Part shown: positions 1 to 64,000 of the stretch, piece after piece
Layout of the letters: each line of letters begins with the position of its first letter
How positions within the stretch are numbered: the first letter of the stretch is position 1
NCBI RefSeq assembly: GCF_018873765.1
Contig: NC_057923.1
Location: 58,646,593-58,710,592 of the forward strand
DNA length: 64,000 nucleotides
Source: Telopea speciosissima
Taxonomy: Eukaryota; Streptophyta; Magnoliopsida; Proteales; Proteaceae
Reading direction: 5' to 3'
Notes under the pieces: model-generated
What the model was told of the DNA's origin: nothing
Database searches by the model: none
Seen by the model: only the letters and a program-made list of their open reading frames with translations
Made by a program: the position numbers and the translations under genes

Positions 1-374
1 TGAACCAAAATGAGCAAGACATCATGGACCTTGGGTTCTTTTCTCTCTCCCTCTATATCCTGTGTGCCTATTTCATTCCCCTATTTTTTGGACCACAGTA
101 GTTCTTCCAATCACGCAGGTTCTTTATTTTCTTTCATTTTTGTGTTCAACTCCTCAGGCTTAAATATCACCCCTTAAAGCTAGCAATCCATACTGATTTC
201 CTCTGACACTGTTTGAAAGTGAGAAGTATGCATGGGATTGCTTGAGTTTCAGGAGGGTATTCAACCCTTTCAGACATGGTTTAGAATTTTCTTTCTCTTA
301 TATGAGATCCCTTCCCCCTCTTTTCCCCCCAACATATGTATCTTTTCCATCTCACCATTGCTAATGTGACACAG

Positions 375-496
375 GTTGGCGGCTTGATTACTTTCTTGTC
401 TCAGAATCCATGGCGGACAAAGTTCATGACTCTTACATTCTTCCAGATGTTGTAGGCAGTGATCACTGTCCTATAGGCCTCATTCTGAAGCTCTAG
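375..496 (+). CDS. AP endonuclease (ExoIII family), last coding exon only
   Basis: This is the 3' terminal exon of a DNA-(apurinic/apyrimidinic site) endonuclease, a base-excision-repair enzyme. A CACAG acceptor ends at 374. After a split codon the exon encodes [11 protein letters not shown], then [18 protein letters not shown], and stops at TAG 494-496. The GSDHCP motif contains the histidine that is catalytic in ExoIII/APE1 enzymes, and RLDYFLVS is the usual strand before it. Ending a few residues after that motif is normal for the family, so the C-terminus looks intact. The other exons lie left of the window, and 1-374 reads as intron. Plant ARP is the likeliest subtype because there is no zinc-finger tail as in APE2. 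The family call is firm; the subtype is inference. Confidence 0.85.
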
Positions 497-1584
497 GTAA
501 ATTTAGTGGTGGTTCCTTAAGTTTTCTACCGGTCTTGTTTTTGATAATTGCATTCCTGTAAATTGCAATCATGAAATGGCCACTCAAATATCAGAAGTGC
601 CATTTTGGGGTCTTCTGGCGAGTGGCAGGAACTATTTAGTCCAAAGATGGTGCTTTTCCAAGTCAATATTGACATGTAAATCTAAGTCCCGCATTTGAGA
701 ATCATGTGAGAATCATGGAGGTTGCATTTTGGTGCCTGTCTAAACTGGCCGAGATAGTATGTATTCACTCATCTTTGGTTAATTTAAAGTTTGTATATTG
801 AAGAGAAATATAAGCATTCAACTCTTTTCCTATACCCTCCTTTTTTCTTTGATTGGGAGAATGCTGCAAGTTCTACATATACTCATAATATAATCACTCA
901 ACCATGGAACACACCAAAGAGAAATTTAAAAAAAAAAATGAAATAAGCAAAAACTTAAATAGTGTGGCAGTCTTGAAGCATTTTCTGCTCGTTTCCACAT
1001 CCAGTTCTCTGGCTAAGTTAGAAAATATTGTACTCCTTCCTTTTGTGCCCAAGTGCTGGAGTGTACATTACCTTCACCTGACCTACAACAATGCCATTGA
1101 TTGTGTTTTTTCATACATGGATTGAGGAATCCAAGGCCCTTTGCTATTCACCCACTTCACTGTCTGCTTGGCATTAATCTTTGATCTCTAATTGTTTCAG
1201 CCTCGTGCTGCTTGGGGATAACACCCTTCCAATAAGTCTCATTACCACTATTTCCGGTTAAACCTGTCCATATTGAGACTAATTGGGTGATTAGAATGGT
1301 TGGACCACCATGGGACCTATAACTCAATTTAATAATATTTGGTAAATTGTTTAAGTGTTTCTATTGAGTTGGACTAATGTAATCTTTATCTGCATCATTT
1401 CCTTGTCAGGTCCATTTCCCCAAGTTCCTCTAATGGAGGGGGCCAGAAATGATCATCCTACCCCTGCCCGAACACACTCCCCGGGGGCTCCACTCCCTCT
1501 ATTAGAAGAACTTAGGGAAATGGTGCGGGCAGGAAATGGAGCAGATAAAATACAATTTACACTCTCCGGAAATTTAGTACAACA
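497..1584. other. 3' flank of AP endonuclease, no gene seen
   Basis: This holds the presumed 3'UTR of the AP endonuclease followed by AT-rich intergenic DNA. Around 1405-1570 a stretch about a small GC-rich fragment resembles sequence seen at 24570-24680 and 30440-30590 (a block near 'gaaatgatcatcctaccc'), so it is probably a decayed MITE. The short open frames here have no recognisable protein signature. Confidence 0.5.
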
Positions 1585-1593
1585 GTGATGTCT

Positions 1594-1752
1594 GAATTTT
1601 TATCTTCTCCTGTTATTGCACGGTGCAGTAATGCATCGTGTGGCGGCTGTAAAGGTCATGTGCATCATGTGGGGTCCGTTGTGCCACATGGCCTTTGCAG
1701 TGCCGCACGATGCAATACTGCACCGTGCAATAACAGGAGGTGATAAAGATCT
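1594..1752. mobile_element. Foldback MITE, Mutator-like (9-bp TSD)
   Basis: Two arms of about 65 bp are near-perfect inverted repeats. 'cctgttattgcacggtgcag' at about 1608-1627 is answered by its reverse complement at about 1718-1737. The element is bracketed by an exact 9-bp direct repeat GTGATGTCT at 1585-1593 and 1753-1761. A 9-bp target duplication is typical of Mutator-like elements. It has no coding capacity, and a transcript through it would form a strong hairpin. Confidence 0.8.
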
Positions 1753-1775
1753 GTGATGTCTTGGTCTCTCGGCTG

Positions 1776-1922
1776 TTTATTATCGCTTCAAGTACTTGAC
1801 GTGGTCAAGTGTGCATCGTGCGACTGGGCATCGCCCATGTGTGCACAGTGGGTTCCACCGTGCACACATGGGCGGTGCCCAAACGCACGATGCACACTTG
1901 ACCGCGTCACGCGATAAATATT
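1776..1922. mobile_element. Second foldback MITE
   Basis: Inverted arms meet near 1852. The left arm includes 'ggtcaagtgtgcatcgtgcg' (about 1802-1821) and the right arm includes its reverse complement (about 1888-1907). The outer ends share TTATCGC / GCGATAAA. The target duplication could not be fixed. It lies only 15 bp from the previous foldback element. Any frame read through it is an artefact of the palindrome. Confidence 0.65.
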
Positions 1923-1989
1923 CCGTGGGAACTTGCGTTTTAGGTACTGAGGAATGGGTTGACGCTTTCCGTGTTAGTTGATGTGTGGT

Positions 1990-3240
1990 TTTCTGTTAGA
2001 TCTATTCTGTTGTTTTAATTTCAGCTCTGTACTTCAGATTTAAAAGAAAAGGTGATCATGCAAATGAATCCAAAAATAAAAAATAATAATATTAATAAAT
2101 AAAGGGCAAGAGATTGTTGCCTGGATGCCAAATTACTGTCCCACCCCCTAAAATAAAAATGTCCATCCATATTGATGCCCCTATGTGCATTTTTATTGGC
2201 CCTTATATTGATGCAGGCCCACATGACTAGGTGGTTTCTCTACACACTCACCTTATTGATTATTTGATCTCGTCGTTCAATACATTGGGTCCAACCACTG
2301 GATCAATATTCTTATTGTAGCATATATTTTTAGGACAAGAGATCATTGCCTGGTCATGTGGCCTTTGCACCAACGTAGGATCAATGCGAGTGTGCGCAGG
2401 GATGAGAGTTTTTTATGTTACTGGGGTAAGATGATAATTTTACACATTCATATGTCTGGGTGTGGCATCACGCGATCAGACAATGTTTTTTTCCTCAATT
2501 TTTTTAATTACTAAAAAACTGAATTCAAAGTTCCATGAAAGGCAAAATGAATTTTACACAACCTGCTTTGGAAGGGGATCTAGCATGATCTTGCATTACC
2601 CAATGTCATTGTGCCATATGGACAATTGATGTGGCTATTTTAATTAACGGATAGGAAAGACACCGTTTAGTCTAGATCAACCACATGCCAAAATTCAAAA
2701 TATATTTTATTTAAGGGAAGAAGGATGCTAGGTTGCGTGGCACCTATGCCTAGACATAGGAAGGGCAAAATGACTGCCCCACCCTGCCCCTATGAAATGA
2801 AAAATTCTATCCTTATTGACTGTCCCCACGCACTCTCATTAGTATAGTAATATTCAATGTTTTCATGAATATTTTGATTTTTCTATGAATTAGAATCATG
2901 TCTTTTTCAATGCGGCTTGTCTATTGAGTACATCTAGCAAGCATTAAATGTGTTATAAAACACGCAAACTAATTGAGTCCCAAGTATCTAAAATCGTTAG
3001 CGAAACTATTTAGGGCTGATAAAACTGAAACCGCTTACTAAATGGTTTTAGTTTCAATAATAAAAATTTTAGTTCTGGTTTCACCTAAATATCCTTGCAT
3101 CGAACCAAATCAAACCGGTACATCAAAACCGAACCGTTTAACACCCTTACTTTAGTAGTAGTCTCCGCTGTCCACCCCATGTCCATGGAGGAATTTAAAA
3201 TGTTGATAAAAGAACGATAATAACCAGTCGACTCCCCAAA
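1990..3240. other. Intergenic stretch upstream of the HCF153-like gene
   Basis: AT-rich sequence without a supportable gene. A small degenerate element with hAT-like ends (tagggctgat at about 3011, aacaccctta at about 3139-3148) lies just upstream of the next gene, so that gene's promoter probably includes transposon-derived DNA. Confidence 0.45.
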
Positions 3241-3245
3241 AGAAG

Positions 3246-6200
3246 ATGGCGAGTCTCATCCTCTCTAATACAGTCCCCACTTCACTCCACCTTAGCAGAA
3301 GGACTCAAGTTTCGATCCGACCGTTGCACACCTTCTCATCTCCTGCCATTCGCTTTCCCGGCAGTCTTTTTTGTCGGAATACGAGAGGTTTAGTGGTGAG
3401 AACCAGGGCTGGACCCAGCACTTCCAGTCTTATTTTTGCTTTTGTGTTCCCACTTTCTCTTCTTCTCGCCACTATCTTCACCTCTATTAAGATTGCTGAT
3501 AAACTCGACAGGGATTTCCTCGAAGAGGTAACTTATTTCTTCTTCTCAAATCAAGTATTGGGTTCTATTTTCTGGGCTTTGGCTGTTGTTTGTTGTTTGT
3601 TGATTGGATTAGATTTGTTTGTCCACACTTTGTTTTAGTTGTGTTTGGTTGAACTAAATTCAAATCCAAGACCGACCCACCAGTTGTTTGATGTAAATCC
3701 GTAATGGGCTCGGGCGATTATAAGATTTTAGCTGACAAGTTGAATCATTTCTGCCCAACATTAGTAATACATTATTGGCGACTGCAGAGGATCCTCTTTT
3801 CTCTGTGGTTTGCAAATGCAGTTTCTTAGTAAAATGAGGTCATTTGTAATCAAAAGGTCCTGAAGGGATTCGTTTCTGATGCTTGGTTTCTTATAATATA
3901 GATATCTGTGTGTTGCTTTTATATTTTTTTTTACAATTTCCCCCCGCCCCCCAGGGATTCGTTTCTGATGCTTGGTTTCTTATAATATAGATATTTGTGT
4001 GTTGGTTTTATATTTTTTTTAGCAATTCTCCTCCCCCCTCCCACCAAAAAAAATAAAAGGGGGGGGGGGGGGGAAGGCTTACGAGTCTCCAATCACTGTG
4101 TTAAAAGTCTCCTATTAGCTATTTACATTCTTAAGATGGCAGAACTGGCTTATTATTTTTTTTCCAGTTGAACTATCTCATTGCTGTTCATGAAGGTTGA
4201 GAAAAGCCATTCCTGGATATTAAACCATCTGAGTTGTAGGAAAAGAGATCACAATTATTTTACTTTTGTTAATAGCCTCTTGTTATTCTGGCAACTGAAA
4301 TCCTACTTCAATCTGAACCTCTGCCATCCCGAAGGTTTCCCGACCAAGGGTTGGAGAGTTTATGCGGTCCACTTATTTGATTGCGCTGATGGGTAAATAT
4401 ACTATGATTGCTGAGAAAATCCTGGGAGTGTTCCATTACTTTTTCTGAAATAGAGGCATTGAGGTTCTGCCAATGTGGTTTTATCCTGTTAGATGGTTGA
4501 AGTGTGGTGGTATGTAACGATTCAGAACCATAAGGAGGACAAATTCTCACTAATTCAAGTCTAACGAGGGACTCCTAAGAAGGGGGGGAACTGAGAGAGA
4601 GAATTAACAAACTAATTGATTTTCTTCCTTCCTCTCAATGAGTCGTAGCTACTACTTATAGTATCGATACACGAGTTACACAACCCTAACTAACAATTAA
4701 CAACAAACTTAACCAAGAACAAATTACAAGCAGACTGCTAACAAACAAACAACCTAACTAACAACCTTATCCTATCGCCTGATTCCACATTCATAACATG
4801 GTACTTCAACCAAGTTATTCACGAAGGATAGTTTGATCCACTTGATCCTTCTATCCGTGATCCATTATTCGAAAGCAAAGGAGCCTTAACTTTTACTATA
4901 GACATGTATAAACCTTTTGAGATTGTTTAGGACAGAAGTCATAATACCTAGATCTGGTATAAAGTAACAGCTAAAGCAAAACTGCTTATGAGCCAATCTA
5001 AGGTATGTGACAATGCAATCCATAGTTCCATACTGATTCTGATATAGAGCGCATGAATGATGAAACAGGTCACTCAGCTTAGAAGAGCTTATGGTTTGAG
5101 AATTGCTCAAAGTAGTATATTGGGTCTATCTGATTATATGCTAAATAGAGAATAGTGGCCTTGAACCCAAGCAATGCACAGACGAATTATTAGGATTGGG
5201 AATGATATAAATATAGCTGAAAAGAACACTTTTGATATCAGAATAAACGCTGGCAAGGAGGCTGAGGAACTAAGAGAACTTGAGGGAACTGAGTACCAGG
5301 CGCTACGGCGCTGAAGTAACCCATGCCATACTCCCAAGAAAAAAGCTCGAATGACCTTCAACAAAAGGGTACCTGTACCCGAAACTGACACAGGTGGGTA
5401 GGTAGAGAATACCTAGGGGTGCGAGACAGCTCTCTAAGGAAAAATTGAAATGAAAAAATTCATTTAATTTGATTTGCAACACCATATTTCAAAGTAATAA
5501 ACTTAGAATTTTATGCAACTACAAAATTGAATATCTTAGGTGCTAATACTGCTTAAACCATCCCAAACCGCCATATAGATCCTTTTTGAAAATAAACAAA
5601 CATAAAATATTAACACCATTAATAGTATGAATATATAAAAAAGGGACACGGCCTTGGTCTCCTCACCCTAGCTTAACCAGATGCATGCTTAAACCATCCC
5701 AAATTTTGTATATAAGTAGACTCCAAGTTCCTCTATTCACATATCATATATCATTCCAAATGGAGTTTTCCAAGTGACAAAGCTGAACTTTGAAAAGTCA
5801 GGACTGTGGGAGACTACGCTGTAGTGGTCGGAGTATTGTAGACGTGCATAGACATACATGGGAATGCATGCCAATACAAAGGAGGTATTTGGTTAAAAAA
5901 GACTGAAATTTGACATGTGGCTACTCCAAACCACGTCCTCTCTATACAACTGTCTGAAGAGCCATGTCATCAGTCCACATGGCATAATGAGGGCGGTATG
6001 CATAGAAAGACCTTCCTAGGCAGGGCTGTTTTTTGTATGGATCATCATTGATTGACATTAGGTTCATTTTGTCTTTCTATTTTTTTTTTTGGGGGTGAAT
6101 TTAAAGAATTCTAGTGGATTGTTTGCTAATTTATTGGATGATCCATACTATTATAGAAAGTAGAAAGAGCTTGGTACAAATATTAAATCAATTCATTCTT

Positions 6201-6364
6201 CTTTCTCCTTTTCTCATCATTTACCTAACTGTTCTATGAACCAGGTTGCTCTTAACCAATCAATGATGGAAGTGCAAGATGATGATGATGATGAAGATAG
6301 TCCTATTTCCATAGAGGAACCTGCACTCCCTCGTTCTAGAAATCGTCCCAAACGTGAAGCTTAG
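3246..6364 (+). CDS. HCF153: HCF153-like thylakoid protein (two exons)
   Basis: The product is a 133-residue chloroplast protein. HCF153 in Arabidopsis is a small thylakoid membrane protein needed for cytochrome b6f accumulation (recalled knowledge). Exon 1 is 3246-3527 (94 codons, donor GAG|GTAACT). Exon 2 is 6245-6364 (acceptor AACCAG, 39 codons plus TAG). The phases join cleanly. Residues 1 to about 55 are rich in Ser, Thr and Arg and look like a plastid transit peptide ending near VRTRAG. Residues about 58-83 form one hydrophobic segment (LIFAFVFPLSLLLATIF). The C-terminus has an Asp run (DDDDDED) and ends NRPKREA. The start was chosen because it is the first ATG and gives the transit peptide. 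The intron is 2717 nt and hosts a solo LTR and an organellar rRNA fragment. The gene model is solid; the name rests on overall resemblance and length. Confidence 0.75.
3865..4020. repeat. 89-bp tandem duplication in the HCF153 intron
   Basis: A unit beginning 'gggattcgtttctgatgctt' occurs at 3865 and again at 3954, nearly identical through the following T-rich run. Homopolymer C and G runs flank it (about 3942-3953 and 4061-4072), so copy and run lengths may be unreliable in assembly. Confidence 0.7.
4513..4798 (-). mobile_element. Solo LTR, probably Ty1/copia
   Basis: The segment begins TGTAACG and ends CATAACA, giving TG...CA ends on both strands. It is flanked by an exact 5-bp duplication TGGTA at 4508-4512 and 4799-4803. 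No internal gag-pol sequence or second LTR is present, so it is the product of LTR-LTR recombination. The minus strand has promoter and leader features expected of a copia LTR, including a TATA-like ACTATAAGTAG and CT-rich downstream sequence, hence the strand call. It lies inside the HCF153-like intron. Confidence 0.8.
5291..5441 (+). pseudogene. Fragment of organellar (chloroplast-type) 23S rRNA in an intron
   Basis: About 150 bp match bacterial/plastid-type large-subunit rRNA, recognised by 'ggcgctacggcgctgaagta', 'acctgtacccgaaactgaca' and 'ggtagagaatacctagggg'. It corresponds to the domain IV region of 23S rRNA. Both ends stop abruptly in AT-rich intron sequence, with a few substitutions and a small insertion in an A-run. 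This is a nuclear insertion of organellar DNA, not a functional rRNA. Plastid origin is more likely than mitochondrial, judged by memory only. Confidence 0.75.
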
Positions 6365-8487
6365 GCGTAAATTGTGTTGATTGTGCTTGTACAGTTTTGA
6401 CTGGGAGATCAGAATCAATGGCATTACTTGCTAATTTGTAGCATATATTAGAAATTCATTTGTGTTACTTTCTCATTGTTCCCCCATTTCATGTTCTGCA
6501 GTGACAATGGTTGAGTTTACGAATGTAGTTTTATTTGCATAAAGAGCTTGTATGAGGTAAAGGAGTGCTGTAAAAAATTTGTCTGGCCTTGGCAGCAAAG
6601 TGAAACAACTTAGTGTATGCATTTCTTTTGATTAGTAGTAATACAGCCACAAAGTGAAACGCCTTAGCGTATGTATTTATTTTGATTAGTAAAACAATTG
6701 ACACATAAACCTTGTATCGTCTGGGTGGTTTCTCCCTCATTTCCACCGGCGCTCCTAATCTTCATCCAATCGAAGGATTGCAAGACGTTTTAAGTTAATC
6801 ATATTATCATTGTTGCATCTTAATATAGCTTACATAACCAAACTATTCAGGTTCAAATGCTGTTTGTTCTCTTTTGAAATTTTTTATTACAAGGTGCTAA
6901 AGTATATTAAGATGGAATCGCCACCCGATCAGTTTATCACCCATATTAGTATCAGATTCAACTGCATTCGGTTTCCTCTTTCTTGTTTATTCAATCCTTC
7001 TTCTTTCCCCATATCCTCCATTTTGCTAGTTCTCCTGACAAGGGGAAGGTGCTAAAAACAGAAATCCATGCTTCAATTTACAAACCCATCAGCCTATCAA
7101 AAATGGTAGTGACACAAATTAATTGATTCCCACTTCCCTGGTTCTTATTTTGGTCCTTTTTATTTCTCCGTATTCTCCTTGTTGGTTCCTCTGACAAGGA
7201 AAAGATTCAAGAAACAGAGCTCCTAGCTCAGAAATACAAACCCAGTTTTTAGCAGATACAAGTACCCAAGAGATGCAGACAAATTCTGCATGTGTTTAGT
7301 TTGCCAAAAAAAAAATTCTGCATGTGTTTCACTGGTAGGTTTCCACGCGATAGCTCTTCTGTATGGCCTGAACATCCTGTCTTAACATCCTACATTGAAT
7401 CTCCCACACCCGTGATAGGGGTGGAAAAAAAATGAACTAAACTTTATCTAACAAATGATGGGACCATCAGATCTCAGTCACCATTAGATTGGCACTTTGG
7501 CTTCACATTTTGTGTCTGCAAGGGGAGGAGAACAAGGTTTTAAAACAATGAATTGGATAGACCATTGATCCTCCATTGATTTCGATTCAAATTGTTTTAG
7601 AATCGGTCGAGAATTGGTTGGGCTCAATTCGAATTGACCGGGCTCAGCCTAATTTACTCGGAATTGGATTTAATCTGAATTGGTGCCTGTCGATTTTAAG
7701 TCAAATTGACTGTTTCAGCCGATTCCAATTTGATTTTTAAAAGAGTGGAGACTGCTCTTTACCCACTCTGCATCCCTTGTTGGCTGCTGAGCATATACAA
7801 TAGAGTTTGGGCATTCGTGGCCTGAGGGTTGCTCTAGGAATAGCCTGAACATTGAGTAGAGGCAGGTCCAGTGTTCTCCTAAACAGGGTACTTTTTTTTT
7901 TTGAAAATTTCTAAAAAATTATTTAATAGAAAGTGAAAACACAAAAACAACAGAATATAAGCCAAGCACAGCCAGAGCTACAGTCCCTCCTGATTTGAGT
8001 TTCTAATAGACCTGAAATACTCAAAAGTCTCAAACTCAAGATTTAACTATTCTATAATTCTATCTATAGAATATCATTTTATTTATTCTATAATTCTATC
8101 TATAGATCTATTGAGTGAATATTTAAAAAAAAAAACCAAAAAGTTATGGAATGAATCATGAAACCCATTACATTATATTCAATACTGACAACTGAAAAAA
8201 TTATTGATACTGTTATGCTGTTACTCTCTTTTGCCGGCAACTACGTGAGTTTCAAGAAGCCTTATTCTGAAAGCTGTTAAGAACACAATCTCCCCAAAAT
8301 ACACGAGGAAAATTGTAAGACTGGAGATTTAAGAGAAATGCAGGTGTGTTGCAATATAGTATTTTCCTAAACATAGAAAAAGGCCAGGCTAATCAGAAGA
8401 CCCACAAAAACTGAACCCCTCCCCCATTCATTCTCAACCCTCAAACCATTTTTTTAAAAGCTTTGATTTGACAAATGGAAAATTCCA
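6365..8487. other. Gene-free interval with decayed repeats
   Basis: This contains the 3'UTR of the HCF153-like gene and then AT-rich DNA. At about 7534-7745 there is a degenerate block rich in 'gaattgg' / 'aatcgg' words resembling the ATCGG-type MITEs found elsewhere (22.2 and 30.2 kb). At about 8041-8105 a short AT-rich tandem repeat of 'attctatctatag' occurs. No gene is supported. Confidence 0.45.
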
Positions 8488-8641
8488 AGTCCGGATCAGC
8501 TACCCACATGGGTACGGGTGGGGGCAGATCTGATCCCTTCATGGGGCATGGGTCCCACACCCTAGAGGTAGGTCCCACACCCCCATGGAGGGTTCAGATC
8601 TGTCCCCACCCATCCCCATGTGGGTAGCAAATCTGAACTCA
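8488..8641. mobile_element. Foldback MITE with 9-bp TSD
   Basis: Inverted arms carry 'gctacccacatgggtacggg' (about 8500) and a mirrored 'cccatgtgggtagc' (about 8615-8628). Direct repeats AAAATTCCA flank it at 8479-8487 and 8642-8650, giving a 9-bp target duplication as for Mutator-like elements. A half copy of the same family is at about 28347-28420. Confidence 0.7.
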
Positions 8642-9166
8642 AAAATTCCATCCAGCCTCAAACTTAACAGAAGCATAAACAAGGATGTAACCTACCTGTG
8701 AACAAAATTAAAGGGACAGATTAGCTGCCATGCCGTAATTAAAACCACCCTTCTGCTAAACCTAGCAGAATGATCATTAAATTACCACCTAAAAGAGTAC
8801 ATATTTGTACATATGCATGAAAGTACGTATGTTTTCTAAGAAAAACAAATGGAGAAGTGGAGTTTTAATGTAGTCAGATCATCTATCACACTTCAACCAA
8901 GAGCTATCAGCCTCAGATTAGTAAACCTTCAGAACTCAGCCTTGTGTCAAGAATCCAAGGCATGAACCTCAAAGCTCCCTAAACATGGAATCCAGAATAC
9001 AAAATTTAATCAACATCCAAACTCAGGATTCCTGAAATATACTCTCTTCCCTCTCCCCTTCCCCTTTTTAAAGCAAAAGGCAGATGACATTAGGATGTTC
9101 AACCAAGGGCATGAGAGAAGTCAGCATTAATTTCCTTGAAATGGCAAGAGGAAACAGAATTGTTAC

Positions 9167-12100
9167 TTAATCAACATCCATATCATTTTCCTTCTCACTT
9201 CTGCTTGACCATAGCTTGATAGTCCGATCATGTGCAACGGTCACAAGATTTCCTTCTGCCACCAAGTGACAAAAAAAAAAAAGGAGATTCAGCTGTAAAA
9301 TTCATATTATTTCAGATGTAGGCATTGATGCAACACAAATAAAACATAAATGGATGCATAGGAAAAACACAGGTACCCACTACTAAGCCATGCAGTATAC
9401 CTACCTCCACAAGGGTGTATTTTTCTGTAAGGTGAACCTTTTTTATTTTCCCAGTATCTATGCAATAAGTTTCCTAAGTTAATTACTGGTTCTAATTAAC
9501 CCAAAAAATTGAAATCATGCAAAACCCCTATATGACAGTGTGGAGGAAGCAATGACAGAGGTCATGAAGACAAAGTTTACTAGATATCTAGGATTTTCAT
9601 ACAGCTAAAAAATACGACACATGATAAATTTCGGTATAATGCGTTACAGTAATTGGAAAATACTATGAATATTAATCGCATATATTAATATACTCTTATA
9701 GAATGTAGGATAATAATTTAAAATACATATGTACATTAAAAAAGAAAAATATGATAAAGATCAGAATAATACGGCAAAAGCTATTCATAATATGACTAGG
9801 GATAAAATAAAAAATTTCCATTCTAAGAAAAACACAGAATTTGGTAAGCATTTTTCTGAAGTTAGGCAGGCCACGAATAATTTGAGAATTCACTATGAAC
9901 ATGACTAGTCAGTCAAATATAACTGTCTATTGAAGAAAATAAATCACAATTATTTTATTCAACTCAAACATTACTTGGAAAAGGTACTGACAAATACTTG
10001 ACTACAAAGTGAAAGATGAGCTCACCTCCCACTATATCCAATGATGTAACTTTTGATTCATGTCCAGATAATGTCTTGACGGGTTTGAAGTCTCGAGCTG
10101 ACCACACCTAAACAAGATAAAACCAATCATGGTGAGATGAAATGAAATGCAAAATGAAACACCCAAATCAGAAGATAAATTAATATTCTGGAAGAAAGAA
10201 TACCTTAGCTGTCATATCATATGAAGCAGTTGCCAGAAAATAGCCTTCCTGCGGCTCAAATTTTACTTGTGAGACAAGGTTTGAGTGAGCTGGTATTATG
10301 TACAAGGATTTCTTCTTTCTCAAATCCCAGATTCGGCAGGTATTATCCTCACCACCAGAGGCTAAATGATACCCATTGGGAGAAAAGCTGATTCCCAGGA
10401 CCTGCAGAAAGACAAATATTCATAAAATCCATCATGAGAAAATCTTACTATTGAACAAAGTAGTTTTATATACATGCCCTCACCGGCTTAACATGGCCTT
10501 CCAAGGCAAGAATGCTTCTTCCAGTACGCAGGTCCCACACTCGAACAAGTGCATCTAACCCACACGATGCCACTAAAGATCCATCATGGTGGAAACATAT
10601 CCCATAAACGCTCCTGCTATGACCTTCTTGAAGAAGCAACTCAACACCAGTGTCAACATCCCACAACCTCCAAGTCTTATCAAAGCTAGCTGTTGCTAAG
10701 TACTTCCCAGATGGATGGAATGCGAGACGTGCAAGACGATCCAGATGGCCCTCAAATTTTCTAAGAACAGAACCTTCAGTATCCCATAACCTAGCCGTCC
10801 GATCAGCAGAAGCAGTCGCTATGAGGTTTTGGACAGGAGAAAATGCAACATCGGTTGCACGCTCTGTGTGACCCTTTAAGGCAGTGACCTTATTTACTTG
10901 AGGCATGCCCCACAATTTAGCAACTCCACTCAAAGCACTGAAAAACAATGCCCGAAAGCTTAAATAAATGCTCATCTAACAAAACAATTACCTTCTATGT
11001 TGTAGTTCTTGGAAAACCATCTAAGAGCATACTTTGATAGGTGAATGTTGAGAACTATATGAGACTACATTCAACATTAAAAGTATGCACCAGCTGTCTG
11101 TTTCTGTTAATGTCATTTATCACAGAGAAATCTGGTTTGATAAACAATTTTTTTAATGAATAATGATTTTATCATAACAAAAAAGAGTGGATTGTTGATC
11201 AGGAAAGGTACAATGGATCATCACAAAAGAAGCAAATATAGAGGAAAATACAACATAGCCGAAGCACCCAGAATCATATCATGGCATCAGGTAAGGCCCA
11301 ATGTACATTAACTCCCTTTTCTCCTGCTAAAGGATAAAACAAAGATTCCTTTGGATATCAGTAATCCTAAATACAGAAAAGTCAAATCAAAGTTTACATG
11401 GACCATAATCTGCTCATACAAAGTTATTGATTATGAAATAGACGAACAAATGGTCTAGAAGATTGATTGGTGAGAAACCAAAATACGGTGAGAGGCCGTG
11501 GGAGAGATACCCCAGTCTGAGAGAGACTACCCTATCTTTTTCTTCCCTTCTTCAATTTATTTTCTATTTATTTTATTGTTCTGAAATTTCCTGCAAATCT
11601 AAAAATCGATCAAAGTATTTACTGTTGCTGATCTGAAGTTTGTGATCCTCTTGTGGACTGGTTATCACTTGTGACTGGTCTAAATTTCTGATCTGAACTC
11701 TTTTTGTGCTTTGTTTTAGATATAATTTTAATTCTGGACTCAAATCCTTAAATCTGATTTGGCAATCAGAAACCCTTCTCCATACCCTGATTATTTTATC
11801 TAGTTATGAACCTGTTTTTAAGTTTTCTACATTGGAATTTCTAGTACTTGGGCCCATCACAGCAGGCTGTTTAGGGTCTTTTATCCCCCAGCCTGCATCA
11901 CCAATTCAACCATGAAAATGAACAGGCCTGCACCTCAGGCTGCAAAAATGAAGTTTACTACAACTATCTAAAGCAAACTAATAAAATTGGAATGAAACAA
12001 AAAGAATGGCCAAGAGCACATGAAGATTTTGGTTAATACAATTTAACCATTACAATTTTTTAACCCTGAATTATTGGTTATAGAGTTAAGAGATCCGAAC

Positions 12101-13903
12101 TTCACTCTGCAATAACATAAAACAAAAACAACCCAAACTAGAATAATGTAATCATGATAATCCTAACTCCAGTACTACAAAATCAGATTTTTAAGAGGCC
12201 TCAAAACACAGCAAAGGAGATTTGAGAATTTGTACTCACTGCATTTACAAAACTCCGTATTCGGGTAACAAGCACTGTGTATTTACAAAACTCCATATTT
12301 GGATAACAAGCACAGAGGAATTTTGAAGTCTACACAGCTCCAAGTAACAATGTTAAGACTATGAAACTTCAAATGTCATGTTGAGGCCCCAAAGAATGAA
12401 ACATTGTAAAGAGATATTATGAGAAATTCTCATTATAAAAGTTGCCCAAGGGAAGAGGGGATTCAGACCTTTGTTTGTGGCTTTGGATCATCTTATTCCA
12501 AATGCAGGTTTTGAAGTTCACAGCTTACAAAATATAAACACACAAACTTGTGATGGAATTTGAAGACTCAAGATCACTCTGACCAACTTTAATAATCTTG
12601 TCAATTTATTCATTCCAGATTGCAGTATTTATTTTTGAAAGAAGCAACAAACCAGTCCCTCCAAAGTTGCCAAACTTATTGGAGGAATTGTAAAAGTTAG
12701 TACAACTCCAGGTATGTTTCCTTCATCTTCTGGGTTTGGTCACCTTGATGCATAAGGCAACTGGTCCCCTAGGGGGCATCATAACCCCTGCCTTGCTGCC
12801 TAGGCGACGCCTTGAAAACTATTTTAACACATGAAATTGACTACATTGTGTCATGCTCAAATCACAATATTTGAACAAGTGATTCATAAAAAATAGAGAA
12901 TATAGACATAATCGCGTAAATCAAATGGACAGAACTAAAGCTACGAAAAGGAAGAATACCTGGTGGCAAGTAGCTTTCCATCTCGTGAAAAGGAACACCC
13001 CGAGAGTGGTCGATCATCACCAATTTCACTGCAGTCAAGGACCAAGGTACCTGCCTGTTTCAGAGCTGAATCCATCTCTGCATCAAGATCTTCATCTGGA
13101 TCATTCCTTCTCCTCCTTTCACGTTCAAGCCGCAAGGCAGCCTTCACAATTGAATACCTAGCAATATGAACCCGAGCATCTAAAAGTTCTTTTGACCCTT
13201 CAGTAAAAAATGGGTACTCTTGAGGCCCGTCAGTGTCACCCTCACCCACCGCTGCAGCAGTAGCAGCCTCCTCATCCTCATGAGCTTTCAACAACTTCTC
13301 CAACTGTCCTTCAGTCTCAAGCTTCACCATAATCATCCGTAACCTCTCCCTCCTTTCCATCTCCCTTTCTCCAAAAAATGTAATTGGCTCACCAAGCCGG
13401 CGGAGACGAGCACGGACAGCTGAGTCATTAGTGGGCACAGCAAGAGCATAAGCACGTCGCTTCATCAGAAGTTCCTGCATTGCTTTTTCCTGCCTTTCTC
13501 GGATCAGTTTACTCTCTTCTGATATCTCATAATCCGCAGATGAACCATGAGCAGCATCACGGTCTGAATCCGAATCAGAGCCATTTGCTTCAGTGTTTTG
13601 TGGGACAAGGGGACGGATGACTGGTGGACGAACAGGAAGTGGTGCCAGAGGGCGGGGAACTGGGGGAGGTATTGAGGATATTGGAGCTATAGGCGGCATA
13701 ATTGGTGGTGGGGTTGCTGGGGTAATTATAGGTTGGGGAAGAGGTTCCGGTGTTGCAACAGCAACAGGAGGAACAGTGGGAATCGGAGGCAGAACAGGAG
13801 GAAGATTAGTGGCTGGAGCTGTAGTCAGATCATTAACAAGTACCTCTGTTGTTGAGGGATCTGAAAGAGAGGTGCTTGTATTGGGGTTTTCTTCTTCTTC
13901 CAT
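9167..13903 (-). CDS. PRP4: U4/U6 snRNP PRP4-like WD40 splicing factor (5 coding exons)
   Basis: A spliceosomal protein of the U4/U6 di-snRNP; the Arabidopsis homologue is known as LACHESIS/EMB2776 (recalled). Exons on the minus strand are 13903-12960, 10937-10484, 10401-10204, 10107-10026 and 9255-9167, all with GT-AG borders and consistent phases, giving 588 residues ending NDMDVD. Residues about 33-102 are a proline-rich tail. An acidic linker (SDSDSDRD) follows. Residues about 163-200 carry the PRP4/SFM motif RARLRRLGEPITFFGE with an Arg-rich helix. From about residue 290 come WD40 repeats, with visible blades ending KLWG, RLWD, RLWD, RVWD, RIWD, KVWS and KLWS. The first intron is 2.0 kb and the others 82-770 nt. 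The ATG lies six bases after a 5'UTR splice acceptor. The coding sequence shows no damage. Confidence 0.93.
12243..12313. repeat. Short tandem duplication in PRP4 intron 1
   Basis: Two imperfect copies of about 36 bp contain 'atttacaaaactcc' followed by 'taacaagcac'. Not coding. Confidence 0.6.
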
Positions 13904-15130
13904 GATGCTCTAAACCAGAAAAACAGACACATTGTAAAAGTTCAAAATTGAAGAAGTGCCCACAAATTAATCACTCGTTCTCTAATGGGTTCTTGCACCA
14001 CATCTAATTTAGTGAAGGAATGACGTAAAACTAATTATTATGTTTTCTTCTTTCATACTGTATCACTTGCAAACTGGAATAACAATATTAAAAAAAAAAA
14101 ACTCATTTGGTACATGGAAATGTTAAATGAACTAGGACAACTGTTCAATAATATAGGAAGCCTACAAAATTATCCATTTTATGCAATTGATTGTTGTCAA
14201 GCATTTTACAGAAAAAAAAAAATTGCTGTCAAACCAGAGTAACAGGAATAATGTTCTTCTTATACTAATCCTTAAATTCTTAGCAAACCTCCTCTAAGCA
14301 CAAGTCCTTCAAAGGTTTTACCATTGCCTATAAGCCTGTAGGTATGTTAATCACTGACGGTAAATCAATGGTAACACAGTGAACTACCTGAATGCAAGAT
14401 ATCTGAAACTCATATTTGCCTGTGAGTTCCATCAATTACATTGTCTCTCTAGACTCGAGGTTCTAAAACAGTGGTTAGGTGCTATATCCTCTCTTATCTC
14501 TCAGCATTATAAAATGGTAGGATACCACACAACATTATATTCAAATAATAACACTTTTCAATAACATTTGTGTAACATTGTAGACATTATTGAATTGTTC
14601 GGTCCCACAAAGGCATCCTCAAGTGAAAAATTGGCTTCGCTAGATAATCGTAACCACTTGAAAATCAATATTGGGTGAACCACAATACAAACAAGAAGGC
14701 AAAACTTTCTAATTCTTTAACTTGGAGTATTTCTTACTATGTTGATAATATAAATTGATAACGATTTAAGATTCAAAATGCACAAATATATACACCAAAA
14801 TCGACTCACCTGGGATTGTAGGGTATGAACTATAGATTTTTTCACCACTGATCCAACTTTATCTTCTATTTACCCTGCAAAAATGAAATCCAATAGTTGC
14901 TTTATTCCGTCTTCATCTCTGAGTGGATAAAATAAAATTTCATTTAAAAAAAAGCTCAACAGTAAGTTTGATCCTTAAAGGAATGCCCAAGTTGCAAACT
15001 AACGATATGCGTGAGGATGAAAAAACCTCGGTTTGACATTTTGGGGATTTTAGGGTTTGGGGTTGAAAACGATGGGGAAATGAGAAAACTTCGGTTTGTG
15101 GAACAGGGATAGGGAGAAGTAACGGTTCCC
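13904..15130 (-). promoter_or_regulatory. PRP4 5' leader with intron and upstream region
   Basis: On the minus strand an acceptor TTTAG ends at 13910, leaving AGCATC before the ATG. A strong donor CCCAG|GTGAGT lies at 14810/14809. This predicts a 900-nt intron in the 5'UTR with the leader exon at 14810 and above. Leader introns are common in plant housekeeping genes. The transcription start is not defined, and transcript evidence would be needed for the exon's outer edge. Confidence 0.55.
15049..15058 (-). promoter_or_regulatory. Telo-box (AAACCCTAAA) upstream of PRP4
   Basis: The minus strand reads AAACCCTAAA about 240 bp above the leader-exon donor. Telo-boxes are recurrent near the starts of plant genes for translation and RNA-processing components. 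Placement fits the promoter or leader of the PRP4 gene; function is inferred from position. Confidence 0.4.
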
Positions 15131-15408
15131 CTATTTGGCCATTCACTTTGACTCGAGTGAATAGAAATCTAGGCTACAGAGAGAAAGCGAAAAAGAGCAA
15201 GAGCGACCGAATGAGAAGAGGGTTGAAGAGAGAGGGAGGAGCAACGGTTTCGAAGCTATGCCTGGACACTCGGACGCCTAGTTCAGCAAGTCGATTGAGT
15301 TGCAGAGAGAGAAAGTCAGACGAGCTTCAGCTTTGCGTGCTTACGTTCACTCGCGTGGTAGAGAGTTGCAGAAAGCTGATTTTCCTTGCAATGGAGTCGA
15401 TTTGCCTA

Positions 15409-15581
15409 GGCTTTGAGTTGCAGAGTTGAAGATGTGAGCCCCCCAAGTGTTTCTCAATTTATGTTCTTAACTATTTTTTCATCCGTTCAGTCCGTGGGAA
15501 CAAAAGAATGGACCGGGGCTGTTCTATATTGATTCCCACAGAATATAAGAACACCAGAAGTATTCCCAAAAGGAGTGTTAC
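15409..15581. repeat. Copy 1 (left part) of a tandem duplication split by a transposon
   Basis: This block ('agtgtttctcaattta', 'gtgggaacaaaagaatggac', 'agaacaccagaagtattccc') is repeated at about 19870-20034. Its continuation after the transposon (19440-19765) is repeated at 20036-20340. The neighbouring copy therefore shows what this site looked like before the insertion. Confidence 0.75.
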
Positions 15582-15829
15582 TAAGAGTGCGTTTGGTAAC
15601 GGTCAGAACAGTGTTCTGAACAGTTCTTTTGTTCAAAAAGAACGAAAAAATATGAAAAAGTGTTTGGATTATCGGTTCGTTTTTTTATTCTTTAAAGACC
15701 GAACCGGGCATTTTTGAAGTAAAAGAACGTTCTTTACAGACCGTCTTGGAGACGGTCTGCAAAGAACAAAGAACAAATCGAGAAGGCTATCGAGCAAAAC
15801 CCGTGACTTCACAATCGAAAGAAACGCAA

Positions 15830-16266
15830 CTGCGAGAAGAGGAGGGGAAGGAAGAGAAGGGAAACGCTCGAACCACCTGCAGGTACAATGGTTTCTCTCT
15901 CTCGCTCTCTCCTTCACGCTCTCTCTTCCTTTCTCTGTGTATCTTCCTCTCTCATCCTCTCTTTCTCTCTCTGTCTCGCTCGCTCTCTCCCTGTCTCACT
16001 CTCTATCTCGCTATCTCTGTCTCTCTTTGCTCGTTCTTTCCCTCACGCTCTCTCTATCTTCGTCAATAGGACTTTGTTGCAATTGATATGGAATTGGGTT
16101 CATTGGATTCAGACGCTTGAGAAAGAAACTTGCAAAGAGGAGGGGAAGAGAAGGGGAAACGAAGGAGACCACCCATAAGAGAACCTGCAGGTACCATGCC
16201 CTCTATCTCTCTCTCGCTCTCTCCCTCTCTCCCTCACGTCTCTCTTCCTTTCTCACCCTTTATCTC

Positions 16267-16299
<33 letters not shown>

Positions 16300-16380
16300 G
16301 TCTCGCTCTCTCTCCCTCTCTCACTCTCTATCTCGCTATCTCTCTGTCTCTCTCTGCCCGTCTCTCTCTGTCTCATTCTT

Positions 16381-16419
<39 letters not shown>

Positions 16420-16435
16420 CGTTGTTTTGTGATGA
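15830..16435 (+). repeat. Duplicated CT-rich block (leader-like), two copies
   Basis: A unit of about 300 bp occurs twice, near 15836 and 16133. Each starts with a purine-rich 'gagaagggaaacg'-type segment, passes 'acctgcaggtac', and runs into a long CT microsatellite. A weaker partial copy may lie at about 16625-16860. Long open frames across the CT runs are a composition artefact. The arrangement resembles a pyrimidine-rich plant 5'UTR captured in the element. Confidence 0.6.
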
Positions 16436-17800
16436 TCTGACCAGGTCTGAATTTTTTCCTCCCATGTGTCTCAGGAATTGGATCTACATCCCTAAAATTT
16501 GAAGGATTCAGCCGAAAGGTATGATTATGGATTTGTTGAGAAAATTGATTTTTCGGTCTGGATTTTTAAGAATGGATGTTAGGGATTTTGGGGATTTTAT
16601 TCATACATACTGTGATTTTCTGGTTTGTTTTTTAGGTATGGATGTATGGGTATAATGGATTTTGGGGATTTTATTATCTTTGAGTCATTCCAGTTGCTGC
16701 TTTTGCGTCTTTCTTCTTTCTTTCTCTGTGATGATTTTATTATCTCTCTGTCTCGTTCTTTCCCTCACTTCAGTTTTTTTGTCTCAGGATTTGGAGCAAC
16801 AACTTGAAGGATTCTGCGTGATCCTCTCTACCACGACCCTGTCTGCAACTGAAGTGTGAAGGTGACTCTCTCTCTCCCACTCTCTCTGTAAGGTAGCAGA
16901 TCTGTAGCTCTCTGCTCTCTCTTTGTAATGGCTGTTTACTCGATTTAGTTGGGTTTTTTTTTTCTCTCTCTATTTACCTGAATAGAAATTGCTTTGTATT
17001 CTTGATTTTGAATAAATTTTGAATAAATTTTGTATCTGATTTTCTTCCTTATGATTTTATCCTTCTATGGTAATGCAGAATCAGTGTTCTTCTCTATTTG
17101 CTTTTTTATTTCTTCAAAAAAAAAGAACATTTAAATTTTTTTGAGCAGATGATCTCTTGATTATGTTGTAAGTTGAGATTGTGGGTCTCTGTTGTTCAGT
17201 GGAATGCATGGAGTTTCAGTTGGATATTACATTGTATAATCTATCTTTCCTTGTTTGTTTTGACTGAACTCTGTTGGATATGAAAAGTAAACTTACTATG
17301 CATGGGTTTATGTTGGTCTGCTTCATAAAATTCAGTATAATAAAATGCTATAAGCTCATCTCATTACTATACTAGAATGAAATCCTTATTGCTTACATCC
17401 TGCTATTTATGTGCTTCTTTTTGGTTAAATTTTATGGTAGACTGATACCTCACAGTGTCTTCAAGTTCATAATGTTGGATCTGCGGTCCTACATAAAAAC
17501 TGTGGAAGCCTTTATATCCAGGCTAACACGGCTGTTATTCTTATAAATGCCCTTACTTTATATCATCACTAATGTATGTATATGTGTGTCTGCATGGAGC
17601 ATGTGTCTCTTATTGTTGCTGACTCAGGAATTGCTTTTATTTTTCTATTTTTTATTTTATGAATTCCTCTATTTTTACCACTCAAGATTTACAAAATTTA
17701 ATCTTCTACATTAAATGTTGAAGGACTTGGGAAAGGTGGGAAGTAAAGTGGGACCCTGTCACATTATAACCCTCCAAATGGTATCCACTATAAAGAAAAC

Positions 17801-17802
<2 letters not shown>

Positions 17803-17837
<35 letters not shown>
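17803..17837. repeat. GT microsatellite
   Basis: A run of about 16 GT dinucleotides inside the Harbinger-like element. Confidence 0.9.
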
Positions 17838-17838
<1 letters not shown>

Positions 17839-18391
17839 TAATGTCAGATTGGAGGGCCTTCTTTCTCAATGGTCTCTAAGAGAGAGGGTTTTAAGAAAAG
17901 AGAGAGTTTTATTGGCTTGGGAGAAAGTGGTTGCAAGTTTATTGGTTGTACTGAACTTGGGTTTTGGGATGAGACGATGAGTCCTTGAGAGGGAGTGAGA
18001 TGTTGTGATCTTATTGACCAAATCCTGGGGATAGGAGTGTCATGTCACTCTCCTGCTCTCATCCTCAAATTCTTGCCATGAGAGGAGACCACATATAATT
18101 CTCGAATTCAAATGTTTGAGAGCATATTCTAAAGAAAACCACTCCATGGGTTAAGATTAAAAGGAAAGAGTAACCTACCAAGCTGTTGTTGGAAAGCTTT
18201 GGAGGAATCCTAGTTATGTTAACTTAAAAAAAAAAATTTTGAAACCAGTAAACTAAAATAGCACAAGTCCAGCCATTATTATGGACTAACAAACCAGCAG
18301 GGTAAATTTTAAATTTCAACACATGACCAGAATAATGATTGAAGTCATATGTTCATATTGAAACTCAAACCAGACCCTATGCAGGTCAGAT

Positions 18392-18438
18392 TATATAAGA
18401 AATTGTTGGGGTTCTATATAAGAAATTGTTGGGGTTCA
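18392..18438. repeat. 24-bp tandem duplication
   Basis: 'tatataagaaattgttgggg' is repeated twice head to tail. A second short duplication of about 64 bp ('gatttctgaattataggg') lies at about 18700-18800. A C-homopolymer of about 17 follows at 18482. Confidence 0.7.
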
Positions 18439-18970
18439 TGTGTTGGGCCTATGACCAAAACATGGCCTGGCCTCCCCTCCTCCCCCCCCCCCCCCCCAAC
18501 CATAAAAAAACCCCGAGCTCACTAGAGGGAGACAGCCTTCTGATTGCTAATTTTATTACAAGAGAATGGTGAGTAGCAATTCCATTTTCAGGGCTATGAT
18601 CAACCCATCTAAGTAGAGTTGTCTTCAGTTAGATTGATGTCAACAGATAGTCTTTCATACGGCAAATGAATTCTACATGACTCCTTGCCTAATAGATGAT
18701 TTCTGAATTATAGGGCTGTGATGGATCCATACTGTTAGACAGCAGTGCCACCATCATTAGTGATTTCTGAATTATAGGGTTGTGATGGATCCATTCTGTT
18801 TACAAGCTGACCAGATTGTATGTTTTTTGCACGTATAGACTGGTGGTCCTAGCTGGGAAGTACCACCTTACAACAAAAAAAAAAAATAGCTGGGAAGTAC
18901 TACTGGGAAGAACAAAGTAAATTAATTAACAATACTTTATCCTGTGTCCCCTAATCAATGAGTACTTGAT

Positions 18971-19044
18971 GGGTCTTTAGCTCAAATTGGTAGAGCACTT
19001 GACCATGTTCCAAGGGGATGGTGGTTCGAATCCACCGAGGCCCA
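18971..19044 (+). tRNA. tRNA-like gene, probably a pseudogene (anticodon position ATG)
   Basis: The segment folds as a cloverleaf. Acceptor GGGTCTT pairs with GAGGCCC (two G-U pairs). The D-arm is GCTC/GAGC with loop AAATTGGTA, the T-arm is GGTGG/CCACC with loop TTCGAAT, and the discriminator is A. A T5 run at about 19047-19051 could terminate Pol III. The anticodon arm is odd: CTTGA against CCAAG leaves an A-C mismatch at the loop base, and position 33 is C where nearly all tRNAs have U. The loop would present ATG (His codon CAT), which is unusual. It lies inside the Harbinger-like element. Confidence 0.55.
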
Positions 19045-19436
19045 ATTTTTATTCAACTGTTCATAGCATTGTCAGTTATGACACTAATCCACATAAGAAC
19101 CCAATTTTAATGGTATTTTCTAAATTTGGTATATTTTTATAATTACTTTGGTTATGTTAATGAGATATTTTAATTTTATGCCAAGGTTGGTAAGAGAGAA
19201 AAGAGTTTTACAAGTATTTATTGGTGTAATTTAGAAGGAAATGGCAATTTTGTAATTAACATCAAATAGGGAAGAACAGGTTTTACCAAACGCCATTTTC
19301 GTTCTGAACGGCGTTCTTGAGACCGTTACCAAACAGTCATTTTTGGTCTCAGAACGCCGTTCTAAACAAAGAACGCAAAAGAACGTTCTTATTCAAGAAC
19401 ACCCGTTCTTTGTTGAGACATTTACCAAACGTAGCC

Positions 19437-20340
19437 TAAATGGGCCCTCTGCGTACTCCTCACTTTCTTTTAGTTGAAGTGTCTCTTACAAATTGACCAT
19501 TTTACCACTAACCCTTCCATTATTAAATTAAATTAAGGTAGGCGTTCTCTGTGGGGGAGCATGGCATCTATGGGCTAATGAAAGCACACGCGATGGCATC
19601 ACGGGGAGCGAGATTTCCGCCTTTCATGGGGGTTAGACTGTTAGAGCGATCATTTTGCCTCATTTGACCCCTATTTTTGGTCGTGGGGGCAGTACACTCT
19701 ATCACAGAAAACTTTTCTCCATTAAACCAATTCTCAAAAGTGGCATTTGGGGTATCTTTGAGTAGAGGAGTTGAAGATGTGCGCCCCCAACTTTTCTCCA
19801 ATAAGGTCATATTTTCTCACCCTCCACCCCAAACCCCATTTGCAGCCACCGTTGCCCCACTGCTCAACCGGCCCCCAAGTGTTTCTCAATCTATGTTCTT
19901 TTTAAATTTTTTCATCTGGTTCAATCTGTGGGAACAAAAGAATGGACCGGATGTCCCAAATGCATTTCTGTTCTATATTGGTTCCCACAGAATAGAAGAA
20001 CACCAAAAGTATTCCCAAGGAGTGTTACCAAATGAGACCTCTCCTTACTCGTCACTTTCTCTCAATTGAAGTGTGTCTCTTACAAATTGACCATTTTACC
20101 ACTAATCTTTACATAGTAAATTAAAGCAGGGTGGGCGTTTTCTGTGGGGGAGCATGGCACCTTTGGGCCAATGAAAGCACACGAGTTAGCATCATGGGGG
20201 TGGGATTTCCACCTTTCATCGGGGTAGAGTGATCATGTTACCCCCTCTGTGTCTCTGGTCGTGGATAGTACACTCTGACACCGAAAACTTTTCTCCATTA
20301 AACCAAGTCGCAAAAGTGACAGTTAAGGTATCTTTGAGTT
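19437..20340. repeat. Tandem duplication: right part of copy 1 and complete copy 2
   Basis: The segment 19440-19765 ('tacaaattgaccattttacc', 'ctgtgggggagcatggca') recurs at 20036-20340 at high identity, and 19870-20034 repeats 15440-15584. The ancestral tandem unit was about 0.5 kb. Copy 1 was split by the Harbinger-like element, and a LINE integrated at the end of copy 2. No coding content is supported. Confidence 0.75.
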
Positions 20341-20386
20341 TTGTTTTTTTTTTTTGTTGATAAGAAGAGTTTATTACCGAGGGAAC

Positions 20387-21251
20387 TAGGGGTGTGAACC
20401 GATCGGGCTCGGTCGGTCTCGGTCGGGCCTAGTCGGGCCTCACCAATTTTATAGGCTGCACCGTGTCCGACCGTTTAGGCATTCGGGTTTGCCTTGGGCA
20501 GGCATGGTACGGTTTCATTTCGGTTGGTCGGTGTTCGGTCTTTAATCAGGGCAGCCTTATTCGGGCTAAACGGGCCTAAACCGGGTCTAATACAGGCTAA
20601 TGAGCCGTTCAACTCTAAACAGTATCTAAACGGTGTGGGCTTACTAATTGACATGCAATCAGAATTTTAAGTTCAAACCATCACACCGTTGGGCACTCAC
20701 TGTACACCTCAACTCAAAATCAAATAAAACTTATCCCAACTAAAACAGTAGCAGAACACCGAATAGAAGCACATCTAACAAAGTAGTAGAGGGAAAAATA
20801 ATAGCAGCACAAAACCAAAAAGAAACACTTCTAACAAACTAAGTAGAGGGTAATAAAAAAAATAGTAACACAACATCAAATAGAAGCACATCTAACAAAG
20901 TAAAATCTAAAAACTAAAATTAAACCTCATTTCACCTACGTTAAGTGTATCTAAATCTAACCAATAAATGTCAAAGACCAACAAAAAGACAAACAAAAAA
21001 AAGGAAATTTGGAGGGAAGGGGAGGGGAAGTTTATAAGTTAAAGGGTCGGGCTGGGTAGGGCTACAATAGGGCGGTCTAGGTCGAGCCTAGAATCGATCA
21101 GCCCGGTCGGGCACCTGATGGGCTAGGACCCCACACCGAGACCGCCCGATTACTAAACATGTCGGGCTAGTAATCGGGCCAGGCCAGGCTAAGCTTTAAC
21201 CGGGCGGGCTCGATCGGGCCTGGCGGGCCGGGCCTAGAATTGACACCTCTA
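20387..21251. mobile_element. hAT-like non-autonomous element nested in the LINE
   Basis: The ends are TAGGGGTGT at the left and ACACCTCTA at the right (inverted), with an exact 8-bp target duplication GAGGGAAC at 20379-20386 and 21252-21259, diagnostic for the hAT superfamily. The body is built of 'tcgggc' / 'gggccgggc' words and an AT-rich core. It has no transposase. It shares its ends and subterminal words with 33962-35027. Confidence 0.85.
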
Positions 21252-21261
21252 GAGGGAACTA

Positions 21262-21980
21262 TGTTCCAATATAATCAACATACAACAGAAAGAAAATAAA
21301 CTGAGGGGGAGAAGAAATCCAACATAAAGAATATTGGGAAGACGCAGCAAGTGAAGCCATAGAGTCTGCCACAGCATTAGCCTCCATCAAACAATGAGAG
21401 AACCTAACATCATCGAATAACGAGATCAAATTGAAGCAATCGTTAATGCGTCCCAATTCTCCAAGGAATAGCATCTGTTTGACCGCTTAGAAGACGCATC
21501 ACAAGAAGATTATTAGTTTCAAAGATGATCTTTCTTAGATTGGGAGAAAGTGCTAGCTTTAATGCCTTCCTAACCGCCAAAGCTTCAGCAACCAACACAG
21601 AATTCCACCCAACTCCTTCCGAAAAACAGCAAATGAAATTGGAGTTGGAGTCTCGGCAAACTCCCCCAATACCGACATTGCCTGGATTACCCAAACTTGC
21701 GTCATCAATGTTGAATTTCACATATGGATGATGGGACTGATTCCAACGAACCAATCTTCTCTCTCTGACCGATGTGAAGTGAAAGTGACTTACAACTTCT
21801 CTTGCCCATGTGATTGCTCTAAGAATAATCTCTCTTGGGTTGAAAGTCTGTTGACGAAAGGTCCAATCCCAATAACTGATCCAGATGTTCCACAGATACT
21901 GCAGTAATAAGAAATCAACAGGATACAATCCCTATTAGAATCATTCTGACCTTTAATTAGATTGCGAATTGTCGTAGTCA
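21262..21980 (-). pseudogene. LINE RNase H domain, frameshifted
   Basis: On the minus strand the domain reads VKFNIDDASLGNPGNVGIGG, then AEALAVRKALKLAL, then ETNNLLVMRLLSG. After a frameshift near 21445-21470 it continues INDCFNLISLF and then ANAVADSMASLAAS. This is the RVT_3/RNase H fold typical of plant LINE ORF2. The first Asp and the Glu are kept, the third acidic position (usually ETDS) is Asn, and the last Asp (VADS) is kept. A second frameshift near 21900 separates the LWNIW-type segment. It is not a functional gene. Confidence 0.8.
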
Positions 21981-22013
21981 TTGACTGATTTGTGAAAAGA
22001 TGAAGTTTGAGTT

Positions 22014-23945
22014 GCAGAGGAGTTAAACACTAAAACAGTTCATCATGTTTTTCCAGTAGGAAATTGTACAGGATGACCATGCTCACAGGGTTCTGGGAAA
22101 TACTAATTTCCAAAATCTGTACTGAAATTCTGATTCATCTGAAATGATTCGGGTAAATTAAACGCAAGATACCCAAGGTCATAGGTATTGCCGTATTGGT
22201 ATAGGCGTCTGTATCCGTCTCAACCAATGCTGGTAATGATATGATACGGATCAAGCCATGTCAAACATGAATTCAAAAATGGAACTTTTTTGGTTGATAC
22301 AATTGATCCGTATTGATTTCGTATTTATATTAGTATTGTACCGGTATTGATCTCTGGAGATACTGATATAACTGATACAATGCGGATACTTAAAACCATG
22401 GTCCTACCATGAATTCAAAAGTTGGGGTCGGCCTCCATAGATCTTCATCGAATTCCAGTCCGAACTGGTTAAGAATTAGCCGATACTTGGTTAGGCTTAA
22501 GAAAAAAATCACCTTTATGAGAATCAGGATTGGAGATGGTGAATTCACTCAACTCAATACCAAGTTGTGAAACCATGTTAATAAGTTCAATGGTGAGCAT
22601 TCTTTGTGAGGGAGTGTGGCCCTTGCGTAGAGCCGCAGACACAAGGGGTGTGAAATGACCATTGTGCCCCCCTAGTCCCCTTGATTGATCCTCACAAGCG
22701 TGCTCCCATTGGTTGGGTGCAGACAGGGCTGCTCTCCCGACAAGCTTCTTTTTTTTTTCCTTTAGTTCACATTGACAAAAAAAAAAAAATCATTACTAAA
22801 AAAATTCACAAGTATTATTCAAAGGGATAGGGTTCTTCGCGATGCTAATGTGGGTAAGAATTTGCACGCGACGTCAATGACAGCATAGAAAACTGTAATC
22901 ATCTACATAATACATAGGGCTCACATCGTTAGAGCAAGGTAGAGAAAATAATGAAAAACAAAAAAACAAAAAAAAAAAAAGAAACCATGTGAGAGGGAAA
23001 TAATAACCCAGGGTCATGGAAATCTTTTTCCCATTCAATTTGGGAAATTGAGAAAGAGGCAAGAAATTTGGAAGGAATTAAATTAATATAATTTTTTTTT
23101 TCCTAATTTAAGAAATCGATACAAAATATGACTAGCAATTTAAAAAAAACTAAGGCAAGACCCTAAATTCTATCAAAAAAAATGAAAAAGCTCATGTCAT
23201 TTAGAAATTTAAAAAAAAAAAAAAAACCCAACTCCAAAACCACCAATTTGTTTTCCAAGTTGGGAATTAACATCCCAAAACTTTCCAAGTTCCTAAATAT
23301 AATAATTAAATGTTTCTAAATTTGATATTACATTGAAACACTAGGGTGATCGGGCATTTGGGTTTTATTTTTTGTTTTTCATTTTTTATTTTACAAGGTT
23401 TTTAAAGAGCTGAATTTATGGTTTACATCATTTGTTTCCTCTAATAATTTATGAGTTAAGGACAAAGGGTTAAGAGTTCTCAAATTTATGAACTTATTTT
23501 GAATACAAATAAATTTGATTTGGTTGAACTACTAGCAAGTTTTTGTTGGATATGTTAACTACTGTACAACATTTAAGCCTTAAATGAAAACCACCAGCAA
23601 ATATGAGCTTATTGCAGCCCAACCAAAATTGGTGGGCTTTGTTCAACCCTAAGACCTTAGATTTCTGGGCCTGGACTTAGGCCCAGATCTTCAGCAAGAG
23701 ACTACTTGTTTGTATTGATGCAATTCAGTCAAACAGGCTCATTTAGTTGAAATTCCCAAAGAATAACTAGAAGATAGGAAAGTGTTAAATTAAGAATTTT
23801 GTAACTAAATTATCACATAATCCCTCTACTTTGAAACTGAAATTAAAATTAGGATGAAGTTTTTCTTGTCCAATAGGTCTAGAGAATATCTCCAGACCAG
23901 TCCAGAAAATCTCAAAATGTGTTCAAGGCCTAGAATGCATTCTGA
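22014..23945. other. Gene-free, MITE-rich interval
   Basis: At about 22170-22405 there is a small element of 'tattggtat' / 'gatacaatgcgg' words ending near 'aaaaccatgg', a member of the ATCGG-type MITE group (compare 36050-36270 and 40020-40250). The rest is strongly AT-rich with A-runs (22786, 22970, 23210). No gene is seen. Confidence 0.45.
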
Positions 23946-25194
23946 GAGTGCATACCAAACACAGCCTTAGTGTGCATCTAGAAAGAAGACTTCATTTTCT
24001 CCCACGTTCCAATAGGTTCCTAACCTTTCAACCGCCTATCTGCTTGAATCTGGTCCCATTGCGTAAAATCTACAACTAAAGTTTGCAAGTTCAGAAATTC
24101 TATGAGAAAGGGGTTTTCCCATTTCATTAATTCATCTGATTATGAACACCTTGACTATAAATTTTTCAAGCACTTGACAATCCCCATGTAGTATTTATAT
24201 GCTCATAATTTTGTGCTAGAATGCATTCTTGGAATATATTCTAGGTCTAGAACGCACTCTAAAGCGAGAAAATAGCAAAAAATCAGGTTTCAGAATGAGC
24301 TCTAGACCTATAGTCTATTCCAAAAATGCAAACCAAACTACAGCCAAAATGATTTGCTTTGCTAGAAAGGCTAGATGTTGAAGAGAGAGAGAGAGAGGTG
24401 GTAGAACACAGTGAACAGTGAACAGTGAGTGGTGGCTATCACATCATCCATTTCCAGATAAAGAAGTATCCATTGTGAGGACTAGGAAGTAAAGGGCTAA
24501 CAAGGAAGCGAAGATTGAGGGGAGTGGGGATGGATGTGTTGTTCTTCTTAGCCATTGCAATGGCAGATGGAATCGTTATCCCTTCCAATTCGCTGCCCCC
24601 TCCAATTCCTTCAATTCCTCACATGGGGGTAGAAATGACCACCCTACCCCCTGCCAGAGAACACTGCCCAAGGTGATAATTATTCATGGCGCAGATGGCA
24701 GATGGCAGGCGAGTTGTCAAGCATCACAGGCTGCCTTCCCCTCCCCCATCACCCCAACAGTCTCCTTGTTCATGAACCCAACCTGTTCTCTCTTCAGTAT
24801 TCCCTTACCCATTCTGCTCTCTCTGTTAGACACCTGATAGACAACTCAACTGCAAACTGGTATTAGCCTCATGTTACTACCTCAAATATCCAATAACAAT
24901 AGTGGAAAAAAAGACGAAGAGAAGAACACAAGCTAAATTAATTTGTGCATATTCCAGTAACAGTTCCTTAATCCAGACCAAGAATGCAATTAGAAAAAAA
25001 AAATGGCTTGTTTTCATTGTTTACATACACCCACGCCCTTTCAATATAGGACGGGGGACTAGCTCAAGAAAATTGACTACATACATACACAAGATTGAAA
25101 TAAGAAGCTAGTATATTATCCCATTGCAATTTGAGCAGAATTGCAAATTGAAGTGGGTATTTTAACTCAGTTATACTGCAAAAAATCAAATAAG

Positions 25195-25510
25195 ATTGAT
25201 AGATCAAGGTCATTCATTACTAAGAAACAGAATTCTCCCAACTCCACGGATTGCCTACTTCCCTGGATCCATTGGCCAGCAAGAATGGATTGAGTCCAAC
25301 ATTGTAAAGCCAAAGGCATTTTATCCATCAGACGCTCATAAAAGAAAACTATTCTCTCCCTATCTTGACCATTCTTTCACCCATGATCTGTTTGGTAGTC
25401 ATCTCGTTGAAACCTTGATGTCTTATACCTCAAAATGTATCAACTAGCCCCACCTCTCTTCCCATGATTCTCATTCCATGTTCCCAGACTTCCACTGTTG
25501 TAGGAATCTG
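25195..25510 (-). pseudogene. Duplicated 3' end of the unknown-family gene
   Basis: On the minus strand this repeats the last part of the neighbouring gene: the 'aatgagaatca'-type segment, the 'catcaaggtttcaa' block, the 'tttcttttatgag' block, and the terminal 'ggatccagggaa' segment. It contains stops and indels. The same extra copy exists on the other duplication arm at about 44740-45055, so it arose before the inverted duplication. Confidence 0.75.
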
Positions 25511-25597
25511 GATTGTCCCAGAACCCAGAAACAATGGAAGTTGGGGGACATGGAATAGGTAGATCAAAGTCATTGATTACTAAGAAACAGGTTTCTC

Positions 25598-27711
25598 TCA
25601 ACTCCTCGGATCGCCTGATTCCCTGGATCCACGATGACTAATTGGCCAGCAAGAATGGATTGAGTTCCACCGTTGTGAAGCTAAAGGTTTTTTATCCACT
25701 CGTGGGCGCTCATAAAATAAATTTACCCTCTTCCTACCTCGACCATTCTTCCACCCATTATCTGTTTGGTTGTAATCTCCTTGAAACCTTGATGTTTTAT
25801 ACCTGGACATGTATTGACTGGCACCATCTCTCTTTCTGTAATTCTCATTCCATGTCCTCCAACTTGCATTGTTCCTGGGTTCTGGATTCTCCCAGTTATT
25901 GTTATTCTTCTCCCATTGGTTGCTTTCCCATGAGTTACCCCTAGGGTCTCCCCTTGTGCTATCCTCTAAAGTATTGTTCCCCCAATCACATTCACGCTCC
26001 CAAGGATTGTCAGCATTATTGGCGTTATGAACAGAAACTTGCAATCCTGGTTCTGATGAGTCATCAATGGTTCCAACTGGATCCTTCTCTCTTTCCCAAG
26101 ACATGTATTGACTGGCACCATCTCTCTTTCTGTAATTCTCATTCCATGTCCCCCAACTTGCATTGTTCCTGGGTTCTGGATTCTCCCAGTTATTGTTATT
26201 CTTCTCCCTGTGGTTGCTTTCCCATGAGATATCCCTAGGGTCTCCCCGTGTGCTATTCTCAAAAGTGTTGTTTCCCCAATCACATTCACGCTCCCAAGGA
26301 TTGTCAGCATTATTGGCATTTGGAACACAAACTTGCAATCCTGGTTCCGATGAGTCATCAACATTTCCAACTGGATCTTCCTCTGCATCACCCCATCCGG
26401 AGCATGGAACTGACTGATTTAAGAAGAGAGAATCAACAACAAGCGTAGACTTCCCCTCTTTGTCATCTTTATCAAAAGGTAGCGGTTCTTGCTCTAAATC
26501 CAACAACAGCTCTGGATCAATATCACAGTTCCAGGCAATTTCATCAATGTAGATATCTGGGTCAGGCAGAGAAATTTCACAGGGGAGGCCATTGATCTCT
26601 GCCCAAAAGCGGCTCTTTGCATTGTCGAATGCCTGTCTGCCAGCTGAATCATTCCACTTGAGCACATTCTCATGGAAAGGCATTACCTTCTTGGCTTCCA
26701 AGATTTTTCTCCAAGGAACTGAACCAACTATGGTGCAAAACTTCTTCTCCCATGTAGGTACAGTAGGGTGCCAGGGCCCTGAAATTACAATTAAGAAAAA
26801 GGTTAGACCCCTCAAGCAACCCCATCATACCTTGATCAATACATAGAAACAGAATAACTCCATGACACCGCCACCACAGTTTTAAAAACCGGATTTCTAA
26901 CATAATAATAAATATCTCATCATAATTCAAGAATCAAAGTTACACACTGGTACTCGAACTCTCATTTCTCACTTAAAAAAAAAAGAAAAAAAAAAAGCAG
27001 CTTCTCAATCATAAAGGTTCTGTTTTATTGTTTTGGGGGGGGGGGGGGAAGAGCCCATGTACAGTAAATGTAAAGGAAATCCTTGTTCAACAAGACCCAT
27101 TTTCCTTATTTTCATTCAAAAAAATATATAATTTTAGAGTTAAACAAACTCAATAAAATCCCCCTTTAGTGAAACAGATTTCTTTCATAAATCATAAAGA
27201 GCAAAGATTTCTTAAAAAATGAAAAGGATAACTCTTTCTTTAGGAAAAGTAGAGGAAGAATAGATTAAAGTTTTTTTTTTTAAAAAAAAGGTAAATCAGA
27301 AACCCAACATGAAACAACTCTAAACCCTAATTAATATCCTTATACCCAGTTTCAGAAATTTCCTCAATAAATAAATTCCACAATTTTCAACATAGAAACC
27401 TGAACACAAAACATCTCGATCTTTCAAACACGAGCATTATCTTCCCCTGCTAAAAACTACTCCACTACTACAAACCCCGCTACCACTTAGCCCAGAATAG
27501 ACATCTAAAATGGGGGGGAAAAAAAACCCAGAAACCATACAAAATATCTGCAAAAGAAAGGCAACTGCAAGAACCCATCAGTGAGTAATCAAACAATCGG
27601 CCAAGTAAACGTACCAGAAGGCGGTTTTCTGTACTGGGATCTTGTGGATGCTCTCCGTGCATCTTGATGATAACTTTCACATCCTCCTTGGCGTCTAATC
27701 CTATCATCCAT
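25598..27711 (-). CDS. Unknown plant-specific protein with WG-containing tandem repeats (paralog A)
   Basis: I recognise a plant family but cannot name it. Exon 1 is 27711-27615 (32 codons plus one base, MDDRIRRQGG start, donor G|GTACGT). Exon 2 is 26778-25598 (acceptor TTTCAG). Total 425 residues. The N-terminal half is conserved with the paralog at 42460-44069: WEKKFCTIVGSVPWRKILEA, then WNDSAGRQAFDNAK, FWAEINGLPCEISLPDPD, and IDEIAWNCDIDPELLLDLE. After SGWGD come two copies of a 98-residue repeat (294 bp) rich in Asn, Trp and Glu (ERECDWGNN, NNWENPEPRNNASW). The tail is basic (GWKNGRGRKR). No signal peptide or membrane segment is visible. The last codons differ from paralog B: the reading stops at a TGA where B continues. 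Confidence 0.75.
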
Positions 27712-27765
27712 GGTTTCAGGTTTTGAAAGAACCCAGAAGAAACACTGCCTCACAGTTTTGAGGGA

Positions 27766-29780
27766 ACTGATGATTTCATATTGTGAAAATCTGGAGTATG
27801 CAGGAGTCGAGGGTCTCATGCACTAGGAGCTTTTGGAATTCAAGGGATGTGATAAGCTGAAATCTCTTGGAGCACTTGCACAACATACCCAATTTTAGTA
27901 GTCTTGCGAAGCTGCGGATATGTTACCGAAAAAAAAAAAAAAGAAGCCGTGGATAGAAAAGCTGCAAGCGTGCAATCATCTAACAACGTTACCAGAGAAG
28001 AGAAGAAGATGTTGTACATGCAATCCCTGAAGACACGGAAAAAGATCCTGCGCAGATGTGGCGGGACCTGCACAGGTGCAACACCGCTAAACGACAGTAA
28101 AATCAGGGTTAAAGTAGTCATTTTGTAAGTGGATCCCACCTGAGCCTCACATGTCATGTGAAATCACCACCTCCCCAGAGTTGAGGTGGATTTTGGTTTT
28201 CGTGCTTAGGAAACCTTTTATATTGCCTGAGCACTTCAGAGTTCAGATATAAAATTGCTCAAATCTGGAGGCATTGCCAATTTGCCAGGCTCAGAGTGCA
28301 TTCGACAGCTCTCATCTCTTCCAACACTTCTTAATTAGGGCATGCCCTAAGAATTCAGATATGCTATCCACATGGGGACGGGTGGGGATAGATCTGAACT
28401 CTCCATGAGGTGTGGGTCCCATTGCTTACATCACTTTAGGAATATCTATCAAAAATTGGATTTGGATCCACTCCAATGAGCATCGGGGTGTGTATAGTAT
28501 AGTCCAGTCGTTGAATGCCTCATTAGACTCACATAGTGTTACTCATTCCTTACTCACGAGGGCACTATCAGTTACATGCTTGACTGTTTACCCTAATTCC
28601 ACATCACTTGAGGTGTCTTCATCTTCAACTCCATAAATTGTTACATGTGTATCTTGAATAAATATTATTTCCTACAAAAAAATAAAATAAAATGTAGGGG
28701 TGTCAATTCTAGGCCTCCATCCGTTACCCCGATTAGGTTAGCTTAACTAGGGAAAGTCTAAGACTGACTTGGACTGTTTATTAAACGTACCGGACTCAAG
28801 CCTAAACCAAAAAATATTAGATCATTTTGGTGGAAGAGTTCAGCTTGACGATCGTTCAAACGAACTGACAGCCTAAGAACCCAACCCCCTAAGAGCTCAA
28901 TTAAGCCTGAATGTTGTTGAATTGCTATTGTTTTAGATAAATTTGATGAATCAATCTAAACATTTATGATTAAGAAAGGAGCGGAATTTGTGTGGACGAT
29001 CGAGCCCTCTGTCATATAAGGCTGTTTATGGCATTTTGAGGGTTTAAGAACCATAATAAAGGAGAGATACTTGTTGAGGGTCTTATACTCTATCAGAACA
29101 ACTACTTAGATCTTTTTAGGAAAATTATCAGCGCCACCCCATGACAGTTGCCTATATTTTAAGGCACACCTACTGACTATCATATTATTAGGGCCACCCC
29201 CTACTTTGTCAAACTAATTCCACATAGAACCCTACCGATAGTTAAGAGTTGTTAAGTGGTGATGTCAGCAATTTAATATTTTTTGTAAAATTTTTTTACC
29301 CTTTTTAATAGGCTAAGCACCTAATCTACCCTTTTAATTAAAACACCCACAAACCCTTCTTCTTCCTCAATCCTCACAATCAGCCAACCACTAACAAAAA
29401 CCTCATCATTACCGAACTCCCATCCTTTTCATGCCTTCTTCTCATGTCTTAGACTCTTACCTACAACTCATTGACTGAACTCTCCAAACCCAAACCCTAT
29501 CTCTGATATAATTTATTCCATTTTCTCATTTCTTTCCTTTGAAACCGATCTCACCATATCTCATTCACCCCCTCCTTTATTCTCTTTCTTCCCCCATTAA
29601 CCCTTTCCTTAAGCTCTGAATGATACGTCTGAACCAGTGATGGCTTGCTCAAAAAAAAAAAATCTGTGATGGCTATTGGAGTTTGATCACAGGGCCTAAT
29701 CCCATTGGAGTCTGATCGAAAACAACCATACCGTCCTTTCTCCCATTATACAATCTATTAATCTAACACTTCTATGAATC
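27766..29780. other. Intergenic region upstream of paralog A
   Basis: The promoter side of paralog A. It contains a half copy of the 8488-type foldback MITE (about 28347-28420) and a hAT-like end TAGGGGTGTCAATTC at 28696 without an obvious partner. At about 29110-29290 a block resembles 55250-55440. Apparent frames at 27840-28160 on both strands show no family signature. Confidence 0.45.
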
Positions 29781-30439
29781 GGTAAACCCTAGATCAAATT
29801 GTTAAAAAAGTTTCAAATTGGTCTGGTTCTTATTGGTTTTCATTATCGATCTGGAATAGAGTGTACTATCAGATTGGGTCCAGTTTGGCAATAGGAAATT
29901 CTAGATTTTTTTGGGTTTTCGATTTCGGGTTACTATTGGTTTGTAAATTCTTGTTTTTTTTTTATCGATTTGGTTCGCTTTTTCGTTTTCGGCCAATGTA
30001 TTCGGTCAATCCGATTTGGTTACGGTTTCTATTGATTTCATAAATCCCAACTAAACCAATAGGGATTAAGTCCGAGTTGAATTGATCATTTTTGTTGGTT
30101 CGGGCTAAACTTTGATACTTTTACTAGTAACTAATTAGTCAGGTGAATTTTCCTTTTTTTAGAAAAGATCCCACGACACCAGAGGAAGGATTCTGTTCAG
30201 AGTATCGTGTCAATATCAATCACTGCCATTATCAATACTGATACCGATATGTATCGGTCTTATTGGGTTGACCATTTTACCTTTTAAAAAAATGATACCT
30301 AAGATTTTTGACAATTTTACCCTCATACGTTCCGACATCAATCAATATCGCATTGGTCATGACCGATCTCCACACGAATCGACCGACATGATTGATCTAA
30401 TATGGATACATAAAAACCATGCACTGGAGTGACGAATCG

Positions 30440-30588
30440 TTATCACCTCCAATCCCTCACATAGGAGCGGAAATGATCACCTTACCCACTGCCCAAATAC
30501 ACTGCCCAAGGTGGGGTAGGATGGTCATTTCAACTCCTATATAAATGATTGGAGGGAATTGGAGAGAACAGCGAATTGAAGGTGATAA
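30440..30588. mobile_element. Foldback MITE
   Basis: The ends TTATCACC and GGTGATAA and the matching inner blocks 'ggaaatgatcaccttaccc' / 'ggggtaggatggtcatttc' form a foldback. Relatives are at about 24567-24680 and 1420-1580. Confidence 0.6.
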
Positions 30589-30657
30589 AACTTCCTAGAA
30601 TGAGGCTTTTTTGTTTCACTTAGCGAATGTATCTCTTTGCCTTTTCGTTGGTGCGGT

Positions 30658-31177
30658 TAAGGGTGTCAAGTGAGAACATAAACCAAAACATAAAAATCGA
30701 AACCGACTGAATCGAATTGAACGACAAAAAGTCAATTCTATTTTGGTTTTGGAATGTGAAAATTTCATTGGATTAGGTTGAGTTGTGTGAAATTACCCTT
30801 ATAACCGAACAACAAAAATTGAATTAGATTTTAGTTTTGGAAAGTGAAACTTCTTTAGATTAGGGTGCAACATAAGCTAGTCTAATTGGTTCGCTTTTCA
30901 ACCGTTGAAATGGTGTCAGTGAGCTTTGTAGGGCAATTTGGATTTGTTGAGTGAACCCGGGGACTGAATTGAAACCGAACCCCCCCTAAAAACCCATATC
31001 TAATTCCTACCGGAACCGAGTATAGTCTATACTCGGTTTTCAAATCGAATCGAACCAAACCAGAGTCCAATCCAAATTGCAACCGAAAAGTGCTTATTGT
31101 TTGGTTTTGATTTCTTGAAACTCACACTGAAATCAAAAAAACCGAATCCGAATCAAGCCACCCGATTGACACCCTTA
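30658..31177. mobile_element. Small hAT-like element
   Basis: The ends are inverted: TAAGGGTGTCAAGTG and ATTGACACCCTTA. The body is of 'aaccgaa' / 'ttcggtt'-type words. No clean 8-bp duplication was found, so the edges are approximate. Confidence 0.5.
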
Positions 31178-31288
31178 GTTGATTTATATGTGAAACGTCA
31201 CATTAGGTTTATATATGTTATCAGAAAGATTACCATAAAAACAAAGTGAGAATGTTCTCTGTGCTGCAGAACAGCTTGCACCCAACAA

Positions 31289-31692
31289 GGTTCAAAATCC
31301 AGGTATCGGACTCGGTATCGGTCATTGCCAAAACCTTTCCGGATCAGGATCGGATCGGCACAAATCGGTCAAGATCGGTCAAAAAACCCCAAAAATCGTT
31401 TTTTCATGGATCAGGTCATGTATTGGCCAAAGTTAGTGGATGTTTTGATCTTGGTATCGGATCGGCTGATATTATCTAGATCAGATCAATCAATATCGGT
31501 GAATAACGGTCAGTATCGGTCATTATCGGTCTAGATAATATAAAAAAAAAAAACTTAAAAACTTTGAGAAAAAAAAATTCAATCGGATCGGATCGGCCGA
31601 TCCAAGGAACGATCCAGTCAAACCTTTTCGTATCTATCAAATCTTGGGATCGGCCTCGACCGATACCGATTCAATCCGAGATTACGAACCAT
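31289..31692. mobile_element. ATCGG-type MITE, copy 1
   Basis: It starts 'ggttcaaaatccaggtatcgg' (first 20 of it at 31289) and ends 'cgataccgattcaatccgag' plus 'attacgaacc', the ends being imperfect inverted repeats. Nearly the same element is at 59244-59685. It is dominated by GATCGG words. It is non-coding, although frames stay open by composition. Confidence 0.6.
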
Positions 31693-31861
31693 GGCGCCCA
31701 GGCACATGGACAACTTGTGCAGGGGGGTAGAGTGGTCATTGCGCCCACCCCGAGACAGGTAGAGTTGTGTAGAGAGGTGAGAGCAGCCTAAAACTTTGTT
31801 CACTTTGGTGATATGTTGAGTGTGAACTGTCAGTAATCCCTTACTCCTCAAATAAAATCTA

Positions 31862-32413
31862 GGAAAAATTACAAGATTAGCTACAATTAGGTTTCCCATT
31901 ACAAAACTAACCACTCAATCTTTCAATTAACTATATTATGCAAAATAATGATCGGTATTACAAAACTAGCTAAAACACTGTTTTTATTACAACTCAGTAT
32001 ATTTTATGACATTTTTAACCCCACTTTCTCTTCCACCACCGGCTCTTGCTCGGTCACTACTACTGCATTTTCAGACTCATCCCATGGGTCATTCCAAAGA
32101 CCGCTCAATCCTCACCACCACAACCACAAACATTAACAACAAGCTCTTGTCCTGGATCCACCACCACAACCGTCTGGGCGATGCAACACCAATTTCAGGC
32201 GAAGGGATCCCCAACAGGAAGAGAGAGTGAGAGAGGTCGGTGCGATCTTAGGGACAAAAATGTCCAACTCCTAGGAGTTACGTATAGAGGTTACTGTATT
32301 GGTTACTTTTGTAATTCCAATCTTTGTTGTTGCTATATTAGTTAAATGAAAGACTAATTAAGTAGTTAGTTTTGTAAAGTAAAACTCGATTCTAGCTAAT
32401 CTTATAATTTTCC
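31862..32413. mobile_element. Element with ~60-bp terminal inverted repeats
   Basis: The left end 'aattacaagattagctacaa' / 'ttacaaaactaaccactcaa' mirrors the right end (about 32352-32413). The interior includes Pro/His-rich frames without a recognisable domain, perhaps captured host sequence. The paralogous unit at about 37110-37150 lacks the element. A target duplication could not be fixed; Mutator-like is a guess from the long repeats. Confidence 0.5.
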
Positions 32414-32578
32414 TTTGAATTAAGGCGAGACAGGAGGTGGTGATGTGATGGTAGGTTTATAACTAACTAACTATAACTATGTGGTATACTTATATTATAT
32501 ATATTTTTACTTGTTAATTCCTGGTTCTTAGCCCACCATGGAAACACCGGTGCTTCAATTCGCCATTAATTACTCCTC

Positions 32579-32772
32579 TCCTCCATAAAACCTAATCATC
32601 TTTTTGGTTTTCATGATTTTATTCAGTGGAATTGAACCAACTGAGTTGCAGAATTTATTTTGTCTCTCTCCCATGGCTGCTGCTAATGCTATGACCCTGA
32701 AATTGCAATCTTAGTTGGTTCATTTTATGGAGAGAAATCCTGGAAACCAAAAATGTGATGCTTTTTTATGAT
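32579..32772. repeat. Inverted gene-fragment hairpin, copy in first unit
   Basis: The left part (to about 32702) is antisense to the start of exon 2 of the unknown-family gene, including its splice acceptor. The right part (32703-32772) is sense to the same exon ('agttggttcattttatggag', then 'aaatcctggaaaccaaaaat', equivalent to the VPWRKILEAKK region). Arms 32579-32646 and 32703-32772 are complementary at roughly 70% with a 56-nt loop. It encodes no protein. Confidence 0.7.
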
Positions 32773-33961
32773 AATAATATGCTTAATTAGTGGAATGATG
32801 ATGATGATGATCAGACTTTTAACAGGTGATCGAAAATACTATTAATCGTACTATTATGTATGGTTTTATTATGATTCAATTCCTATTTGTTTGATTTGAT
32901 TTTCTAAGAATCCTCTAATTCCTTAATTTCGTGTTTCTATATAGTTTTCCTTAATTAATTTTTTAGAATTAAAAATGTCTCATGTGGGTTCAATTTTCTT
33001 TTGTTCTATCATTTATGTTTTTGTTTTGTTTGTTTCAATCCACAATTGTTTATTCACTCTGCAAAGAAGGAAAAGGGGAAGAAGGAAAAGTAGATGAAGA
33101 AGGAAAAGGGGGGAAGAACACTGGATGAGATTTTTTATCACTGACGATAAGAATTTTTTTCTTTCCTTCAGTTGGAGATGTGGAAACAAGGTCAATCGTT
33201 TAGTTTCATGGATTAGAGTGTTGGTGATTGGTGTCTTTGCACAAGGATTTTGCTTCACCATCAGTGCTGTCACTTAGTGTAGGTCATCCATATCAATGCA
33301 TTTCTTTTTATATTAAAGGGGGGGGGGGGGGGGGTACCCTTGAGGTAGGGGCTTAACGATCAGACAAAATTCTTTTTTCCAAAATTTTATTTCAATAGAA
33401 TGACTTACTTCTATCCCATTTCTGAATTCACTTCTCTACTGTTCTAGGAGTGATATTTGTAAAACTAGTATTTGGTCTAAAGAGAATGATTCAAAAGCAT
33501 CAAAACTAGGATGTAATTTATGGTATTATTTTCTTTATAAAGTTAATCATACATACACTAATCATATAAATTCGGAAAATCTTATTGTAACTAAATATTT
33601 TAGTAATGTATTGAGGAAATACGAAACCCTATATGGGTATTCGTCCATGGACGTAGACACTCTGGCCGAACCACGTATATCTGGTGTTCTGTCTCACACT
33701 TATTTTTAATATATATTTGAAGTGTGTGTTGTGAAGAGTGGGGGGACACTGTCTGGTAGACCTAGCCACGTTGTGGTGTGTGGTGGACGTGTCTATGTGT
33801 GATTGGTAATTACGGGACTGCCCCGACCAATCTTGAATTGTAATTGAGAAAATAGCACCAGTGCGATATCCGTTAGAGATTGGAAGAAAGTTTTTGGTGA
33901 CCCTGATTCACCCCCCACTTTTATCTAAGACGGCTTGAAAATTATGGACACAACCCGAGAG

Positions 33962-35027
33962 TAGGGGTGTCAATTGGTTGGGCTCGGTCGGGTTCGGTTG
34001 GGCCTAGGCGGGTCTCATGGTGCTAAAAGCATGCACCGTGACCGCCCATTTAAGTTTTTGGGCCGGGCTTGGTAGGGTTCGGTCGGATTAGGCCGGGCTT
34101 CGGGTTATAAACGGGCTGTTATATTCGGGTCATAACCGGGCTGTGGGCATGTTTAACTCTTAATCGGGCTCTAAACGGTGCAGCCACATAGGGCTGAAGA
34201 AAAAAACTGACCGTTAAATCAAAATAAAAACTTACTTTAAACTTTATATAAAGATAGTTTATATATGATAGTTGTCATACGGTAATGAGAGATTAATTTG
34301 ATTATTAAACAATACTTTAAATCAAGACAGGAAAAAAATATAAAATATAAAGATTGAAAGTATCAAACTAACTGGGTAAGTGAAAACTGACCTGGTAAAG
34401 ATTCTTTTTCAAGTCTAAGCTGACCCTAAGAAACTCAAAGCCAATTTTCAGGTGTGGCTTTCCCTTGTAACACAAGGGGTTTACGCGAACTTGAGAGAAG
34501 TCAACAAATTATTAATAAACCAAATACCATAAACCCCTTAAGTTGGTTATTTATTGATTAATTTACTATAAAGAAAGCAGGAAAAAAAATGGATTTTATT
34601 TATCGGTTCAGATGTATATACTACCTCATCTCTCCTTTCTTGTTCTTTAATGGCGAGGTCAATTATATCTTGGGTTGGGATGATTTTCCATTTGGGAATG
34701 ATCTTGGAAAGCTTCGCCAATGCACTAATAACCAATGGATGAGGTCTCATATCATCTGCAATCTGTAACTTACAGTAGAAAGAAAACCAATTAGTAGTTA
34801 AACTTAAAGGGTCGGGCTAGATCAGGCTGTAATCGGGCAGGCTACGTCGGGCCTGGAATCGATCGGTCCAGTCGGATGCCTGACGGGCTAAAACCTCACA
34901 CCGGGACCGCTTACTTACTAAATATGTCAGGTTTAAGCCAGACACGTTTAGTAAACGGGCCGGGCTGGGCTTTAATCGGACGGACTCGATCGATTCTATC
35001 GGGCCGGGCCTGGAATTGACACCCCTA
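33962..35027. mobile_element. hAT-like element carrying captured gene exons
   Basis: The ends are TAGGGGTGTCAATT and AATTGACACCCCTA. The 8-bp duplication is CCCGAGAG (33954-33961) and CCCAAGAG (35028-35035). The tandem unit copy at 38957 is an uninterrupted empty site reading 'cccgagagcatgttgg'. Subterminal 'cgggc' words match 20387-21251. The centre holds two exons of a lipase-like gene on the minus strand. Because the sister unit lacks it, it inserted after the unit duplicated. Confidence 0.88.
34392..34762 (-). pseudogene. Captured exons of a monoacylglycerol lipase / caffeoylshikimate esterase-like gene
   Basis: On the minus strand, 34762-34625 encodes IADDMRPHPLVISALAKLSK followed by IIPKWKIIPTQDIIDLAIK, with an acceptor TTACAG before and GAG|GTAGTA after. 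Then 34489-34392 encodes NPLCYKGKPHLKIGFEFLRV and SLDLKKNLYQ with a GT donor. Both match consecutive parts of plant MAGL/CSE alpha/beta hydrolases (cap region before the Asp/His part). The catalytic GXSXG and the Asp and His motifs are absent, and the phases between the two exons do not join simply. It is therefore a fragment, not a gene, moved inside a hAT element. Confidence 0.75.
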
Positions 35028-35035
35028 CCCAAGAG

Positions 35036-35410
35036 CATGTTGGCATGTATTCTGTAAGCAATTTACTACCCAAATGACTCTTTCCTCTCGACTAGAGTGG
35101 GACACCAGCTAGCTGAGGTTGGCGAAATATTGTGGAGGGACAAAAAATCCTAAAATATGGCTTGTGTGGGTGTGTAGGAGATGGTTCTTCCATTAATTTA
35201 TAGATCGATAATTGGGTTCCTACTTTAGAGGTATTCCAAGTATCGTCTCCACATCCTGCTTCTTTTCCTATTGATTTGGTTTCTGAGTTGATTGACCATG
35301 AGACTAGTAGTTGGCGAAGAGACCTACTGAAATTGAACTTCTATGCATCTCGAATGTCACTGAAATCTTGAAGATCAATTTATTGAACCTATCATTTATA
35401 CAACTCATCG
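35036..35410 (+). pseudogene. LINE ORF2 fragment (first unit)
   Basis: Same sequence as 39000-39310: a LINE segment equivalent to the CVGDGSSINLWIDNWIP stretch that precedes the zinc-knuckle region in plant LINE ORF2. It has frame-breaking changes. The upstream part of the fragment is deleted here relative to the second unit. Confidence 0.65.
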
Positions 35411-36049
35411 GTGGTCAATTTAGAATCGGAATCTAAAATCAATCGAAACTAGCTATTTAAAATTGAACCTGAAAAATCATCTATTTGAACCAAATCAAAT
35501 AAAGTATAACAATTATAAACCAAACTTAAATCATACTAAACCCAATAATCAATTGTCTTTGTTGAGTTGTGTGAAATTATCTACTATAGATATCTTTGTT
35601 GAACTGTGTAAAAAAGGTCAAAATTTATGAAATATGACATCGTAGGATTGTATCATCATGAGATTTAATTTCCTTTCCAATTATATTTGTTTGGTTCCAT
35701 TTTGACACCCTTATGATCATATAGACCAAGTGCAAAAGGGTTAAAAAGGAATAATAATGAAAAAGACTTAATTATCCTTACCCATTTTGAGGACAAAAAA
35801 TGATTAAATTATCCCAAATTAATCCCACATAATGATAAACTTAAGTAGACAGCCTCACTATCAATCAACCCAATGACTTAAACGTGATAGTGCAGTTGAA
35901 AGTCTTGAACCTTTCTCCCTACGATCTTTACTCTTGATCTCTCTATATGTTTTAAGGAAAGTTGTTTTCTACCGTCAAGTGTGGCGTATGTGTCTCTCTC
36001 TCTCCTCAAAACATGGTGGAGAGATGTCTTAATATATGGGGACATGGTT

Positions 36050-36285
36050 TTAGTGCATGGTATCCGATCGAGTATTGGTCATCTTCAAAACCGATATGGT
36101 ATCGTCATGGATCGGCTGTATCGGACAAGTTTATCCCTCGATTTTCTTAAAAATAGGTTTTCTTGACTATTTTACCCATTGTTCGTACCGTTCCACCGAT
36201 TTGGTATCGACCAAGTATTGGTATCGATCACCTTCAAAGTTGTGCAATATCGGTCGCATCGGGCAATCCAATACCGATACTTCAA
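36050..36285. mobile_element. ATCGG-type MITE (first unit)
   Basis: It begins 'acatggttttagtgcatggt', continues in 'gatcgagtattggtcatctt' words and ends 'ccaataccgatacttcaa'. The sister copy at about 40021-40252 keeps a better right end, 'cctcaaaccatgt', an inverted match to 'acatggttt'. Confidence 0.55.
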
Positions 36286-36385
36286 TACCTATCCACACTC
36301 CCATACAAAGTTCTTTTTCTCATCTTTTAAATTATAAAATCTATGTTGCAAAGCATATCCACAAGTCAGCAGCCACATTGCTGAC

Positions 36386-36724
36386 TAGGGGTGTCAATTG
36401 ATCGATTTGGTTAGTCTAAATTGACCAATCCAAAACCAAGTTCGATTTTCAATTTTGCTGAATCGGCCAACCAAAATCAAATCGTTAAAAAAAGTTTGAA
36501 TTTGATCTGATTTCTTATTAGTTTTTCGTTATTGACTTGTAATTGAGTTACTATCGAGTTCGGCCAACTTTAGCAATGAGAATTTTTTATGTATTTAATT
36601 ATTTTTAGGTTTTCGGTTTCTATCAATTTCATAACCCCCAACCAAACCAATAAGGATTTCAATCCAAGTTGAATTAGTCATTCTGGTCGGTGCAATCGAT
36701 TCATGCAGAACTTTGACACCCTTA
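36386..36724. mobile_element. Small hAT-like element (first unit)
   Basis: The ends are TAGGGGTGTCAAT and TTTGACACCCTTA. The flanks TTGCTGAC and CTGCTAAC agree at 6 of 8 positions, a decayed 8-bp duplication. The same element at the same place in the next unit (40388-40728) shows that it predates the tandem duplication. Confidence 0.65.
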
Positions 36725-37350
36725 CTGCTAACTAATTAGTCAGGCAAATTTTTTTTTTTCAGAAAAATCTCACAACACCAGAGCAAGGATTCTAATCACG
36801 AATCGGTGTATATCAATCAGTACCGATATCAATACAAATACGTTCTATTAGGTCGGATTGGACCATTTTACCCTTCAAAACACCTACACTGGAACGAATC
36901 TATCTCTCGTCGTCCTCTCTTGTTGGTGCGATTAAGGGTGTGAAGTTAGAATCAAAACAGAAAATCAGAAGCGGTTGATGCTACTATATAACTAACCAAC
37001 TGTGGTTATGGTTCCTGATTTTCCCATTAATTACGTACCCCTAACGTTGTGGGCCCTGATAACTGGTAGAGTTGGGTAGAGAGGTGTGAGGTGTCCGTAA
37101 TCCCTTGCTCGTCAAGTAAAATCTAATAACGGTTTTAATTTGGAGCCTTGAATTAAGACGAGACAGGAACTGATGGTTTCTTTATAACTGTATATATAAG
37201 TATTTAGTATACTTAATTACTTCTTAATTAAAATTCCAGGTTCTTACTTGTTAGGGGAAAGGTAGGGGAAAACAAACTTAACCCACCACGGCTCGGAAGA
37301 AAGGAAGGAACCAGCGATTGATGCTTCGCCATTAATCGATCCTCTCCATA

Positions 37351-37607
37351 AAACTGGATCGTCTTCTTTGCTTCCATGATTATATCCCATGGAAGTGAAC
37401 CAACTGAGGTGCAGACCCAACTTCTTCTCCCATGGCTGCTGCTGGTGCTGCTGCTAGGACCCTGAAATTACAATTAATATATTTATTAATACAGATTAGT
37501 ACAGATTATTGGGATGGGATGGGATGGGTTTAATTTGCAACTTAGTTGGTTCATTCTATGGAAAGAAATCTTGGAAGCTAAGAAGGTGATGCCTTTTTAT
37601 GACAAAA
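37351..37607. repeat. Inverted gene-fragment hairpin, copy in second unit
   Basis: Antisense arm 37351-37412 ('tttgcttccatgattatatc', 'tggaagtgaaccaactgagg') and sense arm 37534-37607 ('cttagttggttcattctatg', 'atcttggaagctaagaaggt'). The sense arm still reads WKEILEAKKVMPFYD, close to paralog A's WRKILEAKKVMPFHE. The loop of about 120 nt includes antisense of the exon 2 start with its splice acceptor (37425-37485) and a GGGAT repeat. Confidence 0.72.
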
Positions 37608-38719
37608 TATATATATATATATGTAAGCGTGGAATGATGATGATGATACAGATCAGACTTTTCACATACAGGTGAAAATAATATTGTTGCCTAAGTAAGC
37701 TCATAATTATTTCTAGTAGTACTGTTACTTCAATTTTGATTTTAGTTCAATTATTTCAAGTTTTGGTCTTGGCAATCATATATATTGGCATTATACCTCT
37801 ATTCTTGTTATAAATTTGATTTTCTAATTAAGAATTCGGCCTCTTCCTAATTAATTTCATGTTTCTATATGTGTAGTTTACCTTTCTTTCTTAGAAATAA
37901 AAATGTCCCATGTTTGGGTTCAATTTCTTTTGTTCATCATGCTTAATTATGTATTTTATATTTAATTTGTTGGGATTTCATCTAAATTTCTTTTTTTTTT
38001 TGGTATGTGTTCTACTAATACTACCATATCTCCCGCTCCAACACAACACCCCCCCCCCACTCCCCAAAAAAAATAAGAAGCTAAAACCTAAAGGTCATCC
38101 ATATCAATGTATTTTTTTTTTATATTAAAGGGGGGTGGGGGTGGATAGTAATTTTGTACCATTAAGGTAGGGGTTTAACGATCAGACCAAGTTCTTTTTC
38201 CCAAAATTTTATTTCAATAGAATGACTTACTTCTATCCCATGTCTGGATTCACTTCTCTACTGTTCTAGGAATGACATTTGTAAAACTAATATTTGGTCC
38301 AAAGAGAATGATTCAAAAGCATCAAAACTAAGATGTAATTTATGGTATTATTTTCTTCATAAAGTTAATCATACATACAATATTCATATAAATTATGAAA
38401 ATCTTATCGCAACTAAAAATTTGAATAGTGTATTGAGGGAATACAAAATTCTATATAGGTATTTCTCTATGGATGTAGGTACTCTGGCCGAACCACGTAT
38501 ATTTAATGTTCTGTCTCGCACTTATTTTCAACATATATTTGAAGTGTGTCTTGTGTAGAGTGGGGGGGACACTGTCTGGTGGACCCAACCACGTCGTGAT
38601 GTGTGGTGGACGTGTTTGTGTGTGATTAGTAATTATGGAACTGCCCTGGCTAATCTTGAATTATAATTAATTGAGAAAACATCACTAGTGCGGTATCGAT
38701 CTGTTAGAGATTGGAAGAA

Positions 38720-39313
38720 AGTTTTTGGTGACCCTAATTCACCCCTTCCCTCTCAGTGTCAACCTGAGTTTATCAATCAGCATATTCGTAAGCTTGCGTC
38801 CAACTTTTTTGGTGGGAGATAAGGATGGTAAACCTAAAATTCATTAAATTGCTTAGCAACACCTATGTAAGTCAAAAGCTAAAGGAGGGATTAGCTTCCA
38901 TGATTCTACACTACATAATAAAGCATTTTTATCTAAGATGGCTTGGAAATTATGGACACAGCCCGAGAGCATGTTGGCATGTATTCTACGAGCTTCCTCT
39001 CGACCACAGTGGGACACCAGCTAGCTGAGGTTGGCGAAGTATTGTGGAGGGACAAAAAGTCCTAAAATCTGGCTTGTGTTGGTGTGTAGGAGATGGTTCT
39101 TCCATTAATTTGTGGATCGATAATTGGATTCCTACTTTAGAGGTATTCCAAGTATCCTCTCCACATCCTGCTTCTTCTCCTATTCATTTGGTTTCGCAGT
39201 TGATTGACCATGAGACTAGTAGTTGGCGAAGAGACCCACTGCAATTGAACTTCTATGCATCGGATGTCATTGAAATTTTGAAGATCCATTTATTGAACCT
39301 ATCATATATATAA
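38720..39313 (+). pseudogene. LINE ORF2 fragment (second unit)
   Basis: A longer version of 35036-35410. Frames with breaks read QHIRKLASNFF, LKEGLASMILHYIIKHFYL, then GLCWCVGDGSSINLWIDNW and SPHPASSPIHLVSQLIDHE. This is the region after the RT core of plant LINEs. There are no endonuclease, RT core or poly-A features nearby, so it is a relic carried along with the unit. Confidence 0.7.
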
Positions 39314-40387
39314 CTCATCGGTGGTCAGTTTAGAATCGGAATCTAAAATCAGTCAAAACTAGCTATTTAATATTGAACTTGGAAAATTCGATTTGGTTTG
39401 GGTTTTGAAAAATGAAATTTTATTCGATTCAGTTTCGTTCTTAAACTAAAAATCATCTATTTGAACCAAACCAAATAAAATTTAACTTTTATAAATCAAA
39501 CTTAAACCATACTAAACCCTACAATCATTTGTCTTTGTTGAGTTGTGTGAAATTACCTACTATAGATATCTTTGTTGAACTATGTAAAAATGGTCAAAAT
39601 TTACAAAATATGACATCGTACGTGGGATTGTATCATCATGAGATTTAATTTCCTTCCCAATTATATTTGTTTGGGTTCCATTTTGACACCCATATGACCA
39701 TATGGACCAATTGTAAAAGGGTAAAAACATAATAAAAATGAAAAAGACTTAATTATCCTTACCCATTTTGAGGACAAAAAATGATTAAATTGTCCCAATT
39801 AGCCCCACGTAATGACAAACTTAAGTAGAAGGCCCCACTATCAATCAGCCCAATGACTTAAACGTGGTAGGGCACTTGAAAGTCTTGAACCTTTCTCCGT
39901 ACGGTCTTTACTCTTGACCTCTCTATATGTTTTAAGGAAAGTAGTTTTCTGCCGTCAAGTGTGGTGTATGTGTCTGTCTCTCTCCTCAAAACAAGGTGGA
40001 GAGGTGTCTTATTATATGGGGACATGGTTTTAGTACACGGTATCTGATCGAGTATCGGTCATCTTCAAAACCGATACGGTATCGCCATGGATCGGTTATA
40101 TCAAACAAGTTTACCCCTGGGTTTCCTTAAAAATAGGTTTTTATTGTTCGTACCGTTCCACTGATATGGTATCGACGAAGTATCGATCACCTTCAAAATT
40201 GTGCAATATCGGCCGTATCGGATGATCCAATACCGATACCTCAAACCATGTATGGGAAGTAGTGAGATAGATTCATGGGTGTGCTGATGTAGGCCACACT
40301 CCCATACAAAGGCTTTTTTTTTCATGTTTTAAATTATAAAATCTATGTTGCAAAGAATATTCGCAAGTCAACAGCCACATCGCTAAC

Positions 40388-40728
40388 TAGGGGTGTCAAT
40401 CGATCTATTTGGTCAGTCTGATTCGACCGATCCAAAATCAAGTTCGGTTTTCAGTTTGGTTGAATCGGCCAAACCAAAATCAAACTATTAAAAAAAGTTT
40501 CGATTTTGGTCTGATTTCTTATTAGCTTTTCATTATTGACTTGTAATCGAGTTACTATCGGGTTCAGCGGAATTTGGCAATGAGAATTTTTTATGTATTT
40601 AATTATTTTTGGGTTTTTGGTTTCTATCGATTTCATTACCCCCAATCAAACCAATAAGGATTTCGGTCTAAGTTGAATCGGTCATTTTGGTCAGTTCAAC
40701 CAGTTTGTGCAGAACTTTGACACTCTTA
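40388..40728. mobile_element. Small hAT-like element (second/third unit junction)
   Basis: Sister of 36386-36724: TAGGGGTGTCAATCG at the left and GACACTCTTA at the right, flanked by TCGCTAAC and CTGCTAAC. Confidence 0.65.
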
Positions 40729-42459
40729 CTGCTAACTAATTAGTTAGGTACACTGATCACGGATCGGTGTATATCAGTCACCGCTGATATCAATAAGAAT
40801 CGGTTCTATTAGGTTGAATTGAACCATTTTACCCCTCAAAAGACCTACACTTAAAGGGACCAAAATGGTTGGTCCAATATTGATACATAAAACCATGCAC
40901 CGGAGTGGTGATTTGTTTCCACGCTCCCTCACATAATGACTTGTAGAATTTACACAAAATATCTTACCAAAAGGATTTACACAGATATTCTTTCCCATCA
41001 GACAAAATGTGAGCCCCAACCGAACCAATCTATATCTTTCGTCCTCTCTCGTTGGTGCGGTAAAATGAATTATTTCTGGTAGTACTGTTACTTCAATTTC
41101 AATTAGGTGTGTGTGTTTCTATTTCTAGCTACCTACCTTTATGTTTTTTACATTTATTAATATCGATTTGGGGATTTTAGTTTATTTCTAAGTTTTGGTC
41201 TTGGTAATAGGGCATATATATTGGCATTATACCTCTATTCTTGTTATAAATTTGATTCCTAATTTGTTTAATTTGATTTTCTAATTAAGAATCCGGCCTT
41301 TTCCTAATTAATTTCATGTTTCTATATATGTAGTTTACCTTTCTTTCTTAGAAATAAAAATGTACCATGTTTGGGTTCAATTTTCTTTTGTTTATCATGT
41401 TTAATTATGTTTTGTTTGTTTCAATCCAATTAAGTTTCTTCATGATTTCCAATCTCTTTTTTGTGTCTAGCTATGTGATTCTCTGTTATTCACAATATAT
41501 ATAGGTACGTCTTGTTTCTTATATTTTTACTCTATGATTAGAGTGCATCATGCGAGCTAGGGTGATTTTAGATGATTTAGGGTATAATTATTATCATGGT
41601 TATTAAATTCTTAATTTGAGTAGGATAATTTTTAAATTCTGATATTTATCCTCATGATTTGTTGCATGTTTGGACCTATTTTAGCATTTCATAAGTAATA
41701 ATATCAGATCAATCAAATCAGATTCGGCCATGATGATCCCGATTTTAAACATTCCAGAAAGATTGATTCTAGGGTTTTTTTCTTAGGATTGATTTTAGCC
41801 GATTCCATATCGGAGGTATTCTTACAAATGGAGATGCAATAGGTCGGGTTGGACTAGACCGATCCATCAAACGGATCTGATCCGACCCAATTAGGCCGAT
41901 GCGTATTCACCAAACCTCCAAACGTTGTCCTTGATTTTTAATATCCGGGGAAGTTTCCGAATTTCCGTTACTCCAAGCCACATTACGCGCGTAAAAAACT
42001 TTGAATCTTTTAAAAAATCCGTCATTTTCTTGTAAATTGCAACCTTTCAAGAGTCTGTCAGGATGGAATTTACCTAAACTAAAAGGGTTATTTTCGTCAA
42101 CCTGTTTAAACATTGGGATGGCAAAGACATAATTATAAACAACATCAGGGATCAAGACAAGAGCTGATGATTTATATATATTTTATACTTGTCCGAAAAC
42201 TAAAAGAACCGTTTTTTCTTGTTTCCTTCCAAGTTCGACATTTACTTCTCTTTCCCTGTTTTCTGATTTTAAACAAGATCGCTATTACTCCTCCCCTCTT
42301 TCCCTGTTTGTCTGATTTTCTCTCAAATTCCTATGTTTATACCTATATTTGTTCGATCCAAAATAGGTTTGATCTTCTATTCAAACTTTCCGTTCGTTTT
42401 TCTTGTTCATCAGTGAGGCGGCAGTGCTGTTTGTTTTGGTTCTTTCAAAAATCGAAACT

Positions 42460-44069
42460 ATGGATGATAGGATTAGACGCCATGGAGAATGTCAAAGTTT
42501 CAAAGAGGCACCGAGGATACCGCCAAGATCGTACAGAAAACCATCTTCTTTTGGTACGTTTACTTATTGCTTGATTGATTGCTCAATTACTTCACTGAAT
42601 AATGGGTTCTTGTAGATGGCTTTCTGTGTTGCAGAAATATGTGGGGCGTTTTCTGGGTTTTTATTTTATAATTTTATTTTCCATTTTTGGATGTGTATTC
42701 TGAGGTTCAGTGGTAATGGGGTTTATAGTAGTGGAGTTATTGTTTTTAACAGGGGAAGATAACGATTGTGTTTGAAATATTGGGGTATTTTATGTTTAGG
42801 TTTCTTCGTTGAAAAATGTGGAATTTATTTTTTCAGGAGGTTTATTGGGGCTTAGAAATTTCTTGTGTCCGTAGGATCATGTGTATTTCTACTTGTCGTT
42901 GTGTCATGTTGGGGTTCTGCCTGACTCTTTTTTTGCTTCCTCTTTAAGTTTTCTAAAGAAAGAGTAATTCTTTTCTTTTCTTTTCTTTTTTTTCTTAAGA
43001 GTCTTTGCTCTTTAAACTGTGGTGTTGTTGTTATGGAGTTATTCTCTTTTAATGTTTTGAGCAAGCAGGCAAAGTAGGATTGCTCGAGGTTTCTAACATT
43101 ACACTTGTAACTTCAGGGTCATGGCAGCCAAATGTAGCAGCTTGGGAAAAGAAATTTTGCACTTCAGTTTGTTCACTTCCATGGTTTAAAATCATTGAAG
43201 CGAAGAAGGTTATGTCACTATACCCGAATGTGATTCAATGGAATGATTCAGCTGGCCAAGAGGCCTTTAACAATGCCAAGCACCGGTTTTGGGCAACTAT
43301 CAATGGCCTCCCCATTGATATCAGTCTCCCTGACCCCAATTTGTACATAGATGAAATAGACTGGAACTGTACTGTTGATCAGGAGCTGCTAGCAGATTTA
43401 GATCGAGCACTACTACATTCTGATGATGACGATGAGAAAGAGGAGAAGTCTGTGCTTATTGGTGATTCTGTCTTCTTCTTAAATCAACTAGTTCCATGCT
43501 CCGGATGGGGTGATGATGCAAAGGAAGATCTAGCCAGAATTGAGGACAATACTGCTGACAATCATTGGGAGTGTGGATGTGCTGCTTGGGGGAATTTGTT
43601 AGATAATAATACCACATGGGGAGACACCAGAGGTAGCTCATTGTTGAAGAAGAAGAATACCAATAACTGGGAGAATCCAAAACCCAACGGGATTAATGCA
43701 AGTTGGGGAAACATTTCCAGGTATTCAGGCGGGCCAATTAGTCATCATGGATCCAGGGAAGCAGGCAATCTGTGGAGTTGGGAGAAGAAGAATACCAATA
43801 ACTGGGAGAATCCAAAATCCAGCAGGATTAATGCAAGTTGGGGAAACGTTTCCAGGTATTCATGCGGGCCAATTAGTCATTGTGGATCCAGGGAAGCATC
43901 CAATCTGTGGAGTTGGGAGAAGAAGAATACCAATAACTGGGAGAATCCAAAACCCAGCAGGATAAATGCAAGTTGGGGAAACGTTTCAAGGTATTCATGC
44001 GGGCCAATTAGTCATCGTGGATCCAGGGAAGCAGGCAATCTGTGGAGTTGGGAGAATTCTGTTGCTTAG
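42460..44069 (+). CDS. Unknown plant-specific protein with WG-containing tandem repeats (paralog B)
   Basis: Paralog of the gene at 25598-27711, with the same two-exon structure. Exon 1 is 42460-42553 (MDDRIRRHGE start, donor G|GTACGT) and exon 2 is 43117-44069 (acceptor CTTCAG). Total 348 residues. Conserved blocks are WEKKFCTSVCSLPWFKIIEA, WNDSAGQEAFNNAK, FWATINGLPIDISLPDPN, and YIDEIDWNCTVDQELLADL. An acidic stretch (DDDDEKEEK) and SGWGDD follow. The C-terminus is three copies of a 45-residue repeat (135 bp) built on KKNTNNWENPK, INASWGN, and SRYSCGPISHRGSRE. Its repeat unit differs in length and content from that of paralog A, although the WENP and ASWG cores are shared. No targeting signal is evident. 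Function is unknown. An open frame with correct splice sites suggests a living gene. Confidence 0.75.
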
Positions 44070-44390
44070 TGTAATATGTATGTAGTCAGAATTCTTGGGT
44101 CTCTAGTCCCCGTCCCACATTGAAAGGTGTGGGTGTATATGTAAACAACGAAAACAAAGCCATTTTTTTTCTTTCTGTAAATTGCATTCCTGGTCTTGAT
44201 TGAGGAAATGTTAGTGGAGTTGGGAGAATTCTGTTTCTTAGCGTATGTATGTAGTCAGATTTCTTGGGTCTCTAGTCCCCGTCCGATATTGAAAGGTGTG
44301 GATGTATACATAAACAATGAAAACAAGCCATTTTTTTTCTTCTGTAAATTGCATTCTTGGTCTTGATTGAGGAAATGTTACTGGAATCTG
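44052..44390 (+). repeat. Tandem duplication of the paralog B 3' end / 3'UTR
   Basis: About 164 bp starting 'gagttgggagaattctgtt' and containing 'ttgggtctctagtccccgtc' is present twice in tandem. A third, diverged copy sits at about 45165-45310. The first copy includes the stop codon. Confidence 0.8.
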
Positions 44391-44438
44391 CACAAGTTAA
44401 ATCAGTTTGTGTTCTTCTCTTCGTCTTCTCTCTCTCTC

Positions 44439-44460
44439 TCCTCCCCCCCCCCCCCCCCCA
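44439..44460. repeat. CT/C homopolymer tract
   Basis: A CT run leads into a C-run of about 15. Similar G or C runs are at 27036, 33318 and 48140. Lengths may be assembly-dependent. Confidence 0.7.
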
Positions 44461-44739
44461 CAGTATTGTCATTGGTGTGCTCAGGGTGTCAAAAGGCAAA
44501 CCGAGATGGTGAAATCAATCTGAATCAAACCAATCCTTGTTGTGTTGGCTTTGGATTCTGGTGTTGCGAACCTGAAACCAAACTGAAAACCAAAACCAAC
44601 CCGAAATAACCTGATAAGAAACTGATATCAACCTCAAACAAATAAAAAAACACATATTTTTCCCATAACTAAGGCTGTCAATTGGTCCCTGCAACAGTGG
44701 AAGTCCATTGTTCCAGGGTTCTTGGAGAATCCAGATCCC

Positions 44740-45055
44740 TGCAACAGTGGAATTCGAGGAACATGGAATGAGAATCACAGGAAGAGAGATGGTGCTAGTT
44801 GATACATTATAAGATATAAGACATCAAGGTTTCAAGGAGATGACTACCAAACAGATCATGGGTGGAAGAATGGTCAAGGTAGAAAGAGGATAGTTTTCTT
44901 TTATGAGTGCCTGGTGGATAAAACACCTTTGGCTTCAAAATGATGGACTCAATCCATTCTTGCGGGCCAATTAGTCATCGTGGATCCAGGGAAACAGGCA
45001 ATCCTTGGAGTTAGGAGAGTTCTGTTTCTTAGTAATGAATGACCTTGATCTACCT
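44740..45055 (+). pseudogene. Duplicated 3' fragment of the unknown-family gene
   Basis: Frames broken by stops contain the end region seen in paralog A ('gacatcaaggtttcaagg', 'gggtggaagaatggtcaagg', 'catcgtggatccagggaa'). It is the counterpart of 25195-25510 on the other arm. It is more like paralog A's C-terminus than paralog B's, so B's own C-terminus seems to have been replaced or rearranged. Confidence 0.7.
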
Positions 45056-45978
45056 ATATTATTTGATTTTTGCTATGTAAACTAGTTAAAATATACACTC
45101 CAATGTGCAATTCAGCTCACAATGGAATTGGGATAAGATAATATCTATCTTGTTATTTCAATCTTGTGTATGTAGTTAGATTTCTTGAGTCTAGTCCCCA
45201 TCCAACATTGAAAGGTGCTGTTGTATGTAAATAACAAAAACAGGCCATATGTTTTTTTCTCTAAATTGCATTCTTGGTCTTGATTGATGAAATGTTACTG
45301 GAATTTGCACAACTTAATTTAGCCTGTGGTCTTCTCTTCATCTTTTTTTCCACTATTATTATTGGATTTTTGAGGTAGTAACAAGATGCTAATACCAGTT
45401 TGCCGTTGAGTTGTCTATCAGGTGTCTAACAGCGAGAACAGAATGGGTAAGGGAAGACTGAAGATACAACAGGTTGGGTTCATGAACGAGGAGGCTGTTG
45501 GGGTGATGGGGGACGGGAAGACAGCCTGTGATGCTTGACAACTTGTCTGCCATCTGCCATTGCCCACGTGCTGCAATATTTGTATGGGTCCCCTCTTCTT
45601 TCCCTTTACAATTGCAATGGCTAGGAAGAAGAACACATCCCTCCCCTCTCTCCTCACTCTTCTCTTCGTTGTTAGTCTTTTACTTCCTAGTCCTCACAAT
45701 GGATGCATTCATTATCTGAAATTTTGGATGACGTGATGTGATAGACACCACTCACTGTTCACTGTGTTCCACCTCTCTCTCTCAACCATTTGAGCTATTT
45801 GTGAGCCCTTAGCATTAAACCAATCTTAGGCCTTGCTCTGGAATAATGGGCTATTGCACACCAATTATGACCTGTTAGTGAATGTAGTGAATGGTCTTGA
45901 TATAGTCCTCTCTCCCTCTCTTGGAGGTTTCTTTGATTTGTCATACCATCTAACCTTTCTAGCAAAACAATACATTTT

Positions 45979-46116
45979 GGCTGTAGTTTGGTATGCATTT
46001 TCGGAATAGATTATAGGTCTAGAGCGCATTCTGAAACCTGATTTTTTTCGCTATCTTCTCGCTTTAGAGTGCATTATAGACCTAGAATATATTCCAAGAA
46101 TGCATACCAGCACAAC
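45979..46116. mobile_element. Foldback MITE on duplication arm 2
   Basis: The inverted ends are 'gtttggtatgcattttcgga' and 'tattccaagaatgcatacca', with mirrored 'aggtctagagcgcattct' inside. The counterpart on arm 1 is about 24220-24365. A related fragment is at 62690-62795. Confidence 0.65.
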
Positions 46117-46306
46117 ATTATGCACATATAAAGACACATGGGGATTGTCTAGTGCTTGAACAATTTATAGTCAAGGTGTTCATAATCACATGAATTAATG
46201 AAATGGGAAAAACCCCTTTCTCGTAGAATTTCTGAACTCGCAAACTTTAGTTGTAGTTTTTAGGCAAAAGTTCTCTCTAGATGTACACTAAGGCTGTGTT
46301 TGGTAT

Positions 46307-49135
46307 GCATTCTCGATCTCTACCACAAGGTAAGATTTCTGCTATCTCGCCCTTTTCAGTTAGGAATTTTTAGCCACTCTGCTATTCCTATCTTGTCGTG
46401 TCTTGACTTTGGAATTGCTATTATATATATGCTATGGCTTGAGTCAGTTCTATTGTTTCTCATCCTCATTTTATTGTTTAATATCCTTAAATATCTTGTA
46501 ATTGTTTATGTGTAACACATAGATTTGGTGGCTAGAAGGCTTTTCAATTAAACAATTAAATGAGGATGAAGTGTCTGTACTTTTTGAAGGAAGTGGCTAT
46601 CACTTGATCCTTGTGTTAATGGAAATTGGGTAGGATTTGAAGGGGAAATACACTAAATAAATTAGATAATTGGACTATTGTCTACTAAAATTTGATGAAG
46701 GCATCTTACCAAACACAACTGGTAAAACCAATTGGCAGATGGGTTGGCCAATGAAGGGGTCAATGGATACTCATATGTTCATACCATAATCAGCAATGCA
46801 GCTCTTGGATTTTGTTCCTAAATTTACTTTTGTTTTGCTGTGTTATTGGACTTTTAGATGAGTGGTTATATCTATTTAGGTGTCTTCAAATTTCTTATCC
46901 TACTCTTTCTAAATGGCATCGATCCTTAAATCCTGTAATGTAGGCCTTATTTACATATCAGCATTTGCAACCTTTGCCATTTCTCCATAACCATGTTACT
47001 CCTGTCCCATAGCATTCCTCAACCATGCACATCTACAACAAGCACCCATTCATGTATCACATCCAGCTCACCTTCATAGCTTTGGAAGGATCAACTTTGC
47101 TACTTTAAATTCCTGATGCATGTGGTAATCCTATAGCATAGCCCTTTAGTGAATTTTATTCATATTCCTGATTTACCCATCTTTGTTGTGTCCTTTGCCC
47201 ATTTTGTGCCTTGACACTATTCTGGTTTTTGCTATTTTTGTGAATGGCTAGGTTAAGCTAACTAAAGTTTTAGATCCTAGAATCTGATCAGCTTTTTTAT
47301 CCAGCTCAGTTTCCTCTTAAGAAGAGGCTTGTGCAGCTGTCTGTGTGTTTGTGAATCTTTTTTATGCCCAGTTTCTGTTTTCTGTAAATTTACTGTTGTC
47401 AGAACCTTGTGCCCTCTCACATGGGGCAGTGAAATGAACACCCCCGTCCCTCCCCTTGGATGCCCATGTGCGTGCTCCCATTGGCCCCCGTGCTGGCGCA
47501 GGGGCCACACAGCCTGGCAGTAAACCCCTTCCCAATAATAGTAAGTTGTTTTAGAGAGTTACTTTTCTCTACCCCTCTGGTGGTGGCTGGATTCTCTTCT
47601 GTTCTAGTGCCCTCTAGTCTTCCTATCTGGGGCTTGAAAGTTGGTGTGGTGATCATGATTGTCTTCTGATGGTAGGCTCAAGTGGGAAATGAACCAGTAA
47701 TATAGGCTTAGTATTTCCTCTCATCCCTCTTCCTATTCGAATATATACCTCCTCAGCCTCTACTACTTGTTTTCCCTAATCAATCTTTACCATAAAGGGA
47801 AGAAGTTTATGTTAAACTTATCATATTGATATATAGGAGCACACGAAGGCTGAAGGGTCCCTGGCAAACTGTAACTAGAGAGGTTATCATTCCCTTAACC
47901 AGTCAAAAGCCTTCGATATTTTAAAGTCCTCAGCTCAAATCTTTCTCTTCCCCAATCCCCACCCCCCTAACAATAAAGGAACCTCTATGATTGAGAAGTT
48001 GAATTTTTTCTTTTTAATAAAGTTTGAAATGGGAGTTTGAGTACCCTGTGATACACCTGTATACACCCTCTTTTGGTTTCTCGCAGTACAAAATTTACTT
48101 CGTGTATGTCATTGGAAATTAGGATCTTTGTTTGTTGCTGGGGGGGGGGGGGGGGGGGGAAAGGGAGGAGGAGTAAGATGCAAGTGGCCTCTATTAACTA
48201 CATGTGGCATAAAACAGAAATACTGAGAGATTAAATATTTAATCCAAAAAGTAAAACTTGAGTAGTTGCATTTTACAAACTACTCCTTTAGCACCTAATA
48301 CAGGTTAAAAATTTATGGTTTTGTAGAACATGATGTCTTAGTTTCATGTAATCGGCCATTACTATTTTCTTCTAATTTAAATTTCCTACATTTTTCTATG
48401 GAGCTATACCATTTTCTATGTTGTTTCTTTAGCAAAGTGTTAACTGTTTTTACCCCCTTTCCGAGCGCACACAATTTCATCAATACATCTAATATATTGA
48501 AGGTTCTATATTACAAGCAGAAACATGGTTCAATGGGCCATTCCAATCTATCTGGTCATCCTAAAACATAACTACAGATGCACTTTGAGAGTCTTGCTAT
48601 GGAACAGCATAAGCTATCCTTAACAAAATGGTTTTGTTTCTGTTGATCAATGGAAGGGTCACTCTGTTTTTGAGAGTCTTGCTATGGAACAGCATAATCC
48701 ATCCTTACAAAATGGTTTTGTTTTTGTTGATCAATGGAAGGGTCACTCTGTTAGGTACTATTGATTTTCCTTCAGTTTAATTTATGATAAACTCGTATCT
48801 GTTATTCTGTATCACTAGTTACTATGTTATGGAACTTTGAAGAATATGTTTTTTGTGCTGTAAAATGTGTTATTATTTGACTCTAGTTTGTGAAACTCTT
48901 TGTTCCCTACTTGATTTTGCATCCAAAACTCAATTTCTTTCCACTATTTATGATCTTATTGTAAAATTTGGTTAAAAATGCCAATAACGGTATATTACTA
49001 GTATTTCTCTGACTTGTCATGTAAAATGCATATATATAACAACAAAAATCAATTGATCAAAAGCTGCTATGGTTTAGCAGTTAACTTGATTGTGATGGAA
49101 AGAGGAATGCATTGGGAAGCATCCAAGCTGGACAA
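46307..49135. other. Gene-free interval
   Basis: AT-rich DNA without a supportable gene. A GC-rich block at about 47405-47525 resembles MITE debris of the kind near 22600-22745. A G-run of about 20 lies at 48140. Short frames have no protein signature. Confidence 0.4.
48587..48751. repeat. 85-bp tandem duplication
   Basis: Two copies start 'gagagtcttgctatggaaca' at 48587 and 48672 and both end 'aagggtcactctgtt'. Confidence 0.85.
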
Positions 49136-49540
49136 CGATAGGAGTTAGGCTGGAAACAGAAAATCAGAATGAAAAACCGTTTGTTGGTTTAAAATTTAAC
49201 CGAATTGAGTATGGTCTGGTCTATTTACAACCGTAACCCATAAAATCTGCTGCTTTTGGAGAAGATTCCTAAGAATCTGGTGATGATATGTTTGTTGGTT
49301 GTGTGTGAGCTGTGATCCAATCCTTGCTCCTCAAGTGGAAATCATATATATAATTGTACCTTAATTATTATTTATAGGTAGGAGGGAGAGAGAGAGATGG
49401 TGATGCGGCTAGCGGCTAGCGGCTAATGTCTTGATTTCTAAAGAAGGTGAAGGGTGAAGAGTGAAGGGGGTACCTAGCTTTCTAGTAGACTTGTCTCCTC
49501 TTTGTGTTCTTCAGCAGAAGGTGTAGGAGGGAGTTTCTGT

Positions 49541-49797
49541 GTCAAAATCCAATAGCAGCTCTCTGGATCAAAATATTTAGGGTTCCAATGAATTTGTCAT
49601 CTATGTACAAATTTGGGTCAGAGAGAGTGATATATATATGCATGGCAAAAAGAAAAGATGATGAATCATGAATGGCCATTAATTAATTTTTGGGTTGAAG
49701 CAACAATATTTCTCTGCCTAACCCAGATTTGTACATATATGAACATTAGAACTCTGATATTGAACTGGAGCTGTTGTAGGATTTAGAACCAGAACCC
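49541..49797. repeat. Inverted gene-fragment hairpin, second type
   Basis: The antisense arm 49541-49632 and sense arm 49706-49797 both derive from the part of the unknown-family gene that encodes SLPDPDLYIDEI...ELLLDLE. The sense arm still carries 'aacccagatttgtacatata' and 'gaactggagctgttgtagga'; the antisense arm has 'catctatgtacaaatttggg' and 'aatagcagctctctggatca'. The loop is about 73 nt. Stops prevent coding. Confidence 0.7.
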
Positions 49798-50089
49798 AAC
49801 CCCATTACCTCCTTATGAAGATTACAAAAAGGGGTATTATGTCTACACTTATTTCCATCAATTCCGGCCTCTACATCGATCGATCGATCGGGGGTTACGT
49901 ACGTGATAGCAGAGGATTAATCCAGTTAATTAGAACTGAACTGTTGAAGATGACTCCTTGAACGAAACCAGGTTGTCCTTTTTCACCGTACTATCTGGGA
50001 ATTAATTGTTGTTGAGGATTCCAAATCACCTTTCTCGATGGGAGAAATATTCTCCACCGAAATACAGCGTGGACCACTCCCATTGCTGC

Positions 50090-50240
50090 TGCTGCTGAGT
50101 TGCAGAATTTCTTCGATCTCTCTCCCATGGCTGCTGCTGCTGCTTCTAATGCTATGGCCCTGAAATTGCTATCTTACTTGGTTCATTTTATGGAGAGAAA
50201 TCATGGAAACTAAAAATGTGATGCTTTTTTATGAGAATAA
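50090..50240. repeat. Antisense plus sense fragment of the same gene (partly decayed hairpin)
   Basis: 50090-50168 is antisense to the exon 2 start with its splice acceptor ('ctctctcccatggctgctgc', 'gctatggccctgaaatt'). 50170-50240 is sense ('ttggttcattttatggagag'). It is homologous to 32640-32772, but the outer antisense arm is lost, so base pairing would be weak. Confidence 0.6.
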
Positions 50241-50307
50241 TATGCTTAATTACTGGACTGATGATGATGATGATGATTAGGTGATCGAAATAAGTTCTTA
50301 TTAATTT

Positions 50308-51843
50308 GGGTAAAGTACACGCAACCCCTTATAATGCACCCAATATTTCTCGTACCCCCTATGTTTCTGATAAATTCACGTACCACCCTTGCTTTACCCC
50401 TCTAATGCCATTTAGGTCCACACTAGGTATTAAATGCTAAAAAATTATCAAAACTACCCTTTCTAATATTTTTTCTAAAACTTGAAAAGACCTAATTGCC
50501 CTGATCTATTTGCTAAAAATTGAAAAGACCAAAATGCCCTCATCTTCTCCAAATCATCATCTTCTTTTACATATCCATCACCACCACCCATCGTTAACAC
50601 CATCACCACTGTGAAGCCCCACCTCCAACTCCTTCAGCTTTACCAATTCCACCACCTGTCCCCCTCCCTTGCCTATTCCTCCACCAACACCGCAGATTTG
50701 GTAAGGGCGCGGTGGTGGATTTAAGCTTGATTGGAGGAAAAAACGAAAGGGAAAATGGAGAAAAAAAGGGACAAAGAAAGAAAAATTCTGATATCCACAT
50801 CATCTATTTTCGCCTACCCCTACTTCCATATGCACCTTACACACAATGGGACGCGCAAAGACCGCCTTACCCCCACTTGGGCAGGGCGCTCGGGCAGGAG
50901 TAAGGCGGACTTTGCACGCCCCATTGTATGTAGGACACACATGAAAGTATGGGCAGGTGGAAGTAGAGGATCCGAACTCAAAATTCTGAGAATTGAAAAA
51001 CAACCAAAAAGAGCGGCGATCAACGAGATGGGACTGGTACTTTGATAAAAAAAAATGAGATGGGACTGGTACTAATCACATACCCATCTCTCTCTTTTTC
51101 TCTATCTCCCTATTCCCCAAGTCCAGACGGAAACTCATTCACAACCATTGAACCGGTAGCAGAAAGAGAGGGAGAGAGATAGAGAATGAGACATGGGAAG
51201 GTGGTGCTATGACTTCTGAGTCTTGTGAACCAATATATTTTTCTTCTCTCGTTAATTAATTCGAAAACCCAAAAAAGGGGGAAAATTAGAAGCAGATTGA
51301 GTAATAGAAGGGGACAAAACTAAAAGAGCAAAAAACCAGAAGGATAAAGGTGGGAGGTGTTTCGGGGAAAAATCTCAGATTTTGGATGATTCGTTCTTCT
51401 TTTTTTATTTTAGTTTTAATATTTTTTTAGGGCAGGCGGTAGCAGCGCTCGAGCACTGCCATTATAAAGTGATGTTAGCAGTACTCCATCAATGTCATCC
51501 GTTGAATTATTATCATTTAATCTTAAACGTATATTTTATTAAACACATTACCTGTTCTTTACCCATATAGCCGGTGAATTTTTCATCTCTTTCTTTTTTT
51601 TGTTTTTTTGAGGAAAATTAGATCCTCGTCCCCTGTACTTTGCCTTAATTACACATCCCTCCACATAGTATAATTGAACCTGTATAAGAAAGGGTAGTTT
51701 GGTAATTTTTTAGCATTTAATACCTGGTGTGGACTTAAATGGCATTAGGGGGGTAAAGCAGAGGTGGTACGTGGACTTATTAGAAGCTTAGGGGGGTACA
51801 AGGAATATTGGGTGCATTACAAGGGGGTACGTGTACTTTACCC
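50308..51843. mobile_element. Mutator-like element with ~150-bp terminal inverted repeats
   Basis: It begins GGGTAAAGTACACG and ends CGTGTACTTTACCC, with the inverted match extending about 150 bp. The exact 9-bp duplication TATTAATTT is at 50299-50307 and 51844-51852, as expected for a Mutator-like element. There is no transposase. The interior carries host-like low-complexity sequence and a nested foldback (50818-50960). It sits inside a copy of the tandem unit. Confidence 0.88.
50818..50960. mobile_element. Foldback MITE nested in the Mutator-like element
   Basis: Inverted arms: 'cacacaatgggacgcgcaaa' / 'gaccgccttac' at the left, and 'gtaaggcggactttgcacgc' / 'cccattgtatgtaggac' at the right. 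The ends are not resolved. Confidence 0.65.
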
Positions 51844-51900
51844 TATTAATTTCTGGTAGTGTTACTTCAATTTCAATTAACCATACTATTATGTATGGTG

Positions 51901-53690
51901 TTTTTTTTTTTGCTAGGAACATACTTATTATATTACCCTTAGATAGAAAAAAACATATTTACATCATATAAGAAAGGAGGCATTACATTCCTATTTGTTA
52001 TAGAGAAAGAGGCAAGGGAGCGTAGTCTACTAGTCCATATATTATTCTTATGTTTAAACTCTACATTTATAAAGTTTGAGGTTTGTTCTGCCAGTTCAAA
52101 AAAGGTGGGTATAAGGTGCCACAGAATGGGTATGTTTTGCTTGGCAGTCATAAGGTCATATAAACTCTGGTTAGTGATCCAAATCTCCTTAAGTTGGATT
52201 CCATCCTTTGCAGCATGCGTCCATCCCTGTAAGATCCCAGTTAGTTCAGCCTACATGTCATCAGTTGAATGTGCAAACCCTGCAGATGTTAAAACACTCT
52301 GGTTGTCTAGCAAAATGCAGTAAGCCCATCCTACTAGGCCTACTTTTGGTTAAAAAAGACCTGCACAGCACAAAATAGGTGAGTTCATTGTATGGTTGCT
52401 ATTAGTTGTGTCAAATTCAAGATCTATATGCACACTATTTTCAAGAGGGTGGTTGTGCACAAATGGTGGTTTTTACTGAAGATCATGAATCCATTTGGTA
52501 ACAAGTTTGAGTATAGGGATGGGGTTGGGTGCTTCCACCTTATTGATTACTTTATTTCTTACATTCCAAATGAAGTAGCAGGTAATAATAAAAACTGAAA
52601 AAAACCAGCTGGCAGTCGGTTTATCAAAGGTCTTGGATTGGAGGATGGTGGCACAAAGCTATGCCAAACAAGAACTTCTTAGGTGCTCAGTTATGAGTCC
52701 AAGGGGTCCGTAGGCCCAGATACGCTTAGTCCATTCACAAGATAGAAAGAGGTGCCACTAGTGGGATTCATCATGAGCACCACAGAAAACACATGTAGGC
52801 TCGATCGATGTTCACTTTGAGAGAGTACTCTTGACAGGTAAACCTGCATGCAATACACGCCAAAAAAACAATTTAAACTTCGGATGAATATTTAGTTTCC
52901 AGAAAAAGTGTCACCACTTGGACTCAAGGGGCTTGGATTGCCAAAGTGGATTTAAAAGGTTTGTAGCATTTCGGGTAGAGAAGCTACCATCTTTTGTTAG
53001 GGAGCACCTCCATTGGTCCCCAGAATCAAAGAGATTTATTTTAGAAATTTCAAAATTCATATGATTTGGTAGAATTCATGCAAGTGTATCACAGTTCCAT
53101 CTAAAATTAAGAGTTAGATCCTTAACCAGGCTGAAGGATTGGTTGTGAAAACATGGAGGAATACAATGGCCCGGTATTGTTGGTACCCATGGGTCGAACC
53201 AACAGTTGGTTGTCATACCATTCCCAATTCTTCTCCATACTTTTTTTTTTTAGGTCAGGTAGCACCGAAGCAATACTGTTCCAAGTCCAAGTTCCTTTCT
53301 TCATTGCTACTTTTGAGTTGAAAATGGAGGTGTTCGAGAAATATTTAGCTTTTATAACCTTGGCCCATAAGGAATCATTTTCATTTATCAGTCGCCAGCC
53401 TAGTTTAGTGATGAGGGCCTTGTTGTGGATGTGGGATTTGCGAAACCCTAGACCCCCCAGGGATTTGGGGTTACAAATTTTATCCCATCCGATTAGGCTA
53501 GCATTATGTCTATTTGGTGGGTTGTTGTTCCAGAAATACCATCTCAACATCATCCGAACCCCTCAATCAAAGGATTCCCCCTTGATTGTGGGTGTGGGAA
53601 AACTTGATCCTATTTCAACTCTGACAATAATGCGTGAAATGGTTAAAAGACCGACCGTAGTTTATAATTGGTCCAACTTATTGTAATCAA
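51901..53690 (-). mobile_element. 5'-truncated LINE with poly-A tail
   Basis: A T11 run at 51901-51911 marks the minus-strand poly-A. Reading leftward on the minus strand, 53553-53122 encodes the post-RT segment (NRHNASLIGWDKICNPKSLG, then HNKALITKLGWRLINENDSL). Around 52800-52600 comes a zinc-knuckle-type piece (HLFLSCEWTKRIWAYGPLG), and at about 52390-51940 an RNase H-like part with stops. The 5' half (endonuclease, RT core) is missing. It inserted in a copy of the tandem unit ('actattatgtatggt' at 51883 matches 32849). Several frameshifts and stops make it non-functional. Confidence 0.78.
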
Positions 53691-54160
53691 AGTGGTGAAA
53701 AGATGCCACGTTCTTTGGATTACCATTTTCTTATCCAATTTTTTTCTAAAGTCAAGGGTAAAAAAAAAATGTTCAAAATAATATGAAAATGATTTACATT
53801 ATTTTCATTCTTAAGGCTGTCATTATTTTGCCCATTTTTTCAACTACACAAGTGAAATTGTAGGATTTTATCCTCATTGAATAAAAAAACAAACAAAATA
53901 TTAAGATCGTTGTAATTTCTTTTTCAACAATTTTGATTACAAGGAGATTTTCCTTTTAAACTTGAAGAAGAGGTAAGTCGTTTCTCTCTTGAGGCTGGAA
54001 CAAAAACATATGAAGCATCAATAGATGTTGTAGCTACAACTCTTAGCTATAATGTCTAACCTTAGTTAGTAAATATGTATATTATATACATATATCTAGA
54101 CATTGCATTTGACGACTTATGACGATGATGATCAGAGCCCCCCAGGCTCCCGTGGCAATA
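53691..54160. other. AT-rich gene-free segment
   Basis: No gene, repeat family or RNA was recognised. Confidence 0.4.
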
Positions 54161-54750
54161 TTATGGTGAAAATGAAAAATTTTACCCTTCGCATAATTTT
54201 AGTGTCCAAACCCTCCCAAATAGAGATAAAACTCCTAGAATAGCCTTATTTAACCCTTTATAACCTGTACGCAAATTTTCAACCAAGTCCAACCGCTAAC
54301 TTCATTTGCAAAAATGACCATTTTGCCCTTAATATTATCTCAATATCCGGAACTTCTTGGTTTGAGCCGAAACAATTAGGATTTTCATATTTATCTATTT
54401 CAAGACTCTGCGTAAAATGTCAATCAAATCGAATGACATTTGGCCACCATTTAGTGTGGAATTTTCATTTTGCCCCTAACATCATTCTGGTATGTTAGGA
54501 TAGCTTTACTTATATATTTCCAGCTCGTATGTAAAAGTTATTCAAATTTGATAACGTTTGATGTCCATTCAATGCAAAATGACCGATTTACCCTTGGCAT
54601 AATTGCGAAGTCTAATTCTTCTCGATTTGAACTAAAAGTCTTCGGATAACCTTATTTAACCATTTTGAAATTTGAACTCATGTGTAAAATTCCATTCAAA
54701 TCCGATGCCATTTGACCTCGATTGGAACAAAGAATCATTTTGCGGTTATC
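54160..54750. repeat. Degenerate tandem array, unit about 120-150 bp
   Basis: A motif of the form 'aaaatgaccattttgccc' recurs near 54175, 54312, 54460, 54577 and 54727. Each is followed by 'catttga' / 'tcaaatc' words and 'ttatttaacc'-type text. Identity between units is low, so this is an old local array or a low-copy satellite remnant. No coding content. Confidence 0.5.
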
Positions 54751-56091
54751 AAACACTTGCCAAACATTTTTTGCTACATCCTCCACAAAAAAAAAAAAAA
54801 AAAAAAAGAGGGATTGAAAGATACTGATACTTTAATTTTACACCTTTAAAAAAAAATATTCAAATCTAACGGCTTGGGGGTTGCCACGCACGTTCAGCAA
54901 CACCCGAGCCACTCCCACGTTAGCCCAACCCGCATCGGACCCCATACAAACCCAGCTTGGTTTGGTTGCGTGCACGCCACGCTTGGCCTTGCCAATCCCA
55001 TACTGATTGGATGAGCCCTTGCATGCAGGCTTACCCATTCCATGCGTCCAAGCCCACGCCCAACTACCTGCCCGTACGGCCCACTTATTGGGCCCATCCG
55101 CTCAAGCTCGTTTTGGGACCTAAAATAATGATTTTTTTGCCTATAACACCCCATTTGGAGAGCTAAGAGCTGGCCTCTTGAGCTGAAAATTTTTCTACAG
55201 CTAAAATATCTTCCCCTATTCCATTTGGCAAACTTCCTACCCATAGCCTACCCCTATATAGTTTGAAAAAGGGAAATGATAGGTCACCTTCTGAGTTACA
55301 CCCTTATTTTAATGCAACTCCACTAAGTACCCAAATATCAAAATGAACCCAAAATCTAATGGGGTTTACCTTTTAACTGTTAAGTAGTGACGTTAAGAGG
55401 TTATACTAAGGGAAATGATAGGTCACCTCCTGAGTTACACCCTTATTTTTTTTAAAAGAAAATTTTGCCATTGTAGTGTATGAAGAATTACACTAACAAG
55501 GAATTTGACTACAACACTAAAAATCAATCATGACCGAGAGGCCCATCACCACTTGTGGGCCTGGATAACCATAGTTCGAAATTTCGCCTCGTCTCACCAT
55601 TCCGGTTTGGCAAAAAATTCCAAAATTTCGATGAAATATGATATTTTTTCTGCCATATTTCGGCACTCCATCTCGGTAGGGGTTTTTTGGCCATATTAAG
55701 GCCTGATACTTCATTTACATTTTTATTTAAGCTAAATAAACACATTTAAACCTTCATATTACAAAAAACTAAACTCAAAGTGGTGTTTTGGGTTTGCACC
55801 CTTGATTGACAATATACGATCGGACCCTAATGTATAAATAGTTAAATACATATTATTTAAGTACTAAAAGACATTATAAGAAATTTAAACAAAATAATGA
55901 AACAAATTTATGAAATTTCATGAAATACTGACAAACCATGGACTTTATCTTCTTAAGATAATTCAAAGTTGTATTTTGCTAGCCTTGAAGTCCTCTCATC
56001 CGAAGCACAAGATCCCATCAATTGAGCGAGTTGCTTCCTTTTTTTTTAATTTTTTTTATGGAAAGAGTAAAGATATATTAATGGGAAAAAA
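54751..56091. other. Gene-free interval with small repeats
   Basis: 54850-55090 is GC-richer with open frames on both strands but no signature. A 137-bp direct duplication ('gggaaatgataggtcacct') occurs at about 55270 and 55408. At about 55565-55715 a MITE-like block of 'cgaaatttcg' / 'catatttcgg' words lies near 'catagttcgaaa'. Confidence 0.45.
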
Positions 56092-56244
56092 AACTCTCTC
56101 CGGGAGTGCGGCCTACACTAGTACTCCCATGAGTCTATCTCTCTCCTCCCGATATGAAAAGACATCTTTACCCTCTTGTTTTGAAGAGGAGAGAGATAGA
56201 CACATGGGAGTGCTGCCGTAGGCCAAACTCCCGGGCAGAAAACT
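56092..56244. mobile_element. Foldback MITE
   Basis: The left arm 'ccgggagtgcggcctac' with 'gagtctatctctctcctc' mirrors the right arm 'gaggagagagatagacaca' with 'ggccaaactcccggg'. A partial relative is at about 40262-40315. Confidence 0.7.
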
Positions 56245-57129
56245 GCTTCCCTATATTAATATAGGGCAACTAGAAATAGGGCCATACGAAATGACTTTCA
56301 CATTCCCTATGGAAAGACGGAAATCTCTTGGGGTGTGGCAGTCTTTTTGCGCTACCCTTTGTCTGGGTGCAAGGGCTGCGCATTGCACGAGACTAGATAG
56401 AATTCTCTTTCCTATTAATATAAAATAGAAGTTACATTGTCTGATAGCTTGGGTAGATCGAGTGTCCATTACTTTACAAGTTAATCTGGAGGGGAAAGAA
56501 ACCACAAGAGCATTCACTCAGGCATCTGGTGGAGCATTGTAGTGCAGCCCTGAGAGCTCGACACGTGGAAGAAGCTCTATGCAACGGTGAGAACTCGATG
56601 TAAGGCAATTTTGTGTTTTTTTTTTTTTTCTCTCTTCTTTCTTCTCAAGTTTGACATTGTTGGATGTCGCATCTTCCAGGTGATGAGCTCTCAGGCCTGC
56701 ACTACACTGCATTGCAAGATTAGGGCATTGCAGACGATGTTTTTTCCGCCTGAATTCCTTATCTCCATTCTTTTATGGACGTGGGAGTTCATTGATTGAT
56801 TGGGATTGGATCCTTGTAGGAGATTCAGATCCATCTTGTTGGTCTTATTTCAAAAAAAAAAATTAAATAAATAAAAAGATAAGGTTTTCACCTCTCGAGA
56901 TGAAACATTCATTGTACCATTAATCTATGTTTACAAGCCCTATAGCATTTTAGTCTTTTCCCAGATTTACCCTCGCAATGCCTTTTTATAGGGTTTTTGT
57001 CTTTCCCCAAAAACACCGTTGCAATGCCGGCCTTTCTATAGGGTTTTAGTCTTTTCCCAAAATACCCTCACAGATAATAATAATGAATGGTAGGATTTAC
57101 AAAGATATTCATTCTCCTTAGACAAAGAT

Positions 57130-58560
57130 GTGAGTTGTACTGAATGAATATAAGGTAATCTACCCTTCACCCTCTCATTGGTGCGAATAATAAGGGTGTG
57201 AAGGAGTTAGGCTCGAAACAGAAAATGAGAATGAAAAACCGTTGTTGGTTTTAAAATTTAACCGAATTGAGTTATGTAGAGAGGTGAGTTGGAGAGAGGG
57301 GGGCGTTAGAGAAGTTTCCTAAGAATCTGGTGATGATATATGTTGGTTGTGTGTGAGCTGTGATCCCTTCCTTGCTCCACAAGTGAAATCATATAATTGG
57401 AGTATTGGACCTTATTTATAGGTAGCAGGGAGAGAGATAGAGATGTGATGGGGCTAGCTGCTAATTTCTTGATTCCTAAAGAAGGTGGGGGGTGAAGGGT
57501 GAAGGGGGTACCTAGCTTTCTGCTAGACTTGTCCCCTCTTTGTGTTCTTCAGCAGAATTGAAGGTGTAGGAGGGAGTTTCTGTGTCAAAATCCGATAGCA
57601 GCTATCTGGATCAAAATATTTAGGGTTCCAATGAATTTGTCATCTATGTATCTGTCTGGGTCAGAGAGAGTGATATCTGATGTCTACAACTCTAATTTGA
57701 TGATGAAGAAGTCATTATTAAATTAATGAGTGAGTTGATGGTCTAGTGAAGATCGATCGAATGGGGGCAAAAAGATGATCAATGGCCACGCAACAATATT
57801 TCTCTGCCTAATCCAGATATGTACATATATGAACATTGGAACTCTGATATTGAACTGGAGCTGTTGTTGGATTTAGAACCAGAACCCAACCCCATTACCT
57901 CCTTCTGAAGATTACAAAAAGGGGTATTAAGTCTACACTTATTTCCATCGATTCCGGCCTCTACATCGATCGATCGAGGGGTTACGTACGTGATGCCCCG
58001 AGGATTAATATATATTGCTGATCATGTTTGGGTTCAATTTTCTTTTGTTCATCATGCTTAATTATGTTTTGTTCTTCATGATTTCCAATCTCTTTTTTGT
58101 GTCTAGCTACGTGATTCTCTGTTATTCAAATTAATATATATATATATAGGTAGATCCATCTTGTTTCTTATATTTTTTCTCTATGATTAGAGTGTATCAT
58201 GCGCATTATAGCTAGCTATCTAGGGTGATTTTACATGATTTAAATAGGGTATAATTGTTATCATGATTTTTTAAAATCTCAATTTCAGCAAATTTGTTAT
58301 CATGATTATTAAGTTCTTAATTTCGGTAGGATAATTTTTTTTAAATTGTGATATTTATCCACCTGATTTGTTGCATGTTTACACGCAATTTAGCATTTCT
58401 TTTTAAGTAAAAATGTTTTAAATGGTGAACCGACGAGTGTTTAAAAAAATTGAAATCAGATTCAGTCGTGATGATCCCGATTTTAGATGTTCCAGAAAGA
58501 CTAATTCTAGGGTTTTTTCTTTGGACTGATTTTAGCTCATTCCATATCGGAGGTATTCTG
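57130..58560. repeat. Dispersed copy of the composite unit
   Basis: 57195-58010 aligns with 49135-49920 ('gggtgtgaaggagttaggct' / 'aaccgaattgag', 'tgatcccttccttgctcc', 'gcagttt'-free hairpin region). 58020-58560 aligns with 41380-41830 ('gtttgggttcaattttcttt', 'gatttccaatctctttttt'). It joins pieces that are separate in the left array. Confidence 0.7.
57586..57900. repeat. Inverted gene-fragment hairpin, second type, copy 2
   Basis: The antisense arm 57586-57680 ('gatagcagctatctggatca', 'gaatttgtcatctatgtat') faces the sense arm 57797-57900 ('tctctgcctaatccagatat', 'gaactggagctgttgttgga'). The sense arm keeps ELELLLDLEPEP in one frame. The loop is about 115 nt. Same structure as 49541-49797. 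Confidence 0.68.
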
Positions 58561-58635
58561 TAGTATTCAATGGGAGATCTAGTGAATGAGTTATTCCATT
58601 AGGTGACAAATACAGCTGCAACAGGGTAGGGTTGG

Positions 58636-58745
58636 GTTGGGCCAGGCCTTTTAAAACCCCAGCCCAATCCAACGTTTCCTTAGATGGGTCCGGGCCGGGC
58701 TTTTTAAAACCCCAGTCCAACCCTAAGTTTCCTTAGATGGGTTCA
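58636..58745. repeat. 53-bp tandem repeat (two copies)
   Basis: 'ttttaaaaccccag' followed by 'tttccttagatgggt' occurs twice with a 53-bp period, within a GC-rich block that continues in 'aggccagac' / 'gggccagggt' words to 58830. Confidence 0.7.
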
Positions 58746-59243
58746 GGCTAAGCCTGACCCTGACTCAAGGCCAGACGAATCCAATCCTGGCCCGCACTCA
58801 AAATCGGGCCAGGGTAACCCTGATTGCCCTTGACCATGGGGGGGAAGGGAGATGATTCCAAAGAAAGGGAGTTGGTGAAAAATCATTTTTTTATGTTATT
58901 GGATTTACGTGACTACCCTTAATATCCGAATGTGTACCCATATATATAATAGGTTTGGAGGTGAACACGAGGGGGGGGGGTTAAATATAGGCAGTTTAAA
59001 TTAAGTTATAACGTTATTTTTAAACAGGTAGGTTACATTTAGAGAGACCCTAAATGCTTGGATGTCCATTAAATTTTTAAAGCTATGGCTTTGGATAGTA
59101 TCAAATTTATCAAAAAATAATTTGATCTCATTAGTCATTAAGTACTAATTTATCCCTAATTGTCGAATCCTACAAGCACGAATTCTTTATTGAATCTACA
59201 AATTATCTTAAAGAGAAAGGCAACTGCTAGCTCACTTAGTGGG

Positions 59244-59685
59244 AAGGTTCAAAATCCAGGTATCGGACTCGAGATCGGTCATGGTCAAAATCTTTTCGGA
59301 TTGGGATTGGATCGGTCCAAATTGGTCAGGATTGGTCAAACCCCCCCCCCTCCCAAATTGTTTTTTTATGGATCGGGTCATGTATCGGCCAGAGTTGGTG
59401 GGTGCTGTGATCTCCGGATTGGTTTGATCGATATTATCTAGATCATATCGGTCAAAATCGGTTGGTATCGGTTAGTATCAGTTGGTATCGGTCAAGATAA
59501 TATAAAAAACTAAAAAAAAAACTTAAAATCTTTGAAAAAATATTCAATTGGATTGGTCAAGGATTGGATCGGATCAACCGATCCAACCGAGTTGGGTGAT
59601 CCAATTAACGACCAATCAAACCTTGTTGTATCGGTCAAATCTTGGGATCGGCCTTGACCGATACCGATCCAATGCCTCTAACCAT
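59244..59685. mobile_element. ATCGG-type MITE, copy 2
   Basis: Near-duplicate of 31289-31692: the left end 'ggttcaaaatccaggtatcg' is shared, and the right end 'cgataccgatcc' runs into 'ctaaccat'. Non-coding. Confidence 0.6.
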
Positions 59686-60108
59686 GCTTGCATTGTGAAA
59701 ACTCGAAATGAGATTTGACCAAAAAAAAAAGAAAAAAAAAAGAAAAGGAAAACTCGAAATGAGAGAATATGATCGACTCTGTTGCGTCAGGGAGAAGCGG
59801 TAATTGAGGAAATATGATTGAATATATCAAAAATAATTTATATGATTTTTGGGATTTTTACTGTATTTTTTTTTGGGAATTACGATCATGATATGATTAA
59901 AATGTCACAAAAGGGCAAAATTGGAAAAGAACAAACATGATATTACCGAATGCAAAAAGTATACAATCCAACATAAAGATGGCATTTATGTATTTCAAAA
60001 TTTTCAATTATCGTAAAATAATTTCCTCTAATTTGCTAATGGCTATCAAAATAATGCCTAATTAATTACACTCGGCAGAAAAAACATATAACAAAATCAT
60101 ATTTTAAA

Positions 60109-61708
60109 AGGTAAAGTATACGTACCCCTTATAATGCATCCAATATTTCTCGTATCCCCTAAGCGGCTCAATATTCCATGTATCACCCTTCAATATTCCA
60201 CATACCGCCCCTGTTTTACACCCCAAATGCCAAATATGTCCAATCCGTTAAATACCACCGTTAGATGCTAAGATTTTGACCATTTTACCCTTTGCTCCAT
60301 TTTCTTAGATCTGAAAAAACTTAATTACTCTCACTTATTTGTTACCCTAAACTAATTGAAAATGATCATTTTATCTTTTGTTTTATTTTTATAAATGAAA
60401 AGACCTAATTGCCCTCATTTATGTATTACCCTAATCTAATTTAAAAAGACTATTTTACCCCTAGATATTTGTTCTTAAAAACCCCAAAATGCCCTCATCT
60501 TCCCCAAATCATCATCTTCGACTTCTTCTGATCAAGAAGCTTCAAACACAAATTAATGGCGAATTACCTATGCCCAAAGCAAGAAACCCATGTGAGGAAT
60601 TCTTCTTTCAAGGGACAAGCCGTTGCAACCCTTCTTTCCTTCAAGCGACCAGGACTGGAATTCTTCTTCAAAAATTCCGATTCCAGACTTTTAAACCCTG
60701 CTTTCCCTTCTCCTTCTTGCAGTCATTTCTCTAACCACCTCTATGGAGACTGTTTCTTCTTCCTTCCTCAATTTAAATTGTTCTTTCAGTGGTTATTTCA
60801 TTCACATTTGATTTATCTCCGATACGACATTGAGTAGAAGATCGTTTACCCTTTGTTACGGTGGCTTAAAATCGTAGAGTAGCTTATGTTGTTCAATTCT
60901 GCTCATGTTCTTCCATCCATAGAAGTTTTACCATTTGTTACCTTCCCATCACTTTGTACCAAAAACCCTAAAACAGAAAAATCGTTCAAACAAAGCAGTG
61001 GAAGCATACTTTGTGTATTTGTCTTCCATGGTTTAAATTTAACAGAAATTTATTGGTTGAAGATACAACTCTGACAACCTTGTAAGACTGAATCTCTGGT
61101 TTCAAAGAAAGCACCTTTTATGTCTAAACTACAGCGCAAGAAAATTTCTTTTTTTCCCTTGGGTATTGTTATTTTGGTAGACTCCCTTGGCTATTGTTAA
61201 AGAGTAGATGATGATGACCTAGAAGATGAAACGGAGAAGAAGAAGTGAGCAAGGGGTTATTGAATCTATTGACTTGATGGAGAGTCACTCACTGGCCGGC
61301 CGGAGACGACGAAGAAGAACAGGACAAGAGGGGACGGGCGTGGGATTGCAGGTCATGTGAGGAAGAGAGTGGTGTGAGGAAGAGGATCGATTTTGGGGTT
61401 TTTAGATTTAAGAGTAAAAAAGTAACTAACAGTCTTTTCAAATTAGGTTAGGGTAATACATAAGTGAAGGTAATTAGGTCTTTTCATTTATAAAAATAAA
61501 ATAAAAGGTAAAATTATCATTTTCAATTAGTTTAGGGCAACAAATAAGTGAGGGTAATTAAGTCTTTGCAGATTTAAGAAAATGGAGCAAATGGTAAAAT
61601 GGTCAAAATTTTGGTTTCTAACGGTGGTATTTAACAGATTGGACCTATCTGGCATTTGGGGTACGAGAAATATTGGGTGTATTATAGGGGGGTACGTGTA
61701 CTTTACCC
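60109..61708. mobile_element. Mutator-like element with very long inverted repeats
   Basis: The left end 'ggtaaagtatacgtacccct' mirrors the right end (about 61689-61708). The inverted match extends at least 250 bp (60109-60470 against about 61390-61708, including 'aatgaccattttac'-type words). Flanks TATTTTAAA and TTTGTTAAA agree at 7 of 9. Its ends are closely related to 50308-51843. The interior (60490-61380) holds open frames of 60-90 codons with no domain that I recognise, perhaps captured host sequence. Confidence 0.75.
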
Positions 61709-63241
61709 TTTGTTAAATTTCACAAAAATATGTACACCCAATTGGTCTACACCGATCCTGATTGCAGTCATTCTAGAATGAATGATTCTAGAGTTTTTGG
61801 GATTGAATCATTGGGTTTTCAAATTGGAGGGCCAATTCTAGGGTTTTAGGGACTGATTTTGATCTAGATTGGATCAGAATTGATAGAGACCAATAGATAC
61901 GACTCCGAGTTTAAAATCCTTGGTCAAACCCACCAATTGTAATTGGCATGGATTGGTTGTTTCGGACAAATTTGCCTCTGATTCTCCTTATAAAAGGATC
62001 TTTGACTGTGTACCCCTTGTCTATACCGTGTCATCGATACGGTATCGAGTTCAACGACTAGCAAAACCATTACATATCGTCCACGGGCGACACGATATAT
62101 GAGGTCCTAATTTTATTGGCATTTGAGGAAAGAAAAATCCTCTAATAAAAATCCATGCTCTAATTGCCCCCACTCCTCTCAATGTTTATGTGAAGATGAC
62201 GATTTTTATACTACAGAAATTAGGAGCTCATATATGTAAACACTCATATTAAGAAAAAACACATCAAATAGCTTAGGAATAAACATGTTATACCTATGAC
62301 ATAAGGTAGCTAGGAAGTGAATTACCTGTGCTACGTGTTTAGAGAATACATACAAAACAAAATTGAAAACATGATAAAAGACTCTATAACATCTAAGTGA
62401 TGAGGTTAAATATATAGAAAAGATGATAAAAGCCTCTCCTTTTTATCAAACTCCACCACTTGTTCATCAATTTTCATGCTTTTGTCTTGTTGCAATCCTT
62501 ATTGAAGAGGCCCGAATTTCCATTCTTATAACTGATCTTGAACCAACATATTGAAATCCACACGCTGCACAGCCACAAAACAGCTCAAGTGAATTATTGT
62601 GATCAAACTTCTTATGCCTTAGTTTGTCAAAACCTTCAAAAGCCCCCATTAAAGTTCATGTTGTGTTTGTTTTTGCATTCTTAGAAAAGATTCTCGATCA
62701 AGAATGCATTTTGACGTGAGAAAATGGAGAAGAATTGGTGTTTATAATGAATTCTAGACCCAAAATCTATTCCGAGAATGCATACCAAGCATAACCTCAA
62801 CTTAAATCATCTTGTTAGAGGGGTCCCATGGGCTGACAATGTTAGGCATGCTGTTATAATATTCTATCGATGAAAACCTGCTTTTGTAAGAACTTTTGTA
62901 ATATTCCTAGCTCTCCATTTGTTATAACACCCATTGCAACATATCACATTTTGTTTTCAACTTTAGAGAGCTGATGTATGAGTAACAAGGAATCATATCA
63001 GTGGAACAGTTCTAATTGGGGGTTAAATTTGTTTAGAAAATTGTTTTAATCAAATTTAAAGGCGAAAACCAGCTGATTCGACCCAATATGACCATTCGTA
63101 TTGATATCGAATAACTCTTTATCAGCTTACCTCTGCAGCATGATCTAGAACTTTCTTTTCACCAGTTTTTTTTTTATGAGCATTAAACATCGAAGACAAC
63201 ACAAAAACTACAAAAGTAATAAAGTTAGAATTACCTTCTAA
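61709..63241. other. Gene-free interval before the receptor kinase fragment
   Basis: At about 61740-62100 there are ATCGG-type repeat words ('ccgtgtcatcgatacggtat'). At 62690-62795 there is a fragment of the MITE family seen at 45979-46116. No supportable gene. Confidence 0.45.
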
Positions 63242-63660
63242 TCAGGCACAGTTCCTCTGTATTGATAGAGTTTCAAGAAAATTTCCTTTAATTAAATGTA
63301 GTTCCTTCGCAACCTCTTTCATGTTCATACGCTCTTTTGGCGATCCCATGGAACACTAGAGTGCGATTTGAATTATTGAAGTTACGCAAGCTTGCAATTT
63401 ATTTGTCCTATGACTAGGACCTTCAGTTCTATTGATAGCATCTTCGTCACTTTCTTCATTGTGTTCCTCCTTGGGTAGGAGTGTTGGATCTAAAATTTGC
63501 ATCACATGCTCAGGTAAAGCTTTCTTTGCAAAGTTATGGAAGTTCAAGTCTTCAGAAAACATCTGATCCGTTGGCCTTTTTCCTATGAACTTCTCTAATA
63601 AAAGGATCCCATAACTGAATACGTCCCCTTGTATAGTTGCCCTTCCATCCATGCCATATT
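63242..63660 (-). CDS. LRR receptor-like kinase, C-terminal exon with in-frame stop
   Basis: This is the last exon of a plasma-membrane LRR-RLK (subfamily XII type, the group of EFR/Xa21-like kinases). The acceptor TTTCAG ends at 63661. The exon begins (G)EYGMDGRATIQGDVFSYGI, then LLLEKFIGKRPTDQMF, covering kinase subdomains VIII (end) to XI. A TAG at 63358-63356 falls where family members have a residue in the ALxCS stretch. After it the frame stays open as CSMGSPKERMNMKEVAKELH to TGA 63244-63242. If the stop is real, the kinase loses subdomain XI, so this may be a pseudogene or a sequencing error. Upstream exons lie beyond 64000. Confidence 0.78.
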
Positions 63661-63663
63661 CTG

Positions 63664-64000
63664 AAATTTAGAAACATGTCATGTTAGTATAACAATAAGT
63701 GATTTACGTATTTTTCAAATAATATAAGAAATTACAATCTCAATATGGAAATTGGGAATATAGTATTCAAAAGTAGCAAGTTATATGGTCATTTTTTCAC
63801 TTTGGGAACCATGAATCTTTTCATTATGTTAATAGGAATATTCCAATCTAAATCCGATCCTATTAGATACCAGGTCCAATGCATTCGTAGTATAATCAAT
63901 TCCTAATTGTAGTGAATATGGGAAAACCACGATCCACTCTAATTAAGATAGAAAAGTGTGTTGATATACTAAATCAACTATCCAGAACAGGAATCTAAAT
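63664..64000 (-). other. Intron of the receptor kinase gene
   Basis: AT-rich sequence without another kinase exon up to the window edge. In this kinase family the single intron sits just before EYG, which matches. Confidence 0.6.

Follow-up and report, generated by a model that had tools for sequence, protein, structure and literature searches.

Gene-derived hairpins in Telopea speciosissima as an amplified family that probably makes small RNAs against its parent gene

Introduction

Inverted pieces of a plant gene lying beside intact copies of that gene raise the question of whether they silence their source or are debris of its duplication. Gene-derived plant microRNA (MIRNA) loci are usually caught young and single, and a preliminary description of the 64,000-nt stretch of Telopea speciosissima DNA analysed here (the window) proposed, as an inference from two such sites, H1 and H2, a young hairpin-RNA locus regulating the genes on either side. 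We followed both sites through the window and through the T. speciosissima assembly (822.9 Mb), which served for all own-genome searches.

Inverted exon pieces between two parent genes

H1 and H2 each join an antisense to a sense piece of exon 2 of a gene for a WG-containing protein, and paralogs of that gene do lie on both sides of them, as had been stated. The parent protein had no match at cut-off in Pfam or PDB.

25598..27711, minus strand: paralog A, parent gene for a WG-containing protein; exon 1 about 27711-27615, exon 2 26778-25598
32579..32775, plus strand: H1, type I hairpin; antisense 5' arm about 32584-32655, loop, sense 3' arm about 32700-32772
37347..37607, plus strand: H2, type I hairpin; antisense 5' arm about 37347-37413, loop, sense 3' arm 37532-37605
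42460..44069, plus strand: paralog B1, parent gene; exon 1 about 42460-42553, exon 2 43117-44069

When the window was searched with a profile built from exon 2 of both A and B (nhmmer), all four arms proved homologous to the protein-coding gene over about 70-130 nt, intron sequence included (E 7.7e-22 to 7.6e-8). The matches were 32594-32709 (antisense, E 2.4e-12) and 32708-32824 (sense, E 7.6e-8) for H1, and 37349-37479 (antisense, E 7.7e-22) and 37534-37604 (sense, E 7.9e-11) for H2. Self-alignment of the arms gave 68 columns at 73.5% identity for H1 and 67 columns at 77.6% for H2, so that both searches confirm the adjoining antisense and sense pieces, and the imperfect hairpins with arms of about 65-75 nt, that had been proposed. 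The suggested comparison with shuffled sequence was also run: H1 folded at -73 kcal/mol (z -7.06) and H2 at -103.3 kcal/mol (z -8.36), energies equalled by none of 200 and none of 100 shuffles, respectively. The antisense arms of both hairpins contain the 3' end of the intron in alignments to the parent gene, and the H2 antisense piece extends to 37479 with the splice acceptor included; these arms therefore derive from DNA, in agreement with the genomic origin argued earlier.

An amplified family of two hairpin types

Additional copies and shared elements were found in the window, including two inverted pairs (W3 and W4) that the preliminary description had overlooked and whose source is a later part of exon 2 than that of H1 and H2. 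A decayed third pair, H3b, had been overlooked as well.

31805..31857, plus strand: 53-nt element (family D18), H1 copy, separated from H1 by a MITE-like insert
37069..37121, plus strand: 53-nt element, H2 copy
41030..41822, plus strand: L5, a unit remnant without a hairpin that retains upstream and downstream homology
49288..49340, plus strand: 53-nt element, W3 copy (reference copy)
49486..49860, plus strand: W3 (H3), type II hairpin; antisense 49486-49633, loop, sense 49706-49860, with sense homology on to 49974
50027..50262, plus strand: H3b, decayed copy of type I that keeps its sense arm but has nearly lost the 5' arm (E 0.003)
57336..57388, plus strand: 53-nt element, W4 copy
57525..57971, plus strand: W4 (H4), hairpin of type II; antisense 57525-57677, loop, sense arm beginning near 57785 (profile match from 57763) and ending at 57971

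The 53-nt element lies upstream of all four hairpin units in the window, its copies being 62-89% identical to the W3 reference. H3b has no stable fold (z -1.5), yet its sense arm is identical to that of H1 at 111 of 120 positions, so arm conservation is possible without a hairpin; that decayed copies retain a sense arm speaks against function.

Searches of the genome with two type I queries gave 30 and 29 DNA matches and a type II query gave 17, among them at least 13 type I and at least 7 type II hairpins with both arms, spread over five large contigs. The two sites first noticed are thus members of a family of at least 20, and A and B1 flank H1 and H2 alone among these. The 19 full hairpins without interruption, 12 of type I and 7 of type II (the interrupted K21 being left out), were all more stable than each of 60 shuffles, with z from -3.2 to -9.6. 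Stable foldbacks are common in the window: in a coarse plus-strand scan by 250-nt tiles (n=638, each set against 12 shuffles), 12 tiles elsewhere reached z -7.4 or lower, and the tiles cutting through H2, W4 and H1 ranked 25th, 33rd and 37th by stability. What distinguishes the family is its gene origin together with the conservation of its arms, not stability alone.

The copies have multi-kb blocks in common that are collinear but broken, and the block ends vary from pair to pair. Those at C3, C9 and C11 sit inside wider duplicated blocks, of which they may be passengers; between C3 and C9 the collinear block spans about 14 kb, in pieces at about 85-94% identity.

Rfam covariance models run over the whole window at gathering scores detected only a tRNA, and those run over 31500-38500 at E up to 10 gave two sub-threshold snoRNA matches and no microRNA family. 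Literature searches for three short stretches of the arms (12-16 nt, spelled with U and with T) brought up two papers, both unrelated, and nothing relevant was found among the matches listed for Proteaceae or Telopea small RNAs or for template switching as a source of hairpins.

Age and origin of the arms

The inverted-duplication character of the locus stands, but its youth does not. Arm-to-arm divergence (K80 0.36-0.59) is at or above that of A versus B over the same stretches (0.31-0.36), so the hairpins are not young, and we rejected a young locus with a perfect hairpin. Descent of both arms from one gene, implied by the preliminary description, is less settled: in 179 of 200 bootstraps the B genes took in the antisense arms, while the sense arms grouped with A and C10, but topology (AU) tests, run with 1,000 replicates (too few according to the program), are compatible with one parent. 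The grouping suggests that the two arms may come from two paralogs.

Conservation of arms and pairing

Arms less variable than loop and flanks are expected of MIRNA loci, and this pattern was found in three copy groups of one genome, with loop and flanks pooled and with copies of that genome rather than several species compared. Variable columns made up 20/146 of the arms versus 113/398 of loop plus flanks in seven of the eight H2-like copies (Fisher p 3e-4), 20/139 versus 76/230 in all five H1-like copies (p 8e-5) and 20/303 versus 53/212 in five of the seven type II copies (p 6e-9). Gapped columns were nearly confined to the surroundings, with 0/146, 4/143 and 0/303 in the arms of H2-like, H1-like and type II copies, respectively, versus 197/595, 228/458 and 96/308 outside them. 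Among distant type II copies, the 5' antisense arm of W3 was identical to that of C7 at 140/148 positions (upstream 38/50) and to that of C3 at 144/146 (upstream 44/52); W4 versus C7 (p 0.17) was the one non-significant result for arm conservation in five such comparisons. The 3' arm of C7 is short by 19 nt. The antisense arm was the better conserved between C7 and W3 or C3 (0.95 vs 0.88), and the reverse held between W4 and C7 (0.85 vs 0.90, with loop columns mixed in).

Pairing between the arms also exceeded most neutral expectations: 635 of 728 cells were paired, neutral means were 578-609 after rescaling, and 0, 0, 5 and 25 of 400 neutral runs reached the observed value in four settings, the weakest being the midpoint root with kappa 4 (25/400). 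In the consensus stem 98.3% of cells were paired, falling to 39.7-52.8% when the arms were slid. The covariation score was reached by 4 of 500 shuffles; pair changes on both sides numbered only 2, not above shuffles (233/500 as high), and further pair types numbered 14, below the shuffle mean of 15.1 (500/500 at least as high). Own arms paired no better than swapped ones (52.92 of 61 positions for own arms, 52.76 within and 52.40 between subfamilies), and own and swapped arms likewise did not differ in the window.

A separate idea, that W3 is the changed copy at the block 49608-49613, was weakened by the same ACAAAT in the C3 copy.

A MIRNA-like family acting on its parents

We consider it moderately probable that the hairpins form a MIRNA-like family that arose when exon-2 pieces of the WG-containing gene came to lie inverted side by side, was then amplified, and represses its parents. 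Gene-derived stems conserved above their surroundings make small-RNA production probable, and judging from these sequence patterns the hairpins probably make small RNAs that damp the parent gene. In the proposed pathway, Pol II would transcribe each unit, starting in the region upstream of it. Small RNAs of about 21 nt would then be excised from the stem by DCL1 or a related Dicer-like enzyme, and the ones derived from the antisense 5' arm would direct Argonaute to exon 2 of A, of B1-B3 and perhaps of C10, whose expression would fall. Since hairpins multiplied in the same array as the B genes, silencer dose may rise with target dose.

Plant MIRNA annotation criteria comprise a 21-nt duplex that has no more than 5 unpaired bases and little asymmetry, a foldback of about 300 nt or less, and precise excision of a miRNA and miRNA* of 20-24 nt. 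We ran duplex and target tests on 17 of the 20 hairpins (12 type I and 5 type II; all except K21, C7 and C3). In each of the 17, between 28 and 80 windows of 21 nt left no more than 5 bases unpaired and had an asymmetry of at most 3, and so provide duplexes of microRNA quality. Type I segments measured 216-309 nt as cut (n=12) and type II segments 439-496 nt (n=7).

Predicted target penalties ranged from 0.5 to 6.5 over 17 hairpins and 7 gene copies, and the best of 40 control comparisons with random segments was 4.0; exon 1 was short by about 7 bases in A and 1 base in B for this scoring, which leaves the exon 2 results unaffected. H2, K10b and K11 against B1-B3, and W3 against B1, were predicted at a penalty of 1.0, so several 5' arms are nearly perfect complements of paralog B mRNAs, and complementarity of H2 and W3 to paralog B, one of the targets named at the outset, is far above that of random segments. 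The W3 5' arm also has AATTTGTAC in common with B1, the gene next to it, and GACA.ATAC is common to L010, L013, L014, W4 and B2/B3. H1 (3.5 against A, 4.5 against B1) and W4 (4.0 against both) fell near or inside the control range. Gene matches clustered in one 24-nt window of the H2 and W3 antisense arms (p ~0.01), but sense arms show such clustering too, so it is no mark of target sites.

A TATA-like motif, TATATATAAG, lies about 157 nt upstream of H2 and is a possible promoter by consensus match only:

37191..37200, plus strand: TATA-like TATATATAAG

Such a motif occurs within 250 nt upstream in 13 of 17 hairpins, versus 15% of window tiles, the copies not being independent.

Alternative explanations

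The same stems could instead be hairpin-siRNA loci: several Dicer-like enzymes would process the long imperfect stems, especially those of type II, into a mixture of 21-24-nt siRNAs, and these would silence or methylate the parents. The length of the type II foldbacks, with arms of about 150 nt, and the occurrence of more than one good predicted target site along an arm fit this account, as does the statement in PMC1790633 that plant local inverted duplications form a spectrum, with uniform miRNAs at one end and heterogeneous siRNAs at the other. The arms are just 60-78% identical to each other, which is no perfect duplex, and all 12 type I copies that were aligned show recurrent internal loops, leaving siRNA production a doubtful though plausible alternative. 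About as doubtful are non-functional remnants, in which larger segmental duplications would have carried along an old inverted piece of pseudogene, its folding inherited and not selected. The wider collinear blocks, the decayed copies and the equal pairing of swapped and own arms all suit such remnants, and between H1 and H2 alone the across-arm alignments, at 75% and 79%, do not surpass that of the region downstream (76%). Against them stand the less variable and almost gap-free arms in three copy groups and the excess of pairing over nearly all neutral runs in three of the four settings.

The most conserved 21-column window (0.957), TTAGTTGGTTCATTCTATGGA, lies on the sense 3' arm, and a small RNA from it would begin with U and would not target the parents. 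A MIRNA with this sense-arm product, another gene as target and the parents as mere sequence source would accord with the young loci from one family targeting another reported in PMC1790633, but is improbable. All 13 genomic matches to the complement of TTAGTTGGTTCATTCTATGGA with 0 or 1 mismatch fall in hairpins or one-armed copies, 8 more appear at 2 mismatches (4 of them outside known copies), and no clear target family emerged from these matches; the antisense arm is also the better conserved in the C7 comparisons other than that with W4. Even less probable is capture of inverted exon pieces by a transposable element. Dispersal over the five contigs and the many foldbacks and repeats nearby would fit such cargo, but the shared blocks are collinear, broken and differ in their ends between pairs.

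Relation to known gene-derived silencers

At the soybean CHS inverted repeat, Antirrhinum SULF, Mimulus YELLOW UPPER and Arabidopsis PAI, small RNAs from an inverted gene piece act on the parents. Such loci are recent, number one or a few in each case, and have known small RNAs and phenotypes, unlike the old, diverged and numerous Telopea hairpins. We know of no link between miR482 or miR1448 and the Telopea parent gene family.

As with Telopea, the arms of MIR161/MIR163-type loci resemble a protein-coding gene beyond the miRNA site; MIR161 and MIR163 are among 16 gene-derived MIRNA loci described in Arabidopsis by Fahlgren et al. 2007 (PMC1790633), and some such miRNAs target their parent family. 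According to the same source, small RNAs were demonstrated for the Arabidopsis gene-derived loci, where those of the Telopea hairpins are predicted, and nearly all of 48 non-conserved families there are single genes, compared with at least 20 copies of two types here. The two arms of MIR846 and MIR824 fit two related duplicated sequences (PMC1790633), much as antisense arms fit B and sense arms A and C10, though in Telopea the fit is to two diverged paralogous genes with moderate statistical support. The inverted-duplication model for rice and Arabidopsis MIRNA genes (PMC3237417) gives the same origin route, but no MITE supplies the Telopea stem, the MITE-like insert near H1 lying outside the hairpin. 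Related MIRNA hairpins also occur together in poplar miR482/miR1448, there in one transcript (PMC3475693).

If MIRNA-like, the Telopea family would represent a mid-life stage, with many diverged copies, a known parent, and parents beside some hairpins. It offers a measurable conservation profile and would allow tests of whether new MIRNA genes need a perfect-stem stage, of silencer-target co-amplification, and of hairpins following their targets in sequence.

Co-amplification with the target gene

Hairpins are interleaved with three copies of paralog B on the C8 contig. We tentatively suggest, as an unlikely joint reading, that the target gene and two kinds of hairpin silencer, derived from different parts of its exon, were co-amplified in one array, and that each type II hairpin tracks a nearby gene copy by gene conversion or selection (W3 with B1; L010, L013, L014 and W4 with B2/B3). 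The arms would come from two already diverged paralogs, so that the hairpins would have been imperfect from the start and hence suited to microRNA processing. If true, this would amount to a self-scaling brake, silencer dose rising along with target dose.

Hairpins in the window

Profile searches with exon 2 of the WG-containing parent genes A and B confirmed both inverted exon 2 pairs of the preliminary description, H1 and H2, which we call type I. The same searches revealed two further hairpins, W3 and W4, from a later part of the exon, which we call type II.

32594-32709 antisense, 32708-32824 sense: arms of H1
37349-37479 antisense, 37534-37604 sense: arms of H2
49486-49633 antisense, 49706-49974 sense: arms of W3
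57525-57677 antisense, 57763-57971 sense: arms of W4
50027-50262: H3b, a type I copy next to W3 that has decayed
41030-41822: remnant of a unit that lacks the hairpin but retains homology on its upstream and downstream sides

The arms pair over 67-68 columns with 73.5% identity in H1 and 77.6% in H2, and their antisense arms do continue through the splice acceptor into the intron, as had been claimed. All four hairpins folded better than their shuffles: H1 (z -7.06, 0/200 as good), H2 (z -8.36, 0/100), W3 (z -6.68, 0/100), and W4 (z -5.77, 0/100). The two types trace back to neighbouring parts of a single exon; at W3 they stand in tandem, not nested. That the hairpins are gene-derived is certain for practical purposes. 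Stability alone does not set them apart; other stable foldbacks are frequent in the window, where a coarse scan of 638 tiles has 12 elsewhere with z at or below -7.4 and the tiles cutting H2, W4, and H1 rank 25th, 33rd, and 37th by fold z.

Strong foldbacks at 1797-1909, 8488-8639, and 56074-56263, of approximate z below that of the gene-derived hairpins, look like MITEs. A short element is common to the upstream regions of all four hairpin units, and between it and H1 lies a MITE-like element (31855-32421; inverted arms of 65 nt, 78% complementary). Another element (50300-51850; inverted ends of about 170 nt, 88%) directly follows H3b.

Parent genes and hairpin copies across the genome

In the Telopea genome (822,943,500 bases, 1287 contigs), a protein search with the parent gave 20 matches: A, a relative on contig C10 with 72-78% identity, three B copies on contig C8 (B1, which lies in the window, and B2 and B3, some 30 kb from each other), two further B-like copies, one with a stop, and fragments. 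There was no match on C3, C9, or C11, and the protein hit no Pfam family at cut-off. Exon 2 encodes four WG and two GW in A, and six WG and one GW in B1. The order on C8 is A (-), H1, H2, B1, W3 with H3b, W4, B2, L010 (type II plus decayed type I), K10b, K11, B3, L013 (type II plus decayed type I), L014, and K15 (-). B2 and B3 recur with type II hairpins at about 30 kb (58.716 and 58.746 Mb; L009, L012), probably through recent tandem duplication. B1 and B2 show 13 changes in 31 exon 2 columns and three elsewhere in the aligned stretch, which may mark a conversion tract. Also in the window are exons of a WD40-repeat gene at 10466-13909 (-), which we take to be probably splicing factor PRP4, and ORFs at 21443-21931 (-) and 53122-53562 (-), which may be RNase H or reverse-transcriptase remnants of non-LTR retroelements.

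Genome matches numbered at least 30 for H1 DNA, at least 29 for H2, and at least 17 for W4. In 20 fetched stretches plus two short ones, we identified 13 two-armed type I copies (H1, H2, K10b, K11, K15, K16, K17, K18, K19, K21, K22, K23, K26; the K21 loop holds about 1.5 kb) and seven of type II (W3, W4, L010, L013, L014, C7, C3), counted without one-armed pieces (K19c, K24, K25, others) and partial matches on C2, C7, and C10. All 19 uninterrupted full hairpins, K21 being left out, folded better than 60/60 shuffles, with z from -3.2 to -9.6; among them is the most distant type II copy, C7 (z -6.07, 0/100 shuffles as good). Three decayed copies did not beat all of their shuffles (z -0.9 to -1.5). 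The C3 and C9 clusters look like segmental copies, since they are collinear over about 14 kb (pieces about 85-94%; C9 carries an insert of some 13 kb). Several of the dispersed type I copies are followed, some 2-3 kb downstream, by a third exon 2 piece in sense orientation (L016:398-469, L018:1254-1325, L021:1559-1633, L024:6449-6508), for which the search that located it showed no antisense partner.

Inverted-duplication MIRNA loci are a kind already known, and this family was not found in Rfam or in the literature searches made for it. What is unusual here is the copy number, the derivation of two hairpin types from a single exon, the local matching, and an array that hairpins and target share.

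Conservation and pairing of the arms

With arm limits set by exon 2 homology, we compared arms with loop plus flanks in three groups.

Variable ungapped and gapped columns in arms and outside them
Group (copies); variable, arms; variable, loop + flanks; gapped, arms; gapped, outside
H2-like (7/8, without K21); 20/146; 113/398; 0/146; 197/595
H1-like (5/5); 20/139; 76/230; 4/143; 228/458
Type II (5/7, without two found later); 20/303; 53/212; 0/303; 96/308

Mean pairwise distances followed the same trend (loops 0.105, 0.111, and 0.248; arms 0.027-0.065). Between W3 and the distant copies C7 and C3, the antisense arm was the best conserved part (140/148 and 144/146 identical), with the 3' arm at 118/134 and 142/155 (19 nt missing in C7) and upstream identity lower (38/50 and 44/52); arms differed from the rest at p <=0.01 in four of five comparisons of distant type II copies, the fifth being W4/C7 (p 0.17). 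Such a profile is as would be expected of a functional hairpin RNA, and the arms are likely under constraint. Against this, H1 and H2 alone have arm alignments (75% and 79%) no better than their downstream sequence (76%), and the H3b sense arm is still 111/120 identical to H1 though its fold is gone.

Across 12 type I copies (K21 left out), the RNAalifold consensus has 49 pairs, with 98.3% of stem cells paired against 39.7-52.8% if slid by 1-3 columns. Over 61 homologous column pairs, 635/728 cells pair, compared with means of 578-609 in neutral simulations along the tree whose divergence was rescaled to roughly that observed; 0, 0, 5, and 25 runs per 400 were as high (two roots by two kappas). 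The covariation score was matched by 4/500 shuffles, but the two pairs changed on both sides were not unusual (233/500), further pair types fell below shuffles (14 vs 15.1), and own arms paired no better than swapped ones (52.92 vs 52.76 and 52.40 of 61). Pairing thus appears kept, while arm-arm co-evolution is weakly supported.

Small-RNA potential and targets

Every hairpin tested (17/17) contained 28-80 21-nt windows of microRNA-like duplex quality, and a TATA-like motif lay within 250 nt upstream of 13/17, against 15% of tiles, a frequency due partly to common descent. Targets were scored without gaps by a simple penalty scheme for plants in which positions 2-13 count double. Among 21-mers of the 5' arms, the lowest penalties were 1.0 for H2, K10b, and K11 on B1-B3 and for W3 on B1, 0.5 for K22 on the B-like gene copy at 38.96 Mb of C8, and 2.0 on B2 for four copies of type II; on A they were 2.5-4.0 and on the C10 relative 3.0-5.0. 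Since 40 control comparisons, in which 20 random segments were each set against A and B1, gave 4.0 at best, predicted targeting of B1 by H2 and W3 is clear, and targeting by H1 (3.5 for A, 4.5 for B1) and W4 (4.0 for both) is marginal. Gene matches cluster in one 24-nt window, but sense arms show this as well as antisense arms, so the clustering singles out no target site. Conservation over 21 columns peaks on the sense 3' arm, at 0.957 (0.91-0.94 for the best such stretches of the 5' arm), and the 3' arm could be the main product; a genome search with the complement of this peak gave no evident target family. Judged from sequence, the hairpins probably make small RNAs, and on balance these would act on A and B.

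One site suggests local matching of hairpin and target. In the antisense stretch that was aligned, 10 columns separate W3 from L010, four of them inside 6 nt (49608-49613), with zero differences in that alignment between their sense arms. There W3 has the B1 state, AATTTGTAC, and L010, L013, L014, and W4 have GACATATAC or GACAGATAC, near the GACACATAC of B2/B3. The C3 copy also carries most of the W3 state, so the change may have gone either way; the match might stem from gene conversion, template switching, or selection.

Origin and age

The distances show that the inversion is not young: K80 is 0.36-0.59 between arms and 0.31-0.36 between A and B over the same stretches, and A-B dS is 0.66-0.69. 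With further gene copies (231 columns), antisense arms joined the B genes in 179/200 bootstraps in which sense arms joined A and the C10 relative, against 19/200 for the arms together; over 422 columns the counts were 142 and 57. With A and B alone, they were 110 vs 88 for type I, 181 vs 19 for type II, and 164 vs 36 joined, and here the single-parent tree remained acceptable in the AU test (p 0.55, 0.23, and 0.31). We regard descent of the arms from two paralogs as likely, not as established. Juxtaposition of two related sequences has been proposed for MIRNA origin, with MIR846 and MIR824 as cases (PMC1790633).
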